From positions 29,293-93,292 of the IMG/VR virus record IMGVR_UViG_3300031537_000001: a stretch of 64,000 nucleotides of DNA. The stretch is one strand, 5' to 3'. The translations under genes were made by a program, and so were the position numbers. The notes beneath the pieces are model-generated. The model searched no databases. It had not been told where the DNA came from and saw nothing but the letters and a program-made list of their open reading frames with translations. Shown piece by piece: positions 1 through 64,000 of the stretch. The first letter of the stretch is position 1. Every line of letters begins with the position of its first letter. Origin of the DNA: a virus.

Positions 1-539
1 TTGTCGATGAATTTGATAAATTATTCGTAGTAGGTAATGTTAATAGTGATATTGCGGATGAACATACTACAGCAGTTCAAAATGAATTTTTGAAAATTCT
101 TGAATCTCCGTATACTTCTATATTTGGGGACTATGGTAAGTATATTAATGTACCAGTATCAAATACATTGTTTATATTTTCAGGAGCCTTTAATGGAGAG
201 GAAGATTTAACTTTAGATAGGCTAAGAGAGTTGGGTATGAAAACTGAATTCTTAGGAAGAGTAGGTTTGATTTACAATACTAAGCCTTTAGCTTTAGAAG
301 ATTTATTTTCTATTTTGGAAAATTCAGAATTACTTACAAATTATTTGCAATTATTTGAAGATTCTGACCGTGAACAGGTGATTTATAGCATTAAAGCTTA
401 TCTACAGAAAACTTACGAATTCAATACTCTTGGAGCCAGATTGATTAATACATTAATCCATCAATATTTTATCAAAGGTGGTAAATTAACTAAAGAAGAG
501 GTTAAATCAATATCTTTTCAGAAAAAATTAAAGTTGTAA
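1..539 (+). CDS. clpX: ClpX-like AAA+ unfoldase, C-terminal part (5' end outside window)
   Basis: The reading frame is open from base 3 and has no start in the window, so this is the C-terminal part of a longer gene. It begins at a Walker B-like motif (VDEFDKLF) and continues with the ClpX order of motifs: VQNEFLKILES, the sensor-1 strand NTLFIFSGAFNGEE, an arginine-finger segment EFLGRVG, and a C-terminal small domain with a GAR sensor-2 motif. This spacing matches the ClpX/HslU AAA+ family, which unfolds proteins and feeds them to a protease ring. The N-terminal zinc-binding domain and the Walker A motif would lie upstream and cannot be checked. No ClpP-like gene is visible here, so it may work with the host protease or as a free unfoldase. 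Family assignment is fairly sure; function in the phage is inferred. Confidence 0.8.
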   Translation, partial: VDEFDKLFVVGNVNSDIADEHTTAVQNEFLKILESPYTSIFGDYGKYINVPVSNTLFIFSGAFNGEEDLTLDRLRELGMKTEFLGRVGLIYNTKPLALEDLFSILENSELLTNYLQLFEDSDREQVIYSIKAYLQKTYEFNTLGARLINTLIHQYFIKGGKLTKEEVKSISFQKKLKL

Positions 540-541
540 TC

Positions 542-811
542 ATGGGAAAATTCAAAGAAAAATCAATTGATGAAATGAATAAACCCTTAAAAAAAGGTGA
601 ATTTATTGTTAAAGTTCAACAATCTTTAGCTACAAATGGTGAATCATCCCAGATGTTGATATACAATGAAGATAAATCTATACTGTTTGAAGATGATTTA
701 GACGAATCTGTAAAGATTATTTTAAAAGGTTGTCATAAAGCTTACTTTAAAGCTCGATTAAACGAAGGTATGATTAAAATAGGGGAAGAAATTCCTAATC
801 AATCCTGGTAA
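542..811 (+). CDS. Hypothetical small protein (89 aa)
   Basis: The ATG lies two bases after the stop of the ClpX-like gene, so the two are probably co-transcribed. The product is soluble, lysine-rich at the N-terminus and acidic in the middle, and has a beta-strand-like pattern around VKIILKGCHKAYFKARL. There is no signal peptide, membrane segment or recognised motif. Tight spacing and a consistent frame support a real gene. I do not recognise the family. Confidence 0.6.
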   Translation: MGKFKEKSIDEMNKPLKKGEFIVKVQQSLATNGESSQMLIYNEDKSILFEDDLDESVKIILKGCHKAYFKARLNEGMIKIGEEIPNQSW

Positions 812-948
812 TTTTTAAAGCATCAAGACATTTTTATTAGTAATTATTATTGTTTATACGTCAAAACATGGTATGTTGCTAGAATACGGTTTTGTTTATA
901 TTAGATTCTATGTCTTGGTGCTTTTATTTTATTTTTAATATTATAGTT

Positions 949-1125
949 ATGGAAAATGGATATAGAGAATATGAAGTAGGAATGTCATGGGATAGTTATG
1001 AAGGTAGTTTATTCCGAGAGACAAGAACCACATGGCCTTATGCTGCTTCAAGAGAAGAAGCCGAACAACGAGCTATTTCACAGTTTGGTAACAATAAAGG
1101 GTTTAGAATTGAATATATAAATTAA
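949..1125 (+). CDS. Hypothetical small protein (58 aa)
   Basis: I chose the ATG at 949 over the in-frame ATG at 892. The 19 extra residues would be a low-complexity aromatic stretch, while the product starting MENGYREYEV looks like a normal folded small protein with a charged helix (ASREEAEQRAISQF). It is soluble and about 58 residues long. The helix followed by a short strand resembles small phage domains that modify surfaces or bind partners, but I recognise no family. The 137 bases upstream hold no gene and no clear promoter. Confidence 0.5.
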   Translation: MENGYREYEVGMSWDSYEGSLFRETRTTWPYAASREEAEQRAISQFGNNKGFRIEYIN

Positions 1126-1130
1126 CTATT

Positions 1131-1334
1131 ATGGGAAATCCTTGGGAAGAATTTGAAACTTCTACAGAAGCTGATGTTGATGCTGTAGAATACATGTATC
1201 AAGATTTTTTATTAAGTTCACCAGATGAACTTTTAAATGAACAGGAATTGAGTGATAAAAAATCTTTACAGGAATCAATTAACAAAATAAAAATTGAAGA
1301 CATTATACCGGGAGAAGATTTACTTCCGTTTTAA
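1131..1334 (+). CDS. Hypothetical acidic small protein (67 aa)
   Basis: It starts five bases after the previous stop and is strongly acidic (runs of D and E), with no membrane segment and no recognised motif. An acidic phage protein of this size could be a host-factor inhibitor or DNA mimic, but nothing in the sequence proves that. It is the last gene before the noncoding gap with the stem structures at 1362-1516, so it probably ends this transcript. Confidence 0.5.
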   Translation: MGNPWEEFETSTEADVDAVEYMYQDFLLSSPDELLNEQELSDKKSLQESINKIKIEDIIPGEDLLPF

Positions 1335-1361
1335 AGACTTTGTATTTTAGTTGGTTAATTC

Positions 1362-1437
1362 CCTGACTCTTAGTAGCTTACTTATTGTGTTGTAAGGGGG
1401 TGATTGAAAAAGTTGGTAAGCCAGCCTAAGAGTCAGG
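1362..1437 (+). ncRNA. Candidate structured RNA closed by a 12-bp stem
   Basis: CCTGACTCTTAG (1362-1373) is perfectly complementary to CTAAGAGTCAGG (1426-1437). Inside it, GCTTAC (1376-1381) pairs with GTAAGC (1416-1421), giving an extended two-part stem. CTTAC (1377-1381) can alternatively pair with GTAAG (1392-1396), a possible switch. A T-rich run follows the outer stem, so the element may act as a terminator or as a stable small RNA. The loop contains a purine-rich AAGGGGG. No known riboswitch class was recognised. The pairing is seen directly; the function is inference. Confidence 0.45.
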
Positions 1438-1467
1438 TTTTTATTTTAATTTTGTATTTTATATTTT

Positions 1468-1516
1468 AGCAGAGAAACAGTATTATTCGTATATTGTTTT
1501 TCTGCTCTTTTTTTTT
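1468..1516 (+). terminator. Strong intrinsic terminator
   Basis: A stem of about 16 pairs runs from AGCAGAGAAACAGTAT (1468-1483) to its partner ending at 1506, with two G-T wobbles and a short TATTCG loop. It is followed by a run of nine T (1508-1516). It separates the ClpX/small-gene transcript from the replication block that starts at 1537. Confidence 0.85.
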
Positions 1517-1536
1517 ATTAATTAATTGAAAATTTT

Positions 1537-2160
1537 ATGAACTTAGAAGCATTAAAAAATGTAAAACTAGCTGAAGTAGAAGAAGTTAAAGGTAGTTCTA
1601 AAATTAGTATTAAAACACCTGAAAAAGGTGATATACTAATTACGAATACTGGTAAAATCTTTTACTCGGAGAAGTTAGAAAAATTAGTAGGAACAGGTGG
1701 AATTGATTTTACCGATTCAAGAAACTGGCTAATGTATAAAAAATTAGGAAATGATCTTCCTGAAGTCATTTTCTTCAGTACAGTAAAAGATCCATCTAAT
1801 CCAAAATTAGGAGCTAAAACAGATGTTAAGAAACAATCTACAAATGCTCCTATAGTATTTGTTAAAAGAGATTTAATTCCTTTACTTATCGAAATGTATA
1901 AAGTAGATAAAGATTTTCATTATGTAGAATTACAAATTGAATGGGATTATCCTTTAACAAATGCTTCCGGTATTTATAGTTTACCTAAAACTGTTAGTAG
2001 TGGTGATCAAAAAGGTGAAGTTAAATATGTCCGCAGAGAATCTACAACCTTTTATCCAATTAGTATTATACACAATGATACTACTACTGATGTTGAAGAA
2101 ACTATAAATATTGAGAATACTGAAGATGAAAACATTGAACAGATTTTAGATAATGAGTAA
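1537..2160 (+). CDS. Conserved-looking protein before DNA polymerase, acidic C-terminal tail
   Basis: The product has 207 residues. The first 170 look like a beta-rich globular domain, and the end is a run of acidic residues (TTDVEETINIENTEDENIEQIL). The acidic tail, together with placement as first gene of the replication block and an 8-base overlap with the polymerase gene, resembles single-stranded DNA-binding proteins, whose acidic tails recruit replication partners. I see no diagnostic OB-fold motif, so SSB is only a suggestion. It follows the strong terminator and is probably driven by its own promoter in the 20 bases of A/T upstream or by read-through. Confidence 0.6.
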   Translation: MNLEALKNVKLAEVEEVKGSSKISIKTPEKGDILITNTGKIFYSEKLEKLVGTGGIDFTDSRNWLMYKKLGNDLPEVIFFSTVKDPSNPKLGAKTDVKKQSTNAPIVFVKRDLIPLLIEMYKVDKDFHYVELQIEWDYPLTNASGIYSLPKTVSSGDQKGEVKYVRRESTTFYPISIIHNDTTTDVEETINIENTEDENIEQILDNE

Positions 2161-4453
2161 ACTCAATTATATAGGATCTACGAGCTATACTACAAAGTAT
2201 AGCTTTTGTTCTTCTTTTGAAGAGTTTCTTATATGGTTTTCTGAGCAACAAATATTAGGTTTGGATGTTGAAACTACTACTCATAAATCTATATTAGAAA
2301 GAGAATTAAGATCTGTACAGTTTACTGACCAGTTTGAAAATATTACCTGGGTTATCCAATGGTCATCTTTATCTTCAGACCAAAAATCTAAATTATTAAA
2401 TCTTCTACAAACTACCAGTGCATTATTAATAACCGTTACTACTTTTGAATATGTTTTATTTCGCAAGTATGGTGTAAGACTTAGAAATATTTGGGATGCA
2501 TTTGCAGTAGAAAAGTTACTATATGCAGGTAAAACTTCTGAAAAAGGATTTTTTAGTCTTGCCGGTATTTATAAAAGAAGGTTTGATATTGATATGAGTA
2601 AGGCTCTTCAATTATCTTTTGATGATGATATATTTACTGATGAGAAGATTGCTTATGCAGCATTGGATACTTTAAAATTAGCTGAGATAAGAAGACTTCA
2701 GATTGAAGAAGCTAAAGCTCATGATAAAAGTGTTGGATTTAAGTCTCGAAAAGGACTAATAAAAACAATCTGGTGGGAAAATGAATTTTCTAAAGTATTA
2801 GGAGATATTGAATTTGATGGAATACAGTTTGATCAAAATATATGGAGAAAGAATTATGATTTGGCATTACCAGTTCTTCAACAGAAAGAGAGGGAACTTA
2901 ATAATATTGTCCTAAATAATTTTTCCTTACAAAGTTTAATTGAGAATAACTTTTATGTTCCTGAAGATAGATTTGATAGAATTTGGACTAGTTCAGCAAA
3001 AAAGAAATTGGTATTATCCTGGATATTTCCAGATATAAAAGAAACTTCTAAAGAAGGATTAAAAAAGTATTTACAAGCACATGATCCAGATTTTCCTGAA
3101 GGGTTAAAGATTACAGGAAAAACCTGGGAATCTAGTGAGTATTATAACAATTTGGATATTTTATCCGATTTTTCTATACTTAAACTTATTATAAAGAATG
3201 GAACTAAAGAAGACTTTTCTCCTTTACTTGATACATTAATTGAGAATAATTTTAGGGATAAATTAATCGAAAATAATTTATTAATTCCTAAAGATACTGT
3301 TACAATAAATTGGAATAGTTCTGATCAGAAATTAACTATATTTAAATGGATAAATGCAAGTATAGAATCTACCAATAAAGAAACTGTTACAGCTAATCTA
3401 CTTATGCATGAATTATTTCCTAAGTATCAGGAATATTCTGATATAATTAATCTTGTAACTACATTTGGAATTAAATTTCTCGAACATGTTGATAGTGATG
3501 GTAGAATAAGAACCAGTTTTAATTCAGTATTGGCTACTGGTAGATTATCTACTCGTGCGCCAAGTTTATTGAACATTCCAAAGATGCAAATTTATAGGGA
3601 TGCTTTTATAGCTACTCCGGGATATAATTTTGTTGGAGCTGACTATAGTGCCGAAGAATTAGTCATTATTGCATTAATGTCTGGTGAAACTACCTGGTTA
3701 GATGCTTTAAAACAAGGTTACGATATCCATAGTTCAAATAGTGTTTTAATATTTAAAGATAAATGGACTAAAGCTGCTGAAGAAGATTGTGATTTTGTTA
3801 AATCAAAACAGAAATGCAAATGCAAACTTCATAAAGAGTATAGAGATAAAGAAAAGACTATTGCATTTGGATTATCTTATGGATTAACTGCTTTTGGAGC
3901 AGCTCCTAAACTAAATTGTTCTAAGACTGAGGCTCAGGTTTTGATAGATGAATTTTTTAAAGCTTTTCCACATATTAAAATTAGGTTAGAGGAGTTTGCA
4001 GACTATGGTGTTAAACATGGACTTATTTTGGAACCGGTTTTAGGTAGACCACGATTTTATGATGATTGGAAGATGGCAATTATAGGTAAACTTAGCTATA
4101 AACAAATGAATGAATATGTTAAGATGTCTTATAGTGAGCAAAAAGAAGCTGAACAACAGAAAAGTTCTATAATGAAAGAAAGTATGAATCATCCTATTCA
4201 AGGAGCCGGGGCAAGTTTATTAAAGATTTCCGGTGTTTTACTTAGAAGGTTCATTCTTAATAACTCTTATCAGGAAAAGATTCGATTATTGCTTCCTATT
4301 CACGATGAATGGGCCACTGAATCCATTAAAGAATTATCTGTAATGTGGGCAAAAAAGCTTAAATATTATATGGAACTTACAGGAAAACTCGGATTAAAAT
4401 CTGATTTACTGAAAGCTCAACCATATATTGATAGTAAATGGACTAAAGATTAA
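2153..4453 (+). CDS. Family A DNA polymerase with 3'-5' exonuclease domain
   Basis: This replicative polymerase has 766 residues. The N-terminal DnaQ-like exonuclease shows D38 and E40 in GLDVETTT, and a later ALDTLKLAE segment. The polymerase domain has motif A with D497 in GADYSAEEL, motif B as K568-T-I-A-F-G-L-S-Y-G577, and motif C H717-D718-E719 in LLPIHDEW. Between them are two related thumb-like segments: the second carries the INWNSSDQKL form of the family A INxxSxxQ motif, and the first (about residues 262-306) is a degenerate copy. Between motifs A and B is a small Cys cluster (CDFVKSKQKCKCKLH) that could bind zinc. No 5' nuclease domain is fused; that activity is encoded separately at 15740-16489. 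The start overlaps the upstream gene by 8 bases. Confidence 0.95.
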   Translation: MSKLNYIGSTSYTTKYSFCSSFEEFLIWFSEQQILGLDVETTTHKSILERELRSVQFTDQFENITWVIQWSSLSSDQKSKLLNLLQTTSALLITVTTFEYVLFRKYGVRLRNIWDAFAVEKLLYAGKTSEKGFFSLAGIYKRRFDIDMSKALQLSFDDDIFTDEKIAYAALDTLKLAEIRRLQIEEAKAHDKSVGFKSRKGLIKTIWWENEFSKVLGDIEFDGIQFDQNIWRKNYDLALPVLQQKERELNNIVLNNFSLQSLIENNFYVPEDRFDRIWTSSAKKKLVLSWIFPDIKETSKEGLKKYLQAHDPDFPEGLKITGKTWESSEYYNNLDILSDFSILKLIIKNGTKEDFSPLLDTLIENNFRDKLIENNLLIPKDTVTINWNSSDQKLTIFKWINASIESTNKETVTANLLMHELFPKYQEYSDIINLVTTFGIKFLEHVDSDGRIRTSFNSVLATGRLSTRAPSLLNIPKMQIYRDAFIATPGYNFVGADYSAEELVIIALMSGETTWLDALKQGYDIHSSNSVLIFKDKWTKAAEEDCDFVKSKQKCKCKLHKEYRDKEKTIAFGLSYGLTAFGAAPKLNCSKTEAQVLIDEFFKAFPHIKIRLEEFADYGVKHGLILEPVLGRPRFYDDWKMAIIGKLSYKQMNEYVKMSYSEQKEAEQQKSSIMKESMNHPIQGAGASLLKISGVLLRRFILNNSYQEKIRLLLPIHDEWATESIKELSVMWAKKLKYYMELTGKLGLKSDLLKAQPYIDSKWTKD

Positions 4454-4475
4454 GAATACTTTAAATTTACATATT

Positions 4476-5105
4476 ATGGATAATGAAGGAGAAAGATATA
4501 CACATCCTTCCTACGGACAGATAAGATTTTCTAGGATACAAGGACATGCTAGGTTCTATGGTAGCGAATTAGAGCAAGATCACTATATTATGATGGAGTT
4601 ACATCAATCAGATACTGATAGAGATTTAACACAGGACAGGTATCATTCACTAAATAAAGTAATTTCAGTTCGTATGACAGCAGGACAATTTTCAGAGCTT
4701 ATTACTTCTATGAATCAGGAAGGTATACCTTGTACTATTGAATATCTTCAAGGTAATGTTCAAAAACTTCCACCTATAGAAAATAGAAAGGAATTTGTCC
4801 GTAGAAAATTTGAAGAACGTATGAAGGAGTTTGCTAGTAAAATAAAAGCAAACCAACAAAAAGCTGTAGAAATAATTAAAAAGAAAACCTTATCCAAACA
4901 AGATATACATGATTTATCTTGGCACATAGAGTGGTTAACACAAGAAATTTCTAGTAATATTCCATTCTTTGCTAAATGTTTTCAGGAAAATATGGATGAG
5001 GTTGTATTTGAAGCAAAACTTGAAATTGAAAATGCTATACAACATAAAATTAATGTATTAGGTATTCAAGAATTACGTAAACAAAATAAAATTTTAAAGG
5101 AATAA
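4476..5105 (+). CDS. Hypothetical replication-block protein (209 aa)
   Basis: I chose ATG 4476, just after the polymerase stop at 4453. An in-frame ATG at 4428 would add 16 residues overlapping the polymerase. The N-terminal 100 residues look mixed alpha/beta (HPSYGQIRFSRIQGHARFYG). The C-terminal half is a long charged helical region with many lysines and glutamates, probably coiled coil. No catalytic motif or membrane segment is visible. The N-terminal part resembles small phage domains often found beside replication genes, but I cannot name the family. Confidence 0.65.
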   Translation: MDNEGERYTHPSYGQIRFSRIQGHARFYGSELEQDHYIMMELHQSDTDRDLTQDRYHSLNKVISVRMTAGQFSELITSMNQEGIPCTIEYLQGNVQKLPPIENRKEFVRRKFEERMKEFASKIKANQQKAVEIIKKKTLSKQDIHDLSWHIEWLTQEISSNIPFFAKCFQENMDEVVFEAKLEIENAIQHKINVLGIQELRKQNKILKE

Positions 5106-5109
5106 TGAT

Positions 5110-5253
5110 ATGAATGAAGAAAAACGATTACTATGTATAGAATTATTAAATTGGTTACTTGATAATGAGATAGTATGGGCTAACTGGTCTAAAGGTAAAA
5201 TAAGCTCTGAAGATGTCTGCAATCTATTTTTAAAATCTGAATATAATGGTTAG
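5110..5253 (+). CDS. Hypothetical small protein (47 aa)
   Basis: An ATG at 5110 opens a 47-residue frame ending in TAG at 5251-5253. It fills the gap between two genes and nearly touches both, which supports it. The product begins MNEEKRLLCIELLNWLL and is probably a short helical bundle, with no membrane or signal sequence. Function unknown. Confidence 0.5.
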   Translation: MNEEKRLLCIELLNWLLDNEIVWANWSKGKISSEDVCNLFLKSEYNG

Positions 5254-5257
5254 TAGT

Positions 5258-5668
5258 ATGAAAAACTTAAAAGAATTTAAAGAGTTGATTAAAAACTATC
5301 GCTCTATAACTATGGAAGAATTGATACAAGAAAAGTTAAACCTTCCTAATCGATATAGTGCAGAAGATTTAGAGGATGAAGAAGACTATCCAGCTTTAAT
5401 AATTTCCAATCTTACAGGATATGGTAGTACAGGAACTTGTTCTTTATGTTTTGTAAAAGATCATTATAATTTTGATTTTCCTTGTAAAGACTGTGTTTGG
5501 TTTGATTCAGAATTCACAATGAACCCGTGTATAAATCATAATACCTTTCTTAATATAGATGAAGCAAAGAGTCTTGAGGATTTATTTAAAGCCGTAAAAG
5601 CCAGAGCTGATTATATGGAAGAATGGTTATTAAAGAAAGGGATTAAGTTGAATGACGAAGAAGGATAA
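5258..5668 (+). CDS. Hypothetical zinc-finger-like protein (136 aa)
   Basis: It starts at ATG 5258 (an in-frame ATG four codons earlier, at 5246, overlaps the preceding gene). The centre holds C-x2-C and C-x2-C pairs (CSLC and CKDC) about 17 residues apart, with a further Cys and His nearby (CINH). This is a plausible zinc-binding treble-clef or ribbon. The C-terminal part is helical (KARADYMEEWLLKKG). It overlaps the following SF2 helicase gene by 17 bases, so the two are translationally linked. A DNA-binding or structural role is possible but not shown. Confidence 0.6.
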   Translation: MKNLKEFKELIKNYRSITMEELIQEKLNLPNRYSAEDLEDEEDYPALIISNLTGYGSTGTCSLCFVKDHYNFDFPCKDCVWFDSEFTMNPCINHNTFLNIDEAKSLEDLFKAVKARADYMEEWLLKKGIKLNDEEG

Positions 5669-6914
5669 AAAACAAAAAGAGCTTGGTGATATTATTTATA
5701 ATAAAGCTAAGAAAGATTCTTTTATACATAATTCAGCAGTTATTGGAACTGGAGTAGGTAAATCTAAAATCATAATTGATTTGATTGAACCTTTACAAGA
5801 AATATTAAAGTTTAAAAAGATTCTAATAACTGTTGACAATAATAGATTAAAGGATTTTAACTGGAAAGAAGAATTCGAATGCTGGGATAAACTGGATTTG
5901 TTTGAAAAATATATCGAAATAAATACATATCAAACGGTTTATAAATGGAGTAAAAACTTAGATGATTATTTAATCATAGCTGATGAAGCTGATTTTGCTC
6001 TAACTCCAGAGTATAGTAAATTCTTTAAGACGTATAGCAAGGTTAATATGATTGCTATGACAGGATTTGTTAATGAATCTAAACGACCAATACTTGAAGA
6101 ATTCTTTCCTTGTATTGTCGAATATACTCAGGAACAAGCTCAGAAGGATGGTTTAGTAAATCATACTCCTATTATCTTTATTAAGTTTGATCTTGGTAAA
6201 GATAAGAATATAAAGGTATTATATGCCAAAGGAACTAAGTCTTTTGTCCAAAGTGAAAATCATGCCTATAATTATTGGGATTCTCAGGTTAGGATTTTAT
6301 CTGGTAAAATAGCTCAGGAAGAATCAAAGGCAATGATTACAAGTAATTATAAAGAAGTAGCCAGGGTTAAAGCTATGTTACAGGTATCAGCTAATAAAAG
6401 AGCTGAAATCTTACTTAATTCCTCCACTTCTATTGATATTTGTAAACGTGCTTTAGACCAATTACATTCACAAGATCCTGATGGGAAGATTGTAATCTTT
6501 TCTAAGCGAACTACACAAGTTGATAAAATAACTCCACATACTTATCATGGAAATAATCCTGATTTGGTTAATAACAAGAATTTTAAGGAATTCAATAAAG
6601 GTATTATTAAGGAGTTAGGTCTTGTGGATAAAATTAATCGCGGAGTGAATATGGATAATCTTAAATATGCAATATTTGAATCTTATTTTAGTAGTGATAC
6701 CAAGATGAGACAAAGATTAGGTAGAATGATGAGATTGGATCCAGATGATTTAGCTTATATTTTTGTTTTACTTCCATACTTTATGCGTAGGACAAAAAAA
6801 GGATTTATTCAAGCTCCTACTGCTGCTGTTAAATGGGCTAATACTATGTTAGGTGGTTGGGATCTTACTACTTCTAAGACTTTAGATTGGAGACAAATAA
6901 AATCAGATTTATGA
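5652..6914 (+). CDS. SF2 helicase (DEAD/SNF2-like)
   Basis: The 420-residue protein has the superfamily 2 motifs in order: Walker A (GTGVGKS, residues 32-38), motif II (IADEAD, about residue 110), motif III-like (AMTGF), a C-terminal lobe with IVIFSKRTTQVDK, and motif VI (RQRLGRMMRLD) carrying the arginine fingers. Proteins of this family translocate on nucleic acid using ATP; in phages of this type one sits in the replication block and may act in fork remodelling or recombination. It is compact, with no extra domains. It overlaps the previous gene by 17 bases and the next by 4 (ATGA). Confidence 0.88.
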   Translation: MTKKDKKQKELGDIIYNKAKKDSFIHNSAVIGTGVGKSKIIIDLIEPLQEILKFKKILITVDNNRLKDFNWKEEFECWDKLDLFEKYIEINTYQTVYKWSKNLDDYLIIADEADFALTPEYSKFFKTYSKVNMIAMTGFVNESKRPILEEFFPCIVEYTQEQAQKDGLVNHTPIIFIKFDLGKDKNIKVLYAKGTKSFVQSENHAYNYWDSQVRILSGKIAQEESKAMITSNYKEVARVKAMLQVSANKRAEILLNSSTSIDICKRALDQLHSQDPDGKIVIFSKRTTQVDKITPHTYHGNNPDLVNNKNFKEFNKGIIKELGLVDKINRGVNMDNLKYAIFESYFSSDTKMRQRLGRMMRLDPDDLAYIFVLLPYFMRRTKKGFIQAPTAAVKWANTMLGGWDLTTSKTLDWRQIKSDL

Positions 6915-7291
6915 TGACAAATGATGAAAAAAAAACTAAAATTGAAGAATTATTATCACTTCAAGATGTATTTCGGGTAAAAGATGTATTAAATGTAAAT
7001 CATAAACCTCATCCTTATATAGTAGGACCTAAACATATAACTTATGCCAGTGATAATTATGGTGGTATATTAGATGAAAGAACTTTAAATAAAGTAAAGT
7101 GTGATTATAAAGGCTGTAACTTATCTTATGAGGAACATACAAGTGATTTAGTTTGTTTTTTACAGTTAAAAAAAAATGCTACTAATGATGAAGTTAAATT
7201 TATTTTAAAAGAATTAGTTGATAATGTTGGTGAAACATTTATTGATGGATTTGGTTTTGTAGATACAGATGAAAAATTTAGAATAGAATGA
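6911..7291 (+). CDS. Hypothetical protein (126 aa)
   Basis: The start at ATG 6911 overlaps the helicase stop in an ATGA arrangement; an upstream in-frame ATG at 6887 lies wholly inside the helicase gene and is less likely. The product contains KVKCDYKGCNLSYEEHTSD with two Cys and a His, a possible small zinc site, then an acidic helical end. It overlaps the next gene by four bases. I do not recognise it. Placement between two helicase genes suggests a replication accessory role. Confidence 0.6.
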   Translation: MMTNDEKKTKIEELLSLQDVFRVKDVLNVNHKPHPYIVGPKHITYASDNYGGILDERTLNKVKCDYKGCNLSYEEHTSDLVCFLQLKKNATNDEVKFILKELVDNVGETFIDGFGFVDTDEKFRIE

Positions 7292-7725
7292 CAAAAGATG
7301 AGATTTTGAAAGAGTTAATAAAAAGAAGAGTCATTACAAGAGTTGGAGAAAATTATTCATTTATAAATCCTAAGAAATTAGTATGTAATTGTAAGAATTT
7401 ACCTGATAGATATTTAGGTATTTCTGGTACTCAGGCATTAAAGTTATTTTTTATTGATGCTGCAATACCTTCATTTTCAGGGGGTTCTATTAATTATGCA
7501 CTCAGGACTACTACAACAAAATCTATTGAAACTTTCATCAAAATTCTTGGTGATCCTTCAATAGATTTTTCTATCTTAGTAGACCGTACTAAAAAGTACT
7601 ACAAAGATAAAAGTACGGTAAAACCGGCTATGAGTAAGTATTTCATGGAAGGCTTATGGGAGACTGTTTACAATGATTATGAAAAAAGATCTGATGAAAG
7701 TCAGAGTAATACATTTTTCTTATGA
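7288..7725 (+). CDS. Hypothetical protein directly before DnaB helicase (145 aa)
   Basis: It is flanked by ATGA overlaps on both sides and so is translated with the DnaB-type helicase. The N-terminus (MTKDEILKELIKRRVI) looks like a winged-helix or helical domain. There is no Walker motif, so it is not an AAA+ helicase loader. A non-ATPase helicase loader or organiser is a reasonable guess from position only. Confidence 0.6.
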   Translation: MTKDEILKELIKRRVITRVGENYSFINPKKLVCNCKNLPDRYLGISGTQALKLFFIDAAIPSFSGGSINYALRTTTTKSIETFIKILGDPSIDFSILVDRTKKYYKDKSTVKPAMSKYFMEGLWETVYNDYEKRSDESQSNTFFL

Positions 7726-8912
7726 GTGTATATAATGAATTTTTAGACACATTAAAAAATAGAAGCATTCCAATTATTCCAAATCAATTAGCCAGAGTTG
7801 GAAACATATTTAATATAGTTCAAGGTAGATATACTCTTGTAGGATCAGTAAGCGGGGTAGGGAAAACATCTTTTGTAGATGATGATTTTTTACTAAAACC
7901 ATATGAATGGTTACAAGTTACTAAATCGGATATCTATTTCGAAGGTTTATATTTTTCTATGGAAAGACAGGTTAGGGCCAAATTAGCAAAAATAACTAGT
8001 TGGTTACTTTTTGTTAAACATGGTATCAGACTTAGTTCAGAGATAATACTAGGAAATAATCCATTTAGAAAAGTATTACCTGAAGAACAACTTTTTATTG
8101 ATAAATTACAGCCTTGGATGGATGCTTTTCTTGAGATGGTAGATATTAAAGATGGCAGAAAAACAGTAAATGAAATAAAGCAAGAAATTGAATTGTTAGG
8201 AAAAAGGCTAGGTTTTCTTATTACTACTGATATAAATACTGTATTCATTGACGGAGTAGAGAAATTGAAATTCAAGGGCGAAGTTATAGCTACAAGAAAA
8301 GGAAATGTCCCTATTGTAAGATTTAATTTTCAAGACAAAAGCTATGTAATGAAACAAAATTCCAGGCTATTTGTCCCTAAGAATGAAAAATATATAATCA
8401 CAATTATTGTAGACCATGTTGGAAAAATTAAAGAAGACGGTTACATTGGAAAGAAACAAGCTATCGATGCTTTGGACGCTGTTTTATCTGATGCTCGTGA
8501 TGTGTATAATTTTAATCCTATTGCTATTTCTCAATTCAATAGATCTTTATCGGACATTACTCGACTAAAGTATTCAAAAGGGAACTTAGAGCCTTTGTAT
8601 GAGGACTTTAAAGATACCGGTAATACTGTTGAATCTGCTGATCTTGTTCTCAGTTTGTTTAATCCGTATAAATATGGTTCATATGATAGTGAGGGATTTT
8701 ACAAAGGATATGATATAAAACGTGGACTGTTAACTCCAGATGGAAATCAAAGATTTAGGTCTTTGCATATTTTAAAAAATAGTTATGGAGTTTCAGATGT
8801 AAGTTTTGGATTAAAGTTCTTAGGTGAGTGTATGTATTTTTCTACATTACCCAGACCTGATGATTTACCTAATTTACAAGCAGTTTATGAAAAAGTACAA
8901 GTTGGACTTTAA
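7722..8912 (+). CDS. dnaB: DnaB-type replicative helicase
   Basis: The 396-residue protein carries a RecA-like helicase core. It has Walker A GSVSGVGKTS (residues 41-50, K48), a Walker B-like strand (YIITIIVDHVGK), a DnaB motif 3 (ISQFNRS), and a DnaB motif 4 with the arginine finger region (EDFKDTGNTVESADLVLSL). There is no N-terminal primase-interaction domain of usual DnaB length; the core begins close to the start. A hexameric 5'-3' helicase at the fork is the expected role, with the primase at 10393-11418. Confidence 0.88.
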   Translation: MSVYNEFLDTLKNRSIPIIPNQLARVGNIFNIVQGRYTLVGSVSGVGKTSFVDDDFLLKPYEWLQVTKSDIYFEGLYFSMERQVRAKLAKITSWLLFVKHGIRLSSEIILGNNPFRKVLPEEQLFIDKLQPWMDAFLEMVDIKDGRKTVNEIKQEIELLGKRLGFLITTDINTVFIDGVEKLKFKGEVIATRKGNVPIVRFNFQDKSYVMKQNSRLFVPKNEKYIITIIVDHVGKIKEDGYIGKKQAIDALDAVLSDARDVYNFNPIAISQFNRSLSDITRLKYSKGNLEPLYEDFKDTGNTVESADLVLSLFNPYKYGSYDSEGFYKGYDIKRGLLTPDGNQRFRSLHILKNSYGVSDVSFGLKFLGECMYFSTLPRPDDLPNLQAVYEKVQVGL

Positions 8913-8928
8913 ATTAAAATTTTAATAT

Positions 8929-9618
8929 ATGAGATTATCCTTAGTTATTGGAAGAAGTGGATCTGGAAAAACTTCTTCTTTAAGATATGTTAATCCAGAG
9001 ACTACAGCTATAATAGTTCCTAATAATAAAGAATTATTTCCTGGCTTCAATAAAGTCTATGTAGAGAAAAAGAATAAGATTACTACAAATGAAATTAATC
9101 ATATTGATGGAGTACTTACAATATTTGCTAAAAATCCAGCTATAAAATTAATTATCATAGAAGATCTTAATCATTTCTTTAATGCCAGAATTAATAGTAT
9201 GGCTTTTAGAGCTCGAAATTCCGGAGGAGAAGTATTTGCCAGGTGGAATGATTTTGGAGGAGATGTAGCTGAACATTTAGTAACTGCTATATCAAGAAAT
9301 ACTTCTAATGTTGATGTATTTGTGTTCGCACATACAGATATTAAAGAAGATGGACATATTGGTATGAAAACTTCGGGTAAATTACTCGACAATACTATTG
9401 ATATTCCAAGCTATGTAGATTGTTTGTTTCATTCTGTAGTTATTGAAGAAGCTGGAGTTACGAAGTATAAGTTTTTAACTAATACTGATGGAATTCATTT
9501 AGCTAAAACTCCAGCAGGAATGTTTCCAGAGAAATATATTCCTAATGACCTAAAATTTATTTTAGAGCGTATGGAAAAATATCGTAAAGGTGAAATAAAA
9601 CCTGCTTGGATAGATTAA
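8929..9618 (+). CDS. Sak4-like RecA-fold ATPase (recombinase)
   Basis: The 229-residue protein starts with a Walker A (IGRSGSGKTSS, from residue 7) and has a Walker B-like strand IKLIIIEDLNHFF, a sensor strand (VDVFVFAHTD) and short core length typical of the phage Sak4 family. This minimal RecA-like group promotes single-strand annealing and pairing. It lies 16 bases after DnaB in the same transcript, and the next gene could encode its DNA-binding partner. Another small AAA ATPase of the same fold is the alternative reading. Confidence 0.75.
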   Translation: MRLSLVIGRSGSGKTSSLRYVNPETTAIIVPNNKELFPGFNKVYVEKKNKITTNEINHIDGVLTIFAKNPAIKLIIIEDLNHFFNARINSMAFRARNSGGEVFARWNDFGGDVAEHLVTAISRNTSNVDVFVFAHTDIKEDGHIGMKTSGKLLDNTIDIPSYVDCLFHSVVIEEAGVTKYKFLTNTDGIHLAKTPAGMFPEKYIPNDLKFILERMEKYRKGEIKPAWID

Positions 9619-9643
9619 ATTGTAACTTTTTAATTTTTTAAAT

Positions 9644-10390
9644 ATGATAAGATTAGGGATTAATGAAAATGTAAAAATAGGTTCAGGTACAGAAGTAACT
9701 GATAAAGGATTAACATTTAACTTCGTTAGAGGTACGAGCTCAACTTTTGATGCTTTTGTAAATGATGGAGATATAGAAGATAGTATAAATATCTTCTTAC
9801 CAACTATATTCGTATTAGAGTTTGGTAAAACTACTCCAAGGGATCCAAAAGCAATCGCAAAAGATGTAAAGCGTAATGTATCCTATATGAAAAGTATTTT
9901 AGGTATCTATCTTAAATTAGAAGAAGTAGATAAATACCTTGGGGGAGGAGCTTTAGCAAAACTTTTTGCTAAATACGGAGCCACAGCAGAAAATTTAGAT
10001 TCTAAATGGACTGATGAAAAATTTGTTAATGGATTTATGATGGATTGTTCTAAAGCTTTTGTTAAAGCTATAGCAGACCATAAATTAACAACCAGACCTG
10101 AATTATTTAGGATTAAACTTCCCAGACAATCAAAAAACAATTTCGCTGCTTTACCATTGAGTATTTATACACCTTGGATTGAAAGTATGGATGTTGAAAA
10201 ATCAGCTATTGAATGGTCTGATTACGAGATTCAACATAAATTGGATAGAATGATTGATATTGCTACTGATCCTACTGCTCCGGCTGAAGTAAAAACTGCT
10301 GAAACATTGTTTGGAGATAATGGACAAAATACTACTCCAGCTAACGATGTTACTATAAATGAAATTTTTCCTGAACCGAAAAAGGAATAA
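9644..10390 (+). CDS. Hypothetical protein after the Sak4-like ATPase; possible SSB-like
   Basis: The 248-residue product has a beta-rich first third, a helical middle, and a low-complexity T/A/P-rich end with an acidic tip (EIFPEPKKE). Sak4 recombinases are often paired with a single-stranded DNA-binding protein, and this neighbour has a suitable size and a disordered C-terminal tail. No OB-fold signature is clear by eye. The start context is A/T-rich with no Shine-Dalgarno sequence. Function remains a suggestion. Confidence 0.6.
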   Translation: MIRLGINENVKIGSGTEVTDKGLTFNFVRGTSSTFDAFVNDGDIEDSINIFLPTIFVLEFGKTTPRDPKAIAKDVKRNVSYMKSILGIYLKLEEVDKYLGGGALAKLFAKYGATAENLDSKWTDEKFVNGFMMDCSKAFVKAIADHKLTTRPELFRIKLPRQSKNNFAALPLSIYTPWIESMDVEKSAIEWSDYEIQHKLDRMIDIATDPTAPAEVKTAETLFGDNGQNTTPANDVTINEIFPEPKKE

Positions 10391-10392
10391 TC

Positions 10393-11418
10393 ATGTGTTT
10401 ACTGGAAGACTATTTGATTGAAAATAGCTTATCAGTAGAATCTATACATAAATATGTAGATGATTATTCAATATTTTCATTTTACATAGGAAAGGAGTTA
10501 GAGATAAATAAAATCTACTCCTCTCCTTTAAGAGATTCAGATGAGCATCCTTCTTTTGCTTTATATGAAGCCAGAGATGGTAGTATCATGTTTAAAGATC
10601 ATGGCCGAAATTTAAAAGGTGGTGTACTAAAATTTGTTAGACATTTGTTATCTGAGGATTGGGATAATCTTATTCCATTTCAAGATGTATTGCATCAAAT
10701 CAATATTGATTTTGATATAGGTCTTGCAGGAACTCCGAAAACATTTAAACCACGAGCAAAAATAATAAAAAGTTACAGTAAAAAACCAAAAACCAAAATA
10801 GAAATCGTATCTAAAAGGTATAACTCATCATTTTTAGATTACTTTACTGGAAAATATGATATTACATCAGACATATTAAAAATGTATAATGTATATAATG
10901 TAGCTATGGCAAAGTTTAATCTATTTCTAGTGTATCAAAAAACTCTTTGTATCGCATATAAAATAGGTAAATATTATAAATTATGTATGCCATTTAATCC
11001 AAAAGGAGAAAGATTTAGAACTGATTTTCCTCCTAATTATGTAGAAGGATTCTTACAATTAAAGTATAAGTTACCATTTGTAATTATTACTAAAGCTATG
11101 AAGGAAGTAATGTTTTTTAGGAAACATTTCGATTGGGATTCTGTTGCAGGAAAGAGCGAAAATACTATGATACCAGATTTTATAATGAAAAAGTTATTTA
11201 TCCGCTATAAGTGCGTTTTTATTTGGTTGGATAGAGATCAGGGTGGAATCGAAGCTACAAAAGCTTATTTAGATAAATACCCTGGTCTTATCTCTATTAA
11301 CTATCCTACTTCAATAAAAGAAAAGGATGTTACTGATAGATATTTTTACATGAAAACTTTAAATAAAGAAAAAGAAAGCTTAAAAGAAATAGAAAATGTC
11401 GTTATTGGATATAAGTGA
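10393..11418 (+). CDS. dnaG: DnaG-type primase with divergent TOPRIM domain
   Basis: The 341-residue protein has an N-terminal domain with SSPLRDSDEHPSFALYE, typical of the DnaG zinc-binding/primase entry region but lacking the zinc cysteines, and FKDHGRNLKGG. The C-terminal TOPRIM region shows FIWLDRDQGGIEA with D280 and D282, the metal-binding DxD. The motif that normally reads EG-x-x-D is here TKAMKEV, so the usual catalytic Glu and following Asp are replaced. A primase lying next to DnaB and the polymerase makes RNA primers. It overlaps the following rIIA-like gene by 23 bases. Confidence 0.82.
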   Translation: MCLLEDYLIENSLSVESIHKYVDDYSIFSFYIGKELEINKIYSSPLRDSDEHPSFALYEARDGSIMFKDHGRNLKGGVLKFVRHLLSEDWDNLIPFQDVLHQINIDFDIGLAGTPKTFKPRAKIIKSYSKKPKTKIEIVSKRYNSSFLDYFTGKYDITSDILKMYNVYNVAMAKFNLFLVYQKTLCIAYKIGKYYKLCMPFNPKGERFRTDFPPNYVEGFLQLKYKLPFVIITKAMKEVMFFRKHFDWDSVAGKSENTMIPDFIMKKLFIRYKCVFIWLDRDQGGIEATKAYLDKYPGLISINYPTSIKEKDVTDRYFYMKTLNKEKESLKEIENVVIGYK

Positions 11419-13999
11419 AAGTAAGAATATTGGGCTTGTTAAAGAGCTTGATGAAGCTTCTATTGATTTAATATTTAGTAATCTTCAAGAATCTCAATAT
11501 AGCTTCCCTATAAAGTCGTTTATCAGGGAAATATTTTCTAATGCTTTAGATAGTATTAGGGAGAAGGAGATTGCTTTTGATATTATTATGAATGGAACTG
11601 ATGTGAATAAGTACTTTGTTACAAGATTTGAAGACGTTGTTATAGATTCAAATTTTGATGCAAGTTACTATGATTTCTCCTTTCTTGATATGGAATCAAA
11701 AAAGGTTGAAATAGTCTATACGCGAAGAGAAGAAGCCCCAAAAGATTTAATTACTATATTAGATAAAGGTGTGGGATTAAGCTCTGAAAGATTGCGTAAT
11801 TATTTAAAATTGGGATGGTCTAGCAAAAGAAATACTAAATATGCTATAGGAAAATTTGGAATTGGAGCCAAGAGTGGTTTAGCAACCGGTGCTGAATTTT
11901 TTGTAGTTAGAACCGTTTACAATGGGTATACTACTTCTTTTATGATATACAAAGAACATTTTCATTGTATAACCAAAGATGATTTTAGTGGATATACTGA
12001 AGTATGGAAAGGTCATTCTAAAGAAGGTACTGAACTAGAGATCCCGGTAGTTTGGAATTCAACTAAAGCTGCAAATGGAGTAACAATTGAGCTCGAGGTA
12101 CAATCCTATACAAAGGATAATTATATTCGAGCTATAAAAGAACAGTTATTATACTTTTATGATAGAGTAAGTTTTTTCTGTGAAGAAAATTCAATAAAGA
12201 TGGAGTTTGAATTTCTATTAGAGCCGGAATTTGATTCTAATAATTGCATCGTAACCAAGTCAAGTATTATGTCAGAACCTCACCTTGTATTAGATGGAGT
12301 TAATTACGGTATAATCTCCTGGTCTGAGTTAGGCATGGAAAAACGGTATGGAAATATAGGGATTAAAGTATCTCCTAGTGATATTGATGTAAATCAATCG
12401 AGAGAGAATGTAATCTGGTCTGAAAAGACTAAAACTACTGTTCTTGCTAAAATACAAGAAGTTACTAAAGATGCAGAATTATATCTTCAAGATAAAATAA
12501 GTTATATTGAAAACTATTTTGAATGGTGTGGTACTATGGGACAGACTAAAAGTAAAGTAGAAGGAGAATTAGTTCTTCATACTTTTAAAAGATTTGTTCC
12601 GAAAGCTAATCTTAATTTAGTTTGGGAATTTAAAGACTTTGATACTTTAGATGGTTTAGCAGAAGATTTTAGATTTTTAAATACTTCATTCTTCTCTGAC
12701 TATAATGTGGAAGAATATTTTACTTTAAAAAATGTTTATCTGAATTCTTATAGAGGAAAAACGGTTATTGCACAAGATAATGTTTATGCAAAAGATCTCA
12801 ATTCTAAAATAGTAGTATACGCTTCTGAAAAATCTATAAATATAGAATTTGTTGAGTATATTTTAAAAAAGTATTCAATAAGTAATTTTTATTATTTACG
12901 TCCTGCTGAAAGATCTTCTTCTAAAGCGACTTATTTTAATGCAATTACAGTTTTTAAATATTTACTTGAAAAATATGCTATTAATTTAGATACTTTCGAA
13001 TATCCTCAAGAATATTTTGATGAATTGGCAAGGAAGGAAGAAGCAATTAAAGCAGAAAAAGAAAGGATTGCTCAAGAAGAACGTGAAAGAAAAAGATTAG
13101 AAAGGGAAAGTAAGAAAAAAGCTACTAATATTACTACTGAAGTAAAAATAACTGTTAAAAATGTATATTGGAAAAGCTATAATAAATTTTATCGGGAAAG
13201 TACCCAAAAAATATGGAAATCTCATGATTCCAGTTCTTTTGTATATAATATGTCTTATGATAGTTTTACTCTTGATTCTTTACGAAAATCTGGTACTAAT
13301 ATTTTTGCTAAAACTTCGGATGCTGGTATACTAAAAGCCGTTGTTGCATATCTTGCTAGTAGTAAAGTTATAGAAGATTTTGAAGGTTACAATTTTATTA
13401 TTGTATCACAGGATAATTATGAATTTTTACGTAAACAAGAAGATTTTATACCTTTAGAAAAATTTATTATGAATGAAGTTGGGGATACTTTAACTTTACA
13501 TGAGTTATTTGTACAGTATAATACACGAAGAATTTTATCAGAATTATTTGCAAAACATCACTGGTTGAAACCTGTAAGTAAACTAAAGGGTATAGATGAT
13601 GATTTTGATAAATTAGTTGAAACCTTTGATTCTTATAAATCTATTGCCTTAAATGTAAGAGAAGGAACCAGAGATCTTATTTTAAGTGCATATACAGCAC
13701 TTACTGCTGAACAAACTGATATATTTAATGCTTTAGATCAGTATCTCAAAAACACAGAGATAATTCATAGACTTATCTCTGAAGGAAAAACAGATGAATT
13801 AAAAGACAAATCAAAAGAGTTATTTGGAAGTGATGTTCCATTAACTATTACTGCATTTGATGAAAAGTTCATCAACACAATAGAGTCATTCATAAAAAAA
13901 GTAGAACCAATTGTAGATATTTTACTATTTTTAGATTATGATTCTATGTCTATGGATGATATTACAAATGTAGTATCTATATTAAATAAACTTTTGTAA
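11396..13999 (+). CDS. rIIA: rIIA-like GHKL ATPase
   Basis: The 867-residue protein has the GHKL (gyrase/Hsp90/histidine kinase/MutL) ATP-binding fold at its N-terminus: N-box E45-x3-N49-x2-D52, G1 box D123-x-G125-x-G127 (LDKGVGL), and G2 lid G152-KFGIGAKSG. A transducer-like domain follows, then a highly charged helix (about residues 545-580, rich in K, E and R), and an extended helical C-terminus. The order, size and immediate partnership with a rIIB-like gene match phage T4 rIIA, a membrane-associated protein that counters prophage-encoded exclusion. It overlaps the primase gene by 23 bases. Confidence 0.8.
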   Translation: MSLLDISESKNIGLVKELDEASIDLIFSNLQESQYSFPIKSFIREIFSNALDSIREKEIAFDIIMNGTDVNKYFVTRFEDVVIDSNFDASYYDFSFLDMESKKVEIVYTRREEAPKDLITILDKGVGLSSERLRNYLKLGWSSKRNTKYAIGKFGIGAKSGLATGAEFFVVRTVYNGYTTSFMIYKEHFHCITKDDFSGYTEVWKGHSKEGTELEIPVVWNSTKAANGVTIELEVQSYTKDNYIRAIKEQLLYFYDRVSFFCEENSIKMEFEFLLEPEFDSNNCIVTKSSIMSEPHLVLDGVNYGIISWSELGMEKRYGNIGIKVSPSDIDVNQSRENVIWSEKTKTTVLAKIQEVTKDAELYLQDKISYIENYFEWCGTMGQTKSKVEGELVLHTFKRFVPKANLNLVWEFKDFDTLDGLAEDFRFLNTSFFSDYNVEEYFTLKNVYLNSYRGKTVIAQDNVYAKDLNSKIVVYASEKSINIEFVEYILKKYSISNFYYLRPAERSSSKATYFNAITVFKYLLEKYAINLDTFEYPQEYFDELARKEEAIKAEKERIAQEERERKRLERESKKKATNITTEVKITVKNVYWKSYNKFYRESTQKIWKSHDSSSFVYNMSYDSFTLDSLRKSGTNIFAKTSDAGILKAVVAYLASSKVIEDFEGYNFIIVSQDNYEFLRKQEDFIPLEKFIMNEVGDTLTLHELFVQYNTRRILSELFAKHHWLKPVSKLKGIDDDFDKLVETFDSYKSIALNVREGTRDLILSAYTALTAEQTDIFNALDQYLKNTEIIHRLISEGKTDELKDKSKELFGSDVPLTITAFDEKFINTIESFIKKVEPIVDILLFLDYDSMSMDDITNVVSILNKLL

Positions 14000-14014
14000 C
14001 TTAATATTTTAAAT

Positions 14015-15250
14015 ATGATAATAATTAATAGAACAGACAAAAACATTGTCGGAGCTATAAATGGTAAACCTTTTTCTATACCATTTAATGAGCAATTGTA
14101 TACTAAACTGGTAAAGATTAGTGAAGATTTTGTTTCTTCTACCGAGTTGCCTAAAGCTAATGCATTGTTAGAAGAAGCAAATAAATTAACAATACTAAAC
14201 TTTAAAGAGCTTATTGCTACTTCTAATCCTTATTTGCATTATAATCCAGTTAAGGATTTATACTACCTTGTAGTTAACAAAGGTAAGAAGGATGAATATG
14301 TTATTGATAAACCTTTACCAGTTGGATTATCGGAAAGGATAGTCGAATCTTTTGAAAAGGGATTTAGTTTTATGCCTATTATTAAAGCATGGATCAGATT
14401 CTTACAAAGGGATAAAGAATATTCTGAAACAGACGCAGCATTTTTCAGCAGATATTTAAATACTATGTATATTGACTATGAGGCTGTTGATAAGTTGGTG
14501 GAAACTGAAGGATTATCTGAAGATACTGCTGTTGAACGTTGTACTTTTAACGATCTGGCTATTACTCAAGAAGGTTTATTGGCTACTTATAAAGTAGTAA
14601 ATGAAATCAAAACTGAGTGGGTTCTTGTTACAGATGAAGAAGGTAATGTAGTACTTAATTCAGATGATTCACCTCAAAAGAAACAAGTTCTAAAAAAGGA
14701 ATATCAGAGTCAGTATGACATTGATCCTTTAACCGGAGAAACGAAAACTACTGTAGGTAAACCCGTATATGTCGAAGATAGATATTTTACTCCAGCTATT
14801 CATAAACATGGAGAGAATTTCTACTCAGGAGATAAATATGGTTATATTTATAAAGTAGGTGAAGCTCAGTATTTACCTAAGATAAATCCTAATACTAATG
14901 AATCTGCAAATGTAAATAAAGAAAATTCTTTTGGAGGTGGTGGTCTATACACAGGAGGGCTTAACTATATTAAAAACTACAGATCTCAAGGAGATGTTGT
15001 TTTAGTATGTTTCTTAGATCCTGCAAACATTATTTCTTTTCAAGATGATGGATCAGCTATGCGTACTTGGGAATTATTTCCTCACAATATCTTAGAGGAT
15101 GATGTAACTTTAAAAGGTTTATATCACTCTTCTCAGTATGCAAAAGAATCTTCAGCTAAAACTATTTTAAGATTACAAGAAATTGCTGATAAAGAAAGAG
15201 AAGCTTTAGACAAAAAATCAGAAGAGATTAGTAACTTAAATAAGATTTAG
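14015..15250 (+). CDS. rIIB: rIIB-like protein
   Basis: The 411-residue protein follows the rIIA-like gene by 15 bases. The segments NPYLHYNPVKDLYYLV, PLPVGLSERIVESFEKG and PIIKAWIRFLQRDKEYS match the layout I know for T4 rIIB: a small beta domain before a helical core. It is about 100 residues longer than T4 rIIB, with an insertion around residues 205-255 (QKKQVLKKEYQSQYD and following). Pairing with rIIA supports the call. rIIA and rIIB act together against superinfection-exclusion systems; the exact target here is unknown. Confidence 0.75.
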   Translation: MIIINRTDKNIVGAINGKPFSIPFNEQLYTKLVKISEDFVSSTELPKANALLEEANKLTILNFKELIATSNPYLHYNPVKDLYYLVVNKGKKDEYVIDKPLPVGLSERIVESFEKGFSFMPIIKAWIRFLQRDKEYSETDAAFFSRYLNTMYIDYEAVDKLVETEGLSEDTAVERCTFNDLAITQEGLLATYKVVNEIKTEWVLVTDEEGNVVLNSDDSPQKKQVLKKEYQSQYDIDPLTGETKTTVGKPVYVEDRYFTPAIHKHGENFYSGDKYGYIYKVGEAQYLPKINPNTNESANVNKENSFGGGGLYTGGLNYIKNYRSQGDVVLVCFLDPANIISFQDDGSAMRTWELFPHNILEDDVTLKGLYHSSQYAKESSAKTILRLQEIADKEREALDKKSEEISNLNKI

Positions 15251-15251
15251 T

Positions 15252-15743
15252 ATGGGTACCGGTACACGAAATAAAAATGCCGGTAGTAATTGGGAAAGAG
15301 AAATTGTTACATTATTAAATTCTGAGAAAATTTTTCATAAAGTCGGAACTTCCCGACTTTTAAGTAAAAGTTTTGATGATAATAAAATTGATGTTATAAC
15401 TGAAGTTATTTCAAAAATGGAAGAGTTTGGCTTGGCTATCCAAGCCAAAACTTCTACTACTACTCTCAGATATCCACAATTACTAAATGAGGTTAAAGAA
15501 GGTATGTCTAAATTGGGAATATCTTGTACTCCAGTTATTTTCCACAAACAAACTCAGCGAGTCAAAGAAAGATTTATGCCCAGAGGAACATTTGCTTCTT
15601 TATATTTAGGAGATTTTATAAAGATATTTAAGAAGTTAGAAGTTTATAAACAAGCTTATGAACTATTAAATTCTTACTTTGACAGCATTCCTGATGATGA
15701 AAAAGATTCAGTAAATGCTAAACTATTAAAATTAGAGTTATGA
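15252..15743 (+). CDS. PDDEXK-family nuclease (Holliday-junction-resolvase-like)
   Basis: The 163-residue protein has the PDDEXK pattern: an N-terminal helix with acidic E15/E17 (GSNWEREIV), D47 in NKIDVI, and Q64-A-K66 in the strand GLAIQAKTS. This compact form resembles Hjc-type resolvases and the PDDEXK nuclease commonly present in crAss-like replication blocks. It would cleave branched recombination or replication intermediates. The stop overlaps the start of the 5' nuclease gene by four bases. Confidence 0.8.
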   Translation: MGTGTRNKNAGSNWEREIVTLLNSEKIFHKVGTSRLLSKSFDDNKIDVITEVISKMEEFGLAIQAKTSTTTLRYPQLLNEVKEGMSKLGISCTPVIFHKQTQRVKERFMPRGTFASLYLGDFIKIFKKLEVYKQAYELLNSYFDSIPDDEKDSVNAKLLKLEL

Positions 15744-16489
15744 TTTCAGCTATAGTAGATTTAGATTCTCTAGGATTTATTGTTGCTTACCAACAATTTG
15801 TAAAGTTAGAGAATAAGACTGATGCGGAGAAAGTAAAGAATCATGTTAAAGACTTCGTTTCTTCCATTTTAAATAGTGTGGGAGCCGAAGAATATATGTT
15901 ATTTTATCAATCTCAGAAACATAAAAATTATAGGCTTGAAATTTATCCGGAATATAAGGCTAATCGTCCTGAAACACCGGAGTTCTTTACTCATTGGAGG
16001 TCTGTTTTATATAAAATCTATGAAGAATTAGGAGCTGTAGCACTAAATACTATCGAAACTGATGATGCTTTAAGTATTGTATTTAAGATATTTCCAGAAA
16101 AAGAAATAGTTTTATGTCATAATGATAAAGATATGTTTCAGATTCCTTGTAAACATTATTTATATAAAAAACTAAAATTTATTGATATTTCTATAGCAGA
16201 TTCTATCCGTAACCTAAATATTCAGCTATTACAAGGTGATTCTATAGACAATATAAAAGGTTGTCGAAGAATAGGAGAAGTAAAAGCTGCAAAAGCAATT
16301 GATTCAGGCCAATCAGTTATAGATGTTTATAAATCTGTTTATGGGACCGATTGGAGACAACATTATGTACTTAATGCTAAAATGATTATATTAGGAAGAG
16401 TAAAAGAAGATTTTCCTATAAAGTGGATAAAAAACACTAATTTGTTTAAAGTTGATGCTTTATTTGAATGTAAAAGTTTATTTGATTAA
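15740..16489 (+). CDS. 5'-3' exonuclease / flap endonuclease
   Basis: The 249-residue protein has the FEN-family acidic residues: D7 (IVDLD), YPEYKANRPETP around residues 69-80, E106-x-D108-D109 (ETDDALSI), D129-K-D131 (HNDKDMF), and D167-x2-D170 in GDSIDNIKG, followed by a helix-hairpin-helix-like DNA-binding segment. This is the RNase H-like 5' nuclease that removes primers and flaps; it supplies what the polymerase at 2153-4453 lacks. It ends the tight replication operon, with a 38-base gap after it. Confidence 0.9.
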   Translation: MISAIVDLDSLGFIVAYQQFVKLENKTDAEKVKNHVKDFVSSILNSVGAEEYMLFYQSQKHKNYRLEIYPEYKANRPETPEFFTHWRSVLYKIYEELGAVALNTIETDDALSIVFKIFPEKEIVLCHNDKDMFQIPCKHYLYKKLKFIDISIADSIRNLNIQLLQGDSIDNIKGCRRIGEVKAAKAIDSGQSVIDVYKSVYGTDWRQHYVLNAKMIILGRVKEDFPIKWIKNTNLFKVDALFECKSLFD

Positions 16490-16527
16490 ATAATATCACC
16501 AATAACTTACTAAAATTATATACTGTT

Positions 16528-17082
16528 ATGGGTAATAGATTTCTTAAAGATCCAAGCGATAATATTTTTAATTATTACATTTTACCGCTTATAGGATTAA
16601 ACAAAGTAAGTTTTGGAGATTGCTTTATAAAAACATTGTTAAACAAAAGTTATGATGCTATTTTTGTTCAGGTAGCTTCGGTAGAAAATAAGAATAAATT
16701 TCTTGATTTTCCTTACTTTGAATCTATTGTAGAACATAAAACTGGTTTATTCTTTAAATTTTCTATACCCGCTATATTTTCTGAAGATATTAAGTTAATT
16801 GGGTCAGGAAAGTATAGTTTAATTTCAATCCAAGCTAAAACATTTATCAAATCTTACTCTGGTTTAGCTTATAATGTTAAATCTTCTGATGGTAAAACAA
16901 TTGTTTCTAAGGCTTTATTAGCCTTGGATAAACATGTTGCATTAATAGAGTATTATGCTGATTATTTGGGTTTAACTGAAAAAGAAATTGAAGATTGTAT
17001 TACTATTCCTGATATAGAATTGATGGATGAGCCTTATGAAAATGATTTTATAGAGAATTTTAAAATGGAAAAGAGTGTTTAA
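16528..17082 (+). CDS. Hypothetical protein (184 aa)
   Basis: It has a clear ATG (ACTGTTATG) and lies alone between the replication block and the lysozyme gene. The product is a soluble alpha/beta protein with an N-terminal NIFNYYILPLIGL segment and an acidic C-terminal helix. There are no membrane helices or catalytic motifs. Function unknown. Confidence 0.55.
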   Translation: MGNRFLKDPSDNIFNYYILPLIGLNKVSFGDCFIKTLLNKSYDAIFVQVASVENKNKFLDFPYFESIVEHKTGLFFKFSIPAIFSEDIKLIGSGKYSLISIQAKTFIKSYSGLAYNVKSSDGKTIVSKALLALDKHVALIEYYADYLGLTEKEIEDCITIPDIELMDEPYENDFIENFKMEKSV

Positions 17083-17117
17083 TACTCTTTTCCTATTGTT
17101 TAACTAAAAATTTAATA

Positions 17118-17696
17118 ATGAAAAAAGTTATAGTTATTATCATATTTCTTATAAGTTTTTATTATACAGCTACTAATGCTACTAATAAATATTTATCTGA
17201 ATCAATACATCAGTATTCTTATAATCTGATGTTGAAAGAAACTGTAATTAATAAATTTGAAGAAGTTATAAATTTAATAAAACTCCATGAAGGGTTTAGG
17301 TCTACACCATATGATGATTGTGGCTATTTAGCTATAGGATATGGACAAAGACTCGCCTTTTTTACTACTTTTAAGATAGGTAATTATGTTACCGAAGAAA
17401 CAGCCGATAATATTCTCAGGATTAGTTTCGATAACCACTTAAAGTTAGTTGATTATTATTTCCCAGGATTAAATCAATTTCAAAGATTTTCTGTTGCTCA
17501 TATGAGTTATAGTATTGGTCTTGGAAATGTAATAAAGTATAAATATCTATATAAAGAAGAAGGATGTTGGAAAATAAATCAACATAAACTTTATACTACT
17601 CGAAAAGTTGATAGAATTAATTCTAAATACAGGGAAAATCGGATATTTGAGTATAATTTATTTAATTTTAAAATAAACATGCACAAAAATGGATAA
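17118..17696 (+). CDS. GH24 lysozyme with N-terminal signal-anchor
   Basis: The 192-residue product begins with a hydrophobic signal or anchor (KKVIVIIIFLISFYYTA, residues 2-18) and then a phage lysozyme domain: LIKLHEGFRSTPYDD with E58 as likely acid, D66/D67, and GYLAIGYG. The usual Thr of the family motif is Ala here, and the following His is Gln, so its catalysis may be unusual. The N-terminal segment is consistent with export to the periplasm, as in signal-anchor-release endolysins. It overlaps the next gene by 8 bases. Confidence 0.8.
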   Translation: MKKVIVIIIFLISFYYTATNATNKYLSESIHQYSYNLMLKETVINKFEEVINLIKLHEGFRSTPYDDCGYLAIGYGQRLAFFTTFKIGNYVTEETADNILRISFDNHLKLVDYYFPGLNQFQRFSVAHMSYSIGLGNVIKYKYLYKEEGCWKINQHKLYTTRKVDRINSKYRENRIFEYNLFNFKINMHKNG

Positions 17697-19191
17697 CAGT
17701 GAAAAATGGTGGAAGTATGTTAAAGTTGGACATACTTTACAATGTTTGAATGCTTCAACAGGTATGCGAGCAGGTCAAGGTTATGTTCCAAATAAGGTAT
17801 TTAAAGTATTTAACATAATCTCTCAGTTAAATACTAATAGGGCCTTTACTGATTCTAAAGGATTATCTGTATGGGATGATTGGTGTAAACCTTATTATCA
17901 AGTAGGAGATTGGGTATCTTTTTACTCCGAAATAGAAAATAAAATTATAACAAGTAGAATTAATAAACTTGGAAGTAGTTATCATTACTTAGAGTCTGGG
18001 AATCAACCTTTTACACATCTTATTAGATATGCCTCAGATGAAGAAATTAAACAAGCTAAAAAAGCTAATCTGGAAAAAGAATTTGTATTACCTGAAAAAT
18101 GGTGTATAAAATCTAATAAGGATATTGTTTCTATAGTAGCTTCTTATTGGGATAAAGGCTGTAATACTGTTTGTTATAGCCAGCTTATTAAAGAAGATAG
18201 TTATATAAATTATTATTGGGCTTCACATAACTTAGCAAACGATTGTCCACTATTTGGACATAACCCAGGAAGTAATCATTGTACTCCATCTAAACCTGAA
18301 GGATTTACAGAAATTACATTTGAACAGTTCCAAAAATATGTTTTAAAAAATACTATTGAAATGGATAGGGAGAAATTAATAGAAGAAGCTAAAAAGAGAT
18401 ATCCTGCTGGGACTAAATATATATCAGCTATGAGCGGCATAGATATTTATATAGCTAAAGGAGATCCTTATTTTGGAAATATAGTTAATTCAAATTCTAT
18501 ATTTGATAATCGTGCTTGTATTTATTATAATAACAAATGGGCTGAAATTATTTCTACTCCAGAAGTAAAGGTATTGGATAAATTTCCAGAAACAGGATGT
18601 ATAAATTTATTAGCAGCACCTGAATTTATAAGCTATTTCCAGCGTTTAGGTAAAATTTTATTAGGAACTGCATCCTCTAAAGAATGGACACAATTGTGTT
18701 GGAATGAAACAAACTATTGGTATGCTGTTAAATCATCGAAATTGGTCTTTAATCCTTCTGATTTACGTCAATTTATGTTTACAGAAACTAAACCTTTAAC
18801 AGTAGATGATTTAGTTAAAGGAGAGATTTATTGCTTTGATTTTGATAATTATGAAGGTTTTATTTCTAAATGGGAATCTTATTATATATATCCAGGCAAT
18901 CATTATTTTACTAGGACTAATAGATATGATTTTTCTAATCCTAACAATATTAGATTAGCCACTCAAGATGAAAAAGATTGGTTAAATGCTTGTATTAAAG
19001 CAGATAAATTTATTTCAAAAGAAGAAGCTTTAAAACTTAAACCGGATATAGAAGAAGTAGAATGTCATATTTGTTATAAAATAAATGAAAGAAAATCTGG
19101 TTGGAATTTTGAAGAAGAATATTATAAATTTAATGTACCTCTTAAACAACAAAAACTTTCTACATTTACTAAAATTGAATTTTTTAATTAA
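17689..19191 (+). CDS. Large modular unknown protein (500 aa)
   Basis: The protein seems built from several short units. An N-terminal unit contains WWKYVKVGHTLQCLN. A second SH3-like unit contains YYQVGDWVSFYS. LPEKWCIKSNKDI starts a third, ending FEQFQKYVLKN, with Cys and His (CPLFGHNPGSNHC). A fourth has AKKRYPAGTKY and YYNNKWAEII. The last has ATQDEKDWLNACIKADK. There is no signal peptide, although it overlaps the lysozyme gene. Modules like LPEKWC...FEQF and KRYPxGTK...NGKWAEII occur, in my recollection, in many Bacteroidota phage proteins of unknown function. Role unassigned. Confidence 0.6.
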   Translation: MDNSEKWWKYVKVGHTLQCLNASTGMRAGQGYVPNKVFKVFNIISQLNTNRAFTDSKGLSVWDDWCKPYYQVGDWVSFYSEIENKIITSRINKLGSSYHYLESGNQPFTHLIRYASDEEIKQAKKANLEKEFVLPEKWCIKSNKDIVSIVASYWDKGCNTVCYSQLIKEDSYINYYWASHNLANDCPLFGHNPGSNHCTPSKPEGFTEITFEQFQKYVLKNTIEMDREKLIEEAKKRYPAGTKYISAMSGIDIYIAKGDPYFGNIVNSNSIFDNRACIYYNNKWAEIISTPEVKVLDKFPETGCINLLAAPEFISYFQRLGKILLGTASSKEWTQLCWNETNYWYAVKSSKLVFNPSDLRQFMFTETKPLTVDDLVKGEIYCFDFDNYEGFISKWESYYIYPGNHYFTRTNRYDFSNPNNIRLATQDEKDWLNACIKADKFISKEEALKLKPDIEEVECHICYKINERKSGWNFEEEYYKFNVPLKQQKLSTFTKIEFFN

Positions 19192-19207
19192 CATTAAATA
19201 GATAAAA

Positions 19208-19633
19208 ATGAAAAACGAAAAAGTATCAAAATTTGTACTACAAGGTGTAAAAGATCTTGAGAAGACTGAGAAAGAAATATTTATCGAAAAAACTGAAAAA
19301 TTTCTAACTTTTGCTAGAATTGAAGCTAACAAGAATATTAATAATATTCAGTCAGCTATTTCAGCTAAATTAGCTTTAATTTCTTATAAAGAACAGGAAA
19401 TTGAGTTACAAGAAGCTGAAATTGAAAAAGTTAGATTTACAAAAGCTTCTAATTATGTCAAATATTGTAGAAACTTAGAAGAATCTAAACAACTTAAAGA
19501 TAAGTTGATAAACTTTACTAGCGATGAAGATGATAAGAAAGGTTTAGCTCAATTAAAATTTGAGATTGAATATCTTAAAACTCAACTTGAGTTACATAAA
19601 GAAAATTTAGTTACTTTTAATAGTGAGGAGTAG
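19208..19633 (+). CDS. Coiled-coil hypothetical protein (141 aa)
   Basis: The product is almost wholly alpha-helical and rich in K, E and L, with heptad-like spacing, and no signal or membrane segment. It has the look of a small elongated coiled coil. A 26-base gap separates it from the small gene at 19659-19829. Function unknown. Confidence 0.6.
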   Translation: MKNEKVSKFVLQGVKDLEKTEKEIFIEKTEKFLTFARIEANKNINNIQSAISAKLALISYKEQEIELQEAEIEKVRFTKASNYVKYCRNLEESKQLKDKLINFTSDEDDKKGLAQLKFEIEYLKTQLELHKENLVTFNSEE

Positions 19634-19658
19634 AAATACTCCTTTTTATACTTAAATT

Positions 19659-19829
19659 ATGGAAAGCGAATATAAAGAAAGAGCTGAAGAAATTTTATTC
19701 TTTTTAAGTGCTAAACAAAGGGCGCAACCTTTTATTGGACTAAGTAAGGAAGAAAAAGAACTTATTATTACGGCTATGTGTCAATTGGCTGAAGAAGTAA
19801 AGAAATCTTGTGTTGAAGAAGCTGAATAA
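19659..19829 (+). CDS. Hypothetical small helical protein (56 aa)
   Basis: ATG 19659 opens a 56-residue frame with TAA at 19827-19829. The product is amphipathic-helical and acidic, begins MESEYKERAEEILFFLS, and has no membrane segment. It fills a gap between genes on the same strand. Its start follows an A/T-rich leader. Confidence 0.5.
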   Translation: MESEYKERAEEILFFLSAKQRAQPFIGLSKEEKELIITAMCQLAEEVKKSCVEEAE

Positions 19830-19887
19830 AAAAAAAATAAAATTGATTAATATGAAACAATTTAAGCTTATTTAAGAAGTTTGGAAG

Positions 19888-20088
19888 ATGCTTAAAGTAG
19901 GAGATAAAGTCCACTACATTCCTTTTTCAGATTGTGATGAATCAATTATAGAAAATGGAATTGTTAAATCACTACAAAACGAAGAATATTGTTTTGTTGT
20001 GTTTCATTGGTCAGATACCCCAGAAAAGTATCAAGACTTTACAGGTCAAAGAACAGATATAAAATCATTAAAGAAAGGATGGATATGA
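19888..20088 (+). CDS. Small SH3-like hypothetical protein (66 aa)
   Basis: The 66-residue product begins MLKVGDKVHYIPF and has the alternating hydrophobic pattern of a small SH3-like beta barrel; KVGDKV..ENGIVKS is a common layout of such domains. The TGA stop overlaps the ATG of the dNMP kinase gene (ATGA at 20085-20088), so the two are translated together. Specific function unknown. Confidence 0.6.
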   Translation: MLKVGDKVHYIPFSDCDESIIENGIVKSLQNEEYCFVVFHWSDTPEKYQDFTGQRTDIKSLKKGWI

Positions 20089-20891
20089 TAATAGGAATTA
20101 GTGGTAAATCACAATCAGGAAAAGATCTTGTAGGTAAGATTATTCAATATTTAACTCATTGTAAAAATGATGATACTACTTGGGAAGATTGGAATAATTT
20201 CATTCATTATGATTTAGGAGATTGGAGAATAAAGAAATTTGCAGCAAAGGTAAAACAAATATTATCCATTCTTACTGGAATATCTATTGAAGACTTTGAA
20301 AAAGAAGAAGTCAAGAATAGTTATTTAGGAGAAGAATGGAATTACGTTATAATTGGTGATATGCTATGTACAGTCCAAGATTATTATAATTATATTGCTG
20401 GTACTACATATCTTTCTAAAAAAGAAGATATTCAAAGAATGACAGTACGTCAAGCTCTTCAATGGATAGGAACAGATTTATTTAGAAATAAATTTCATCC
20501 TCAAACGTGGTGTAATGCTTTGTTTAGTGAATATAAATTAAATACTATAATTAGAAATGGTCAAAAGTACAGAGGATTAGAATTTCCATCATGGATCATT
20601 ACAGATTGTAGATTTCCTAATGAGGCTAAAGCTATTAAAGATAGAGGAGGTATATTGATTAGAGTTAATAGATCTGTATGTCCTAAATGTGGAGAAGAAG
20701 AAAATTTCCATTGGGATATTGTTACACATAGATTAGAATATTGTAATGAGTGTGGTTATAGATGGAATACACACGAAAGCGAAACTGCCCTAGATAATTA
20801 TAATTTTGATTATGAAATAGATAATTCAGAAACTATTGAAAAATTAATAGAAAAAGTAAAAGAAATATTAATTAAAGAAAAGTTGATATGA
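20085..20891 (+). CDS. Deoxynucleoside monophosphate kinase with embedded zinc ribbon
   Basis: I chose ATG 20085 because it overlaps the previous stop and puts the P-loop at the N-terminus (IIGISGKSQSGKD). The longer in-frame start at 19989 lies inside the previous gene. The 268-residue protein has the phage dNMP kinase (T4 gene 1 type) pattern, including WIITDCRFPNEAKAI for the LID region. Unusually, after ILIRVNR there is an insert with two CxxC pairs (CPKC and CNEC), a zinc ribbon of about 40 residues. It would raise the dNTP supply for AT-rich genome synthesis. It overlaps the next gene by four bases. Confidence 0.8.
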   Translation: MIIGISGKSQSGKDLVGKIIQYLTHCKNDDTTWEDWNNFIHYDLGDWRIKKFAAKVKQILSILTGISIEDFEKEEVKNSYLGEEWNYVIIGDMLCTVQDYYNYIAGTTYLSKKEDIQRMTVRQALQWIGTDLFRNKFHPQTWCNALFSEYKLNTIIRNGQKYRGLEFPSWIITDCRFPNEAKAIKDRGGILIRVNRSVCPKCGEEENFHWDIVTHRLEYCNECGYRWNTHESETALDNYNFDYEIDNSETIEKLIEKVKEILIKEKLI

Positions 20892-21232
20892 ATGAAGTTC
20901 AAAAAAGAATAGACAAATTACTAGATAGATTTTCTAATGAAGTAATTACGGATGTTGATTTACAAGCTGCTATAGTTGAATTAAGAACTCTAAAAGCTTT
21001 AGTAAAACATTTGTTTGAAACTAATCTTACTGAGGAAGATAATTTAGGTTTTAATGACTTACGAGCTGCTCAGATAAAACATTGTAAAGATTTACGTGTA
21101 ACCAGATGGGCTCCTTATGATGGAATTTGTCCTAAATGCAGAAAACAAATATACGATGTATTAACTTTAGAGGAGTGTTCTTCTGAAGTTATTGTTAATT
21201 GTCCTTATTGTAACGCTGATTTTACTACTTAA
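20888..21232 (+). CDS. Zinc-ribbon protein (114 aa)
   Basis: The N-terminal half is helical, and the C-terminus has paired CPKC and CPYC motifs about 26 residues apart, a clear zinc ribbon. It overlaps the dNMP kinase stop by four bases, and that protein also holds a zinc ribbon, so the two may be related in evolution or act together. It might bind nucleic acid or RNA polymerase; not proven. Confidence 0.65.
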   Translation: MNEVQKRIDKLLDRFSNEVITDVDLQAAIVELRTLKALVKHLFETNLTEEDNLGFNDLRAAQIKHCKDLRVTRWAPYDGICPKCRKQIYDVLTLEECSSEVIVNCPYCNADFTT

Positions 21233-21243
21233 TTATATGTATC

Positions 21244-21714
21244 ATGATAACTCTTTATATTTTATCCTTATGTATATTTATAGGATATATTACTATTACA
21301 ATAATAAGATATGGTATACTTGATTCGGTTTCTAATTCATATTATTGGTTTCCATATAATCAAAAACTGCTTTTTACACTGTTCTGTTGGGGAATTTCAA
21401 TACCGGTTATGATTTTAGCTGAATCTCCTATTATGTTTTTTGCTGGTTCCGGAATAACTTTTGCCGGTGCTGCTGCCGCATATCAAGAAAGAATTACACA
21501 TACTGTTCATATGATAGGTGCTTTTTCTGGTGTTATATTAAGCCAGATTTCAATTGTAATTGATTTTCATTTATATATTCTGAATTTTATTTTTATCAGT
21601 ATATCTTTAATACTTATTTTATTGACTAAATTAAGGATTAAAGTACATTATTTTTGGTGGATTGAAATCTTAGCTTATATCTGTATTATGATTTCATTGC
21701 TTTCAAAACTATAA
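21244..21714 (+). CDS. Multi-pass membrane protein (156 aa)
   Basis: About five hydrophobic segments run through the protein: residues 2-22, around 42-58, 63-78 (MFFAGSGITFAGAAAAY), 88-118 and 120-152. There is no recognisable transporter motif. Its length and five-helix layout make it a membrane-integral protein, possibly linked to host-membrane remodelling or exclusion. A holin is possible but it is large for one. Confidence 0.6.
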   Translation: MITLYILSLCIFIGYITITIIRYGILDSVSNSYYWFPYNQKLLFTLFCWGISIPVMILAESPIMFFAGSGITFAGAAAAYQERITHTVHMIGAFSGVILSQISIVIDFHLYILNFIFISISLILILLTKLRIKVHYFWWIEILAYICIMISLLSKL

Positions 21715-21734
21715 CATAATTTAATTATTTAACT

Positions 21735-22196
21735 ATGGTAGGAAAGAAAAATTTAGATTCTTTTGAAACTGAATCTGTTGAAAACCCTTCATTCGTATTA
21801 GATATAATCTATTCTTCTGAGTTAAATAATTATAACTCGTTTCTTGTTAAGACAATACAAAGCGTTATTAATTATAGATTTAAGATTGAGTTATATCATC
21901 CTTCTTTGAAAAATATTATTATCATACTTACGATTCCAAGTAAGGGATTTGGATCTACTCAAGAAGATTCAATTAACTTTAGTAAGAATCAAAAGATTCT
22001 TTTGATAAATTCTAAATTTAAAGGGTATAAAAAATTTCACTCTACTTCAAATGTAAAGGAGGCTATGAAGTTAGTATTTGACCATATAATAAATACTATT
22101 GATATGTTAGATATATTTCAAGAACTTAAGAAAGATGATTTAAAAGAGTATATTTCTTTGTGTAAAGATGATGTTATAGGTAAATTTGAAATATGA
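21735..22196 (+). CDS. Hypothetical protein (153 aa)
   Basis: A soluble alpha/beta product that begins MVGKKNLDSFETESVEN and contains a strand-rich core. There is no catalytic motif. The stop overlaps the following ATG (ATGA at 22193-22196), so the small membrane gene downstream is co-translated. Confidence 0.55.
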   Translation: MVGKKNLDSFETESVENPSFVLDIIYSSELNNYNSFLVKTIQSVINYRFKIELYHPSLKNIIIILTIPSKGFGSTQEDSINFSKNQKILLINSKFKGYKKFHSTSNVKEAMKLVFDHIINTIDMLDIFQELKKDDLKEYISLCKDDVIGKFEI

Positions 22197-22321
22197 TGAA
22201 ACAATTAATTAAAATTTTACTATATGTGTCGAGTATAGGTATAGTAGCAATACTTTTTATATTTAAAGGATTATGTAAACTACTTAAAATAGATTATAAT
22301 GATACTATCAAAACTAAGTGA
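22193..22321 (+). CDS. Small single-pass membrane protein (42 aa)
   Basis: ATG 22193 gives a 42-residue product with one hydrophobic helix (LYVSSIGIVAILFIF) and a basic end. The stop at 22319-22321 lies inside the next small reading frame, so the two overlap in different frames. Such overlapping pairs of tiny membrane genes recall spanin or holin/antiholin arrangements. No lipobox is visible. Confidence 0.5.
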   Translation: MMKQLIKILLYVSSIGIVAILFIFKGLCKLLKIDYNDTIKTK

Positions 22322-22409
22322 ACTAATAAAGAATATTATATTCTTTGTATTAATGGTGTTACTTTTTGTAGCATCGTTCTTTGTAGGATTGTTTACGAAT
22401 TTTCAATAA
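22299..22409 (+). CDS. Small membrane protein (36 aa), overlapping
   Basis: ATG 22299 starts a 36-residue frame that overlaps the previous gene by 23 bases in another frame. It has a single strong hydrophobic helix (IIFFVLMVLLFVASFFVGL) and no lipobox. Short length lowers certainty, but overlap and hydrophobic nature of both products are notable. Confidence 0.42.
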   Translation: MILSKLSELIKNIIFFVLMVLLFVASFFVGLFTNFQ

Positions 22410-22503
22410 ATTGTAAACTTTCGAAGATATGAAAGAAACAAATCCCAGTTAATATATTTTTTGTTAGTAAAAGATTATTTATTGATATATTTTTCTGAAT
22501 TTT

Positions 22504-22532
22504 ATAAGGGTTGTTGGATTTGCGGCCCTTAT
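22504..22532 (+). other. Short hairpin in noncoding gap
   Basis: ATAAGGG (22504-22510) is complementary to CCCTTAT (22526-22532), around a 15-base loop rich in G and T. No T-run follows, so it is not a classical terminator. It sits in the 170-base gap 22410-22579 at the entrance of the accessory island. No tRNA-like or riboswitch pattern was found. Confidence 0.3.
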
Positions 22533-22579
22533 GTTTACATTGTAGGTATGTAAGTCTACGGCATTTAAAGATAAATCTA

Positions 22580-22777
22580 ATGAGTAGATTAAGAGAAAAT
22601 ATTAAAAAAGCCCTTATAGACAGGGGATTTACGGGTGAAATTAAATTATTCTTTTGGCCCAAAGATGGGTGGTACGGACATTGTGACCAATTTCAACATG
22701 AATGGTTAGGTCAACACTCGAAACATTCCGTCGAACAAATCAAAGAAGGGCTTTTTGATACGTATTTAGATCAATAA
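22580..22777 (+). CDS. Hypothetical accessory protein (65 aa)
   Basis: I chose ATG 22580 because the longer in-frame extension from 22511 runs through the hairpin region and reads as an unnatural Cys/Leu-rich start. The product begins MSRLRENIKKALIDRGFTGE and is tryptophan- and histidine-rich (FFWPKDGWYGHCDQFQHEW). Its base composition is less AT-rich than its neighbours, as in an imported accessory gene. Function unknown. Confidence 0.5.
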   Translation: MSRLRENIKKALIDRGFTGEIKLFFWPKDGWYGHCDQFQHEWLGQHSKHSVEQIKEGLFDTYLDQ

Positions 22778-22799
22778 GTTTATTACCAACAATGACTGT

Positions 22800-22900
22800 C
22801 CGCGTAGCGGCAGATGTTCATCACCCGCATAGCGGGAAGCCGATGGAACGCAAGTAGCGGAGCAGAGTTGCATATAGCTGCGGTTATCGTCTCGGTTTTT
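22800..22900 (+). repeat. GC-rich cluster of short hairpins
   Basis: In an otherwise AT-rich genome this 100-base stretch contains three back-to-back short stems: CCGC-GTA-GCGG (22800-22810), CCCGC-ATA-GCGGG (22824-22836) and CGC-AAGTA-GCG (22849-22859). The end reads into CTCGGTTTTT (from 22891), and CCGA at 22840-22843 could pair with TCGG near 22892. The hairpins could form a small structured RNA or mark a recombination site. Confidence 0.4.
22830..22842 (+). repeat. Left copy of 13-bp inverted repeat
   Basis: TAGCGGGAAGCCG here is the exact reverse complement of 23361-23373 (CGGCTTCCCGCTA). The two copies flank the 139-residue gene at 22929-23348, about 520 bases apart. Such a GC-rich exact match is unlikely by chance in this AT-rich sequence. 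Confidence 0.55.
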
Positions 22901-22928
22901 ATTATTAATCTTAAAATCAATATATTTT

Positions 22929-23348
22929 ATGAAAAAACAATGTGAATTAAAAAATTATGAATGTTCCTTAAATGGTCAGGATTGGTGGAGCTGTAATGAA
23001 ACATCATACGGAAAAGCCAAATCTGCTTTTTATCGAATGTTAGATATGGAGATTAAATACATTTGGATTAAATGTAGGTGTATTGGCAAACCTTACACAA
23101 GTGAAGATTTTAAAAGAACTGCAAAATATAGAGGTATTGATTTTGCTTATTGCGGAATGGTTGTAGATGTTGATGGAGTTAAAGGTTTGATTGTAGGACA
23201 TAATTCATCAGCAAATTTGGATATTTTATTTACAGATGGGAAATGTAAAGGTCAAACTCTTAATTGCCATCCAAATTGGAAAATGACTTATTATAATTCA
23301 AAAGGTGAAGTTATTAAGTCATTTAGTGATAACCGTGCAGCTTCTTAA
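22929..23348 (+). CDS. Hypothetical protein between inverted repeats (139 aa)
   Basis: ATG 22929 follows an A/T-rich leader. The product is rich in Cys, Trp and Lys, with CSLNGQDWWSC near the start and scattered Cys-His in the C-terminal half (CKGQTLNCHPNWK). It has a beta-rich domain after residue 70. No catalytic motif or membrane helix is visible. Its flanks carry the 13-bp inverted repeat, suggesting it moved or was inserted as a cassette. Function unknown. Confidence 0.55.
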   Translation: MKKQCELKNYECSLNGQDWWSCNETSYGKAKSAFYRMLDMEIKYIWIKCRCIGKPYTSEDFKRTAKYRGIDFAYCGMVVDVDGVKGLIVGHNSSANLDILFTDGKCKGQTLNCHPNWKMTYYNSKGEVIKSFSDNRAAS

Positions 23349-23360
23349 ATTGAGCGATGA

Positions 23361-23373
23361 CGGCTTCCCGCTA
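23361..23373 (-). repeat. Right copy of 13-bp inverted repeat
   Basis: CGGCTTCCCGCTA is the reverse complement of 22830-22842. It lies just after the stop of the 139-residue gene, in a 374-base stretch (23349-23722) without an intact gene. That stretch otherwise holds a frame-broken coding remnant (23415-23662) and one copy of a direct repeat (23664-23694). Confidence 0.55.
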
Positions 23374-23414
23374 AACTTCGTTTTATTAAAAATATTAAGT
23401 ATATTGACACAGGA

Positions 23415-23662
23415 ATGAAAAGGATGGAAATATAAAACTTTCGATAAATTTTATAGATTGGAATAATCTTACAATAGAACAGTACATCGAATATTTAGAA
23501 AATAAATTTAAATATAATTCAAGTGGTACAGCAAAAGCTGTTTTTGAATTGATAGCGGCTTATAAATCGTTAAATCAGAGTATTAAGGTATGCGAATATT
23601 TTGAATCTAATAATACAGAAAATAGTGCAACTAAGTGTAGTAAATGCGGACATGAAAAATAG
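23415..23662 (+). pseudogene. Frame-broken coding remnant with zinc-ribbon-like end
   Basis: ATG 23415 gives only MKRMEI before a stop. In another frame, from 23435 to TAG 23660-23662, 75 residues are open and look protein-like (INFIDWNNLTIEQYIEYLEN), ending in CSKCGHEK, a half zinc knuckle. No ATG opens that frame. A frameshift after the MKRMEI start, or loss of the start, would explain this. Sequencing error or programmed shifting are alternatives. It lies inside the accessory island. Confidence 0.35.
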
Positions 23663-23663
23663 A

Positions 23664-23694
23664 AGCATTTAAATACAAAGTAATTGGCTAAAAT
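23664..23694 (+). repeat. Copy A of a degenerate direct repeat
   Basis: AGCATTTAAATACAAAGTAA and the following bases match 24211-24241 at 26 of 31 positions. In one frame both copies read (E/G)A(F/L)KYK(V/I)I, so they may be the remains of the same coding end or of a mobile cassette border. Confidence 0.4.
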
Positions 23695-23722
23695 GAAAGG
23701 AGTTGATTTAAAATAACTAATA

Positions 23723-24088
23723 ATGAGAGATAGTTGGTTAGACCCTAACGGAAAAATAATAGAAGTTGGTGACTTTAGGCACAACGAATACGCTCATGAA
23801 TTACTTGAAAATGAAATGGGCATGGAACAGCTACACGAATACATGGATGAACATAATTGTCATAGTGCTACTGAGGTTCTACATAAGTATGGGTGGGTTA
23901 GAATTAAATATAACACGGCTTATCTACCAAGGATAGAAATATTAGGTAACTGTATTAGCTTAGTTAAACCTGAGCATAACACAATTGACCCACGAATGAA
24001 TAGTAAACAATTAGAAGTTGCTAAACGATTGTGTGAGGAAAATAATACCACATTACACGTAGCTGTTAATGATAAACGCTTCTGGTAA
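23723..24088 (+). CDS. Hypothetical accessory protein (121 aa)
   Basis: The 121-residue product begins MRDSWLDPNGKIIEVGDFRH and has several His and Glu residues (HNEYAHELLENEM, YMDEHNCHSATEVL). A WLDPxGKIIEV...HxxYA start is, from memory, frequent in phage proteins of unknown function. There is no signal or membrane helix. It is intact and on the same strand as its neighbours. Histidine spacing could bind a metal, which is a guess. Confidence 0.55.
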   Translation: MRDSWLDPNGKIIEVGDFRHNEYAHELLENEMGMEQLHEYMDEHNCHSATEVLHKYGWVRIKYNTAYLPRIEILGNCISLVKPEHNTIDPRMNSKQLEVAKRLCEENNTTLHVAVNDKRFW

Positions 24089-24161
24089 ATTGTGGCTAAT
24101 GATTAAATAGTCGCTTTTTGATTGCGGCTATTGAGTGTTATTTAATTAAAAATATTGAGAT

Positions 24162-24230
24162 ATGAAAAAAAAATCATTAACCGAAGTCTGGCAATCAAAA
24201 ATTAAATGGGAGCACTTAAATACAAAATAA
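24162..24230 (+). CDS. Possible 22-residue peptide
   Basis: ATG 24162 opens a 22-codon frame (MKKKSLTEVWQSKIKWEHLN and two more residues) ending TAA at 24228-24230. It overlaps copy B of the direct repeat and is probably a gene remnant rather than a functional peptide. It lies in the 272-base gap before the late promoter. Confidence 0.2.
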   Translation: MKKKSLTEVWQSKIKWEHLNTK

Positions 24231-24241
24231 TTAGTCAAAAT
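24211..24241 (+). repeat. Copy B of the degenerate direct repeat
   Basis: This copy is 26/31 identical to 23664-23694. It sits about 550 bases downstream, so the two enclose the 121-residue gene at 23723-24088. Confidence 0.4.
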
Positions 24242-24281
24242 AAATTAATTAAAAAAAGGATGGTAAAAGTATTATAAATTT

Positions 24282-24310
24282 TACCAGGCTTTTGCCTGGT
24301 ATTTTTTTTT
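24282..24310 (+). terminator. Intrinsic terminator before the virion block
   Basis: TACCAGGC (24282-24289) pairs with GCCTGGTA (24294-24301) around a TTTT loop and is followed by nine T (24302-24310). It ends the accessory island transcript and isolates the virion operon. Confidence 0.9.
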
Positions 24311-24333
24311 AATTAGCGTATCATTTAAATTCG

Positions 24334-24341
24334 TATATTTG
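24334..24341 (+). promoter_or_regulatory. Bacteroidota-type -7 element before the virion operon
   Basis: TATATTTG matches the Bacteroidota -7 consensus TAnnTTTG, lies 20 bases before the ATG at 24361 and just after a terminator. The -33 TTTG element is weak (T-rich tract near 24307-24310 only). Its position fits a promoter read by the host housekeeping polymerase, likely for late virion genes. Confidence 0.55.
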
Positions 24342-24360
24342 TATAAAAATATAATCTATA

Positions 24361-25023
24361 ATGAAAAGAAGTGAATTAATTGCCGATATAAGAGAGGTTT
24401 TAAGATCTTATTCTATAGATGATGAAATTGCTGATAGACATATTTTATTCCTTATACGAACAAAACGTAACAAATACATACGTCAAAAGGAAATTAATAG
24501 TAGGGGAGAATATAGAAACCAACTACAACAATCTGTATTTTTGGCTTTAGAAATTACAGATACTTCAAGATATCCTGGAATTACAACAGGTGGAAAAATA
24601 CTTCGAACAATTAAATCCTTACCAAATTTAGTAGGTAGAGATGCTTTCAAACAGATGGAAATACGAACTGTTGATTATTTAGGTACAGAAGTAGAGATAC
24701 TTGATAAAGCAAGAGTAGCCTATGCCTCAAGTGCTCCTAAAGGGTTTATTTATTGTTTTCGGGAAGATGATGGAAAACTATATTTTTTCAGTAAAGACCC
24801 TTCACATTTTGCTATTGAACAGGTTGTAGTTCAATGTATACTTGAAGATCCAGAAGAAATAGTAAGTTTGAATAGTTTAACTACACCTCTTGAAATATAT
24901 CCTATCACAGGAGATCTATGGGGTATTATACGGCCTGAAATATTATCAGAACTAGCAATGAGTAAAGGTATTCCTATTGACACATTAAATGATAAAGCTG
25001 ATGCTCCGACACCATCTAAATAA
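24361..25023 (+). CDS. Virion connector/ring-type structural protein
   Basis: The 220-residue product is the first gene of the virion transcript. The N-terminus is helical (SELIADIREVLRSYSIDDE) and a beta-rich half follows (VPxT-like RTVDYLGTEVEIL, FIYCFREDDGKLYFFSKD). In crAss-like genomes the gene order before the tail tube has similar-size head-tail connector proteins, and the next genes here fit that order. No enzymatic motif is present. Assignment rests on position and general fold pattern. Confidence 0.6.
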   Translation: MKRSELIADIREVLRSYSIDDEIADRHILFLIRTKRNKYIRQKEINSRGEYRNQLQQSVFLALEITDTSRYPGITTGGKILRTIKSLPNLVGRDAFKQMEIRTVDYLGTEVEILDKARVAYASSAPKGFIYCFREDDGKLYFFSKDPSHFAIEQVVVQCILEDPEEIVSLNSLTTPLEIYPITGDLWGIIRPEILSELAMSKGIPIDTLNDKADAPTPSK

Positions 25024-25054
25024 ATTAGATTTTGTCTCTCAAGACTTCTTTAAG

Positions 25055-25501
25055 ATGTTTAAGAGACGTAATAAAACTTCAGATATAACTATGCCTACTT
25101 ATACATTAATTATAAGAACTTTCTTTGAATTAGCTGTAACCAAAATCATAAACGATGCTTTTCGATTAAAATTACCTCAATTTGGGTTATTTTATTTGGT
25201 TAAAACTAAACAGAAAATAGGAAAAGATAAAGCGGGTAAAGTTAGAGTATATGGATCTATAAATTGGAAAGCTACAAAGGAATTAATAAAAGAAACAGGA
25301 GATAAAAGTAGAAAGGTATACTATTTAAACGATCATACTAATAGACATGTCTATACTATTTTATGGGATAAATACATGGTTGATTTTACTAATAAAACCT
25401 TCTATACTTTTGCAATTAATAAAAAACACAGACAAGCATTGAATTATGCTATACTAAATTCCGATAAACCTTTAAATGCATATGAGATATGGTATCGTTA
25501 G
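25055..25501 (+). CDS. IHF/HU-like fold virion-block protein
   Basis: I chose ATG 25055 because the in-frame ATG at 24989 lies within the previous gene. The product is about 148 residues. The segment IIRTFFELAVTKIINDAFR followed by LKLPQFGLFYLVKTK has the HU/IHF pattern (helix, then short strand with G-x-F), after which the protein diverges. IHF-like genes have been described in the structural block of crAss-like phages, between capsid genes and the tail tube. It could be a ring or DNA-binding component of the neck. It overlaps the next gene by 13 bases. Confidence 0.6.
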   Translation: MFKRRNKTSDITMPTYTLIIRTFFELAVTKIINDAFRLKLPQFGLFYLVKTKQKIGKDKAGKVRVYGSINWKATKELIKETGDKSRKVYYLNDHTNRHVYTILWDKYMVDFTNKTFYTFAINKKHRQALNYAILNSDKPLNAYEIWYR

Positions 25502-26208
25502 GAGAAATAATGTATAACCTTTTAAAGAACCCTTCTTTAAGAGCTGTAAATAAGAGTGATGTAGTAAATCATTTAAAAGATTTCATTAACCTTGTGGGAG
25601 CCCCCGGATTACATGAAGATAAAAATATAACCTTAGATATTTATGATTTCAGAGCCCAGGTTCCTACCGATTTTATCAATACAACTGTTGTAAGAAAGAT
25701 TATTATCAATAGTGAAGAACCACGTCCTATAACTATGGGACATAATACAGACCAATTCTTTAATACTTATAAAGCACAAAGTGATAATGGCTCTACTATA
25801 GATTTACTTTATACTTTTAAAGTAGTAGGAGATTTTATTTATGTTGACTTTAAAGAAGGACAAATTGAGTTAGCCTATAAAGCATTTAGAGTAGATGAAG
25901 AAGGACTTCCTCTTATTAATGCAGGTACAGCCTTTAGAATAGCTGCTGAATGGTATATTAAAAAACAATACTATATGGTTCTCTGGGAACAAGGTTTACT
26001 TCCGGATAAAGTTTTACAATATACCGATCAACAATATGCATGGCATGTGGGTCAGGCTCATAGTGAACTAAATATACCTGATCCTATTGAAGCTGAAGCT
26101 ATTGGTAATGCAATTGTAAGGTTAATACCTTTGATAGATAATCGCGAGTCAAATTATAAATATGATTCACAAAAAGAAAGATTAATAAATCATGCTCCAT
26201 TTAGATAA
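25489..26208 (+). CDS. Tail tube protein (P22 gp4-like / tubular)
   Basis: The 239-residue product has the crAss-like tail tubular features: N-terminal helix (SLGEIMYNLLKNPSL), the beta core (IDLLYTFKVVGDFIYVDFKEG), and the GLPLINAGTAFRIAAEWYIK segment with an aromatic helix, ending with an extended C-terminus. Such proteins form the tube between portal and tail tip. The alternative ATG at 25510 is possible. It is followed after six bases by the stabilisation-type protein, the expected neighbour. Confidence 0.75.
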   Translation: MVSLGEIMYNLLKNPSLRAVNKSDVVNHLKDFINLVGAPGLHEDKNITLDIYDFRAQVPTDFINTTVVRKIIINSEEPRPITMGHNTDQFFNTYKAQSDNGSTIDLLYTFKVVGDFIYVDFKEGQIELAYKAFRVDEEGLPLINAGTAFRIAAEWYIKKQYYMVLWEQGLLPDKVLQYTDQQYAWHVGQAHSELNIPDPIEAEAIGNAIVRLIPLIDNRESNYKYDSQKERLINHAPFR

Positions 26209-26214
26209 TAAGCT

Positions 26215-29200
26215 ATGTTTAAGAAAGAAAGATATATAGGAACAGGTATTGATCAGGATACTTCCCCAGATAAGAGAGGTAAAGATACTTTTTATGATTC
26301 CGAAAATATAAGAATTTTATATAATGGTAGAAATTTATCCATAAAACCTATTAAAGAATCAGGAGAGTATACTGATGATTTTGAAAATGGAGGAGTCGGT
26401 ATTTATAATATAGGTAGTATAGAAATTAAAAATAAGCTTTACATATTTGCTACTACTAATACATCTACTCCAGGAACCGGAGATCATTTTCTTATAAGAG
26501 TTAATGAGGATGGAAGTACTGATACAATGTATTCTGGATCTGCAACAGCAGATTGGGATTTTTCTACACAATACCCACTTGAATTAGTAGCTAATTATGA
26601 AAATGAAGATATAATTAAACTATATTGGACTGATGGATACAATCTTTTTAGGTTTATAAATGTAGCCCTTACTCCTTCAGGAACTCCAAAAATAAATATA
26701 GTAGAAGAGATTACTTTGAGTCAATTAGAACCTACTTTAGTAGCTGGCGGTAGTCTTAAAGCTGGAAATATTCAATATGCATATACTCTTTATAATTTAA
26801 ATGGTAGTGAATCTGTTTTATCTCCTTTTTCCAGAATGATGTCTGTTTCTCTTAATATGAAAGGTTATAATAGTAATCAATCTACCGGATTGTCTATGCA
26901 TTTATCAGCTACTATTGATACAGATTTTGAATATATTAGAGTTTACTCAATACATTTTTTAGAACTTAACCAAACTCCTGTAATAACATTAGTTCTGGAT
27001 GAACAAATTACTTCTAGTACATTTGTTTTTATTGATGATGGTAACTCAGTTGTTGCAGAATTAAGTGAGGCTGAACTATTTTCATTAGGTGGAAGACCTT
27101 TCATAGTAGGTACACTTGCTGCTAAACGTAATAGATTATTTATAGCTAATTACAGTATAAATAATTTTGATCCGGATATAGATATGAGGGCTTTCGGGTT
27201 TCCAATTTCAAGTGATATTTACTATGTAAAAAATTCTGGAGGATCTCCTACAGCCTACGATACTTCAACGGTATTTAATATGCCTCCGGAAACTGATGAT
27301 TGTATTAATCCTGATCCAGATACTTACATATATGCCAGAGGCACTTCTCCAGGGGTCGCTGGCCCTAATATCTCTATTTTTATAGCAGGTATAGATTTAT
27401 CCACATCTACTGATGGATTTAATACCCCTTCTTTAAAACGGGGGGAAATTTACAGGTTTGGAATAGTTTTCTTTAATAAGTACGGACAAAAGAGTCCTGT
27501 TAAATGGATAAGTGATATAAAAATATATCATCATCCGTTTGGAAGACATAGAATGATGATTCCTTATGTTGTATTAACTACAGCAGGTTCTGCTGCTGCT
27601 ATTGCAGCAGGATGTACTAATTACCAGTTAGTGATGGTTGAACGTAAAGTTTGGGATAGAACTATCATTGCTCAAGGGTTTTTAGTTCCTGCTACACAAT
27701 ATAAGGTTATAAGTTCTGGAACACCTTTAAGTCCATATTATCATCCTCATCATGCTGTTAAAGATATATGTACAGAATCCGGATTTAGTATGTTAAATCA
27801 TTTTCAATCTGATGTAGATTGGGATTCTACCAGTTTAAATGCTCCGGAAATTACAACTGCAACCTTATTTTTTTATTCTTCAGATACAATATTTGAAAGT
27901 CAACTTGATTCTGCTACTTCAGTAGTATGTATAGGAACAAATTATCCTGCTGCCAGTACTGATAATTCTACTGAATTTTTATATCTACAAGATGGAGTAA
28001 AATCGGCAACATATTCTGCTACTTATAATACTTTACAACTTACCGGATATCCTCCACCTGCCTCATTTGGAGCTACTTTTCTTTTTGATAAAGATACAGC
28101 TACTCATACTGCAATAACTAATTTTTTTACTACATTTATCAGGAATTATAATACTGCATCAGATGGTGTTACTCCGGGATCTACTCCTTTAGTATTATAT
28201 GAAGTAGATTTAGAAGAACCAAGTATGTTTTTAGCTAAAGGAGAAACAAAATTCTTTACGTCTACTCTAACGGTATCTAACGTTGTACAAATAAATAATC
28301 TTGTAGGTCCCGATGAAGGATCTTTTTATAGTAAATATTGTGGTTGTGCTGTTTTAAAATTTGCTACAACTGCCCCTAGATGGCATTCTTTAACTGTACT
28401 TAACAGTTGGGAAAAATTTAGTCCGCATGGAACTGATGCAAATCGTAGAATACCTATAGTAGATTTAAAACGAACACTTACTAATCAATATGGTGGTAAT
28501 ACTTACGAAGTTAAAAGACGAAATGAATACTCAATTTCAGGTGCAATTAGAACAATTGATACTACTCCTCATTTTGAAGTAATAGGAGATATTTACTTAG
28601 GTCCATTATCTGTTAATAGAGCAGATGGTGAAAATACAACTTCCATACATAAAAACTGGAATATTTATGAACATATTAAAGTAGATTATATAGAAAATAA
28701 TCATAATGTTTTCTGTAGAAGAGATAATATGTATTCCTGGTCTTCTGGTATCAGTGCAACAACTAATTACCGATATTTTAGAATTGATGATAATCATGCA
28801 TTGTTAGGGGCCTATAATCAAAAAGCCAATTTTATAAAAAATTTTGGAAAACCAGTTAACTTTAATTCAACCGATATTTTTAGAAATGTAGTTCAAGCAT
28901 CAAAAGAAAAATTTCCTAATGAAATGATTGATTCCTGGACTAAATTTCCAGTAAATGAAAATAGATATTTAGAAGGAATTTATGGTAGTATTACTAAACT
29001 ATACAATTTTAAAGGAGAAATATATGCTTTTCAAGAAAAAGGAGTATGTGTACTTTCAATTAATCCTAGAATTCAAACTCAAGCTACAGACGGAGTAAAT
29101 ATTGAACTTGGTATCGGAGCCGTGTTATATGATCATAGATATCTAAATACTAACAATGGGGCTACTAATAAATTTGCTATTATCGATGATAATAAAAACT

Positions 29201-29850
29201 TATTTTTCTATGATCCTGTTTTTAAATGTATAACTGCATTAGAAGATACCAATCTTACAAATTCTCTTGGTGTTAGAAATATAGTGGCAAATCTTGATCA
29301 TGGTGTTCTCAAAACTCTGTTTGATAAATTTAAAAATGAAGTTTATTTTGTTTTTAATACCTATTCTTTAATTTATAATACCGATTTACAAAAATTCACA
29401 TCAAGATTTATACATGATACGGGTTTTGATGGGATGTATATGACATTTGGTAATAAAGTCTTATATAAAAAGTTAGGAGATGAAATACAACAACGAGAAA
29501 TTGCTGCAACTTATAAAGCTTCATTAATTACTTATCTATTTAATCCGGAGCCAGGCTTTGATAAAATATTTCATAATTTAGAATTTAGACATTACGGTAA
29601 AGATTTTGATCAGATACGTGTTTATGGACAGATTACTGCTAATGTAGCAGAAGTATTGTTATCCGGTAAAATCTATAACAAGTTTAATATAAAAAGAATT
29701 CATATTCCAAGGATATTAGAAGGTCATACAACATTAGCGACAAGAGAAAGATACAGAGAGATGTATTTAATGGTACAATTATCTACTTTTGCCGGGAGTA
29801 CTGACTATAATTTAGATGATATGGTTATAATGTATAATATAAAAGGTTAA
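26215..29850 (+). CDS. Large tail stabilisation/muzzle-type protein (1,211 aa)
   Basis: The 1,211-residue protein is beta-rich throughout and starts with a short basic segment and TGIDQDTSPDKRGKDTFYDSENIRI, the entry form of packaged-DNA stabilisation proteins in these phages. It has many repeated short beta strands (ILYNGRNLSIKPI, YIFATTNTST) typical of a beta-propeller-like body, then a C-terminal domain. By position directly after the tail tube it would build the tail nozzle. It has no transmembrane segment. Assigned by position and pattern. Confidence 0.75.
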   Translation: MFKKERYIGTGIDQDTSPDKRGKDTFYDSENIRILYNGRNLSIKPIKESGEYTDDFENGGVGIYNIGSIEIKNKLYIFATTNTSTPGTGDHFLIRVNEDGSTDTMYSGSATADWDFSTQYPLELVANYENEDIIKLYWTDGYNLFRFINVALTPSGTPKINIVEEITLSQLEPTLVAGGSLKAGNIQYAYTLYNLNGSESVLSPFSRMMSVSLNMKGYNSNQSTGLSMHLSATIDTDFEYIRVYSIHFLELNQTPVITLVLDEQITSSTFVFIDDGNSVVAELSEAELFSLGGRPFIVGTLAAKRNRLFIANYSINNFDPDIDMRAFGFPISSDIYYVKNSGGSPTAYDTSTVFNMPPETDDCINPDPDTYIYARGTSPGVAGPNISIFIAGIDLSTSTDGFNTPSLKRGEIYRFGIVFFNKYGQKSPVKWISDIKIYHHPFGRHRMMIPYVVLTTAGSAAAIAAGCTNYQLVMVERKVWDRTIIAQGFLVPATQYKVISSGTPLSPYYHPHHAVKDICTESGFSMLNHFQSDVDWDSTSLNAPEITTATLFFYSSDTIFESQLDSATSVVCIGTNYPAASTDNSTEFLYLQDGVKSATYSATYNTLQLTGYPPPASFGATFLFDKDTATHTAITNFFTTFIRNYNTASDGVTPGSTPLVLYEVDLEEPSMFLAKGETKFFTSTLTVSNVVQINNLVGPDEGSFYSKYCGCAVLKFATTAPRWHSLTVLNSWEKFSPHGTDANRRIPIVDLKRTLTNQYGGNTYEVKRRNEYSISGAIRTIDTTPHFEVIGDIYLGPLSVNRADGENTTSIHKNWNIYEHIKVDYIENNHNVFCRRDNMYSWSSGISATTNYRYFRIDDNHALLGAYNQKANFIKNFGKPVNFNSTDIFRNVVQASKEKFPNEMIDSWTKFPVNENRYLEGIYGSITKLYNFKGEIYAFQEKGVCVLSINPRIQTQATDGVNIELGIGAVLYDHRYLNTNNGATNKFAIIDDNKNLFFYDPVFKCITALEDTNLTNSLGVRNIVANLDHGVLKTLFDKFKNEVYFVFNTYSLIYNTDLQKFTSRFIHDTGFDGMYMTFGNKVLYKKLGDEIQQREIAATYKASLITYLFNPEPGFDKIFHNLEFRHYGKDFDQIRVYGQITANVAEVLLSGKIYNKFNIKRIHIPRILEGHTTLATRERYREMYLMVQLSTFAGSTDYNLDDMVIMYNIKG

Positions 29851-29856
29851 AACAAA

Positions 29857-31008
29857 ATGGCTAAGAAGAAAAATTGGATACAAGAGGCAGTAAACCCAGC
29901 TCATAAAGGATACTGTACTCCAATAACAAAATCAACATGTACGGGACATAGAAAAGCATTTGCTTTAACAATGAAAAAGAAACATGGATTCCATGCTTTT
30001 GGAGGTTTGATAGGTCTTCCTGAAGGAGAACCAGGTTTAAATGCACCACCTATATATACACCTTCTGATAAAACACAATGGTTTCCAGAAAGTGCAGCAT
30101 TAAGTAAATATAAAACTTTAATAAGTCAAGGTAAAGCAAAAGATGCTGATAATCTTATATTTGGTTACTATTCTAATGAACCTTATGGACCCTATAAAGA
30201 AGGAACTCATTCTGAATATGAAAAAAAAGGTAGAATAAAACCAATAAGAGCTAATGATCTACGTAATTTAGATACAAAACAATATAAACCTCCTAGCGAT
30301 TATGGTGCTTTAATGGAAACTTTAGGTAAAACAAAATTTGATCAAAATCCTGGAGCTAATTATCAAAATTTAACTGTTAAAATGGTTAAAGGAGGTCTTG
30401 TAAATCCACTTGTTAATATGTATGATTTAGGTGGTGAAGTAAGACCAGGACAAGAAAGTTTTATAAATAATAATATAAATGGTATATCCTCTGTTGCCGG
30501 AACGGTAGGTCAAGGATTACAGAATTCAGGATCTGCTGCTGGTACAATTGCTGGAGGAGCTTTAAAAGGAGCTGCAATGGGTACTGCTGCATTACCTGCA
30601 TTACCTGGAGTAGGAGCAGTTATAGGAGGTGTTGTAGGATTAGTAGGTGGAATATTTACTAATAAAAAACGTAAAGAAGAAGAAGAAAGACTTAAAAGAG
30701 AAGCTCATCAAAAACAAGTATTAACAAATATGGCTTCAATGCCTACACCATCCGGAGGTATTGTTCCAGGTGTAGCTAATCCTTATATGTTAAAATGTGG
30801 AGGTTTAGCAAAGGCTGCTGGAGGTTTGTTAAGTCCTAATTTACTCGAAACTTATGATTCAGGAGGTTTACATGAAACAAATCCTTATGGAGGTATACCA
30901 ATTGGAGTAGGTAAAAATTCTAAAATGAATACAGTAGAGCAAGGTGAAGCAGCTTTTAATTTCAAAGATGGAAAATATATATTCAGTAATCGTTTAAAAA
31001 TAAACTAA
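29857..31008 (+). CDS. Ejection-type virion protein with glycine-zipper segment
   Basis: The N-terminus (KKKNWIQEAVNPAHKGYC with TKSTCTGHRKAFA) is a motif I recall in many phage-encoded virion proteins. Around residues 228-272 is a glycine/alanine-rich hydrophobic stretch (GAVIGGVVGLVGGIFT) followed by a very basic segment (NKKRKEEEERLKREA), like the membrane-inserting zipper of ejection proteins. The C-terminal end has GGLHETNPYGGIPIGVGKN and VEQGEAAF, a widespread gut-phage virion motif. It likely lies inside the capsid and enters the host with the DNA. Inference from pattern. Confidence 0.6.
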   Translation: MAKKKNWIQEAVNPAHKGYCTPITKSTCTGHRKAFALTMKKKHGFHAFGGLIGLPEGEPGLNAPPIYTPSDKTQWFPESAALSKYKTLISQGKAKDADNLIFGYYSNEPYGPYKEGTHSEYEKKGRIKPIRANDLRNLDTKQYKPPSDYGALMETLGKTKFDQNPGANYQNLTVKMVKGGLVNPLVNMYDLGGEVRPGQESFINNNINGISSVAGTVGQGLQNSGSAAGTIAGGALKGAAMGTAALPALPGVGAVIGGVVGLVGGIFTNKKRKEEEERLKREAHQKQVLTNMASMPTPSGGIVPGVANPYMLKCGGLAKAAGGLLSPNLLETYDSGGLHETNPYGGIPIGVGKNSKMNTVEQGEAAFNFKDGKYIFSNRLKIN

Positions 31009-32006
31009 TGGACTACAAAACAGAATTCGGATTACCAAAAGCTATAAAAGGTAAAACATTTGCTGAAGCAGCTAAATATATAGAAAAATTATTTGAGGGC
31101 AGAAATTCTAAAATTGATAATGATACTAAAGGTATTCTTATGCAACGATTAAGAAATTTACAAGAATCAAAAAAAGAAAAGAAGCAACAACAAGTACCTG
31201 CTAACCAATTTCAATTAGGTGGAGAACCTACCTATCCAGGTCAGGGAGTAATCCAAGCTAATCCTAATATCAATCAACAAGTTCCTGTAAATGCTTCTCT
31301 AGGGTTACCAAATACTAATATTTCTGATATAAATGCTAATGCATTTACCTGGCCTATAGATCAAACACCCAAAGTCTCAAATACATCAAATGGATCAACT
31401 TCCTGGTGGGATAGAAATAAATCTTTGGTAGGTGATGTAGCATCCTATGGATTAATGGCTTCTCCTATTATAGGGAATATGATGGCTATGAAAAATTTAT
31501 CTAAACCGGAAACAGTTAGTGCTGGAAATATTAAAACCTCATTAACTCCTCAACTTGTAAACAGACAACAAATAGAAAGAAATCTTGTTCGACAATTGGC
31601 AGGTAATAGACAAGCATTACAATCTGTATCCTCTGGAGATTTTGGACAGTATGCTGCTAATCTTCAATCATTACATTCAAGTTCAGCTTCGGCGTTAGGT
31701 ACAGTTAATTTACAAGCTGATATGGCTGATGCACAAGAACGAGCACGAGTAGAAGAAGGAAACATAGGTATTCAACAATTTAATATAAATCAGCAACAAA
31801 GATCTTCTGAAATAAATGCTCAGAATCAAGCTGCATACGATGCTCAAAAATTAGCATTACAACAAGGTATGTATCAAAATATATCTAATGTAGGACAAAG
31901 TTTATTTAATTATAAACAAGCTCAAAAATATGCTGATGCACAAAGTAGAGCTATGATGTTCTTAGCTTTAAATAAAACAAATCCACAACAAGAAATACAG
32001 AAATAA
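31008..32006 (+). CDS. Helical cargo/ejection-type virion protein
   Basis: The 332-residue product overlaps the previous stop by one base (TAATG). It has a long Q/A/N-rich helical region from about residue 180, preceded by a short hydrophobic segment (VASYGLMASPIIGNMMAM). This composition resembles internal ejection proteins such as P22 gp7 or T7 gp14, which form a conduit in the membrane. No catalytic motif is present. Confidence 0.6.
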   Translation: MDYKTEFGLPKAIKGKTFAEAAKYIEKLFEGRNSKIDNDTKGILMQRLRNLQESKKEKKQQQVPANQFQLGGEPTYPGQGVIQANPNINQQVPVNASLGLPNTNISDINANAFTWPIDQTPKVSNTSNGSTSWWDRNKSLVGDVASYGLMASPIIGNMMAMKNLSKPETVSAGNIKTSLTPQLVNRQQIERNLVRQLAGNRQALQSVSSGDFGQYAANLQSLHSSSASALGTVNLQADMADAQERARVEEGNIGIQQFNINQQQRSSEINAQNQAAYDAQKLALQQGMYQNISNVGQSLFNYKQAQKYADAQSRAMMFLALNKTNPQQEIQK

Positions 32007-32007
32007 A

Positions 32008-34059
32008 ATGAATAGATATTCTCCTATAGTTCAACCAACGATAGTTAATCCTATCTCATTTGAAGAGTTTGCAAGAGTTCCTTTAGCTGAAGCTAATGCC
32101 AAAGCAGCAGGATTATATTCAACTCAAATGATAGATACTGAATATGATGTAGATGAGAAAGATTTACTTACTGCTGATAATCTTATAAAAACTGTTACAA
32201 AAGAAAAAGATTCTTTGGTTAATAATATTTTAGATGAAGGGGTAACAAATCAAACTATTAATAAATTTCTTAAAGTAAAAAAGACCCGTGATAAAGTATA
32301 TAAAGATTTTCTTACTGTAGCTCAAGAGAATAAAAAGAAGATAGCTTTATGGAGATCTACTTTAGATGCCATGTCTATAAATGGTAAAAGAACTCCCCAA
32401 TTTACTAATCTGGTAAAAGAGACTGAATATAACAAATGGGATGGTACAATAAATGAAGATGGTTCTACAAAAGAATTTAATCCTTACTATGGTCCTGAAG
32501 AGATAAATACTGACCAGGATATTATTAATACCTTACAAAATATTAAAACTACTTATAAAGGTAAACAGGTATTAAAGAATCTATCTTTTAAAGGGTATGA
32601 TAAGTATGGTAAAGTGGTTATGACTGATGAACAAGGAGAATATGTATATGATAATACAGGAGAGATTACTGCTGCTATTGATATGTTATTCAAAGACTAT
32701 AAAGACCCTGAAACTGTTAGAGGAGCTTTTGCAGATTATACCAAATTGGATGAGAAAGATCTTTTTGAAAAACTGAATTATTATAAAGATATTTTTACTG
32801 AAAAAGATGTTAAACCTTATGGTGGAGGTACTCATTTATTTGATGCGCCAATGGCTAATGATGGAGGAGGAAAAAATCCTAATCCATTTAATTCTATAAC
32901 TCCTACCGGACTTACTACTGGAGCTGATGTAAAAATCCCTACAGGATTTGATCTAAGTAAATCTGGAGCTTGGTTAGAAACTGTAAATAAAGAGATGGAA
33001 AAATCACAATCTAAATCAATGGATAAGACTTTTGATGATTTATTGGATGCTGTCTTTGGAACTGAAACAGATGATCCCAATGCTCCTCATCCATTTAAAG
33101 AAGGTCCGTCAATAGGAAATAAAGAAAAACCTGGATGGTTTCAAAGAAATTTTAAAATCTTTGCAGCCGCAGGAGATGTAATTCTTATGGGTACTATATC
33201 AAATCTGGCTAAAAATTTAGAACCTTTAATATCAGCTAAAAATGTTTCTGATAAAAATAAACTAAAAGTTATTTCCTACTTTTCCGGAGCCTATAATAAA
33301 CTTGAAGAAGATAATGTAATCTCTAAGGAAGATAAATTAAATATGTTGAAAGGAGATAAAGTTACTATAAATAGAGTTTATGGAGATATAGTAGATCATG
33401 TAAGTGATTTAGCTGATACAAAAGGAGGTTTGTATGATATTTATCAAGGAGATAATTTAAGGCAAATGCTTGGAAAGGATACAAAAACTCCAGTAGAAGA
33501 TATTACAAAGGATGTAAAAGATAATATATTTTCATTGACTGTTACTGACTTAGAAACCAGAGGTAAAGATTTTACAAAAGATAAAAAAGAACTCTGGAAA
33601 ATGATGAAAGATGGGGAGTTAACAGTAAGAGGTGTACTACCTGCCGGATCTCCTTTAACTACTGATAAGAATGGTAAGTATAGAAAAGAACTTTCTCAAG
33701 CCTATGTATTAACAGATAAAGATGGAAAGGAATATTTGGCAAGTAGATTGTGGGAGCCACGCGAAGGAGGTGAAATAGGGAATGAATTTAGAATAAATCA
33801 AGATCTTGAAAAATACCTTGTATCATTAAAATTTGATATTCAATATCCTATAGCAGTTGTTGGACAAGACAATCAACAAATACGAACTTTTGTTTACAGA
33901 GATTCTGGAGATGGCCATATAAAATTAGGAGTAGGAGATACTAATGGAAAACCTATTGATTTATATAATCAGCCATCTGCCTGGGGATATATTATACCTC
34001 CAAAGAATGTAGATAAAGCTATACAAGCTGGTGAATTTGGACTTCAAACAAAGAAATAA
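32008..34059 (+). CDS. Large virion cargo protein (683 aa)
   Basis: The 683-residue protein is acidic and helical, with a hydrophobic segment at about residues 387-405 (IFAAAGDVILMGTISNL) and charged coiled regions either side. Near its end it has repeated beta-type segments (YVLTDKDGKEYLASRLWE). It has no catalytic signature. It is placed between ejection-type proteins and the giant genes, so it is likely a cargo or conduit protein. Family not recognised. Confidence 0.6.
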   Translation: MNRYSPIVQPTIVNPISFEEFARVPLAEANAKAAGLYSTQMIDTEYDVDEKDLLTADNLIKTVTKEKDSLVNNILDEGVTNQTINKFLKVKKTRDKVYKDFLTVAQENKKKIALWRSTLDAMSINGKRTPQFTNLVKETEYNKWDGTINEDGSTKEFNPYYGPEEINTDQDIINTLQNIKTTYKGKQVLKNLSFKGYDKYGKVVMTDEQGEYVYDNTGEITAAIDMLFKDYKDPETVRGAFADYTKLDEKDLFEKLNYYKDIFTEKDVKPYGGGTHLFDAPMANDGGGKNPNPFNSITPTGLTTGADVKIPTGFDLSKSGAWLETVNKEMEKSQSKSMDKTFDDLLDAVFGTETDDPNAPHPFKEGPSIGNKEKPGWFQRNFKIFAAAGDVILMGTISNLAKNLEPLISAKNVSDKNKLKVISYFSGAYNKLEEDNVISKEDKLNMLKGDKVTINRVYGDIVDHVSDLADTKGGLYDIYQGDNLRQMLGKDTKTPVEDITKDVKDNIFSLTVTDLETRGKDFTKDKKELWKMMKDGELTVRGVLPAGSPLTTDKNGKYRKELSQAYVLTDKDGKEYLASRLWEPREGGEIGNEFRINQDLEKYLVSLKFDIQYPIAVVGQDNQQIRTFVYRDSGDGHIKLGVGDTNGKPIDLYNQPSAWGYIIPPKNVDKAIQAGEFGLQTKK

Positions 34060-34060
34060 G

Positions 34061-37000
34061 ATGGCTGTAACCGAACTTAAAGATACTGGAAATGGTGAGA
34101 GTAAAAAATATCTTACTGATAACTACAAAACTGAACAATTTACTGATGATAAAGGTATTGAATATTCTCCTGTAAAATTTCAAGGAGATGAAGAATCAGG
34201 ATTTACTTATAAACCTAGAGGGAATGTTGCTACTTTACCCGGAAGAAATCCTGTATTTATGGGTTCTACTTCTCCAAGATTTGCTATACCTTCTAAAGAT
34301 TGGAGTTTATGGGATGCTGGGTTTACCGGAGATAATATACAGGATTTAGAACGATTCAGGGCTGAACAACAACCCTGGATAGTTAAAGCCGGATATACAA
34401 TCGGAGGAGGTGCATTGTCAGGTTTAGGTACTATAATAGAGGATGCCGGATATTTAATGGATTATATGACTTATGTTAATATGTTTACTGATATTGATAT
34501 GCATAGTCAAAAATCCATGAATTTATTTAGAGCTTTACCTTCCGCTTATCAACAAATGGGACGCGGCTTAAAAAAGTCTACAGAGAAAAATGTAATGCCT
34601 GTATATCAAAATTTGGATCCAAATAGTTTTTCAGATCAAGTGTTTCAGTGGAATACACTTAAAACTATTATTGATAATGCAGTCGGATTTGCTGTAACCG
34701 GTTGGGGTATTGGTCAAGTAGTTAATGTTGCTGGTAAAGGTATTGTAAAGGGGCTTACTAAAATAGGTAAAAATTTAGCTAAAGTTGCAGAAACTCCTGC
34801 GGTATTAAGCGAATTATCTATAGCTGACAGAGTTGCTATAAAATTATCCAGAACTGAAGCTTATGCAAAATTATTATCACAGCGGAATCCAGAACTATTT
34901 TCTACTATGGATGCTACTTTTACAGGTATCTTTACTAAATCGGTAGAAGGTAGAATGGAAGGAATGGAAGCTTATGAAAACTATTTAGAACAGTATAAAC
35001 CATTAGTCCAAAATGGAGTAATTACACAAGAAGAATTGGAACAAATGGCTAGTAAAGAGGCTGGAGATGTATTTGATGTAACTCAAAGACTATTTGCATT
35101 AGATGCCATGATATTAAAAGGTTTAGCTAAAGGTAAAGTAATAACTTCTAAAAAGTTAGCTAATCCTAATTTCTTTAGACGAAATGCTCATATTTTATCA
35201 GGTATTCCTAAAGAAAGTACTGAAGAAGCTATACAACAAATAGCTCAAATGGAAGGAGAGTATGGTCTACTTCAACAGACTAAAAATCTTCAACCAGGGA
35301 ACTATAATAAAATGAAAGAACTAGGATTTGATCCTGATGAATTACTTGAAAGATATTCAGAAAGATTAGCTGAATATCTATTATCTAATGAAGTCCTTGT
35401 TGCCGCCAGTATTGGAGGTATAAGTGGACCGATTCAATCTGCTGCATTTAGTATGTTTGATAGGAAATCCCGGATTAAAAATATTCAAGATGCTTATAAA
35501 GATCAACAGGAACAATATAAAACTAATGATAAACTGTTTAAGGCTACTGTTGAATTTAAAGAAAAAGCAAAACAATTAAAATTAACTGATGATATGGAAG
35601 AAGTATCTCAACTTCTTGGAGATAAAGAATTACAGAGTATTAAAGAAGATGCTACTCTAGCAGGTATTGCTTTAGATAATTTTAGAAAAGGTACTTCGGA
35701 CAACTTGAAACAAACTTTAAAGGAATCAAAAGACCCAGAGGTCAGTAAGTTATTACCCAAATTAGAAAATCTTGAAAAAGATTATATATCTTCTAAAAAA
35801 TATATAAATGCAGATAGAGTATTTCAATTACAAAATGGTGTACGTCTATTACAAGAACTATTAGATAACAACAGATTAAAAAGTAATGATGTAAAACTTG
35901 ATGAAAAAACCAGAACAAGTTATATAAAATCAGCTAATGAACTTGAAAATATTATTGCTAAAGCTAATGAAACTATTGATAAAGAAACTACAAAAGATTA
36001 CCAGATAAAATTAGCTGAATCAGTAATACAAATGGAAAAAATTAATAAACTTGTTAATAGTATAGCAAAGGTTGAAGATATTTCTGCATTAAATACTCTA
36101 AAGACCTTAAATCCTAATTTATCTGATGTAATAGATGATAGAATAGATCAAATTAGATCTACAGCTAATTTATCTAAAACAACAAATACAGAAGATACTA
36201 AACAAAATATACAGACAAAGACAAGAAAATCTACTCCTGATAATTCTACTATAGAAGGTAAGTTGGATATAATAACTTCTAAAATTGCAAACAGTGTAGA
36301 ACTTACTGAAGAAGAAATAAAGTTACAAAAAGAGAATATTGAAACTATAAAAGATAAACTTTCGAATCTACATATGCAGGAAGAAACTTCTGAGAATGAT
36401 GTTGTGGATAATGAAGGTACAGCATATACAGAAAGTTCAGGTATTGAAGTTAAGAATAAACGTGATTTTGATAATGTTGTTAAACCGGTTATTACTGAAT
36501 TATATAAAAATCTATCGGAAAATAAAGATTTTAATCTGAATTACAATGATGTAGAAGATGAATTATATAATTACTATCTTAATATAGTGGATACTGTAGA
36601 AGATGTTAATCAATTAAATGATGAATTAACAGCTAAAGCTGAACAATTATACAAAGAACACGATAAAACTTCGCGATTAAAAGATGAAATCGAAATTGAA
36701 GCTGAAGAAGAAATAGATGCAAATAAAAGTAATGAATTCTTATTCTCAAAATCAGCTAATAAATTAGTAGAATTGTTAAACCTTGATAAAGATCTATCTT
36801 CAGAACTAACTGAAGATATTATCAGTCCTGAACAACAAGCTGAAAATGATGCTAAAGCTAAAGTAGGAAAACAGATTTTAGATACTTTCAAATCTATGTG
36901 GAAAGAAATGATTCAAGCTGGAATTGAAGTAGAAGATTTCTCTACTTTTATACAAGCTTTTCAAGCTGCTGTAAAAGATCCAATTGTAGTCAGGGAATGG

Positions 37001-38884
37001 TTTACGAATATGGCTGGTTTTCATCAAGGTATGACAGGTGAAGTTAATACAATTACTTATGATGATATTTTCAAAACTGCTGAACCTGATGTTGTAGTAG
37101 ATGAAATGACTAATGAGAAAAGACAGTTTATCTTTGAAACTATTTCTCCTTCTGTAATAGATTTTTTACCAATGAATAAAATATATGAAATCTATATGGA
37201 TGAAACTATTGAAGTAGTAGGATCTAAAAATAGATATCCTGCTTCTTCTATTGCATACCTATCTAAAGCTTATGAGTTTAAGTATATTGATAATAAAACT
37301 GTAACAAAGGAATCAGTAAGTGATGATTATATTCATGGCAATCCAATTTTAAATCCGATTGATTATAATGCAGGGACACCATTAAAAATAGAAAGTGCTG
37401 ATGGTATTTATAAAGGTAGAATACGTTTAGAGAATGGACAACTGATAGATTGGGAAGAAATTAAAAAAGCTTCATTAAATTCTGAAACCTGGGATAAATT
37501 TCAACAAAGTTATAAACTCGGTAAATACTCAGGTAAAAAACATTTTAATGAGTTTGATATTTTTGATTACTGGCCTTTAACCATTAAACATGGAGAAACT
37601 GGTCAATTAATAGGTTTTGTACATAATACTCAATGGATAAATCATATTACTTCAGCCGATTCAGTTATTGATTCTAATAGACTTGCTTTAGGAAAGTTTA
37701 GAAAAGATCTTATATCTTATTTACTTGAAAATCCAGAAACTCCTTTCGAGACTAAAATAGTAAAAAAAGTGATTGAACGTAAGGATGATCATTATGTAGG
37801 ATTCAGATTACTGTCTAAGAATAAGGCTGAATTAGCTAATAAATATTTGGATCCATCTATTTCATTTGGTATAATGAATATTTCTTCTGTTGAGGTTCCT
37901 GGTAGAGCTTCAATAGAAAATAATATCCTTAACACGGATGAGGTTGAACAATTTTATAGTGGTACATCTTTTGCATTTATCCCATTAGGAGAAGTAAATG
38001 GAAAAATGAAATATCATGCTTCACCACTTGTTACAGATAAACTACCTCAATCTATAATAAAAAGTTTACGTCAATCTATAGAAATTTTTGCAAAACAAGA
38101 TTCAAGCATTAATCAACTTTTATATGATTCTTATAAAAAAGATGGTATTGATTTATTATCTAAAAAAGGTTTATCGGATGTGTTTACTAAAGTAATTACA
38201 TTATATAATCCAAAAGAAAAAGGTACTCTTGCAAAGACCTTAAAATCCAGATTAGGTAAATCTTCTTTAGGATTTATAGAATTCTCTGGAGAAACTTTAT
38301 CCTTTGGAAAATCTCATGTTTATTCTATCTTTAAAGGTCAGAAAGATCTTGATACTAATTTAGATATACTTGAAACTCAAATATTACCTCATGTATTTTT
38401 TAATGTGAATAAAAATTTACTTAATAAAACAAATAAATTTACATTCGCATCTATAAATGATTCAAATGAAATTGATACCTTTGAAGGAAATTACAATGAA
38501 TTTATAAAAAATTATGTTAGTACCTTTATGAGAAGTGTAAAGTTAGAAGATGGAACAACGGCTTATACTGCACAGAATATAACAGTATTTGATATGGATA
38601 CTTCAAAGTTAAATAAACTAGAAATAGAGGAAACAAATGTAGAAACTATACAAGAAACTATTCCTGAAGGTTTAGAAATATCTTCTGTGGGGATTGATGT
38701 TAAAATAGAAGATTTACTTAAAAATCCTATCCTTAAATCTATATCAGAAAAATCAGGAAAAGATATAAATAAACTAGCTTTAAACATAGCTGAAGGTAAA
38801 ATAACATTAGAGAGATTAGTTAGAGCATTAAATATTTCTCAAACTGCACTAGAAAATAACGAAAATAAAAACTGTGATTCATAA
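34061..38884 (+). CDS. Giant virion protein, about 1,607 aa, before the RNA polymerase
   Basis: I chose ATG 34061, directly after the preceding stop. The ATG at 34031 is 30 bases inside the previous gene. The product has two glycine-rich hydrophobic areas (about residues 110-145 and 205-230) and many charged helices with coiled-coil character, then a mixed C-terminal domain. No DxDxD motif is visible, so it is probably not the catalytic polymerase subunit. Large proteins beside the virion RNA polymerase are a feature of crAss-like phages; they are packaged and probably ejected. It overlaps the next gene by one base. Confidence 0.65.
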   Translation: MAVTELKDTGNGESKKYLTDNYKTEQFTDDKGIEYSPVKFQGDEESGFTYKPRGNVATLPGRNPVFMGSTSPRFAIPSKDWSLWDAGFTGDNIQDLERFRAEQQPWIVKAGYTIGGGALSGLGTIIEDAGYLMDYMTYVNMFTDIDMHSQKSMNLFRALPSAYQQMGRGLKKSTEKNVMPVYQNLDPNSFSDQVFQWNTLKTIIDNAVGFAVTGWGIGQVVNVAGKGIVKGLTKIGKNLAKVAETPAVLSELSIADRVAIKLSRTEAYAKLLSQRNPELFSTMDATFTGIFTKSVEGRMEGMEAYENYLEQYKPLVQNGVITQEELEQMASKEAGDVFDVTQRLFALDAMILKGLAKGKVITSKKLANPNFFRRNAHILSGIPKESTEEAIQQIAQMEGEYGLLQQTKNLQPGNYNKMKELGFDPDELLERYSERLAEYLLSNEVLVAASIGGISGPIQSAAFSMFDRKSRIKNIQDAYKDQQEQYKTNDKLFKATVEFKEKAKQLKLTDDMEEVSQLLGDKELQSIKEDATLAGIALDNFRKGTSDNLKQTLKESKDPEVSKLLPKLENLEKDYISSKKYINADRVFQLQNGVRLLQELLDNNRLKSNDVKLDEKTRTSYIKSANELENIIAKANETIDKETTKDYQIKLAESVIQMEKINKLVNSIAKVEDISALNTLKTLNPNLSDVIDDRIDQIRSTANLSKTTNTEDTKQNIQTKTRKSTPDNSTIEGKLDIITSKIANSVELTEEEIKLQKENIETIKDKLSNLHMQEETSENDVVDNEGTAYTESSGIEVKNKRDFDNVVKPVITELYKNLSENKDFNLNYNDVEDELYNYYLNIVDTVEDVNQLNDELTAKAEQLYKEHDKTSRLKDEIEIEAEEEIDANKSNEFLFSKSANKLVELLNLDKDLSSELTEDIISPEQQAENDAKAKVGKQILDTFKSMWKEMIQAGIEVEDFSTFIQAFQAAVKDPIVVREWFTNMAGFHQGMTGEVNTITYDDIFKTAEPDVVVDEMTNEKRQFIFETISPSVIDFLPMNKIYEIYMDETIEVVGSKNRYPASSIAYLSKAYEFKYIDNKTVTKESVSDDYIHGNPILNPIDYNAGTPLKIESADGIYKGRIRLENGQLIDWEEIKKASLNSETWDKFQQSYKLGKYSGKKHFNEFDIFDYWPLTIKHGETGQLIGFVHNTQWINHITSADSVIDSNRLALGKFRKDLISYLLENPETPFETKIVKKVIERKDDHYVGFRLLSKNKAELANKYLDPSISFGIMNISSVEVPGRASIENNILNTDEVEQFYSGTSFAFIPLGEVNGKMKYHASPLVTDKLPQSIIKSLRQSIEIFAKQDSSINQLLYDSYKKDGIDLLSKKGLSDVFTKVITLYNPKEKGTLAKTLKSRLGKSSLGFIEFSGETLSFGKSHVYSIFKGQKDLDTNLDILETQILPHVFFNVNKNLLNKTNKFTFASINDSNEIDTFEGNYNEFIKNYVSTFMRSVKLEDGTTAYTAQNITVFDMDTSKLNKLEIEETNVETIQETIPEGLEISSVGIDVKIEDLLKNPILKSISEKSGKDINKLALNIAEGKITLERLVRALNISQTALENNENKNCDS

Positions 38885-41800
38885 TGGGTTGTCAAGAAAC
38901 TAGATTAGGTTTATTAAAACCAGAAAGAGTAAAAGAGATTTTAGCTTCTCAGGATGTTTTTATCCAAGGTCTTTCATTTGCAAAGCAAAAAGAAGTAGTT
39001 AATGTTCTAACAGGTAGGCTATATCAAGCTGCCTTCGAAAATACAAATCCTGAAAAAGTATTGCTAAATACTATTGTAGAGAATTTTGTTAAAGATGTAG
39101 AAAGTAACATAAATTCGTTACAAGAATCTATTGAAGATCTGGAATTACTCAATGATGATAATTCTATGCAGGAAGAAATTGATTCTGTTAAACTAAATAT
39201 TGCAGATAATAAATCTGTAATTGATAATATAGATAAATTTAGATCTTTAGCAAAAGCTGAGTTAGAACATATTAATTTTATCCGGATTAAAAAACTGCAA
39301 GAAAGTTCAGAATTAGTTTCCAAAGAACAGGAAGAGTTATCCGAAACTCCGGATATGGAATCTTCCTTTGAACGAACTTCTTTTTCTGATAACTTTTCTA
39401 TAGAGTTAAGTTCCAGGGATACCATATCCACACGGATGAAAAAATTTTTATCTTATATTACTGAATACGAATATCAAGATGGTATACCGGTACAAAAGAA
39501 ATCTTTTATAGGTACAGAAATAGCTTTAGATTTTAATTATGTCTATAAAGAATTGCATAGCATTCTACATGATTTACCAGCTAAATACGATGTCTTGGTT
39601 TCTAAACTGGATGAATTTACTTCCTCAGCTATAACTGAACAAAATCCAAACTATGCTTGGTTACAAGATATATCTAATAAATTAAGTTCTAAAGATTCCA
39701 AGGGTGAATATACTTTAGATGAACAAATAAGAAAAGAATTTGTTACTGATATGACTAAACATAGGATAAAAATGAAATTTATTTCCTATGAGCTTAAATT
39801 GGAAGAAGATGGTTTTTATCATCCAAAATTAAAAGTATATGATGATGATTCTTCTTCTATAAGTAGACGTATTCAACAACAATGGAAAAAAAGTCATCTA
39901 AAATCCAGTGTAGTAGTACATGGTCTTTATGATGAGAATAAACTTCAATCAGTAAAAGAAAAAATTTCAACTTTAAGAAATACAGATCAAAAAGATGGAT
40001 TAGCTTTAGCTAAAATAGCTACAGATATCCTTCATAGTTTAGGTATTAATGCTGAACCTATCTATGTAAATTCATTATTCTTAACCAGTAAAAAGATATA
40101 TTACGGAAGTAAATCATCTACTGGAAGACAGTTCTTTCATCCTAATGGACCGATAGATATTTTACTAAAACAGATGTCTCCAGGTTCTTTAGTGGAGAAT
40201 TCTGATGTAATGAATGACAATATAGTTTTCGGATTAGTTAATGGCTCTTCTTCCTATGTTAAAGATCAATTCGCTCACTCCTTTAGAATAGGAGATAAAA
40301 TTATCTATACATATACTAATAATCATTATACAGTTAATCGGGTAAATAAATTAACAGAAGAAAGCTCTCAACTTAGATCTGAATTATCTAAATCTCTATT
40401 CGCAAAAGAATCTCTTTATCTGGCAATGTTAAATAATGAAGATACGAACTTTAGAAAAGATTTTGAAGTTTCATATGTATCATTACATCCACTAAAAACT
40501 AAAAGACGCAGATCGAAAGAAGCTAATAAAATTAGTCCTACCGATATGGAAATTGTTAAAGTAGGATTCTTCAATAATGGAAATAAATATAATTCAATAA
40601 ATATAAATGGTAAACCTTTATCTTATCGTAAGGCTCAATATTTTTTACCTACTAATTCTGACAAAGAGAGAATTTTATTAGGTTCCGGTTTAGCATTTGA
40701 TTCTGTAGTATCTGATACTGTAGAAGATAATTCCGGTAAATTAATACCTACACAATATTTTAAACCTGAAGCTTTGGATTTAATGTATGAGAGTGTAGTT
40801 AAAGCTGAAATAAATAGAATCTTCTCTACATCCCAACCTTCTTTTGATGAAAATATAGATTTAGCTGACTATAATGGAAAACTATTTTACTTATTTCCTT
40901 CTTTAAATGATTTGACGATTAAACAAAAAAATAATGAAGGAGATGAGGTAGAAGTTAAGTTACTCGATTTAGTTCAGTCTTCTCCCCAAATTGATTCAAA
41001 TGTTAAGAATCAAATCAAAGCTGAACTTGTAAGAACATTAATTGATTCTACTTTTCAAACTTTAGAATCTTATAAATCTAAAGGACTTATAGTAGAAAGA
41101 GATGGTAAATATTTCCCTACAAACAGATTAGTATTAAAATCTACTAAAGCTGGTAAAACAGATGTTATCGCTTCTATTATGAATATGAAATTTAACTATT
41201 TCCTATTTAATGCAAATATGTTTCAGTTAATAGTAGGAGATCCTTCAAATTATGCTAAAGGTAATATTAAAGGAACTTATGCTAATATAGGCAAACGTTT
41301 AGCAGCAGAAATTGCTCCGGGAAATGAATTCGAAAGTGAAGATTATATTCAATTATATGCTAAAGATAAAATCTCTACTTCAGTAGTATTTAAACATATC
41401 TTGAAAATACTTGATAATAAGACATTACAACAATTTAATAGTATGTCTGAAGATCAACGTAGGAAATTAAAATCTTTTCCTTATACTGCAATAAAAGGTA
41501 CAGATGCACAGGAAATAACTACCTGGAAAGAACATTTAGATGTTCTTAAAGGTTTAGGAAGGATCAGTAAAAAAGAATATGAAGAAGCTTCTGATGCATT
41601 TTCCAATAAACGTCTTCCAACTAAAAGAATATTTGATAAAGTTTTACAACCTTTAAAACCTGTATATGTAAACAATAAAATAATACAGGTAGGAGATTTT
41701 AAAATTGATAAGAAAATATACATTAAAACATCTTCTTTTCCCTTGATACCTGCATTAACTAAAAATCAGGAAATAGATAAACTTAGGCTCAAATTAGAGG

Positions 41801-44800
41801 ATATTGCTTCTAAGAATGGGAATAAAGGAGTAAGATTAGTTTATAAATCCGGGGTTAAGGTTGGATTTCCAAAGAAAACTGCTTTAACTATCTTCGATGA
41901 GGCTGGAAATATAACAGATTTTCAAATAGATAAACCTGAAATATTATCCAGAGAAGGTTTTAAAATTCAACAGGATAAACCTTATGATCCAAAAAAACTA
42001 AAAATTAATAGCGGGGCTCAGGCTAAAAAACTATTATTCGCAAATTTTCTTAATACTGAATTTGATTATAAAGACAATAAGGTTACCGGGGAAGAATTGA
42101 GATCTAAGTATGTTGATTATTATAAACAATTATATGACCTTGGTATCGCTTCTCTAAAAGATAGAATTGGAACCAAAAGATATAGAGATAAAAAAGGAAA
42201 CTCTCAAACATTATTGGATATTGAATTATTATCTTCTTTACTCAAAGGAGAATTACGCAAACGCGGGGAAGATACTAAAGTATTAATAGATGGTTTAGAG
42301 ATAAAAACATTTCCACATAATATAAATGGTAAATCGATAGTAAGGAAAGATTTCGCTATTCCTCTATGGGCTAGTCCTAATGCAGATATTTATGCATCCT
42401 TACTTATATCACTGGTTAAAAATTCTGTAGTTAAACAAAAATTAACTGGTAGGAGTGAAGTTTTAGCTTCTCAGGAAGGTTTTAAACCTACTTCGGAAAC
42501 CGTAATTAAAGCGGTTGAAACTGGTGAAGATTTAAGTAAACTTATAAATGAGTATGATAGTATTCTATTTACTGATAGCTATAATCATGAACAAGGTTTA
42601 CTTCCTCAATACACAGATAGTAAAGGGATTGTACATCCGGCTCAAATATTAGTACCATTTAAATTTCAGGATAATGATGGAAATACATTAGATCTATCTC
42701 AATTTACTGTAAAAAATAAAGAAGGTAAAATTACAATTGATAAAACTAAATTACCTCCTGAACTATTAAAAACTTTTGGATTTAGAATTCCTACTCAGTT
42801 ACATTCTTCAATGTCTTATATGGAGATTGTAGGATTTTTACCAACGATAAGTGGGGATATGATTGTGGCTCCAAGGGAATTTACTATTCAAATGGGTTCA
42901 GATTTTGATGTTGATATGTTATATTCTTATCTCATGTCAACTAAATATAATTCTGTACATAAATCTCTGGCTAAAATAGAAGAAATATCCGATTATAAAG
43001 GCAAAAGACGGAAATTGGCTATTGATTATAAACTAGCTAAACAAAAACTACAAGAAAATTCTCCAAATGACTATAAAGATATTTTTAATCGTATTGTAGA
43101 ATCTATTGATATCTTTCGGGAAACCGGAGATACTATTAATGAAAATGAATTAGGTAATTTTGTAGGTAATTTATACCCGGATGCTGAACTTAATCTGATT
43201 AAGAATGTAATAAATTTAAGTCTTGAATTGGATAATTTTGACAACTTATATAAAAAAAGTATTCATAATTCATTGCTTGATATTCATCTTACTGTTGTCA
43301 GCAGTCCACAGACTCAAAGTAGTATTATTACCCCTCTTGGATTAGGACAGTATTTAGGTACAACTATTAAATATGATGGTAAGGAATACATAGATGGTTA
43401 TGCAGATTTAATAGATACTTTATCTTCTTCTGTAAGACAAGAACCCATAATATCTGATATTTATCAGACTAATAAATTTTATGATGGTACTGAAGGTAAA
43501 GATGGTATTAGTATGTTCTCGGCAGATTCAATCTTTAATGCTTTGGCCCAAGATAAAGAACTTCAAATTCAAACAACAAATTATTTAGGAGAAAAGGTTC
43601 CTATCCAGATTGAATTTGGAAATAAATATGACATGTCTAATGGAATACTTGGTAGATTACTTTCATTAAAAAAGGATTCACCAAGAAAAATTACTGAAAT
43701 TATAGCTGCTGCTCAAAACCTATCAGTAGATAATGCTAATGAGCAAGGTATGTATAAAGTAAATATGAATAAATACACATTTAATGTATATTCAATATTA
43801 AACTTTCTCGGTTTTGAGGAAGACGTATCAACTACATTTATATCTCAACCTATAATTAAAGATTTTGTCAAATTAGTAAGAGAGTCGGAATCTATTACTG
43901 GTAAATATAATCCGGATAGAATAGATGATATTATTGATATCTTAAAAAAGACATATGATTCTCAATCAACTTATACTCCAAAAGATCAAAGCTTAGCTGA
44001 TTTCAAAGGTAAAGATGCTTCTAAAGAAATGCTTGATATGATTAAAGATCAAGAAAAGTATATTGATTTTGGAAAACATCAGGTAGCAATTTTACTTAAA
44101 TTTTTACAATTACAAGAGTATGAAAGATATCCTGCATCCTTAAAGAAATACTTGAATATCGATTCTAAAGGATTTAATAAAAATATGTTTATCAATAAAC
44201 TTAGATACGATAAATCTTTTACATTAAATTTCCATAATATAAAGAATGCAGAATCTTTATTAGGGACAATAGAAAATGATGAATTTGGCTTAACTGATGT
44301 TAATCCTACTACACTAGCTGGCTTAGATACTTGGATAGGAACTGAAAGTTTATTATCATTCTTTGGTAATGAATTTGTAGAAACAAATCCTTCCTTTATG
44401 TTCAAGAGTATATATTCAAATCTAGCTGTAAATATAGGAAGGGATGGAAATCTCTCAGCTAGTCAATTAAAATCTATAACAAATGGATATAAAGACTTTC
44501 TTCTTACTAATTTTAAAACCGGAAATATAGATAATGTTAGAAAAGTTCTTTTTACCAATACTAAAGAAGGTTCTCTATATGATAATCTTAATAAATTAAA
44601 AGATTCAATATATTGGAAAAAGAATACCTTTCTTAACGGAATAGCATTCCAGGAAACAGATGGTGTAGTTACTATAGATTTCAATAATACTTCAGAAGAT
44701 ATCTTAGATGATAATAAATTCTATTTATCTTTTCTGGATATGTTCCGTAATGATAGTGAAATAAATGGTGTAATTCCATCTATTGTAGCCGAACAATTAG

Positions 44801-47355
44801 CAGTATATGGAATTCTTCGTGGAACTTTCAAAGCAAGACAGTTTACAAACTTAATTCCTGTAGATATACTTAATGAAGTTATCGGTATTCCCAGTTCTAT
44901 AGATCAGGTAGATACATTTATTGACCAATGGATTCGTCATAATCCGGAGGAAACACAGAATATACAAAAATATACATTGACAGGGAGTCAATTACTACCT
45001 ACTGAAGGAATTGAATATTCTCAATATATACATATTGTAACTGAAGACAATGTTGTAAAAGTATTTAAGAAATCACCCTCAATAAGTGATGTATATCACG
45101 AAATATCTCAATTAGGTAATGATTATATAACAGAATATAATATTCAAGGTAAAGCTAAATCTATATTTAAATCCAACAGGACTGTAGAAGAACCATTGAA
45201 AAAAGATATCCATCAAATTAGAACCAGAGAAGGAACTTACATATCCGGAGATACTGTTAATGGATATAATATTGACCAGATTCAGGAAGAAGTAAAGTTA
45301 GATTATTCCAGTTCAGATAACTTAATTCAATCAATCATAGATCAAACTGAATATCCTGAATTATCAAATCTGGCTTTAGTAATTCAGGGAGTTATTCCTG
45401 ATGATATTACTCTTATAGTTACTGATACTATAAGAGGATTAAAGTATAATCCGGATTCAAATACAATTACGATAGGTAAAGAGTATATATCTACTTCATC
45501 TTCTCACGATATTATAACCGGGATTATGCATGAATACATGCACTCAGTTACATTACAAGAAATTGATAGATTTTCAAAAGGTAGTTTTAATCAGCCAGCT
45601 ATACAATCTTCTCTAAGTAGGATAAATGATTTCAAGAACAGAATCATCTCTAACTTAACCGAAGAGCAATCCAGTGATTTTAAAGCAGTTATGTTAGGAT
45701 ACTTAAATTCTGTATCCGATAATAAATTAAATGCTTTACTAAATAATTCGACAATTCATGGAGATGTACTTGAATTAATTAATAAAATTCTTACTTATAG
45801 AAAAAATCCTGAATTTTTTATTGATGGAAAATTTAAATCTGATATAGAAATAGCAAATAAACAATATACTGAAATAGCGGCTGAATCCAGATCAAAATTT
45901 GAAAGCTATTATTCTTTACTTAATTTATCTGAATTTGTTGCAGTAAGTTCAACCAGAAATATCTTTAAGGAATTAAATGTTAATACTTCAGAGTATAAAG
46001 GTCTTATTCAGGAATTGTTTCAAGCAATATTAGAATTACTTGGTTTTTCAACTGATGGAGCTCAAATGTTAGCTAGTGATATATTAACTGTAGCTAAAGT
46101 ATCTAAGGAAGATGTTGAGAAGATTCAAAAGACTAAAGTAGAAAAAGCTATTAATAATGATTTAATATACTCACATACTGATGGTAATAGTTATATAATA
46201 GAGAAAGGTAGCATTTACAATATAAATAATTTAAGTACACCTGTTATAATGGACCAAGTAAAAAGGTCAAAATTTACGGTTGATTTTATAAATGCTAAAT
46301 CTAAGAATGTTGAATATTCAATGTCAGATTTTTCAGATTCAGCCCAACGTAAATTTCGACAAAATGGTAAAGATTATAATTCTATCCAGGAATATAAACA
46401 AAATAATGAACAAAACTTAGATTCAGCTATAACAGAATCATATAGATCTAATCCGATATACATTGCTAAAATGTTTAAATATGTTGCTGATACCGGGGAT
46501 AAATCTAAGTTTGGAAATTTGTATAACGAGTTACTTGATTTATATGATTATATGGATTCTATTATAATCAATACTCCTAAACAACTGGATATAAATTATA
46601 GTAAAGAGAATCTTCCTCCAAAAAATGTCAATACTGTAGTAGTTACTAATGAAACATATTCTGCTCCTGTTAGTTATGCTACTGATGCAATTATAGAATC
46701 AATAAAGAATAGTGACCTTGAAAGTATAAAGGATCAGTTTTCAAACTTTGAAGATCAGGTTTTAAAGTCTCTTGAAAAAGAAGGGGAAGAAGTAAAGAGA
46801 AAATGTAAAAGTAAGACAAAAGCTTCTAAAGGAATGAAGAGTAACTTTAAAAAAGGGTTTGAATGGAGTTTGGTTAAAGACCTTAAAGGATTTCCTTCAC
46901 ATACTCAAGGAGGAGTTGATTTAAAAATCTCCAATGGTAAAGTTACCTTTTCTGGAAAAAATGGTACAATTGAAGCAAAGCATGGATTATTACTTCATGA
47001 GACTTCATATGCCAGATTTAATAGGATGAATAGAAAAGGTGGGGATTGGGAGATATCTAAGACTAATAATTCTAAAGTCTATGCAGAAAAGGGACTACAA
47101 GTAAAGTGGAATAAGAAAAATACTTCTTTTGAAAAAGGACATGAATGGAATCTAATTAAAGATTTAAAAGGTTTTCCTTCACATAATAGTGGAGGAATTA
47201 ATATATTTGTGGAAGAAAATGGTAATATAGGATTTACAAAAGGAGAGACTAAAATAAAAGCAGCATGTGGTTGTGTTATACCTAATAAATCATTCATTAA
47301 ACTTAACTCTGCTAAAGAATCAAAAAATGTCAAACGTTATATAAAAAGAAAATAA
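38884..47355 (+). CDS. Giant virion RNA polymerase fused to a zinc-protease-like domain
   Basis: The product has 2,823 residues. The motif D1340-F-D-V-D1344 in MGSDFDVDMLYSY matches the DFDID-type metal site of the crAss-like virion RNA polymerase, where three aspartates hold the catalytic magnesium. About 200 residues earlier, segments rich in Lys and Gly are candidates for the other double-psi barrel. Near residue 2216 is H2216-E-Y-M-H2220, an HExxH zinc-protease motif in IITGIMHEYMHSVTL. The C-terminus has two copies of a LKGFPSHxxGG(V/I) repeat. It should be packaged and transcribe early phage genes. Fusion with a protease-like domain may serve self-processing (inference). Confidence 0.82.
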   Translation: MGCQETRLGLLKPERVKEILASQDVFIQGLSFAKQKEVVNVLTGRLYQAAFENTNPEKVLLNTIVENFVKDVESNINSLQESIEDLELLNDDNSMQEEIDSVKLNIADNKSVIDNIDKFRSLAKAELEHINFIRIKKLQESSELVSKEQEELSETPDMESSFERTSFSDNFSIELSSRDTISTRMKKFLSYITEYEYQDGIPVQKKSFIGTEIALDFNYVYKELHSILHDLPAKYDVLVSKLDEFTSSAITEQNPNYAWLQDISNKLSSKDSKGEYTLDEQIRKEFVTDMTKHRIKMKFISYELKLEEDGFYHPKLKVYDDDSSSISRRIQQQWKKSHLKSSVVVHGLYDENKLQSVKEKISTLRNTDQKDGLALAKIATDILHSLGINAEPIYVNSLFLTSKKIYYGSKSSTGRQFFHPNGPIDILLKQMSPGSLVENSDVMNDNIVFGLVNGSSSYVKDQFAHSFRIGDKIIYTYTNNHYTVNRVNKLTEESSQLRSELSKSLFAKESLYLAMLNNEDTNFRKDFEVSYVSLHPLKTKRRRSKEANKISPTDMEIVKVGFFNNGNKYNSININGKPLSYRKAQYFLPTNSDKERILLGSGLAFDSVVSDTVEDNSGKLIPTQYFKPEALDLMYESVVKAEINRIFSTSQPSFDENIDLADYNGKLFYLFPSLNDLTIKQKNNEGDEVEVKLLDLVQSSPQIDSNVKNQIKAELVRTLIDSTFQTLESYKSKGLIVERDGKYFPTNRLVLKSTKAGKTDVIASIMNMKFNYFLFNANMFQLIVGDPSNYAKGNIKGTYANIGKRLAAEIAPGNEFESEDYIQLYAKDKISTSVVFKHILKILDNKTLQQFNSMSEDQRRKLKSFPYTAIKGTDAQEITTWKEHLDVLKGLGRISKKEYEEASDAFSNKRLPTKRIFDKVLQPLKPVYVNNKIIQVGDFKIDKKIYIKTSSFPLIPALTKNQEIDKLRLKLEDIASKNGNKGVRLVYKSGVKVGFPKKTALTIFDEAGNITDFQIDKPEILSREGFKIQQDKPYDPKKLKINSGAQAKKLLFANFLNTEFDYKDNKVTGEELRSKYVDYYKQLYDLGIASLKDRIGTKRYRDKKGNSQTLLDIELLSSLLKGELRKRGEDTKVLIDGLEIKTFPHNINGKSIVRKDFAIPLWASPNADIYASLLISLVKNSVVKQKLTGRSEVLASQEGFKPTSETVIKAVETGEDLSKLINEYDSILFTDSYNHEQGLLPQYTDSKGIVHPAQILVPFKFQDNDGNTLDLSQFTVKNKEGKITIDKTKLPPELLKTFGFRIPTQLHSSMSYMEIVGFLPTISGDMIVAPREFTIQMGSDFDVDMLYSYLMSTKYNSVHKSLAKIEEISDYKGKRRKLAIDYKLAKQKLQENSPNDYKDIFNRIVESIDIFRETGDTINENELGNFVGNLYPDAELNLIKNVINLSLELDNFDNLYKKSIHNSLLDIHLTVVSSPQTQSSIITPLGLGQYLGTTIKYDGKEYIDGYADLIDTLSSSVRQEPIISDIYQTNKFYDGTEGKDGISMFSADSIFNALAQDKELQIQTTNYLGEKVPIQIEFGNKYDMSNGILGRLLSLKKDSPRKITEIIAAAQNLSVDNANEQGMYKVNMNKYTFNVYSILNFLGFEEDVSTTFISQPIIKDFVKLVRESESITGKYNPDRIDDIIDILKKTYDSQSTYTPKDQSLADFKGKDASKEMLDMIKDQEKYIDFGKHQVAILLKFLQLQEYERYPASLKKYLNIDSKGFNKNMFINKLRYDKSFTLNFHNIKNAESLLGTIENDEFGLTDVNPTTLAGLDTWIGTESLLSFFGNEFVETNPSFMFKSIYSNLAVNIGRDGNLSASQLKSITNGYKDFLLTNFKTGNIDNVRKVLFTNTKEGSLYDNLNKLKDSIYWKKNTFLNGIAFQETDGVVTIDFNNTSEDILDDNKFYLSFLDMFRNDSEINGVIPSIVAEQLAVYGILRGTFKARQFTNLIPVDILNEVIGIPSSIDQVDTFIDQWIRHNPEETQNIQKYTLTGSQLLPTEGIEYSQYIHIVTEDNVVKVFKKSPSISDVYHEISQLGNDYITEYNIQGKAKSIFKSNRTVEEPLKKDIHQIRTREGTYISGDTVNGYNIDQIQEEVKLDYSSSDNLIQSIIDQTEYPELSNLALVIQGVIPDDITLIVTDTIRGLKYNPDSNTITIGKEYISTSSSHDIITGIMHEYMHSVTLQEIDRFSKGSFNQPAIQSSLSRINDFKNRIISNLTEEQSSDFKAVMLGYLNSVSDNKLNALLNNSTIHGDVLELINKILTYRKNPEFFIDGKFKSDIEIANKQYTEIAAESRSKFESYYSLLNLSEFVAVSSTRNIFKELNVNTSEYKGLIQELFQAILELLGFSTDGAQMLASDILTVAKVSKEDVEKIQKTKVEKAINNDLIYSHTDGNSYIIEKGSIYNINNLSTPVIMDQVKRSKFTVDFINAKSKNVEYSMSDFSDSAQRKFRQNGKDYNSIQEYKQNNEQNLDSAITESYRSNPIYIAKMFKYVADTGDKSKFGNLYNELLDLYDYMDSIIINTPKQLDINYSKENLPPKNVNTVVVTNETYSAPVSYATDAIIESIKNSDLESIKDQFSNFEDQVLKSLEKEGEEVKRKCKSKTKASKGMKSNFKKGFEWSLVKDLKGFPSHTQGGVDLKISNGKVTFSGKNGTIEAKHGLLLHETSYARFNRMNRKGGDWEISKTNNSKVYAEKGLQVKWNKKNTSFEKGHEWNLIKDLKGFPSHNSGGINIFVEENGNIGFTKGETKIKAACGCVIPNKSFIKLNSAKESKNVKRYIKRK

Positions 47356-47358
47356 ATT

Positions 47359-47856
47359 ATGAAAAATCTAATTAGTGATGTTTTAATAGAAGCCTTGCAA
47401 TATAGAATAAACCAAGAAAGAATAAGCAGTTATATTTATGAAGATATGGCTAACTATTTAGACTACATAGGATTTACAGGAGCAGCTAAACGTTGGAGAA
47501 AATATGCTTCGGAGGAACTAACTCATTCAGGATGGGGTGAAAGTTTATTATCTGATTTAGACCTATTACCTAGAATGGATATAATTCCTAAACAACCAGG
47601 AACCTATTCAGGATTAGTAGATATCATAGATAAAAGTCTTGAACATGAAATTACGATTACACAACAATGTAATGAATTATTTGTCTTAGCTATGAAAGAA
47701 GGTTGTGGTATGGTTACTCAACTTGCTTTAAAATATCAGGCTGAGCAAGTAGAAGAACTTGGTAAAATGACTTATTGGAAAAATCGTCTTGAAGCTTTTG
47801 GTGATGATTCTACAGCTTTAAGATTTCTTGACAATGAAATGGGAGATCTGGATTAA
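47359..47856 (+). CDS. ftnA: Ferritin (FtnA-type, ferroxidase)
   Basis: The 165-residue protein matches non-haem bacterial ferritin in length and layout. All nine residues of the E. coli FtnA iron centre line up at a constant offset of +3: A/B site E20, E53, H56, E97, E133, with Q130; C site E52, E129, E132. Motifs are EELTH, LEHE and QAEQVEE. The end FLDNEMGDLD matches the FtnA C-terminal helix. It would oxidise Fe(II) and store iron as a 24-mer. It follows the giant polymerase gene by 3 bases and precedes wall-degrading genes. No signal peptide. A Dps-type protein is less likely because the A/B/C sites of ferritin are present. Confidence 0.9.
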   Translation: MKNLISDVLIEALQYRINQERISSYIYEDMANYLDYIGFTGAAKRWRKYASEELTHSGWGESLLSDLDLLPRMDIIPKQPGTYSGLVDIIDKSLEHEITITQQCNELFVLAMKEGCGMVTQLALKYQAEQVEELGKMTYWKNRLEAFGDDSTALRFLDNEMGDLD

Positions 47857-47874
47857 TATAAAAATAATCAAACT

Positions 47875-49083
47875 ATGGGAAAAAATATAGAAGCCGAAGG
47901 TGGGGAACTAACTCTTCGAAATCAGAATAGGGATATAATTATTGTCCCTAAACATGATAGGGAAAAAATTCTTAAAATGTTAAAGAATAAAGACCATGAA
48001 GGTATAGATGAATATGCATCTTCTTTACCTTATATGGAAGATTATGCTGATGATGGTAGTTTGTTATTAAATGATAATATTGGCCCTGAACCGGGACCAG
48101 GTGAAAAGGGTACTACTAAAAATAAAACTATTACTTCTAAGAAATCTGAAGGTTTATATACTAATAAAGAATATGAAGCTTTAAAAAATGATTACTATAC
48201 TAATTCAAAGTATACAAAATATAGTGCAAAAACTCCAGGAGCAGGTTGTGTAGGTTCAAGTTGTAAAAATTTTGATGTTCTTTACCCCGATAAGAAAGGT
48301 TTTTATGAAGATTATTCTAGTGTAGGATTATTCCAAAAAGAATATCCAAAAGTAGTTACGAGTAATAAAGGTGTGAGAAAACCCCAAGGAAGTTCGGTAG
48401 GTATAGATGCTTGGGAAGCAGAAGATTTTATAACCCATAATAAATTGGGAGAACCTATAGTTAGTGCGAATGATAAAGATTACTTAAAGAAACTTTATGG
48501 ACTTGATCCTAGAGATATTCCTATTGGTTCAATGTTAACTTTTGGAGATGCTGTGAAAGCTGGTTATGTAGAAAAAGGAGCTCCAAATTGGAGAGGTGTA
48601 AAAGATCAGCATATGACTCAACATGGAGGTGTTGCAATGGGTTATGTTGAAGATGAAGATGAAGAGGGAAATCAAGTGTATAATTTAATGGTAGATGAAC
48701 TTGGTTTAAAAACAATAGGACAAGGTAAAACAGCTACTATGAGTTGGCCTTCTTATGTAAGTAGTAGGGATATGAGAGGAATTGTTAAAAGATACAGTTC
48801 ACCAACTAACTATTGGGATTTATCCGGAAAAGAAAAAAAGAAAATTTTTACTAGACCTAAAACTGTAGATGTATTAAAAGATATAGAAAGATATAAAAAA
48901 GAAATGTTAGAATCTATAAAATGGAATGAGGAAAATGAAATGCCTGGTTATCCCAAAGGTAGTTATGCAAAAGCACAAAAGGAAGGTATAAAAATACCAA
49001 AAGAATTACTATATAAATTTGGACAATCTACTGGTTTAGCTCCTGGAAATCCAAAAATTGTCGAAGTAGAAAAAAAGAAATAA
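47875..49083 (+). CDS. Virion protein with NlpC/P60-like cysteine peptidase domain
   Basis: The 402-residue product starts MGKNIEAEGGELTLRNQNR, a GG motif also seen in other virion proteins here. In the second third, AGC125VGSSC130KN is a candidate catalytic Cys region, and Q249-H250-G-G-V-A-M-G-Y has the HxGI(Y/G) pattern of the NlpC/P60 family His, followed by a YNLMVDE strand. This would fit a cysteine peptidase that cuts peptidoglycan cross-links. The rest has low-complexity segments. It sits in the virion block beside the M23 gene, so it may act during entry. Confidence 0.55.
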   Translation: MGKNIEAEGGELTLRNQNRDIIIVPKHDREKILKMLKNKDHEGIDEYASSLPYMEDYADDGSLLLNDNIGPEPGPGEKGTTKNKTITSKKSEGLYTNKEYEALKNDYYTNSKYTKYSAKTPGAGCVGSSCKNFDVLYPDKKGFYEDYSSVGLFQKEYPKVVTSNKGVRKPQGSSVGIDAWEAEDFITHNKLGEPIVSANDKDYLKKLYGLDPRDIPIGSMLTFGDAVKAGYVEKGAPNWRGVKDQHMTQHGGVAMGYVEDEDEEGNQVYNLMVDELGLKTIGQGKTATMSWPSYVSSRDMRGIVKRYSSPTNYWDLSGKEKKKIFTRPKTVDVLKDIERYKKEMLESIKWNEENEMPGYPKGSYAKAQKEGIKIPKELLYKFGQSTGLAPGNPKIVEVEKKK

Positions 49084-49113
49084 ATTACTGTATTAATTAA
49101 TAATAATAATAAT

Positions 49114-49725
49114 ATGAAAAATTCAATTTTAATTTTAGTCTTCATTGTAATAACAGCATTTTCTTGTATTTCTGTAATGGATGAACAAGCATTATCTGAA
49201 TTAAATGAAGAGATCTCATTGAGAGATGCACTGCCATCTAATATAAGACTGCAATATCCTGTGGATATGTCTAAATATTATGATGCTAATCCATATGGAA
49301 ACATAACTAAATATGGAATTCATCTAGGTTCTGATTTAAATAAATATGGACCAGTAAACTGTGATTTAGGAGATACTATTTATTGTATCGGATCTGGTAT
49401 GGTTATCGAATGTTCTGATCCTTTAATAGTTATACTACATAGAATAGAAACTGATTCTATGAACTATATTATATCTAGTTACTATCATTGTGATACTATA
49501 TTTGTAACTCCAAATGATTATGTATCTAAGGGACAACCAATAGCTTTAATAGGAAAAAAATGGGCTTATACAGCACATCTTCATTTTGAAATCCTTACAG
49601 ATACAACTCAAAGACGAGAATTCTATTTTGATAAAGATAGTAGAGTTGATGATTATAGAAAATTATCTTGTATAGATCCTATGAAATTTATCAAAGAATA
49701 TAAACCTAATAAAAGAAAAAACTAA
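49114..49725 (+). CDS. M23-family metallopeptidase, putative lipoprotein
   Basis: The 203-residue product starts with a hydrophobic signal and a Cys (ILVFIVITAFSC, C18), a plausible Bacteroidota lipobox. The M23 (lysostaphin-type) zinc site is complete: H70-x3-D74 in GIHLGSDL, H125 in SSYYHC, and H155-L-H157 in AHLHFEI. It cleaves peptide cross-bridges. Being exported or lipid-anchored, it could act at lysis rather than in the virion. It touches the helicase gene without a gap (49726). A leader of repeated AAT precedes the ATG. Confidence 0.85.
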   Translation: MKNSILILVFIVITAFSCISVMDEQALSELNEEISLRDALPSNIRLQYPVDMSKYYDANPYGNITKYGIHLGSDLNKYGPVNCDLGDTIYCIGSGMVIECSDPLIVILHRIETDSMNYIISSYYHCDTIFVTPNDYVSKGQPIALIGKKWAYTAHLHFEILTDTTQRREFYFDKDSRVDDYRKLSCIDPMKFIKEYKPNKRKN

Positions 49726-52389
49726 ATGATTTGTTTAGATCTAAATAACTCAAAAGTAACTGAATCTCTGAGTAAACTTACCAGAGTTTTTAAGAATGAG
49801 AATATTGCATATGTTTTACTGGCTAAAAATAATTCATTTAGTCTTGAGAATAATTTACAAGGTAATCCTTCTGAATTATTTAATGGTTTAAAGCATCTCT
49901 ACGGAAATGCTACAAAAGCTTTGAAAACAAAAGCTATTATTTATACAAATGAATTTTTAGCAACTAATGAATGGTTTGAAAAAGGAGAACCATCAGTTAC
50001 AGAGGTATTAGAGTTTCTTGATAAACAACGGAATAATTATAATACAGAACCGGTCTTTAATGACCGGTCTGTTATTTTCATTGGGAATAATAAAAGTACT
50101 GGTACAAAGACTTTAACAAAACAAAATATTTTTAGTGTAATACCTGTTCAAGCAGTTGATAAAAAAGCTATTACTAAAGCAAGTATAGCTAATAAATTTA
50201 TTGGTTTTGGTGAAGGGATTGAAAATTCTTCTACAGAACTGTATAGAAAACAAATTGGAAAATATGCTAATACAGGAAACTACAATAACAACGATACTGT
50301 ATTTGTTTCGATTGGAGGTAAAAGAGGTTCTGAGACTTTAAGAAATGAGCAACAAAATAAAACTATTCAAGAAGCTTTAAAAGCTATTGAATCTGGGGCT
50401 ACTCTTATTACTGATAATAAAAGTTATATTGAATCTTCTACATATAATGAAGGAGAAAAAAAGCTTTACTCAATTTTAAAAAGCAAAGGTTATAGTTATT
50501 CTGAACAAACAGTAGATAATCAAGTCTTAGGAGTTTGGAATAAAACTAAATTCAATTTAACTTCTATGTATTCAAATATTGATAATGCCTTATCAAAAGG
50601 TGTTAGAGCTTTTGTAATGTCTCCTATAGAAAAAGCTACTGAACAGGAATTAAATATTTCTGAGTATCTTTTATCAAAGGGTTTTGAGTATGTAGAAAAA
50701 AACGATACCGGATTTTATGTAAAAGAAATTTCAAAAGTAGATGCTATAATTGCAGATGAGGTATCTGATAATCTAATAACTCTAAACAATGTAACAATTG
50801 ATTTACGAAAACTTGGATTTGATTTCTCGTTAACAATACAACAAAAGGAATTCTTAAATAAGTTTGCTTCCTGGTTAGATGGTTCTGATTCAACCATGGA
50901 TAAAAAACATTTCTTATTAAATGGATATGCCGGAACTGGTAAAAGTACAGTAATAAAAGTCGCGATAGAATATGCAAAAACAATAGGTAAAAAACTTGTT
51001 TTAACAGCTACTACTGCTACTGCTGCCGATGTTCAAAAAAGTATTTATGGTGATGAAATAACTACCAGTACTTTACATTCCGCTTTAGGTTTAAGACTCG
51101 ATGGATTTGAAAACCAATTTGGAGATAAGGAACAGTATGATAACTTTGGAGGCATTATTAAATCAGGTGATATACTTGTGATAGATGAAGCTTCTATGCT
51201 TAACAATACATTGTATTCAAAGGTTTTACAAGAAGGGGTTAAAGTTCTGTTTATAGCTGATTCAGGTCAATTTAAACCAGTAGGAATGACAGCTCTTTCT
51301 AAAGTCTTTAATACTTCAGATAAGGTTGTTCAAAACCTAACTAAAGTTGTTAGACAAAACGAAAACAATCTTCTTAATTCTACTCTTACTTTACTTAGGA
51401 CTGATCAGGAAACTACAGTTGATCCTTTAAAAGATAAACGAGTAACTAAAATCAATCAAGAAACTCAGGAAGGTATAGAATATAATATAGGAGAAAAGCA
51501 TTTTTTAGAATCTATTACTAAGTTTTTTAAATCCAATAACTATAAAAAGGTCCCGGGATTTGCTAAGATTCTTACATACTTTAAAAACAGTGTAACTTCT
51601 TATAATAAAACAGTTAGAAATATTTTAGGTTATAAATCTGAGATTGAAGTAGGTGAAGTATTAACCGGTTATAAAAATGTACATTTTAGTAAAACTTCAA
51701 TGTTTAAAAATGGTTCTGATTATGTTGTTACAGGTTCTAATACAAAAAATGTAACAGTAGAAAACCCATTTGATGAATCTATGTCTGTAGAATTTCCTGC
51801 AAATATCGTTGATATTAAAAATACATTGACTAGAGAAACTTTTACTGTTACTATAATGAGTAGATCAGTATCTCAAAAGACAAAAACTGATTTAGCTTTA
51901 ATGTATGAGTATATAAGAGAAAAGATTTATAGTTTTCCAGCAGGAAAATCTCGACAGAATGCAAAAGAACTATTTTATCGTTTTGATAATTCTTTTATGA
52001 CTTTAGATGATTTAGAATCTACTACTTTAAAAGATAAATATGGTAAACCATTAGTAGTTAAAGACAAGACTATAGATTATGGTTATGCTATAACTTTTCA
52101 TAAGTCTCAAGGAAGTACTTATCAATATGCATTAGTTGATGAAACAGGAATTGATTGGTTAATTTCAAAACATAAAGATATTCTTGCTGCAAATCAATCA
52201 AGGTATGTAGCTTTTTCACGAGCAGCGAAAGGTATAGTAGTACGTTCAAGTAAACAGATTTCTACTGATTCAGAATTCGAAATACAAGATGTTGATAAAT
52301 CTGTTGACAATATATCTATTAATGCCGAAAACATAATATCTTTAGATGCTTTAGTCAAAGATGGAATAGCAAATAAAACTTGTAAATAA
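49726..52389 (+). CDS. SLOG-like domain fused to SF1 helicase
   Basis: The 887-residue protein has two halves. Residues about 150-275 (SSTELYRKQIG, DTVFVSIGGKRGSETLR, IESGATLITDN, YNEGEKKLYSILKSKGY) match, from memory, a Rossmann-type SLOG-like nucleotide-binding domain common in phage polyproteins. Residues 396-860 are an SF1 (RecD/Pif1-like) helicase with Walker A GYAGTGKS (400-407), Walker B VIDEASML, and a C-terminal FHKSQGSTY motif. It sits within the virion operon, two bases before the 1,281-residue gene. A packaged helicase or one expressed late are both possible. Fusion is unusual. Confidence 0.78.
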   Translation: MICLDLNNSKVTESLSKLTRVFKNENIAYVLLAKNNSFSLENNLQGNPSELFNGLKHLYGNATKALKTKAIIYTNEFLATNEWFEKGEPSVTEVLEFLDKQRNNYNTEPVFNDRSVIFIGNNKSTGTKTLTKQNIFSVIPVQAVDKKAITKASIANKFIGFGEGIENSSTELYRKQIGKYANTGNYNNNDTVFVSIGGKRGSETLRNEQQNKTIQEALKAIESGATLITDNKSYIESSTYNEGEKKLYSILKSKGYSYSEQTVDNQVLGVWNKTKFNLTSMYSNIDNALSKGVRAFVMSPIEKATEQELNISEYLLSKGFEYVEKNDTGFYVKEISKVDAIIADEVSDNLITLNNVTIDLRKLGFDFSLTIQQKEFLNKFASWLDGSDSTMDKKHFLLNGYAGTGKSTVIKVAIEYAKTIGKKLVLTATTATAADVQKSIYGDEITTSTLHSALGLRLDGFENQFGDKEQYDNFGGIIKSGDILVIDEASMLNNTLYSKVLQEGVKVLFIADSGQFKPVGMTALSKVFNTSDKVVQNLTKVVRQNENNLLNSTLTLLRTDQETTVDPLKDKRVTKINQETQEGIEYNIGEKHFLESITKFFKSNNYKKVPGFAKILTYFKNSVTSYNKTVRNILGYKSEIEVGEVLTGYKNVHFSKTSMFKNGSDYVVTGSNTKNVTVENPFDESMSVEFPANIVDIKNTLTRETFTVTIMSRSVSQKTKTDLALMYEYIREKIYSFPAGKSRQNAKELFYRFDNSFMTLDDLESTTLKDKYGKPLVVKDKTIDYGYAITFHKSQGSTYQYALVDETGIDWLISKHKDILAANQSRYVAFSRAAKGIVVRSSKQISTDSEFEIQDVDKSVDNISINAENIISLDALVKDGIANKTCK

Positions 52390-52390
52390 T

Positions 52391-55300
52391 ATGGATTGTA
52401 CTTATGATATATCTGGAGATAGCCTGCAAGGTCAGGCTATTAACTTCTTACAAAAAGAAGGAATTAAAAATGTTGCTAAAGTATTTGATGAAAGTTCTTA
52501 CACACTGAGTAATAAGGCTAAGTTTAAAAACTCAGCCTCTTTACTTAATATGCTTCAAAATACCTCGGAACTATTTAAGAAACATGGATTATTTATTCAT
52601 AAAGGTAATCCTAAAATTATGCAACGTAATATTGAGTTTTTTGAAAACTTATATACTACTGAAAGATTAGTATCCGGGATTAATACTAAAGCACAAGAAG
52701 CCGGATTAAAACATAATGTGATAAGTAGTAAGAAATTTCAAGGTAACTACTATTTACTTATGCACGGAGATTCTTTTATAAATGATAAATCAGTTGAATG
52801 GCATAATAAACAAAAACAAAAAACTCTACAGGAAAATATCGATTACATTAAGAGAGTAAATAAATATATGTCTGATAGAATTGGACAAGACGTTATATCC
52901 GTTACTAAAACTACAAATGGCTACAGAGTTAATATTAATGAAGATTCTTTATTAAAATATAATGAATTGAGTTATAGAAATTATTTAAACTCTATGACTA
53001 CTCTTTTTGATAACAATGATTCCTATACTGAAGAACATGATTTATTAATCAATCCTATTATACAGGATTTATACAAAGATAGATCATCATTTTCCAGAGA
53101 AAAATATTTACTTGAAGCCAAGGGTGGCAAGAAATCTGATATAAACATATTAGATAATAAAATCAATAAAATAGAAACTACTATAGAAACTTTAAAAAAG
53201 AGTGAAGCTCTTGATGATATATTCCGAGAAGCATTTGATAATTTTTCAGACATCGATATTATTTTAAGTAAAGATAAAATTAGTAACAGAGAATTCATCT
53301 ATTCTAAAAAGAAACTTGAGATGTGGCAAAATTCGGGAGACTTTTCTAAAGGAACTCATGCATTCCTGGATACAGATGAACTTGGGATAGAGGAGTATAC
53401 TGAGAAGTTTGGAGAAATAAGAAATGAGGCTGAGAAAAGATTATCTAAATTATTAAAACTTGGTGAGTCCTTACTAGAATCAACTGTTAACAATAAACTG
53501 AATTGGAATTCAAGACTTGGATTCAATCAAATTACTAAGTTGGTTAACAAGATTAATGTAGTAGGTAAAAAAGTTTTATCTCTCAATAGAGTAGGAAACG
53601 CTCTTGCTCAGTTTATTCATAAAATAGTCAATGAAGCAAATAATAAGGCTTTTATTGAATCAAAAATCAAATCAAGAAGTTTAGCCAATTTATATAGTAA
53701 TGTAAAAAATTCTGGATTTGATCTTAATCTGTTTTATCAAAAGGATGAAGATGGAACCAGAACAGGAGATCTAACTACCAGATTTTCAAGTAAATATTCT
53801 CGTTATAAAAATAATATTAAGAAAAATACTAAAAGGATAAAAGATAATATGATTTTATTAAATCCTGCTATACTATTCGGAGAAGAAGAGGCTGAGAAAG
53901 ATGCATTAGTAAATTTATTAACTGAACATCTTGGAGAACAGGAAACTAACCGATACATAGAAAAAGCTAGAATCAAATTTGATGAGTATAAAGAAATAAG
54001 AAACGAGTATGTTAAAGTAGAATTTGAAACTATAGATCTATCTCTGGAACAAGAATTACAATTACAAGAATGGGAACAAGAAAACTCTCCTATCGCGTAC
54101 ATAAATTCATTAAATACTACAAAACAAAAAGATACTTCTCAGCTTTCTGGTAAAAGTACTTTTTTGATTATGGTCCCAAAAAGATTTAATGAGAAGGGAG
54201 AGGAGACAGGATTTTACGATAAAACTTTTGATTCAATTCTAGCTAGTAAACCAGCTTATGAATTTTATATCGAAGCCAAAGAAATATTAGAAAATGCAGC
54301 TATAGCATTTGGTAGTGTAGCATTTGATACTGAGTCCTTGGGATTTGTACAGAAATCTTTATTAGAAAAGTATAATGAAACTGGTATTATAGATTTTATT
54401 ACAGAAGATGTTTATAAATCATTAGTGAAAGATCTTATTTCAGAAGATAGCCATCCAGCTAAAACTAATTTATTAACCGGTAAAGTAGAACATAATATTA
54501 ATGTAAATGTGCAGTCTATTAAAACCAGGATACACTCAGAATATTCAAGAGCTATAAAAGCGTTAGGAGTAAAAGAAGAAGATTTAACTTCTGATCAAAA
54601 GTCTAAAGTATATAAAGAAGCTTCAGATAAAGTATTTCAAGAAAACTCTGAAAACTTATTTATGTCTTTAAATATGTTAAACCTGGCTGTTCTCAGTGCA
54701 AAACATAAACATAATGTAGAAGATGCTGTTAATCTTGCTATGACATATCTTCCTAATTCTACTGTTGAAATTGGGGATGATTATGTGGACTCAGCCGGAA
54801 ATCCTATTGCTGAAAAATATATAAATAATATGATGGAAATGGCTGAATACTTCTTGTCAATGAGTTATTATGATGAGGGTAAAGTAGATACTTCTGCTAC
54901 TCTATATAAGATCCAAACCAAGGAAGAGAAATTAAAAGTAAAAGAAATTGATAAATTATTATCTCAAACAGATTTAACTCCTGAAAATAGAGCCAAACTT
55001 GAAGAGGAAAAAAAGACTTTAGGTAAAAGAGTTACTATGAATGGAATGGCTAGAAGACTATTAGATATACTACGTCTAAAAGCTTTAGGATGGAATGTAC
55101 CAGCAGCTATTACCAATTATATGTACGGTAAATTGACAAACCTATATAAAGCTGCTGATGGAAGATTATTTAATATACAAGATTTAGCTAAAGCAGAAAA
55201 GATTATAATTAGTGAGAATAAGAAATTTAACCATGTTATAGAAAACTATGGAATTCTAGGAGATATTCTATTTGAATTTAAAGATACAAATAAATTTGAA

Positions 55301-56236
55301 GAAAAAGATAATTGGTTTATGAAATCAATAAAACAATTTAAACCTTATTCTTTACAAACTGGAACCGAAAAACATAACCAAGGATCTGTTATGGTTGCTA
55401 TGATGTTACATCAAAAAGTTAAGGATTCAGAAACCGGTGAAGAAAAAGATATATGGGATGCAATTCTTCCGGAAGGAATTCTTGAAGATAGATGGACTCT
55501 GGGAGAGTTTAAAGGAGAAGATGCTATTGTTGAAATGGTATCCAGGATTAAATCACAAGTAGAAGAAATACATGGTGATTATTCTAACCCTTTACTTATA
55601 AAATCCTCTGTATCGGGTCAAGCTCTAAGTATGTTCAAACTATGGTTCTTTGAAGCCTTTTACAATAGATTCGGTAGAGAACGCCCTGACTATATCAGAG
55701 GCATTTCAATCAAAGGACGTTATCGTACACTAACTTCATTACTAGCACAGTATAAAGGCAATATTTTTAAGGTTACATCTGATTATAAAAATGGTAAACT
55801 GTCTGAGGTAGATGCTGCTAATATGCGTGTAAATTTAGTAGAATTAACTACAATGATACTTGCAGTTACTTTAGCAGCATTATTAAAGGGTGCAATCTGT
55901 GATGATGATGATGATTGTAAAGGAGCTGGGCAGGCAGAATTATTTACGCTTAATATGATGAAACGCTTAACAGGTGAAATATCATTCTTTACTTCACCCG
56001 AAAATTGGTATAAGTTCATATCTAATCCTGTTGCAGCAGCAAATGTTTTAAATGATATGGTTAAAGCAACTGATATAGCTTACATACAATTATTTGGAGA
56101 AGATGAACAAATGGAATTTCAAGCTGGGTATAGAAAAGGTACACGGAAAGATTGGGCCTTAGTTAGAGATTGGATTCCTATGTATAATCAATTTAAAAGG
56201 CTACAACATTATAGTGGAGAGGTATTAAATTTATAG
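52391..56236 (+). CDS. Giant virion protein of 1,281 aa with C-terminal membrane segment
   Basis: The protein is largely helical and charged. In the C-terminal third are conserved-looking segments (RRLLDILRLKALGWNVPAAI, WFFEAFYNRFGRERPDY) that I recall from many Bacteroidota phage giant proteins. Near the end is a hydrophobic segment (LTTMILAVTLAALLKGAI), then an acidic tract of five Asp. The last residues (RKDWALVRDWIPMYNQFKRL) are also a common end. No catalytic motif was found. It is the last gene of the + strand virion operon and its stop overlaps the convergent gene. Confidence 0.65.
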   Translation: MDCTYDISGDSLQGQAINFLQKEGIKNVAKVFDESSYTLSNKAKFKNSASLLNMLQNTSELFKKHGLFIHKGNPKIMQRNIEFFENLYTTERLVSGINTKAQEAGLKHNVISSKKFQGNYYLLMHGDSFINDKSVEWHNKQKQKTLQENIDYIKRVNKYMSDRIGQDVISVTKTTNGYRVNINEDSLLKYNELSYRNYLNSMTTLFDNNDSYTEEHDLLINPIIQDLYKDRSSFSREKYLLEAKGGKKSDINILDNKINKIETTIETLKKSEALDDIFREAFDNFSDIDIILSKDKISNREFIYSKKKLEMWQNSGDFSKGTHAFLDTDELGIEEYTEKFGEIRNEAEKRLSKLLKLGESLLESTVNNKLNWNSRLGFNQITKLVNKINVVGKKVLSLNRVGNALAQFIHKIVNEANNKAFIESKIKSRSLANLYSNVKNSGFDLNLFYQKDEDGTRTGDLTTRFSSKYSRYKNNIKKNTKRIKDNMILLNPAILFGEEEAEKDALVNLLTEHLGEQETNRYIEKARIKFDEYKEIRNEYVKVEFETIDLSLEQELQLQEWEQENSPIAYINSLNTTKQKDTSQLSGKSTFLIMVPKRFNEKGEETGFYDKTFDSILASKPAYEFYIEAKEILENAAIAFGSVAFDTESLGFVQKSLLEKYNETGIIDFITEDVYKSLVKDLISEDSHPAKTNLLTGKVEHNINVNVQSIKTRIHSEYSRAIKALGVKEEDLTSDQKSKVYKEASDKVFQENSENLFMSLNMLNLAVLSAKHKHNVEDAVNLAMTYLPNSTVEIGDDYVDSAGNPIAEKYINNMMEMAEYFLSMSYYDEGKVDTSATLYKIQTKEEKLKVKEIDKLLSQTDLTPENRAKLEEEKKTLGKRVTMNGMARRLLDILRLKALGWNVPAAITNYMYGKLTNLYKAADGRLFNIQDLAKAEKIIISENKKFNHVIENYGILGDILFEFKDTNKFEEKDNWFMKSIKQFKPYSLQTGTEKHNQGSVMVAMMLHQKVKDSETGEEKDIWDAILPEGILEDRWTLGEFKGEDAIVEMVSRIKSQVEEIHGDYSNPLLIKSSVSGQALSMFKLWFFEAFYNRFGRERPDYIRGISIKGRYRTLTSLLAQYKGNIFKVTSDYKNGKLSEVDAANMRVNLVELTTMILAVTLAALLKGAICDDDDDCKGAGQAELFTLNMMKRLTGEISFFTSPENWYKFISNPVAAANVLNDMVKATDIAYIQLFGEDEQMEFQAGYRKGTRKDWALVRDWIPMYNQFKRLQHYSGEVLNL

Positions 56237-56437
56237 CAGGTCAAAGTAAGTAGATAAAGATTTATCTACTACTTGTACTTCTGTATTTTTACACTGTCCT
56301 AATAAATCATTATCTATAGCATACATAAGTTCTTTCCAGTTTCGAGGACTAACACTTCTATAAATCTTACCGAATAAATTAGTAGTTTTCCATTCTAATT
56401 TCTCTGGGTCTAATACTATAATAGGGCTATCAATCAT
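56231..56437 (-). CDS. Hypothetical small protein (68 aa)
   Basis: It begins with an ATGA overlap with the cupin-like gene and is the last gene of the - strand block. It has no membrane segment and a mixed composition (MIDSPIIVLDPEKLEWKTTN). The stop overlaps the + strand virion gene by six bases, so the two transcripts converge with no spacer. Function unknown. Confidence 0.5.
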   Translation of the reverse strand: MIDSPIIVLDPEKLEWKTTNLFGKIYRSVSPRNWKELMYAIDNDLLGQCKNTEVQVVDKSLSTYFDLL

Positions 56438-56844
56438 AGTTTAGGCATATAGACAATTACACATTCTGTACCCGGGTAGTATCTAATTCTATGCAGATTT
56501 GATTTAAATATTGCTAAACTTTGACCTTCTTTAAATAGTACATTTGATTCTATATTATAGATTTGTCCCTTTTTAACATAGATAAATTGGCTTTGATTTT
56601 GATGTAAATGCTCATCAAGTTCAATAAAATCAGTTACTATAACTTTTAAGATAGTTATGCCAATATCATATTGCTCTTGACTTGTTATATCCTTAATCTT
56701 TAATCCTTTTTCTAACTCAGTATAGTCTAAAGTAGATATATCTACTTTTCCTTTAGGGTTTAGTAAATAATTACGCATATCTTCAGTAAATCCCTTCACA
56801 TCTTGAATATTCCTCTCTATCTCTTCAACAACTACAGTATTCAT
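56434..56844 (-). CDS. Cupin-like protein (136 aa)
   Basis: The C-terminal half has a cupin pattern: EHLHQNQSQFIYVKKGQIYN (HxH then Gly), FKEGQSLAIFKSNLHRIRYY, and a final strand VIVYMP. This is a small beta-barrel common in metal- or ligand-binding proteins. The N-terminal half is helical and charged. In a tail-recognition operon it could be a chaperone, cap or carbohydrate-interacting protein. The cupin HxH is intact but the later acidic ligand is not certain. Position close to adhesin genes. Confidence 0.55.
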   Translation of the reverse strand: MNTVVVEEIERNIQDVKGFTEDMRNYLLNPKGKVDISTLDYTELEKGLKIKDITSQEQYDIGITILKVIVTDFIELDEHLHQNQSQFIYVKKGQIYNIESNVLFKEGQSLAIFKSNLHRIRYYPGTECVIVYMPKL

Positions 56845-56848
56845 AATT

Positions 56849-57247
56849 TTAAACTTTTTTGGTATTTAATAGTAACTCAATTTTTGTAGAAATTTGTATT
56901 AACAAATTAGTATGGCTTTCAACTTCATCAATGTTGTTTTTCAATAATTCATTTTGTTCTTTTTTCAACTCTATAAATCTAACCAGAATATTCTTTAATT
57001 CTACTAGCATTTCCTTATCAGCTTCTCTTACTTTAAGTAATATCTCATTAAGTTCTTTTACTTCGGTAGCTTTTTGAGTTTGTAATGTATTTATAATAGT
57101 CTCTTTTTTATTAAGTGTTCGGTACATAAAATATATACCTGCTAATAAAACTAATAATAATAACGCAAGTATAGGATCTAATAAACTTATTTGTTTAATA
57201 ACATCAACTCCAACATTAGTTCCCTTTTCAACCATAATAGTATCCAT
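56849..57247 (-). CDS. Membrane-anchored coiled-coil protein, holin/spanin-like
   Basis: The 132-residue product has a hydrophobic segment near residue 25-45 (PILALLLLVLLAGIYFM), a basic/charged stretch, then a long helix of about 80 residues with coiled-coil character (LVELKNILVRFIELKKEQNELL). This is the layout of an inner-membrane spanin or small holin. No lipobox and no paired o-spanin were recognised nearby. It sits among tail genes in this minus-strand block, which is unusual for a lysis gene but not impossible. Confidence 0.5.
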   Translation of the reverse strand: MDTIMVEKGTNVGVDVIKQISLLDPILALLLLVLLAGIYFMYRTLNKKETIINTLQTQKATEVKELNEILLKVREADKEMLVELKNILVRFIELKKEQNELLKNNIDEVESHTNLLIQISTKIELLLNTKKV

Positions 57248-57268
57248 AAGTATTCAAGAATAAAAATA

Positions 57269-57976
57269 TTAATTAAATGATAATTTGACAAGCCCTTGAG
57301 CACCGTATCCACCAACAAAAGATTCTGATATAGAAGCATCAGCAGTAAATGCACCACTACCACCTGCACCATAATTAGCTCCACCCTGACCAGCCCAATA
57401 ATCAGATGAATACCCATCTCCACCTTTACCACTATAGCCACCTAATGAAGCTCCACCAGTTGTTGCAGAAGCTGAATTACCATTTTGAGTTTCTATTGGA
57501 GAACCACCACCACCTCCAGAATATATAGATGGGTCACCGTTTGCTCCATCTCCTCCTTTATAAACAACATCACCTATGCCATTTATATATGATCCAGTTC
57601 CTTTTGCAGCACCATCAGCAGATTGACCACCAGAAGCAATACATATATCAATACTATTAATCGAAACTATACTAGAATTTCCATGGGCTGCACTTCCTGC
57701 AGTTCCATATCTAATTGCAGCAACTTGGATATCAATAGTATGTCCTACAGTTGGGCTACTTATAGTTTTTGCAACGTATTGTCCTGCTGCTCCACCACCT
57801 TCATTTCCTTGTGTATTCGCTGGAATTCCTGCACCTGCACCGCCTCCACCCCAACATTCAATAATTAGTTGAGTACAACCAGAAGGAATAGTAGTATTAA
57901 ATATACCAGGTGTAGAATACACCGTAGAATAAGGTGTAAAATTAGGTTGTTGTAATATTCCAAATATTAAACTCAT
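57269..57976 (-). CDS. Glycine-rich tail adhesin
   Basis: I chose the inner ATG at 57976, just after the stop of the upstream gene, over the longer frame to 58012. The product of about 235 residues begins MSLIFGILQQPNF, has an N-terminal beta-rich part with IIECWGGGGAGAGI, then several polyglycine patches (GGGGGSPIETQNG, GGASLGGYSGKGGDG, GGANYGAGGSG). Glycine-rich loops of this type form the receptor-binding tip of phage adhesins such as T4-like gp38. The final strand (YGAQGLVKLSFN) is typical for that fold. It lies after the beta-helix spike gene. Confidence 0.7.
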   Translation of the reverse strand: MSLIFGILQQPNFTPYSTVYSTPGIFNTTIPSGCTQLIIECWGGGGAGAGIPANTQGNEGGGAAGQYVAKTISSPTVGHTIDIQVAAIRYGTAGSAAHGNSSIVSINSIDICIASGGQSADGAAKGTGSYINGIGDVVYKGGDGANGDPSIYSGGGGGSPIETQNGNSASATTGGASLGGYSGKGGDGYSSDYWAGQGGANYGAGGSGAFTADASISESFVGGYGAQGLVKLSFN

Positions 57977-57981
57977 AGTTT

Positions 57982-60051
57982 TTAAGCCTCCAAAAATCCA
58001 ACAATAACACACTCAGTAGCACTACGAAAGTAAATAGAAACTCCCTTCCATTGTGTTGCTAATTTTCTATTTGCATTCTCATAATATAATGTTACTCCAC
58101 TTCCTGCTACTAGAGTTATATCACCTGTATTTATATTAATAAGATCACATTGAAATCCATCTGACATTTGATCTATAGTAAAGTTAAAATCTGATGTACT
58201 ATTCATTTCAACTACACCTGTATTATCAGTAGAAACAAGAGATGCTGTGGTTGTTACTGCACGTCTTGGTTTAAGAAGTAATGTATAATAGTTATCAAAA
58301 TATGTCTTATCAAATAAATAAACAACATTCCATGAACTTGCATCTGTTCCTGTAATTAATATACATTCTATTTTTATAGTTTGTCCAGCAGGAATAGTTG
58401 TAATTAAATTAGAACCAGAGCTGTTAACAGTTATAATTCCAGTTGATTTATTTGTAATCTCAAATGATCTACCTAATACTAAAGTTGTAACATCAGGCAT
58501 AACAACCGTTTGAGTAGTTGATCCTGTAAATATTTGTTTATAATTACTACTTACAGTTAATGTAGTTATACCTGTTGCTGTTGCCTGAGTAGAAAAACCA
58601 TTGATATTTGGGGCTAATGTAATTCCTGTAACTTTGAAATCTCCGTCGCTGTAAGAACTTACAAAATGAACTGTTCCCGCTCCGGAATAAGTTGTTTTAG
58701 CCGTTAGTTTGTCGAAAGTGCTATTCCAAATATCACCCGTTGCTATATTACATCCTACAGAAGCACCTACAGAAGTTAATATCATTACATTATGCCTTGA
58801 TTCTATAACTGCTCCACCAGCAGTTGAATCAATCCAAAAGCCATATGCAGAAGCATCACAATCGATTACGATTCGGTTCTGAATAAATATAGCACTTGTA
58901 CCTGTTCCATATAACCACAATCCAGTGGCACTTACAGCATAGCCATCGGCATCTAAATTAATTAGGTTATTTGAAAGTATACAACTACCGGTTACATTTG
59001 CTGTTGTTTCAAATCCTACAATATCGTTGTTAGGATTTATTGTAGATACATTAATTTCATTATTGTTCATGATCACGTCAGTCAAAGTACCTGATTGAAG
59101 TATAGCTGATTGAATCAAATAAGTACCGGCAATTGCTGTATTGTTGAAATAATTTATATAACAGTCTGACATTCTGAAAGAACCTGCTGCTATTTCAATA
59201 GCATGCATTAAATAGTCACCTGCTGTTTTTGTTACAGTTATATCGCAATCTTTCAGTACCGAATCTAATCCTGATGAAACAATAGCGGATGAATTAACAG
59301 TTAATGTACCATAATCAACTACTATCCCTAATTCCGAAACCGTACATTTTGTAGAAGAAAATATTAAAACTGTACCTGATATTGCGGCTATAATTGTGTT
59401 TGTGCGTCCTGAACCTACAATATCAATATAATCTTTACATACTACGTTTTCATTATATACCCCTGAATATATATATATACAGTATCTTTTTATTGTTGTC
59501 GCATCAGTTATAGAATCAATTGCATCTTGTATAATTGTATAATCACAACCTGATTTCCCGACTGTAACTATCTGAGATGGATGGCCAGTTTTTGAATTTA
59601 ACTGTGTCTGAATAGTTGCTGTAACACCTTTTACATAAGATAATTCTATTAATGAAGGATAAGTTGCTACAGGTAGTGATTGTAGTTTCTTATTAACATC
59701 AGTTGATACTAATTCTGAAGCGGTCAATGAATTCTGTATAGGTTGTCCCCCTGATATTGTTTGAGGACTACTTTGATCAAGATTAAGTTTAGTATCTAAT
59801 TCAGCCTGTAAATCTATCTCACTTGGAATTTTAACCCAATTTAAATTATTTTCTAAATCAGAATCCACTGTCCCTAACTTCAACTGATACTCATTATGGT
59901 CCTCTTCTACACTTACCAACATCATATCATACCTATTTATCAAAGGTATAGCATCACGTTCAACTAAAGTTAAAGCTGATACTTTTGCATCTAATGGTTT
60001 TTGAACTCTTAATTCAAAATTAAATGACTTGGGTATATCTCCTTCTGGCAT
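57982..60051 (-). CDS. Beta-helix tail spike/fibre protein (689 aa)
   Basis: The N-terminal about 150 residues contain KSFNFELRVQKPLDAKVSAL and ELDTKLNLDQSSPQ, a likely tail-anchoring region with short coiled segments. From about residue 165 the protein is a right-handed parallel beta helix (VGKSGCDYTIIQDAIDSI, then strand repeats with N and G turns), the pectin-lyase/pectinesterase-like fold common in spikes. A C-terminal beta domain ends in YYENANRKLATQW and VIVGFLEA. The spike would bind or degrade host surface polysaccharide. Start and end abut neighbouring genes (TAATG overlap at 60051). Confidence 0.75.
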   Translation of the reverse strand: MPEGDIPKSFNFELRVQKPLDAKVSALTLVERDAIPLINRYDMMLVSVEEDHNEYQLKLGTVDSDLENNLNWVKIPSEIDLQAELDTKLNLDQSSPQTISGGQPIQNSLTASELVSTDVNKKLQSLPVATYPSLIELSYVKGVTATIQTQLNSKTGHPSQIVTVGKSGCDYTIIQDAIDSITDATTIKRYCIYIYSGVYNENVVCKDYIDIVGSGRTNTIIAAISGTVLIFSSTKCTVSELGIVVDYGTLTVNSSAIVSSGLDSVLKDCDITVTKTAGDYLMHAIEIAAGSFRMSDCYINYFNNTAIAGTYLIQSAILQSGTLTDVIMNNNEINVSTINPNNDIVGFETTANVTGSCILSNNLINLDADGYAVSATGLWLYGTGTSAIFIQNRIVIDCDASAYGFWIDSTAGGAVIESRHNVMILTSVGASVGCNIATGDIWNSTFDKLTAKTTYSGAGTVHFVSSYSDGDFKVTGITLAPNINGFSTQATATGITTLTVSSNYKQIFTGSTTQTVVMPDVTTLVLGRSFEITNKSTGIITVNSSGSNLITTIPAGQTIKIECILITGTDASSWNVVYLFDKTYFDNYYTLLLKPRRAVTTTASLVSTDNTGVVEMNSTSDFNFTIDQMSDGFQCDLININTGDITLVAGSGVTLYYENANRKLATQWKGVSIYFRSATECVIVGFLEA

Positions 60052-60638
60052 TATATAATAAATTTAAGTGAAAAATTACCTTGAGTTGTAATAGATTCAG
60101 ATTCATATACATAATAAAGTATACTACCTAAATCAGGAATATCAAATGATTCTGATCTTTGTGTAAACCCATTTAAAACCTCATCATCGTCAGGATCAAG
60201 TATGGAAGACAATTCGCCTAAAGATTGAGGATAACAGAAATAAAATACTTCTAAAGTAGGATTAAATATTAAAGATATATCAATACCATTTCCAAATAAT
60301 TCTATAGACTGAGTTAGATTTGCCTGTAATTGAGACACAGTTAAATTCTGTGCACCTACTCCATAATATAAAATAGGATTAGTTACATTAATAACATCTG
60401 GAATTTTGTACATAATTCCAAATAACCTTAACAAATGTATAAGCTTTTTATAAAGTTGTAATTGAATATTAGTAGTTAATATTCCTGTATTAAGTAAAGA
60501 AAATAATATAGTAATATGTAAAATAGAAGAAAAATCTGCCTTACCATCTATCTTTAATTTATTATGCAATCTTTGATAGATACTTGATTTTATTGTATCT
60601 TCTTTACTTAAAATATAGTTTATTTTATAATCTAACAT
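60051..60638 (-). CDS. Tail fibre adaptor-like protein (195 aa)
   Basis: The 195-residue product has a beta-sandwich-like core: NPTLEVFYFCYPQSLGELSS and ILDPDDDEVLNGFTQRS, then a strand-rich end YYVYESESITTQGNFSLKFI. The pattern FYF-YP-S-G-L-SILD...YYVY is one I know from tail fibre and adaptor proteins of Bacteroidota phages. It overlaps the spike gene by one base and lies 51 bases from the next gene. Exact role unknown. Confidence 0.6.
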   Translation of the reverse strand: MLDYKINYILSKEDTIKSSIYQRLHNKLKIDGKADFSSILHITILFSLLNTGILTTNIQLQLYKKLIHLLRLFGIMYKIPDVINVTNPILYYGVGAQNLTVSQLQANLTQSIELFGNGIDISLIFNPTLEVFYFCYPQSLGELSSILDPDDDEVLNGFTQRSESFDIPDLGSILYYVYESESITTQGNFSLKFII

Positions 60639-60689
60639 AGCTAATCATTTGATAAATAAAATCGTTATTAAGTTGTATTTTTGATGCTA

Positions 60690-62579
60690 TCATGATTTCA
60701 AAATTAATAGTCCATAATGTGCAGGTACAGTTAATTCCTGGGAGCTTACATCAACTCCATTCACATCTTCATATCCAGAAGGTGCAATTATAGTAATATC
60801 TGAATCGGTTTCATTAGTGTAAAGTTTTACATCTTCAAGAGCTTGCGCCTCACTAACATAACTCAACCAATTTAATTTTTCTATACTATCAGTATCGTAA
60901 CCATAAGCCGCTTGTAATGCAGCAAGATTTCCTAAATTAGAAATTACATTGCTTCTGTATGGTCTTAAATAAATATTTTCCTCTGCATTTCCATCAGGGC
61001 TAAAACAATCAAAATCATAACTAATTAATACATTTGTTCCGTTGGAACGGTTGCATATTATATTTCGATTAAATACAAAATCCTTACCAGCCGGAACAAT
61101 TCCATCGGTTATGTTGTGGATATATACCATTGTTTTATCTGCATCAAGAAAAATATTATCTTCAAGTATAGTATCTGTAGTGCCATCGTTTACTTTTACG
61201 CAATAATTAGAACTGCCATAAACTACGTTGTGATGAATATTATTTTTCCCACTTCTGTTATCTTGGAATATACCGCAATTTGCAACATTTCGAGTAATAT
61301 TGTATATAATATTGTGGTCTATCTCTATATCTTCTGCTAATTGAGGATATGCATTCCTGTAGAAAAATGTGTAAATTCCAGCTCCATCGTCAAATCTTGT
61401 TAATATATCATGAATCACATTATTATAGATTCTACCATTATAAGCGGCATTTGTAGATAATCCATTATAAGCTGTATTATATATTGTATTGTCATGAATA
61501 GAAAAAATGTTGGCGAAATATGTTAAATCTGATATATTTGTAGCCACAACGATTCCAGACCCGATTATGGAATTCCTATTATTTACGGAATAATCTTCTT
61601 TTATCCATCCATAGTTTGACTGAGTGCCGCAATTAGAAACCGTGTTTCTGTAAATATTAAAATACTGTATATTTCCAATTATTACTCCACAAGCTCCAAT
61701 TTCGCTAATAATATTATCATATATGTTTATGTTTGAAGACCTTGAGATTATTCTAATTCCGTCCTCCCTGCAATCATAGATATTACAATTATTGATATTT
61801 AGTTGACTAATTACATAAATATTATTGTAAATTGCAGCCTCAAAGAAGTGTTTAAAATCTATATTTCTTATAGTTACATTATTACCTGTAACATTAAACC
61901 CTGAATCTTCAACAACTGAATTAATTTCGTAATTGCTGGGGGCAGATGGTAATTTTACATAAAGTTTGCCGCCTTCAAAACACCAATCATAATTGTCGGT
62001 AAGAAGTGTTTGAAGATTTAAGAATTTTACTTTTTGAGCTTTACCCCCATTTGTTAATAATCCAAATTCATGAGTCCTGTCAACTGTAACTGTGCCTGAA
62101 CTATATCCAGTAACCGTATATTCTCGTGAAAGATTAAACATTGACTTAAAGTCGACTACCAAAGCCCCTGTAGGGTCTATACTCAAATCTCCTGAATCTA
62201 TTCCAAATTGATCTGTATCTGGGATTGATACAATATCAATCCAGTCTGTCTCACACATTTTTGCTTCATACCCTGTAATATACAGCCATTTTGTTGCACT
62301 TTTGGGAGTTATTGAGTAAATTCCATCGCCTTCATCCGTCCAAACTTCCTGACCTAAATCTACAGAACCTCTACAAATTGGAGCAAGTCCAGTTCCGTAT
62401 GGTTCAACAATAATATTATCAACGTTAAGATTTTTTGCCAAATAAAATTCCTGTCCCCTTGCTAATCTATAAGTCTTATTTGCCTCGAAAGCAAGTGCAT
62501 CAAGCTCTGATTGGTTGGCAATATTCACATTATTTGTTGAAATATTATTTTTAGCCGTTAAAACATGAGGCGCTATCAT
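60690..62579 (-). CDS. Beta-helix tailspike (629 aa)
   Basis: After a short N-terminal segment (ISTNNVNIANQSELDALAF) and strand-rich region, residues about 230-470 show repeated parallel beta-helix turns (NNVTIRNIDFKHF, SNINIYDNIISEIGACGVII, IQYFNIYRNTVSNCG and so on). This PbH1/NosD-type fold is the classic form of polysaccharide-degrading spikes. A C-terminal domain follows (YEDVNGVDVSSQELTVPAHYG). The stop of the upstream lectin-like gene abuts the start at 62579. Catalytic residues cannot be assigned by eye. Confidence 0.75.
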   Translation of the reverse strand: MIAPHVLTAKNNISTNNVNIANQSELDALAFEANKTYRLARGQEFYLAKNLNVDNIIVEPYGTGLAPICRGSVDLGQEVWTDEGDGIYSITPKSATKWLYITGYEAKMCETDWIDIVSIPDTDQFGIDSGDLSIDPTGALVVDFKSMFNLSREYTVTGYSSGTVTVDRTHEFGLLTNGGKAQKVKFLNLQTLLTDNYDWCFEGGKLYVKLPSAPSNYEINSVVEDSGFNVTGNNVTIRNIDFKHFFEAAIYNNIYVISQLNINNCNIYDCREDGIRIISRSSNINIYDNIISEIGACGVIIGNIQYFNIYRNTVSNCGTQSNYGWIKEDYSVNNRNSIIGSGIVVATNISDLTYFANIFSIHDNTIYNTAYNGLSTNAAYNGRIYNNVIHDILTRFDDGAGIYTFFYRNAYPQLAEDIEIDHNIIYNITRNVANCGIFQDNRSGKNNIHHNVVYGSSNYCVKVNDGTTDTILEDNIFLDADKTMVYIHNITDGIVPAGKDFVFNRNIICNRSNGTNVLISYDFDCFSPDGNAEENIYLRPYRSNVISNLGNLAALQAAYGYDTDSIEKLNWLSYVSEAQALEDVKLYTNETDSDITIIAPSGYEDVNGVDVSSQELTVPAHYGLLILKS

Positions 62580-63964
62580 TATTCAGGTGTTTCAGTTAAA
62601 TAATCATTATTCGTAATATAAAAATCGGATATACTCATATGTCCGGTATATCCACCGGAACTTGAAATTCTCATTAAAAAGAACCTTGCTTCTAATGTAG
62701 CAATATTTGATTCTAATAAAATACTCCACTCACTTCCAGTCCAGTAGCTTACAATTACTTCTCCTGTCGAATAGGTATGTTTGATTTTTACTCTTGTATT
62801 TCTTGCAACAGACGATTCATAACTATCTATAACTGAGCCATCTTCTTTAGTCACTGCTCTTATATTGTTGTATCCTGAAGATGATTTCGTTATCAGGATA
62901 CTATCATCAGTGTCTGCATCAGAAGTTACAACAAAATTAAACGATATTGTAGAAAGATTGTTCCAATCGACAATGAAATTAAATACTAAAATATTATCTG
63001 TAAATGAGTTAGAGTATACTCCAGTAAAATAAGAATGTGCTGCCGTTGTGGTTACTGATAAAGTTAAAAATCCAACTGTTTGAGCTAACTCAATTCCGGC
63101 AGGTGGACTATTGACATTCCAAATATCTGTATCAATACTGGTATCTGGGAAATCATCTTGCATTAATATAGTTAAGCTCGCTTCTGTTGTTGCATTTTCA
63201 GTATTAGAGTATTCAGAATCTACCGTAGTAATTCCATTTCCCACATCCTTAACTTTGAAAAAATATTCTGTATCATTGTCAAGTCCTGTTACTGACTTGG
63301 TTGTTGCATCTGCACTTGCTGTCGTTGTTTGCGGGTCTGAATCGAATGTATCAACTGTGTCATAAGTGATTTCCACACTTTCCTCTTGTGGGTCTGAATT
63401 TGGGTCAGTGAATACCAAATCTATTTGGCCCATTCCATTAGCGGTTGCCGAAGTCAATACAGGTGCTGTTAATTGAGTAGGCTCGACATATAGAGTAGAA
63501 TCTAAGACGATAAGATTGTATTTTTCATTACTTACATCTGAACATTCTAAAACAAATCTATATCTTTCACCATTTACAGGTGTAAAAATACGTCCTACGA
63601 ACGTACCGTTAATTGTATTATTAATTATTGATTCTGCCCCACTTGGAAATATGATTGTATTTCCATCCGAAACAACTATTCTTGAAGTAACTTTGCCGAA
63701 AATTGCACCCGTCCAGTCAATTGTAAGTACAATAGCTCCGCTTTGTGTGTGTGCATTTTCATTGAATGAACCATAATTATTGTCGAAAGTTATTTCTGTA
63801 TTCCAGGCCTGTGCTTGGTCTAATGTTCCTCCACCTCCGTCTTTAAGAGAATAAATTTTTATCTCATCTATAGTAACTTCATATATAAATCCATCCTTAT
63901 CTAATACAGAAAAATACTCTTCCCCGGTTGGACCTTCCGGTAATATTCTACCTTTTCTTCCCAT
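62579..63964 (-). CDS. FnIII/lectin-like tail fibre protein (461 aa)
   Basis: The N-terminus (KGRILPEGPTGEEYFSVLDK) resembles a tail-attachment peptide. A fibronectin type III domain follows (PVLTSATANGMGQIDLVF through NDTEYFFKVKD), then a concanavalin/LamG-like sandwich (FPDTSIDTDIWNV, YNNIRAVTKEDGSVIDSY, WTGSEWSILLESNIATLEA). Such fibres bind host surface sugars or proteins. The gene is at the right edge, and its promoter is not in the window. The 36 bases beyond it (63965-64000) hold no clear element. Confidence 0.7.
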   Translation of the reverse strand: MGRKGRILPEGPTGEEYFSVLDKDGFIYEVTIDEIKIYSLKDGGGGTLDQAQAWNTEITFDNNYGSFNENAHTQSGAIVLTIDWTGAIFGKVTSRIVVSDGNTIIFPSGAESIINNTINGTFVGRIFTPVNGERYRFVLECSDVSNEKYNLIVLDSTLYVEPTQLTAPVLTSATANGMGQIDLVFTDPNSDPQEESVEITYDTVDTFDSDPQTTTASADATTKSVTGLDNDTEYFFKVKDVGNGITTVDSEYSNTENATTEASLTILMQDDFPDTSIDTDIWNVNSPPAGIELAQTVGFLTLSVTTTAAHSYFTGVYSNSFTDNILVFNFIVDWNNLSTISFNFVVTSDADTDDSILITKSSSGYNNIRAVTKEDGSVIDSYESSVARNTRVKIKHTYSTGEVIVSYWTGSEWSILLESNIATLEARFFLMRISSSGGYTGHMSISDFYITNNDYLTETPE

Positions 63965-64000
63965 AATTTACCGTATTACATATTTACCATTAATAATCCA

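Follow-up and report, generated by a model that had tools for sequence, protein, structure and literature searches.

Why a phage should carry what appears to be a complete iron-storage protein among the genes for its virion is the question raised by this locus. The window, the 64,000-nucleotide stretch of DNA analysed here, corresponds to positions 29293-93292 of a source record of 93,292 bases. At 47359-47856 on the plus strand it contains a gene for a 165-residue protein, which the initial annotation described as an FtnA-type ferritin bearing nine iron-site residues of E. coli FtnA at a constant offset of +3. This description is borne out by a match to Pfam PF00210 (Ferritin; E 2.8e-13, with a score of 50.5 bits where the cut-off is 24.5) and by a sequence search of the PDB, which returned bacterial non-heme ferritins, among them E. 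coli FtnA (1eum), where chain residues 5-162 align with residues 8-165 of the window ferritin. Compared against the FtnA iron-site positions, all nine residues are present (E20, E52, E53, H56, E97, E129, Q130, E132 and E133), giving complete ferroxidase (A/B) and C sites, and together with Tyr24 they fall in a gap-free alignment at +3 throughout. The di-iron ferroxidase residues E17, E50, H53, E94, Q127 and E130 (E. coli numbering) all have their counterparts. The predicted structure agrees with FtnA. An AlphaFold model with a pLDDT of 94.2 places helices at residues 7-36, 40-66, 86-114, 117-147 and 151-163, forming a bundle of four long helices with a short fifth helix E, and Foldseek superposes it on 1eum with a TM score of 0.94 and an rmsd of 1.1 Å. 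The protein scores 68.7 bits against the NCBIfam FtnA equivalog NF007638 (non-heme ferritin, PRK10304), below its curated cut-off of 178, which by sequence places it within the same superfamily and outside that equivalog. On alignment and predicted fold, the reading frame encodes a real ferroxidase-type ferritin.

Judged from its hallmark genes, the source record is a crAss-like phage with Cellulophaga phage phi14:2 as its nearest relative, in keeping with the earlier view of the genome. Its MCP and portal are 47% and 41% identical to those of phi14:2, its TerL, portal and MCP match Crassvirales PHROGs, a CrAss ring protein and a virion RNA polymerase are also present, and the gene order parallels that of phi14:2 from g071 to g065. 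Along the plus strand, a tail ring protein (24361-25023, Pfam CrAss_Ring_2) is followed by the muzzle or 'stabilization' protein homologous to phi14:2 g071 and crAss001 gp44 (26215-29850), a large virion protein of 1617 residues assigned by synteny to the slot of phi14:2 g067 (34031-38884), and the 2823-residue catalytic subunit of the virion RNA polymerase, homologous to phi14:2 g066 and crAss001 gp50 (38884-47355). The last carries a DFDVD motif at residue 1340 and aligns with large virion polymerase/structural proteins of crAss-like phages. The record ends overlap, the last ~120 bases resembling the first ~120 with few mismatches (window 63880-64000 against positions 1-121 of L005). The genome of ~93 kb is therefore probably circularly permuted and looks near-complete, although classed as linear.

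The ferritin gene starts 3 nt past the end of the polymerase gene. In phi14:2 the catalytic polymerase g066 adjoins the associated protein g065 with no gene between them; in the source phage their homologues are separated by four plus-strand genes, encoding the ferritin, a 402-residue protein whose fold is not recognised (47875-49083), an endolysin-like M23 peptidase identified by family match (49114-49725) and a Dda-like SF1 helicase (49726-52389), with the 1281-residue RNA polymerase-associated virion protein homologous to g065 beyond them (52391-56236). The initial annotation had set the ferritin between a polymerase/protease gene and two wall-hydrolase genes. The upstream polymerase gene and the M23 hydrolase stand; a protease portion of the polymerase is at most putative, and the supposed second hydrolase, the 402-residue protein, matched neither a family profile above its cut-off nor any PDB entry. 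Its structure model is poor and not usable. Cys125, Cys130 and His250 are conserved in this protein, and a homologue (53-56% identity) lies directly 3' of the ferritin in the crAss-like record G003, with a more distant one in L140. The M23 peptidase gene close to the ferritin is inverted in both G003 (62148-62723) and L140 (12168-12686) relative to the window. A phage lysozyme gene at 17118-17696 closes the replication module, distant from the M23 peptidase of the polymerase operon. The proposed location of the ferritin within a virion operon is upheld by its polymerase-gene neighbours and by synteny. According to the phi14:2 annotation, mass spectrometry detected the phi14:2 homologues of the flanking proteins in virions. 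In crAss001 the virion cargo includes gp45, gp46, gp47, gp49 and gp50, which are presumed to unfold partially as they are ejected (PMC10172136).

The gene recurs, as had been anticipated, in the same slot of other crAss-like genomes. A Pfam search of 45 IMG/VR crAss-like records and five named crAss phages found a ferritin in two (G003 and G038), both directly 3' of a polymerase gene, and the gene is absent from most near-complete relatives in this set. In G003 the order is ferritin, 402-residue homologue, flipped M23 and g065, and in G038 the ferritin stands by itself between two polymerase genes. Scans of viral contigs with single proteins (ferritin, 402-residue protein and muzzle), whose reach is limited to close relatives, gave no match, whereas alignment-based scans succeeded: an alignment of three ferritins located 39 loci, and a profile of 28 ferritins found relatives in 128 IMG/VR contigs, the best 80 of which were retrieved. 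With custom profiles, Crassvirales hallmarks (TerL, portal, MCP, polymerase or muzzle) were detected in the available flank of 93 of 98 viral loci. The ferritin is tightly coupled to the gene before it: in each of the 97 loci where the gap could be measured it falls between -10 and +23 nt, and the two genes most commonly overlap by 1 nt or stand a few bases apart. The upstream gene in these 97 loci, a count that includes near-identical contigs (50 ferritin clusters at ~85% identity) and not independent events, is in 50 cases a ~235-residue gene located after that for the capsid, in 32 the portal, in six the polymerase, in one the muzzle and in eight another gene. Besides the window, six crAss-like contigs thus carry the ferritin directly 3' of the same polymerase gene, and at least five distinct placements are known. 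In one contig (L126) the ferritin is flanked by homologues of the muzzle and of cargo C1 (gp45). A ferritin gene belonging to the same clade is also present in a non-crAss phage (L111, 2818-3315), where it lies directly 5' of the genes for a head maturation protease and a major head protein and has a NUDIX-domain gene as its own 5' neighbour. In L133 a homing endonuclease gene (10493-11332) lies directly 3' of the ferritin, a possible clue to movement of the ferritin between sites.

Host contamination or chimeric assembly might in principle account for a ferritin in a phage record, and three small database records matching the ferritin do resemble bacterial DNA. These INPHARED matches (MT838721.1, MT839617.1 and MT838998.1, GenBank 'Bacteriophage sp.') were rejected as phage ferritins since their neighbours read as bacterial housekeeping genes; they look mislabelled, with bacterial genes beside a bacterial ferritin. 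A second INPHARED query with another phage ferritin returned five records, all at 24-26% identity: two of the same three, a further unannotated 'Bacteriophage sp.' entry and two from Staphylococcus phages that likewise lack annotation. The INPHARED searches yielded no credible clade member among named phages. For the window, however, GC and GC3 of the ferritin gene agree with those of its phage neighbours, the clade signature is almost absent from bacterial genomes, and the ferritin recurs in the same slot of independent contigs. Because of this synteny contamination is considered excluded, with a negligible residual probability.

The phage ferritins form, by their sequences, a phage-dominated clade. 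An eight-residue signature pattern, which divergent bacterial members could escape, occurs in one of 84,980 prokaryote species genomes, in a chromosomal ferritin of Maribacter orientalis. In a tree that also included E. coli FtnA and 24 ferritins of Bacteroidia, a bacterial sample of one class plus FtnA, the phage and Maribacter ferritins split off with full support. Two further Maribacter sequences (L205 and L206) lay on an extreme branch and were taken out of the tree, and a grouping of the window ferritin with that of L111 was rejected as unsafe given long branches. A single insertion of the ferritin at the polymerase site gave an AU p of 0.36, a value that speaks neither for nor against it. 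The chromosomal neighbours of the M. orientalis ferritin (L203, 7983-8492) resemble housekeeping genes, making a transfer between phage and host possible. Trp122 (E. coli numbering), which 23 of the 24 Bacteroidia ferritins sampled retain, is missing throughout the phage clade, and about two dozen further positions differ consistently between the two groups. Given the loss of Trp122, the oxidation chemistry may differ too.

The loss of Trp122 raises the possibility that the cage has been repurposed as a scaffold without iron chemistry, to which the replacement of the C-site E49 by Gly in a few members also lends some support. The pattern of conservation argues strongly against this. Across 51 phage representatives, E17, Y24, E50, H53, E94, E126, Q127 and E130 (E. 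coli numbering) are invariant, E129 is retained in 50 and E49 in 43, the other eight having Asp or Gly. In an alignment of 28 sequences, 17 of 165 columns are invariant and include eight of the ten iron-site columns (hypergeometric p ~9e-8, a simple count that ignores relatedness). The median pairwise dN/dS is 0.33, and most of the least diverged pairs fall between 0.05 and 0.4, which indicates that the phage ferritin is under purifying selection. As the best conserved part of the protein is its iron site, an inactive scaffold, one of the roles first suggested for the gene, is disfavoured and in our estimate very improbable, and working iron chemistry is expected.

Where this chemistry operates is harder to decide. 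The reading that we prefer, with little more than even confidence, is that an active ferritin is made late together with the virion and sequesters iron during assembly. The gene's operon position suggests that the ferritin is produced late, from a message shared with virion proteins. Its fold and helix E suggest that within the infected cell it would probably assemble into the 24-subunit cage typical of ferritins, and its residues that the di-iron site would use O2 or H2O2 to oxidise Fe(II), which would then be mineralised. Fenton-active iron would in this way be removed while genomes, polymerase and capsids assemble, and the benefit, we would guess, is protection from iron/oxygen chemistry and not iron supply. 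A purely host-directed metabolic gene, acting on the iron economy of the infected cell and owing its late-operon position to nothing in particular, would be in line with the Dps and Mn-catalase genes reported in gut phages and read as oxidative-tolerance genes (PMC8008677). It appears improbable here as the position looks non-random, falling in virion modules wherever the context is readable and always tightly coupled upstream.

That same placement counts against the preferred late sequestration in the cytosol, as does the absence of the gene from most near-complete relatives, since a general protector needs no recurring slot in a virion module; the placement fits a component of the virion too. 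The ferritin would then reside in or on the particle, as capsid cargo beside the ejected polymerase or tethered to head or portal proteins, protecting packaged DNA and enzymes or bringing iron chemistry to the next host. The five or more virion-module slots, each coupled to an upstream gene that is mostly a virion gene, point in this direction, as do the genes that flank the ferritin (homologues of the ejected cargo proteins gp50 and gp49 in the window, of the muzzle and the cargo protein gp45 in L126) and the room for ~5 MDa of cargo inside the crAss001 capsid (PMC10172136). The N-terminal stretch before the first conserved motif is also longer at head sites, at 22-24 residues after the portal and 23-57 after the ~235-residue gene, than at the polymerase site, at 8-14 residues, these lengths being upper bounds taken from the first start in frame, though most starts coincide with the upstream-gene overlap. 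N-termini point outward in FtnA cages, and the longer stretches of head-site members keep packaging open. However, a stable 24-mer cage of ~12 nm should not fit through the tail channel, and the polymerase-site ferritins, including that of the window, have no obvious docking extension. On these two grounds cytosolic sequestration is preferred, and a virion role is held to be the less probable, if serious, alternative. In its fullest form the HK97-fold capsid would include an iron-mineralising cage of its own, either as cargo or as a structural part, with head-site versions perhaps attached via the N-terminal extension. Such a particle would resemble a genome-carrying encapsulin; this is a tentative and rather unlikely proposal.

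Phages of the crAss-like group rank with the most abundant viruses in the human gut and are also found in many other environments. The recurrence of a ferritin with an intact site beside portal, capsid, muzzle or ejected-polymerase genes implies selection for iron chemistry while phages assemble or within the particle itself, and suggests that iron handling is part of how the ferritin-bearing members are built or protected. The 'Ferrojan Horse' idea of iron in phage virions becomes directly testable on a defined gene family. PHROG 16594, which has no function on its record, matches all 28 phage ferritins tried, and a concrete function for it and for many unnamed genes should be useful to metagenome annotators. 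No paper describing a ferritin in Crassvirales was found in the open-access literature searched, though one may exist elsewhere; a 2015 ferritin survey taking in viruses is cited in PMC11780533.

At this locus a protein of a known kind is found in a phage setting that is new, conserved and unexplained. The window ferritin resembles E. coli FtnA (PDB 1eum, 9bye) in fold (TM 0.94), length, helix E, the nine iron-site residues and Tyr24, and differs in its identity of only ~32-35%, the replacement of Trp122 by Lys and the location of its gene in a phage virion operon. The Dps-like proteins and Mn-catalases of Gratiaviridae and Flandersviridae and the Dps of Lactobacillus phages (PMC8008677) are likewise phage-encoded members of the ferritin superfamily with a proposed protective role against iron/oxygen chemistry, but these are Dps proteins and catalases whereas the present protein is a 24-mer-type ferritin in a Crassvirales virion module. 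A putative ferritin of an uncultured marine phage (A0A8D9C9X5, only 23% identity) and other viral ferritin-like BFVD entries also show the ferritin fold in phage. Three BFVD entries named prohead protease from uncultured phages (A0A6J7WIS1, A0A6J7WPK9 and A0A6J7XDU5) gave weak, partial ferritin-fold matches that are not significant (E 0.02-0.1); they possibly contain a fused Dps-like domain, which would be another link between ferritin-like proteins and the capsid module. The HK97 fold is common to encapsulin and phage shells. Encapsulins with ferritin-like cargo, as described for iron-storage cargo in general in PMC10960027, similarly link an HK97-fold shell genetically to an iron-handling four-helix bundle; the crAss-like case differs in being a real phage with its own genome, whose ferritin is at most a putative cargo.
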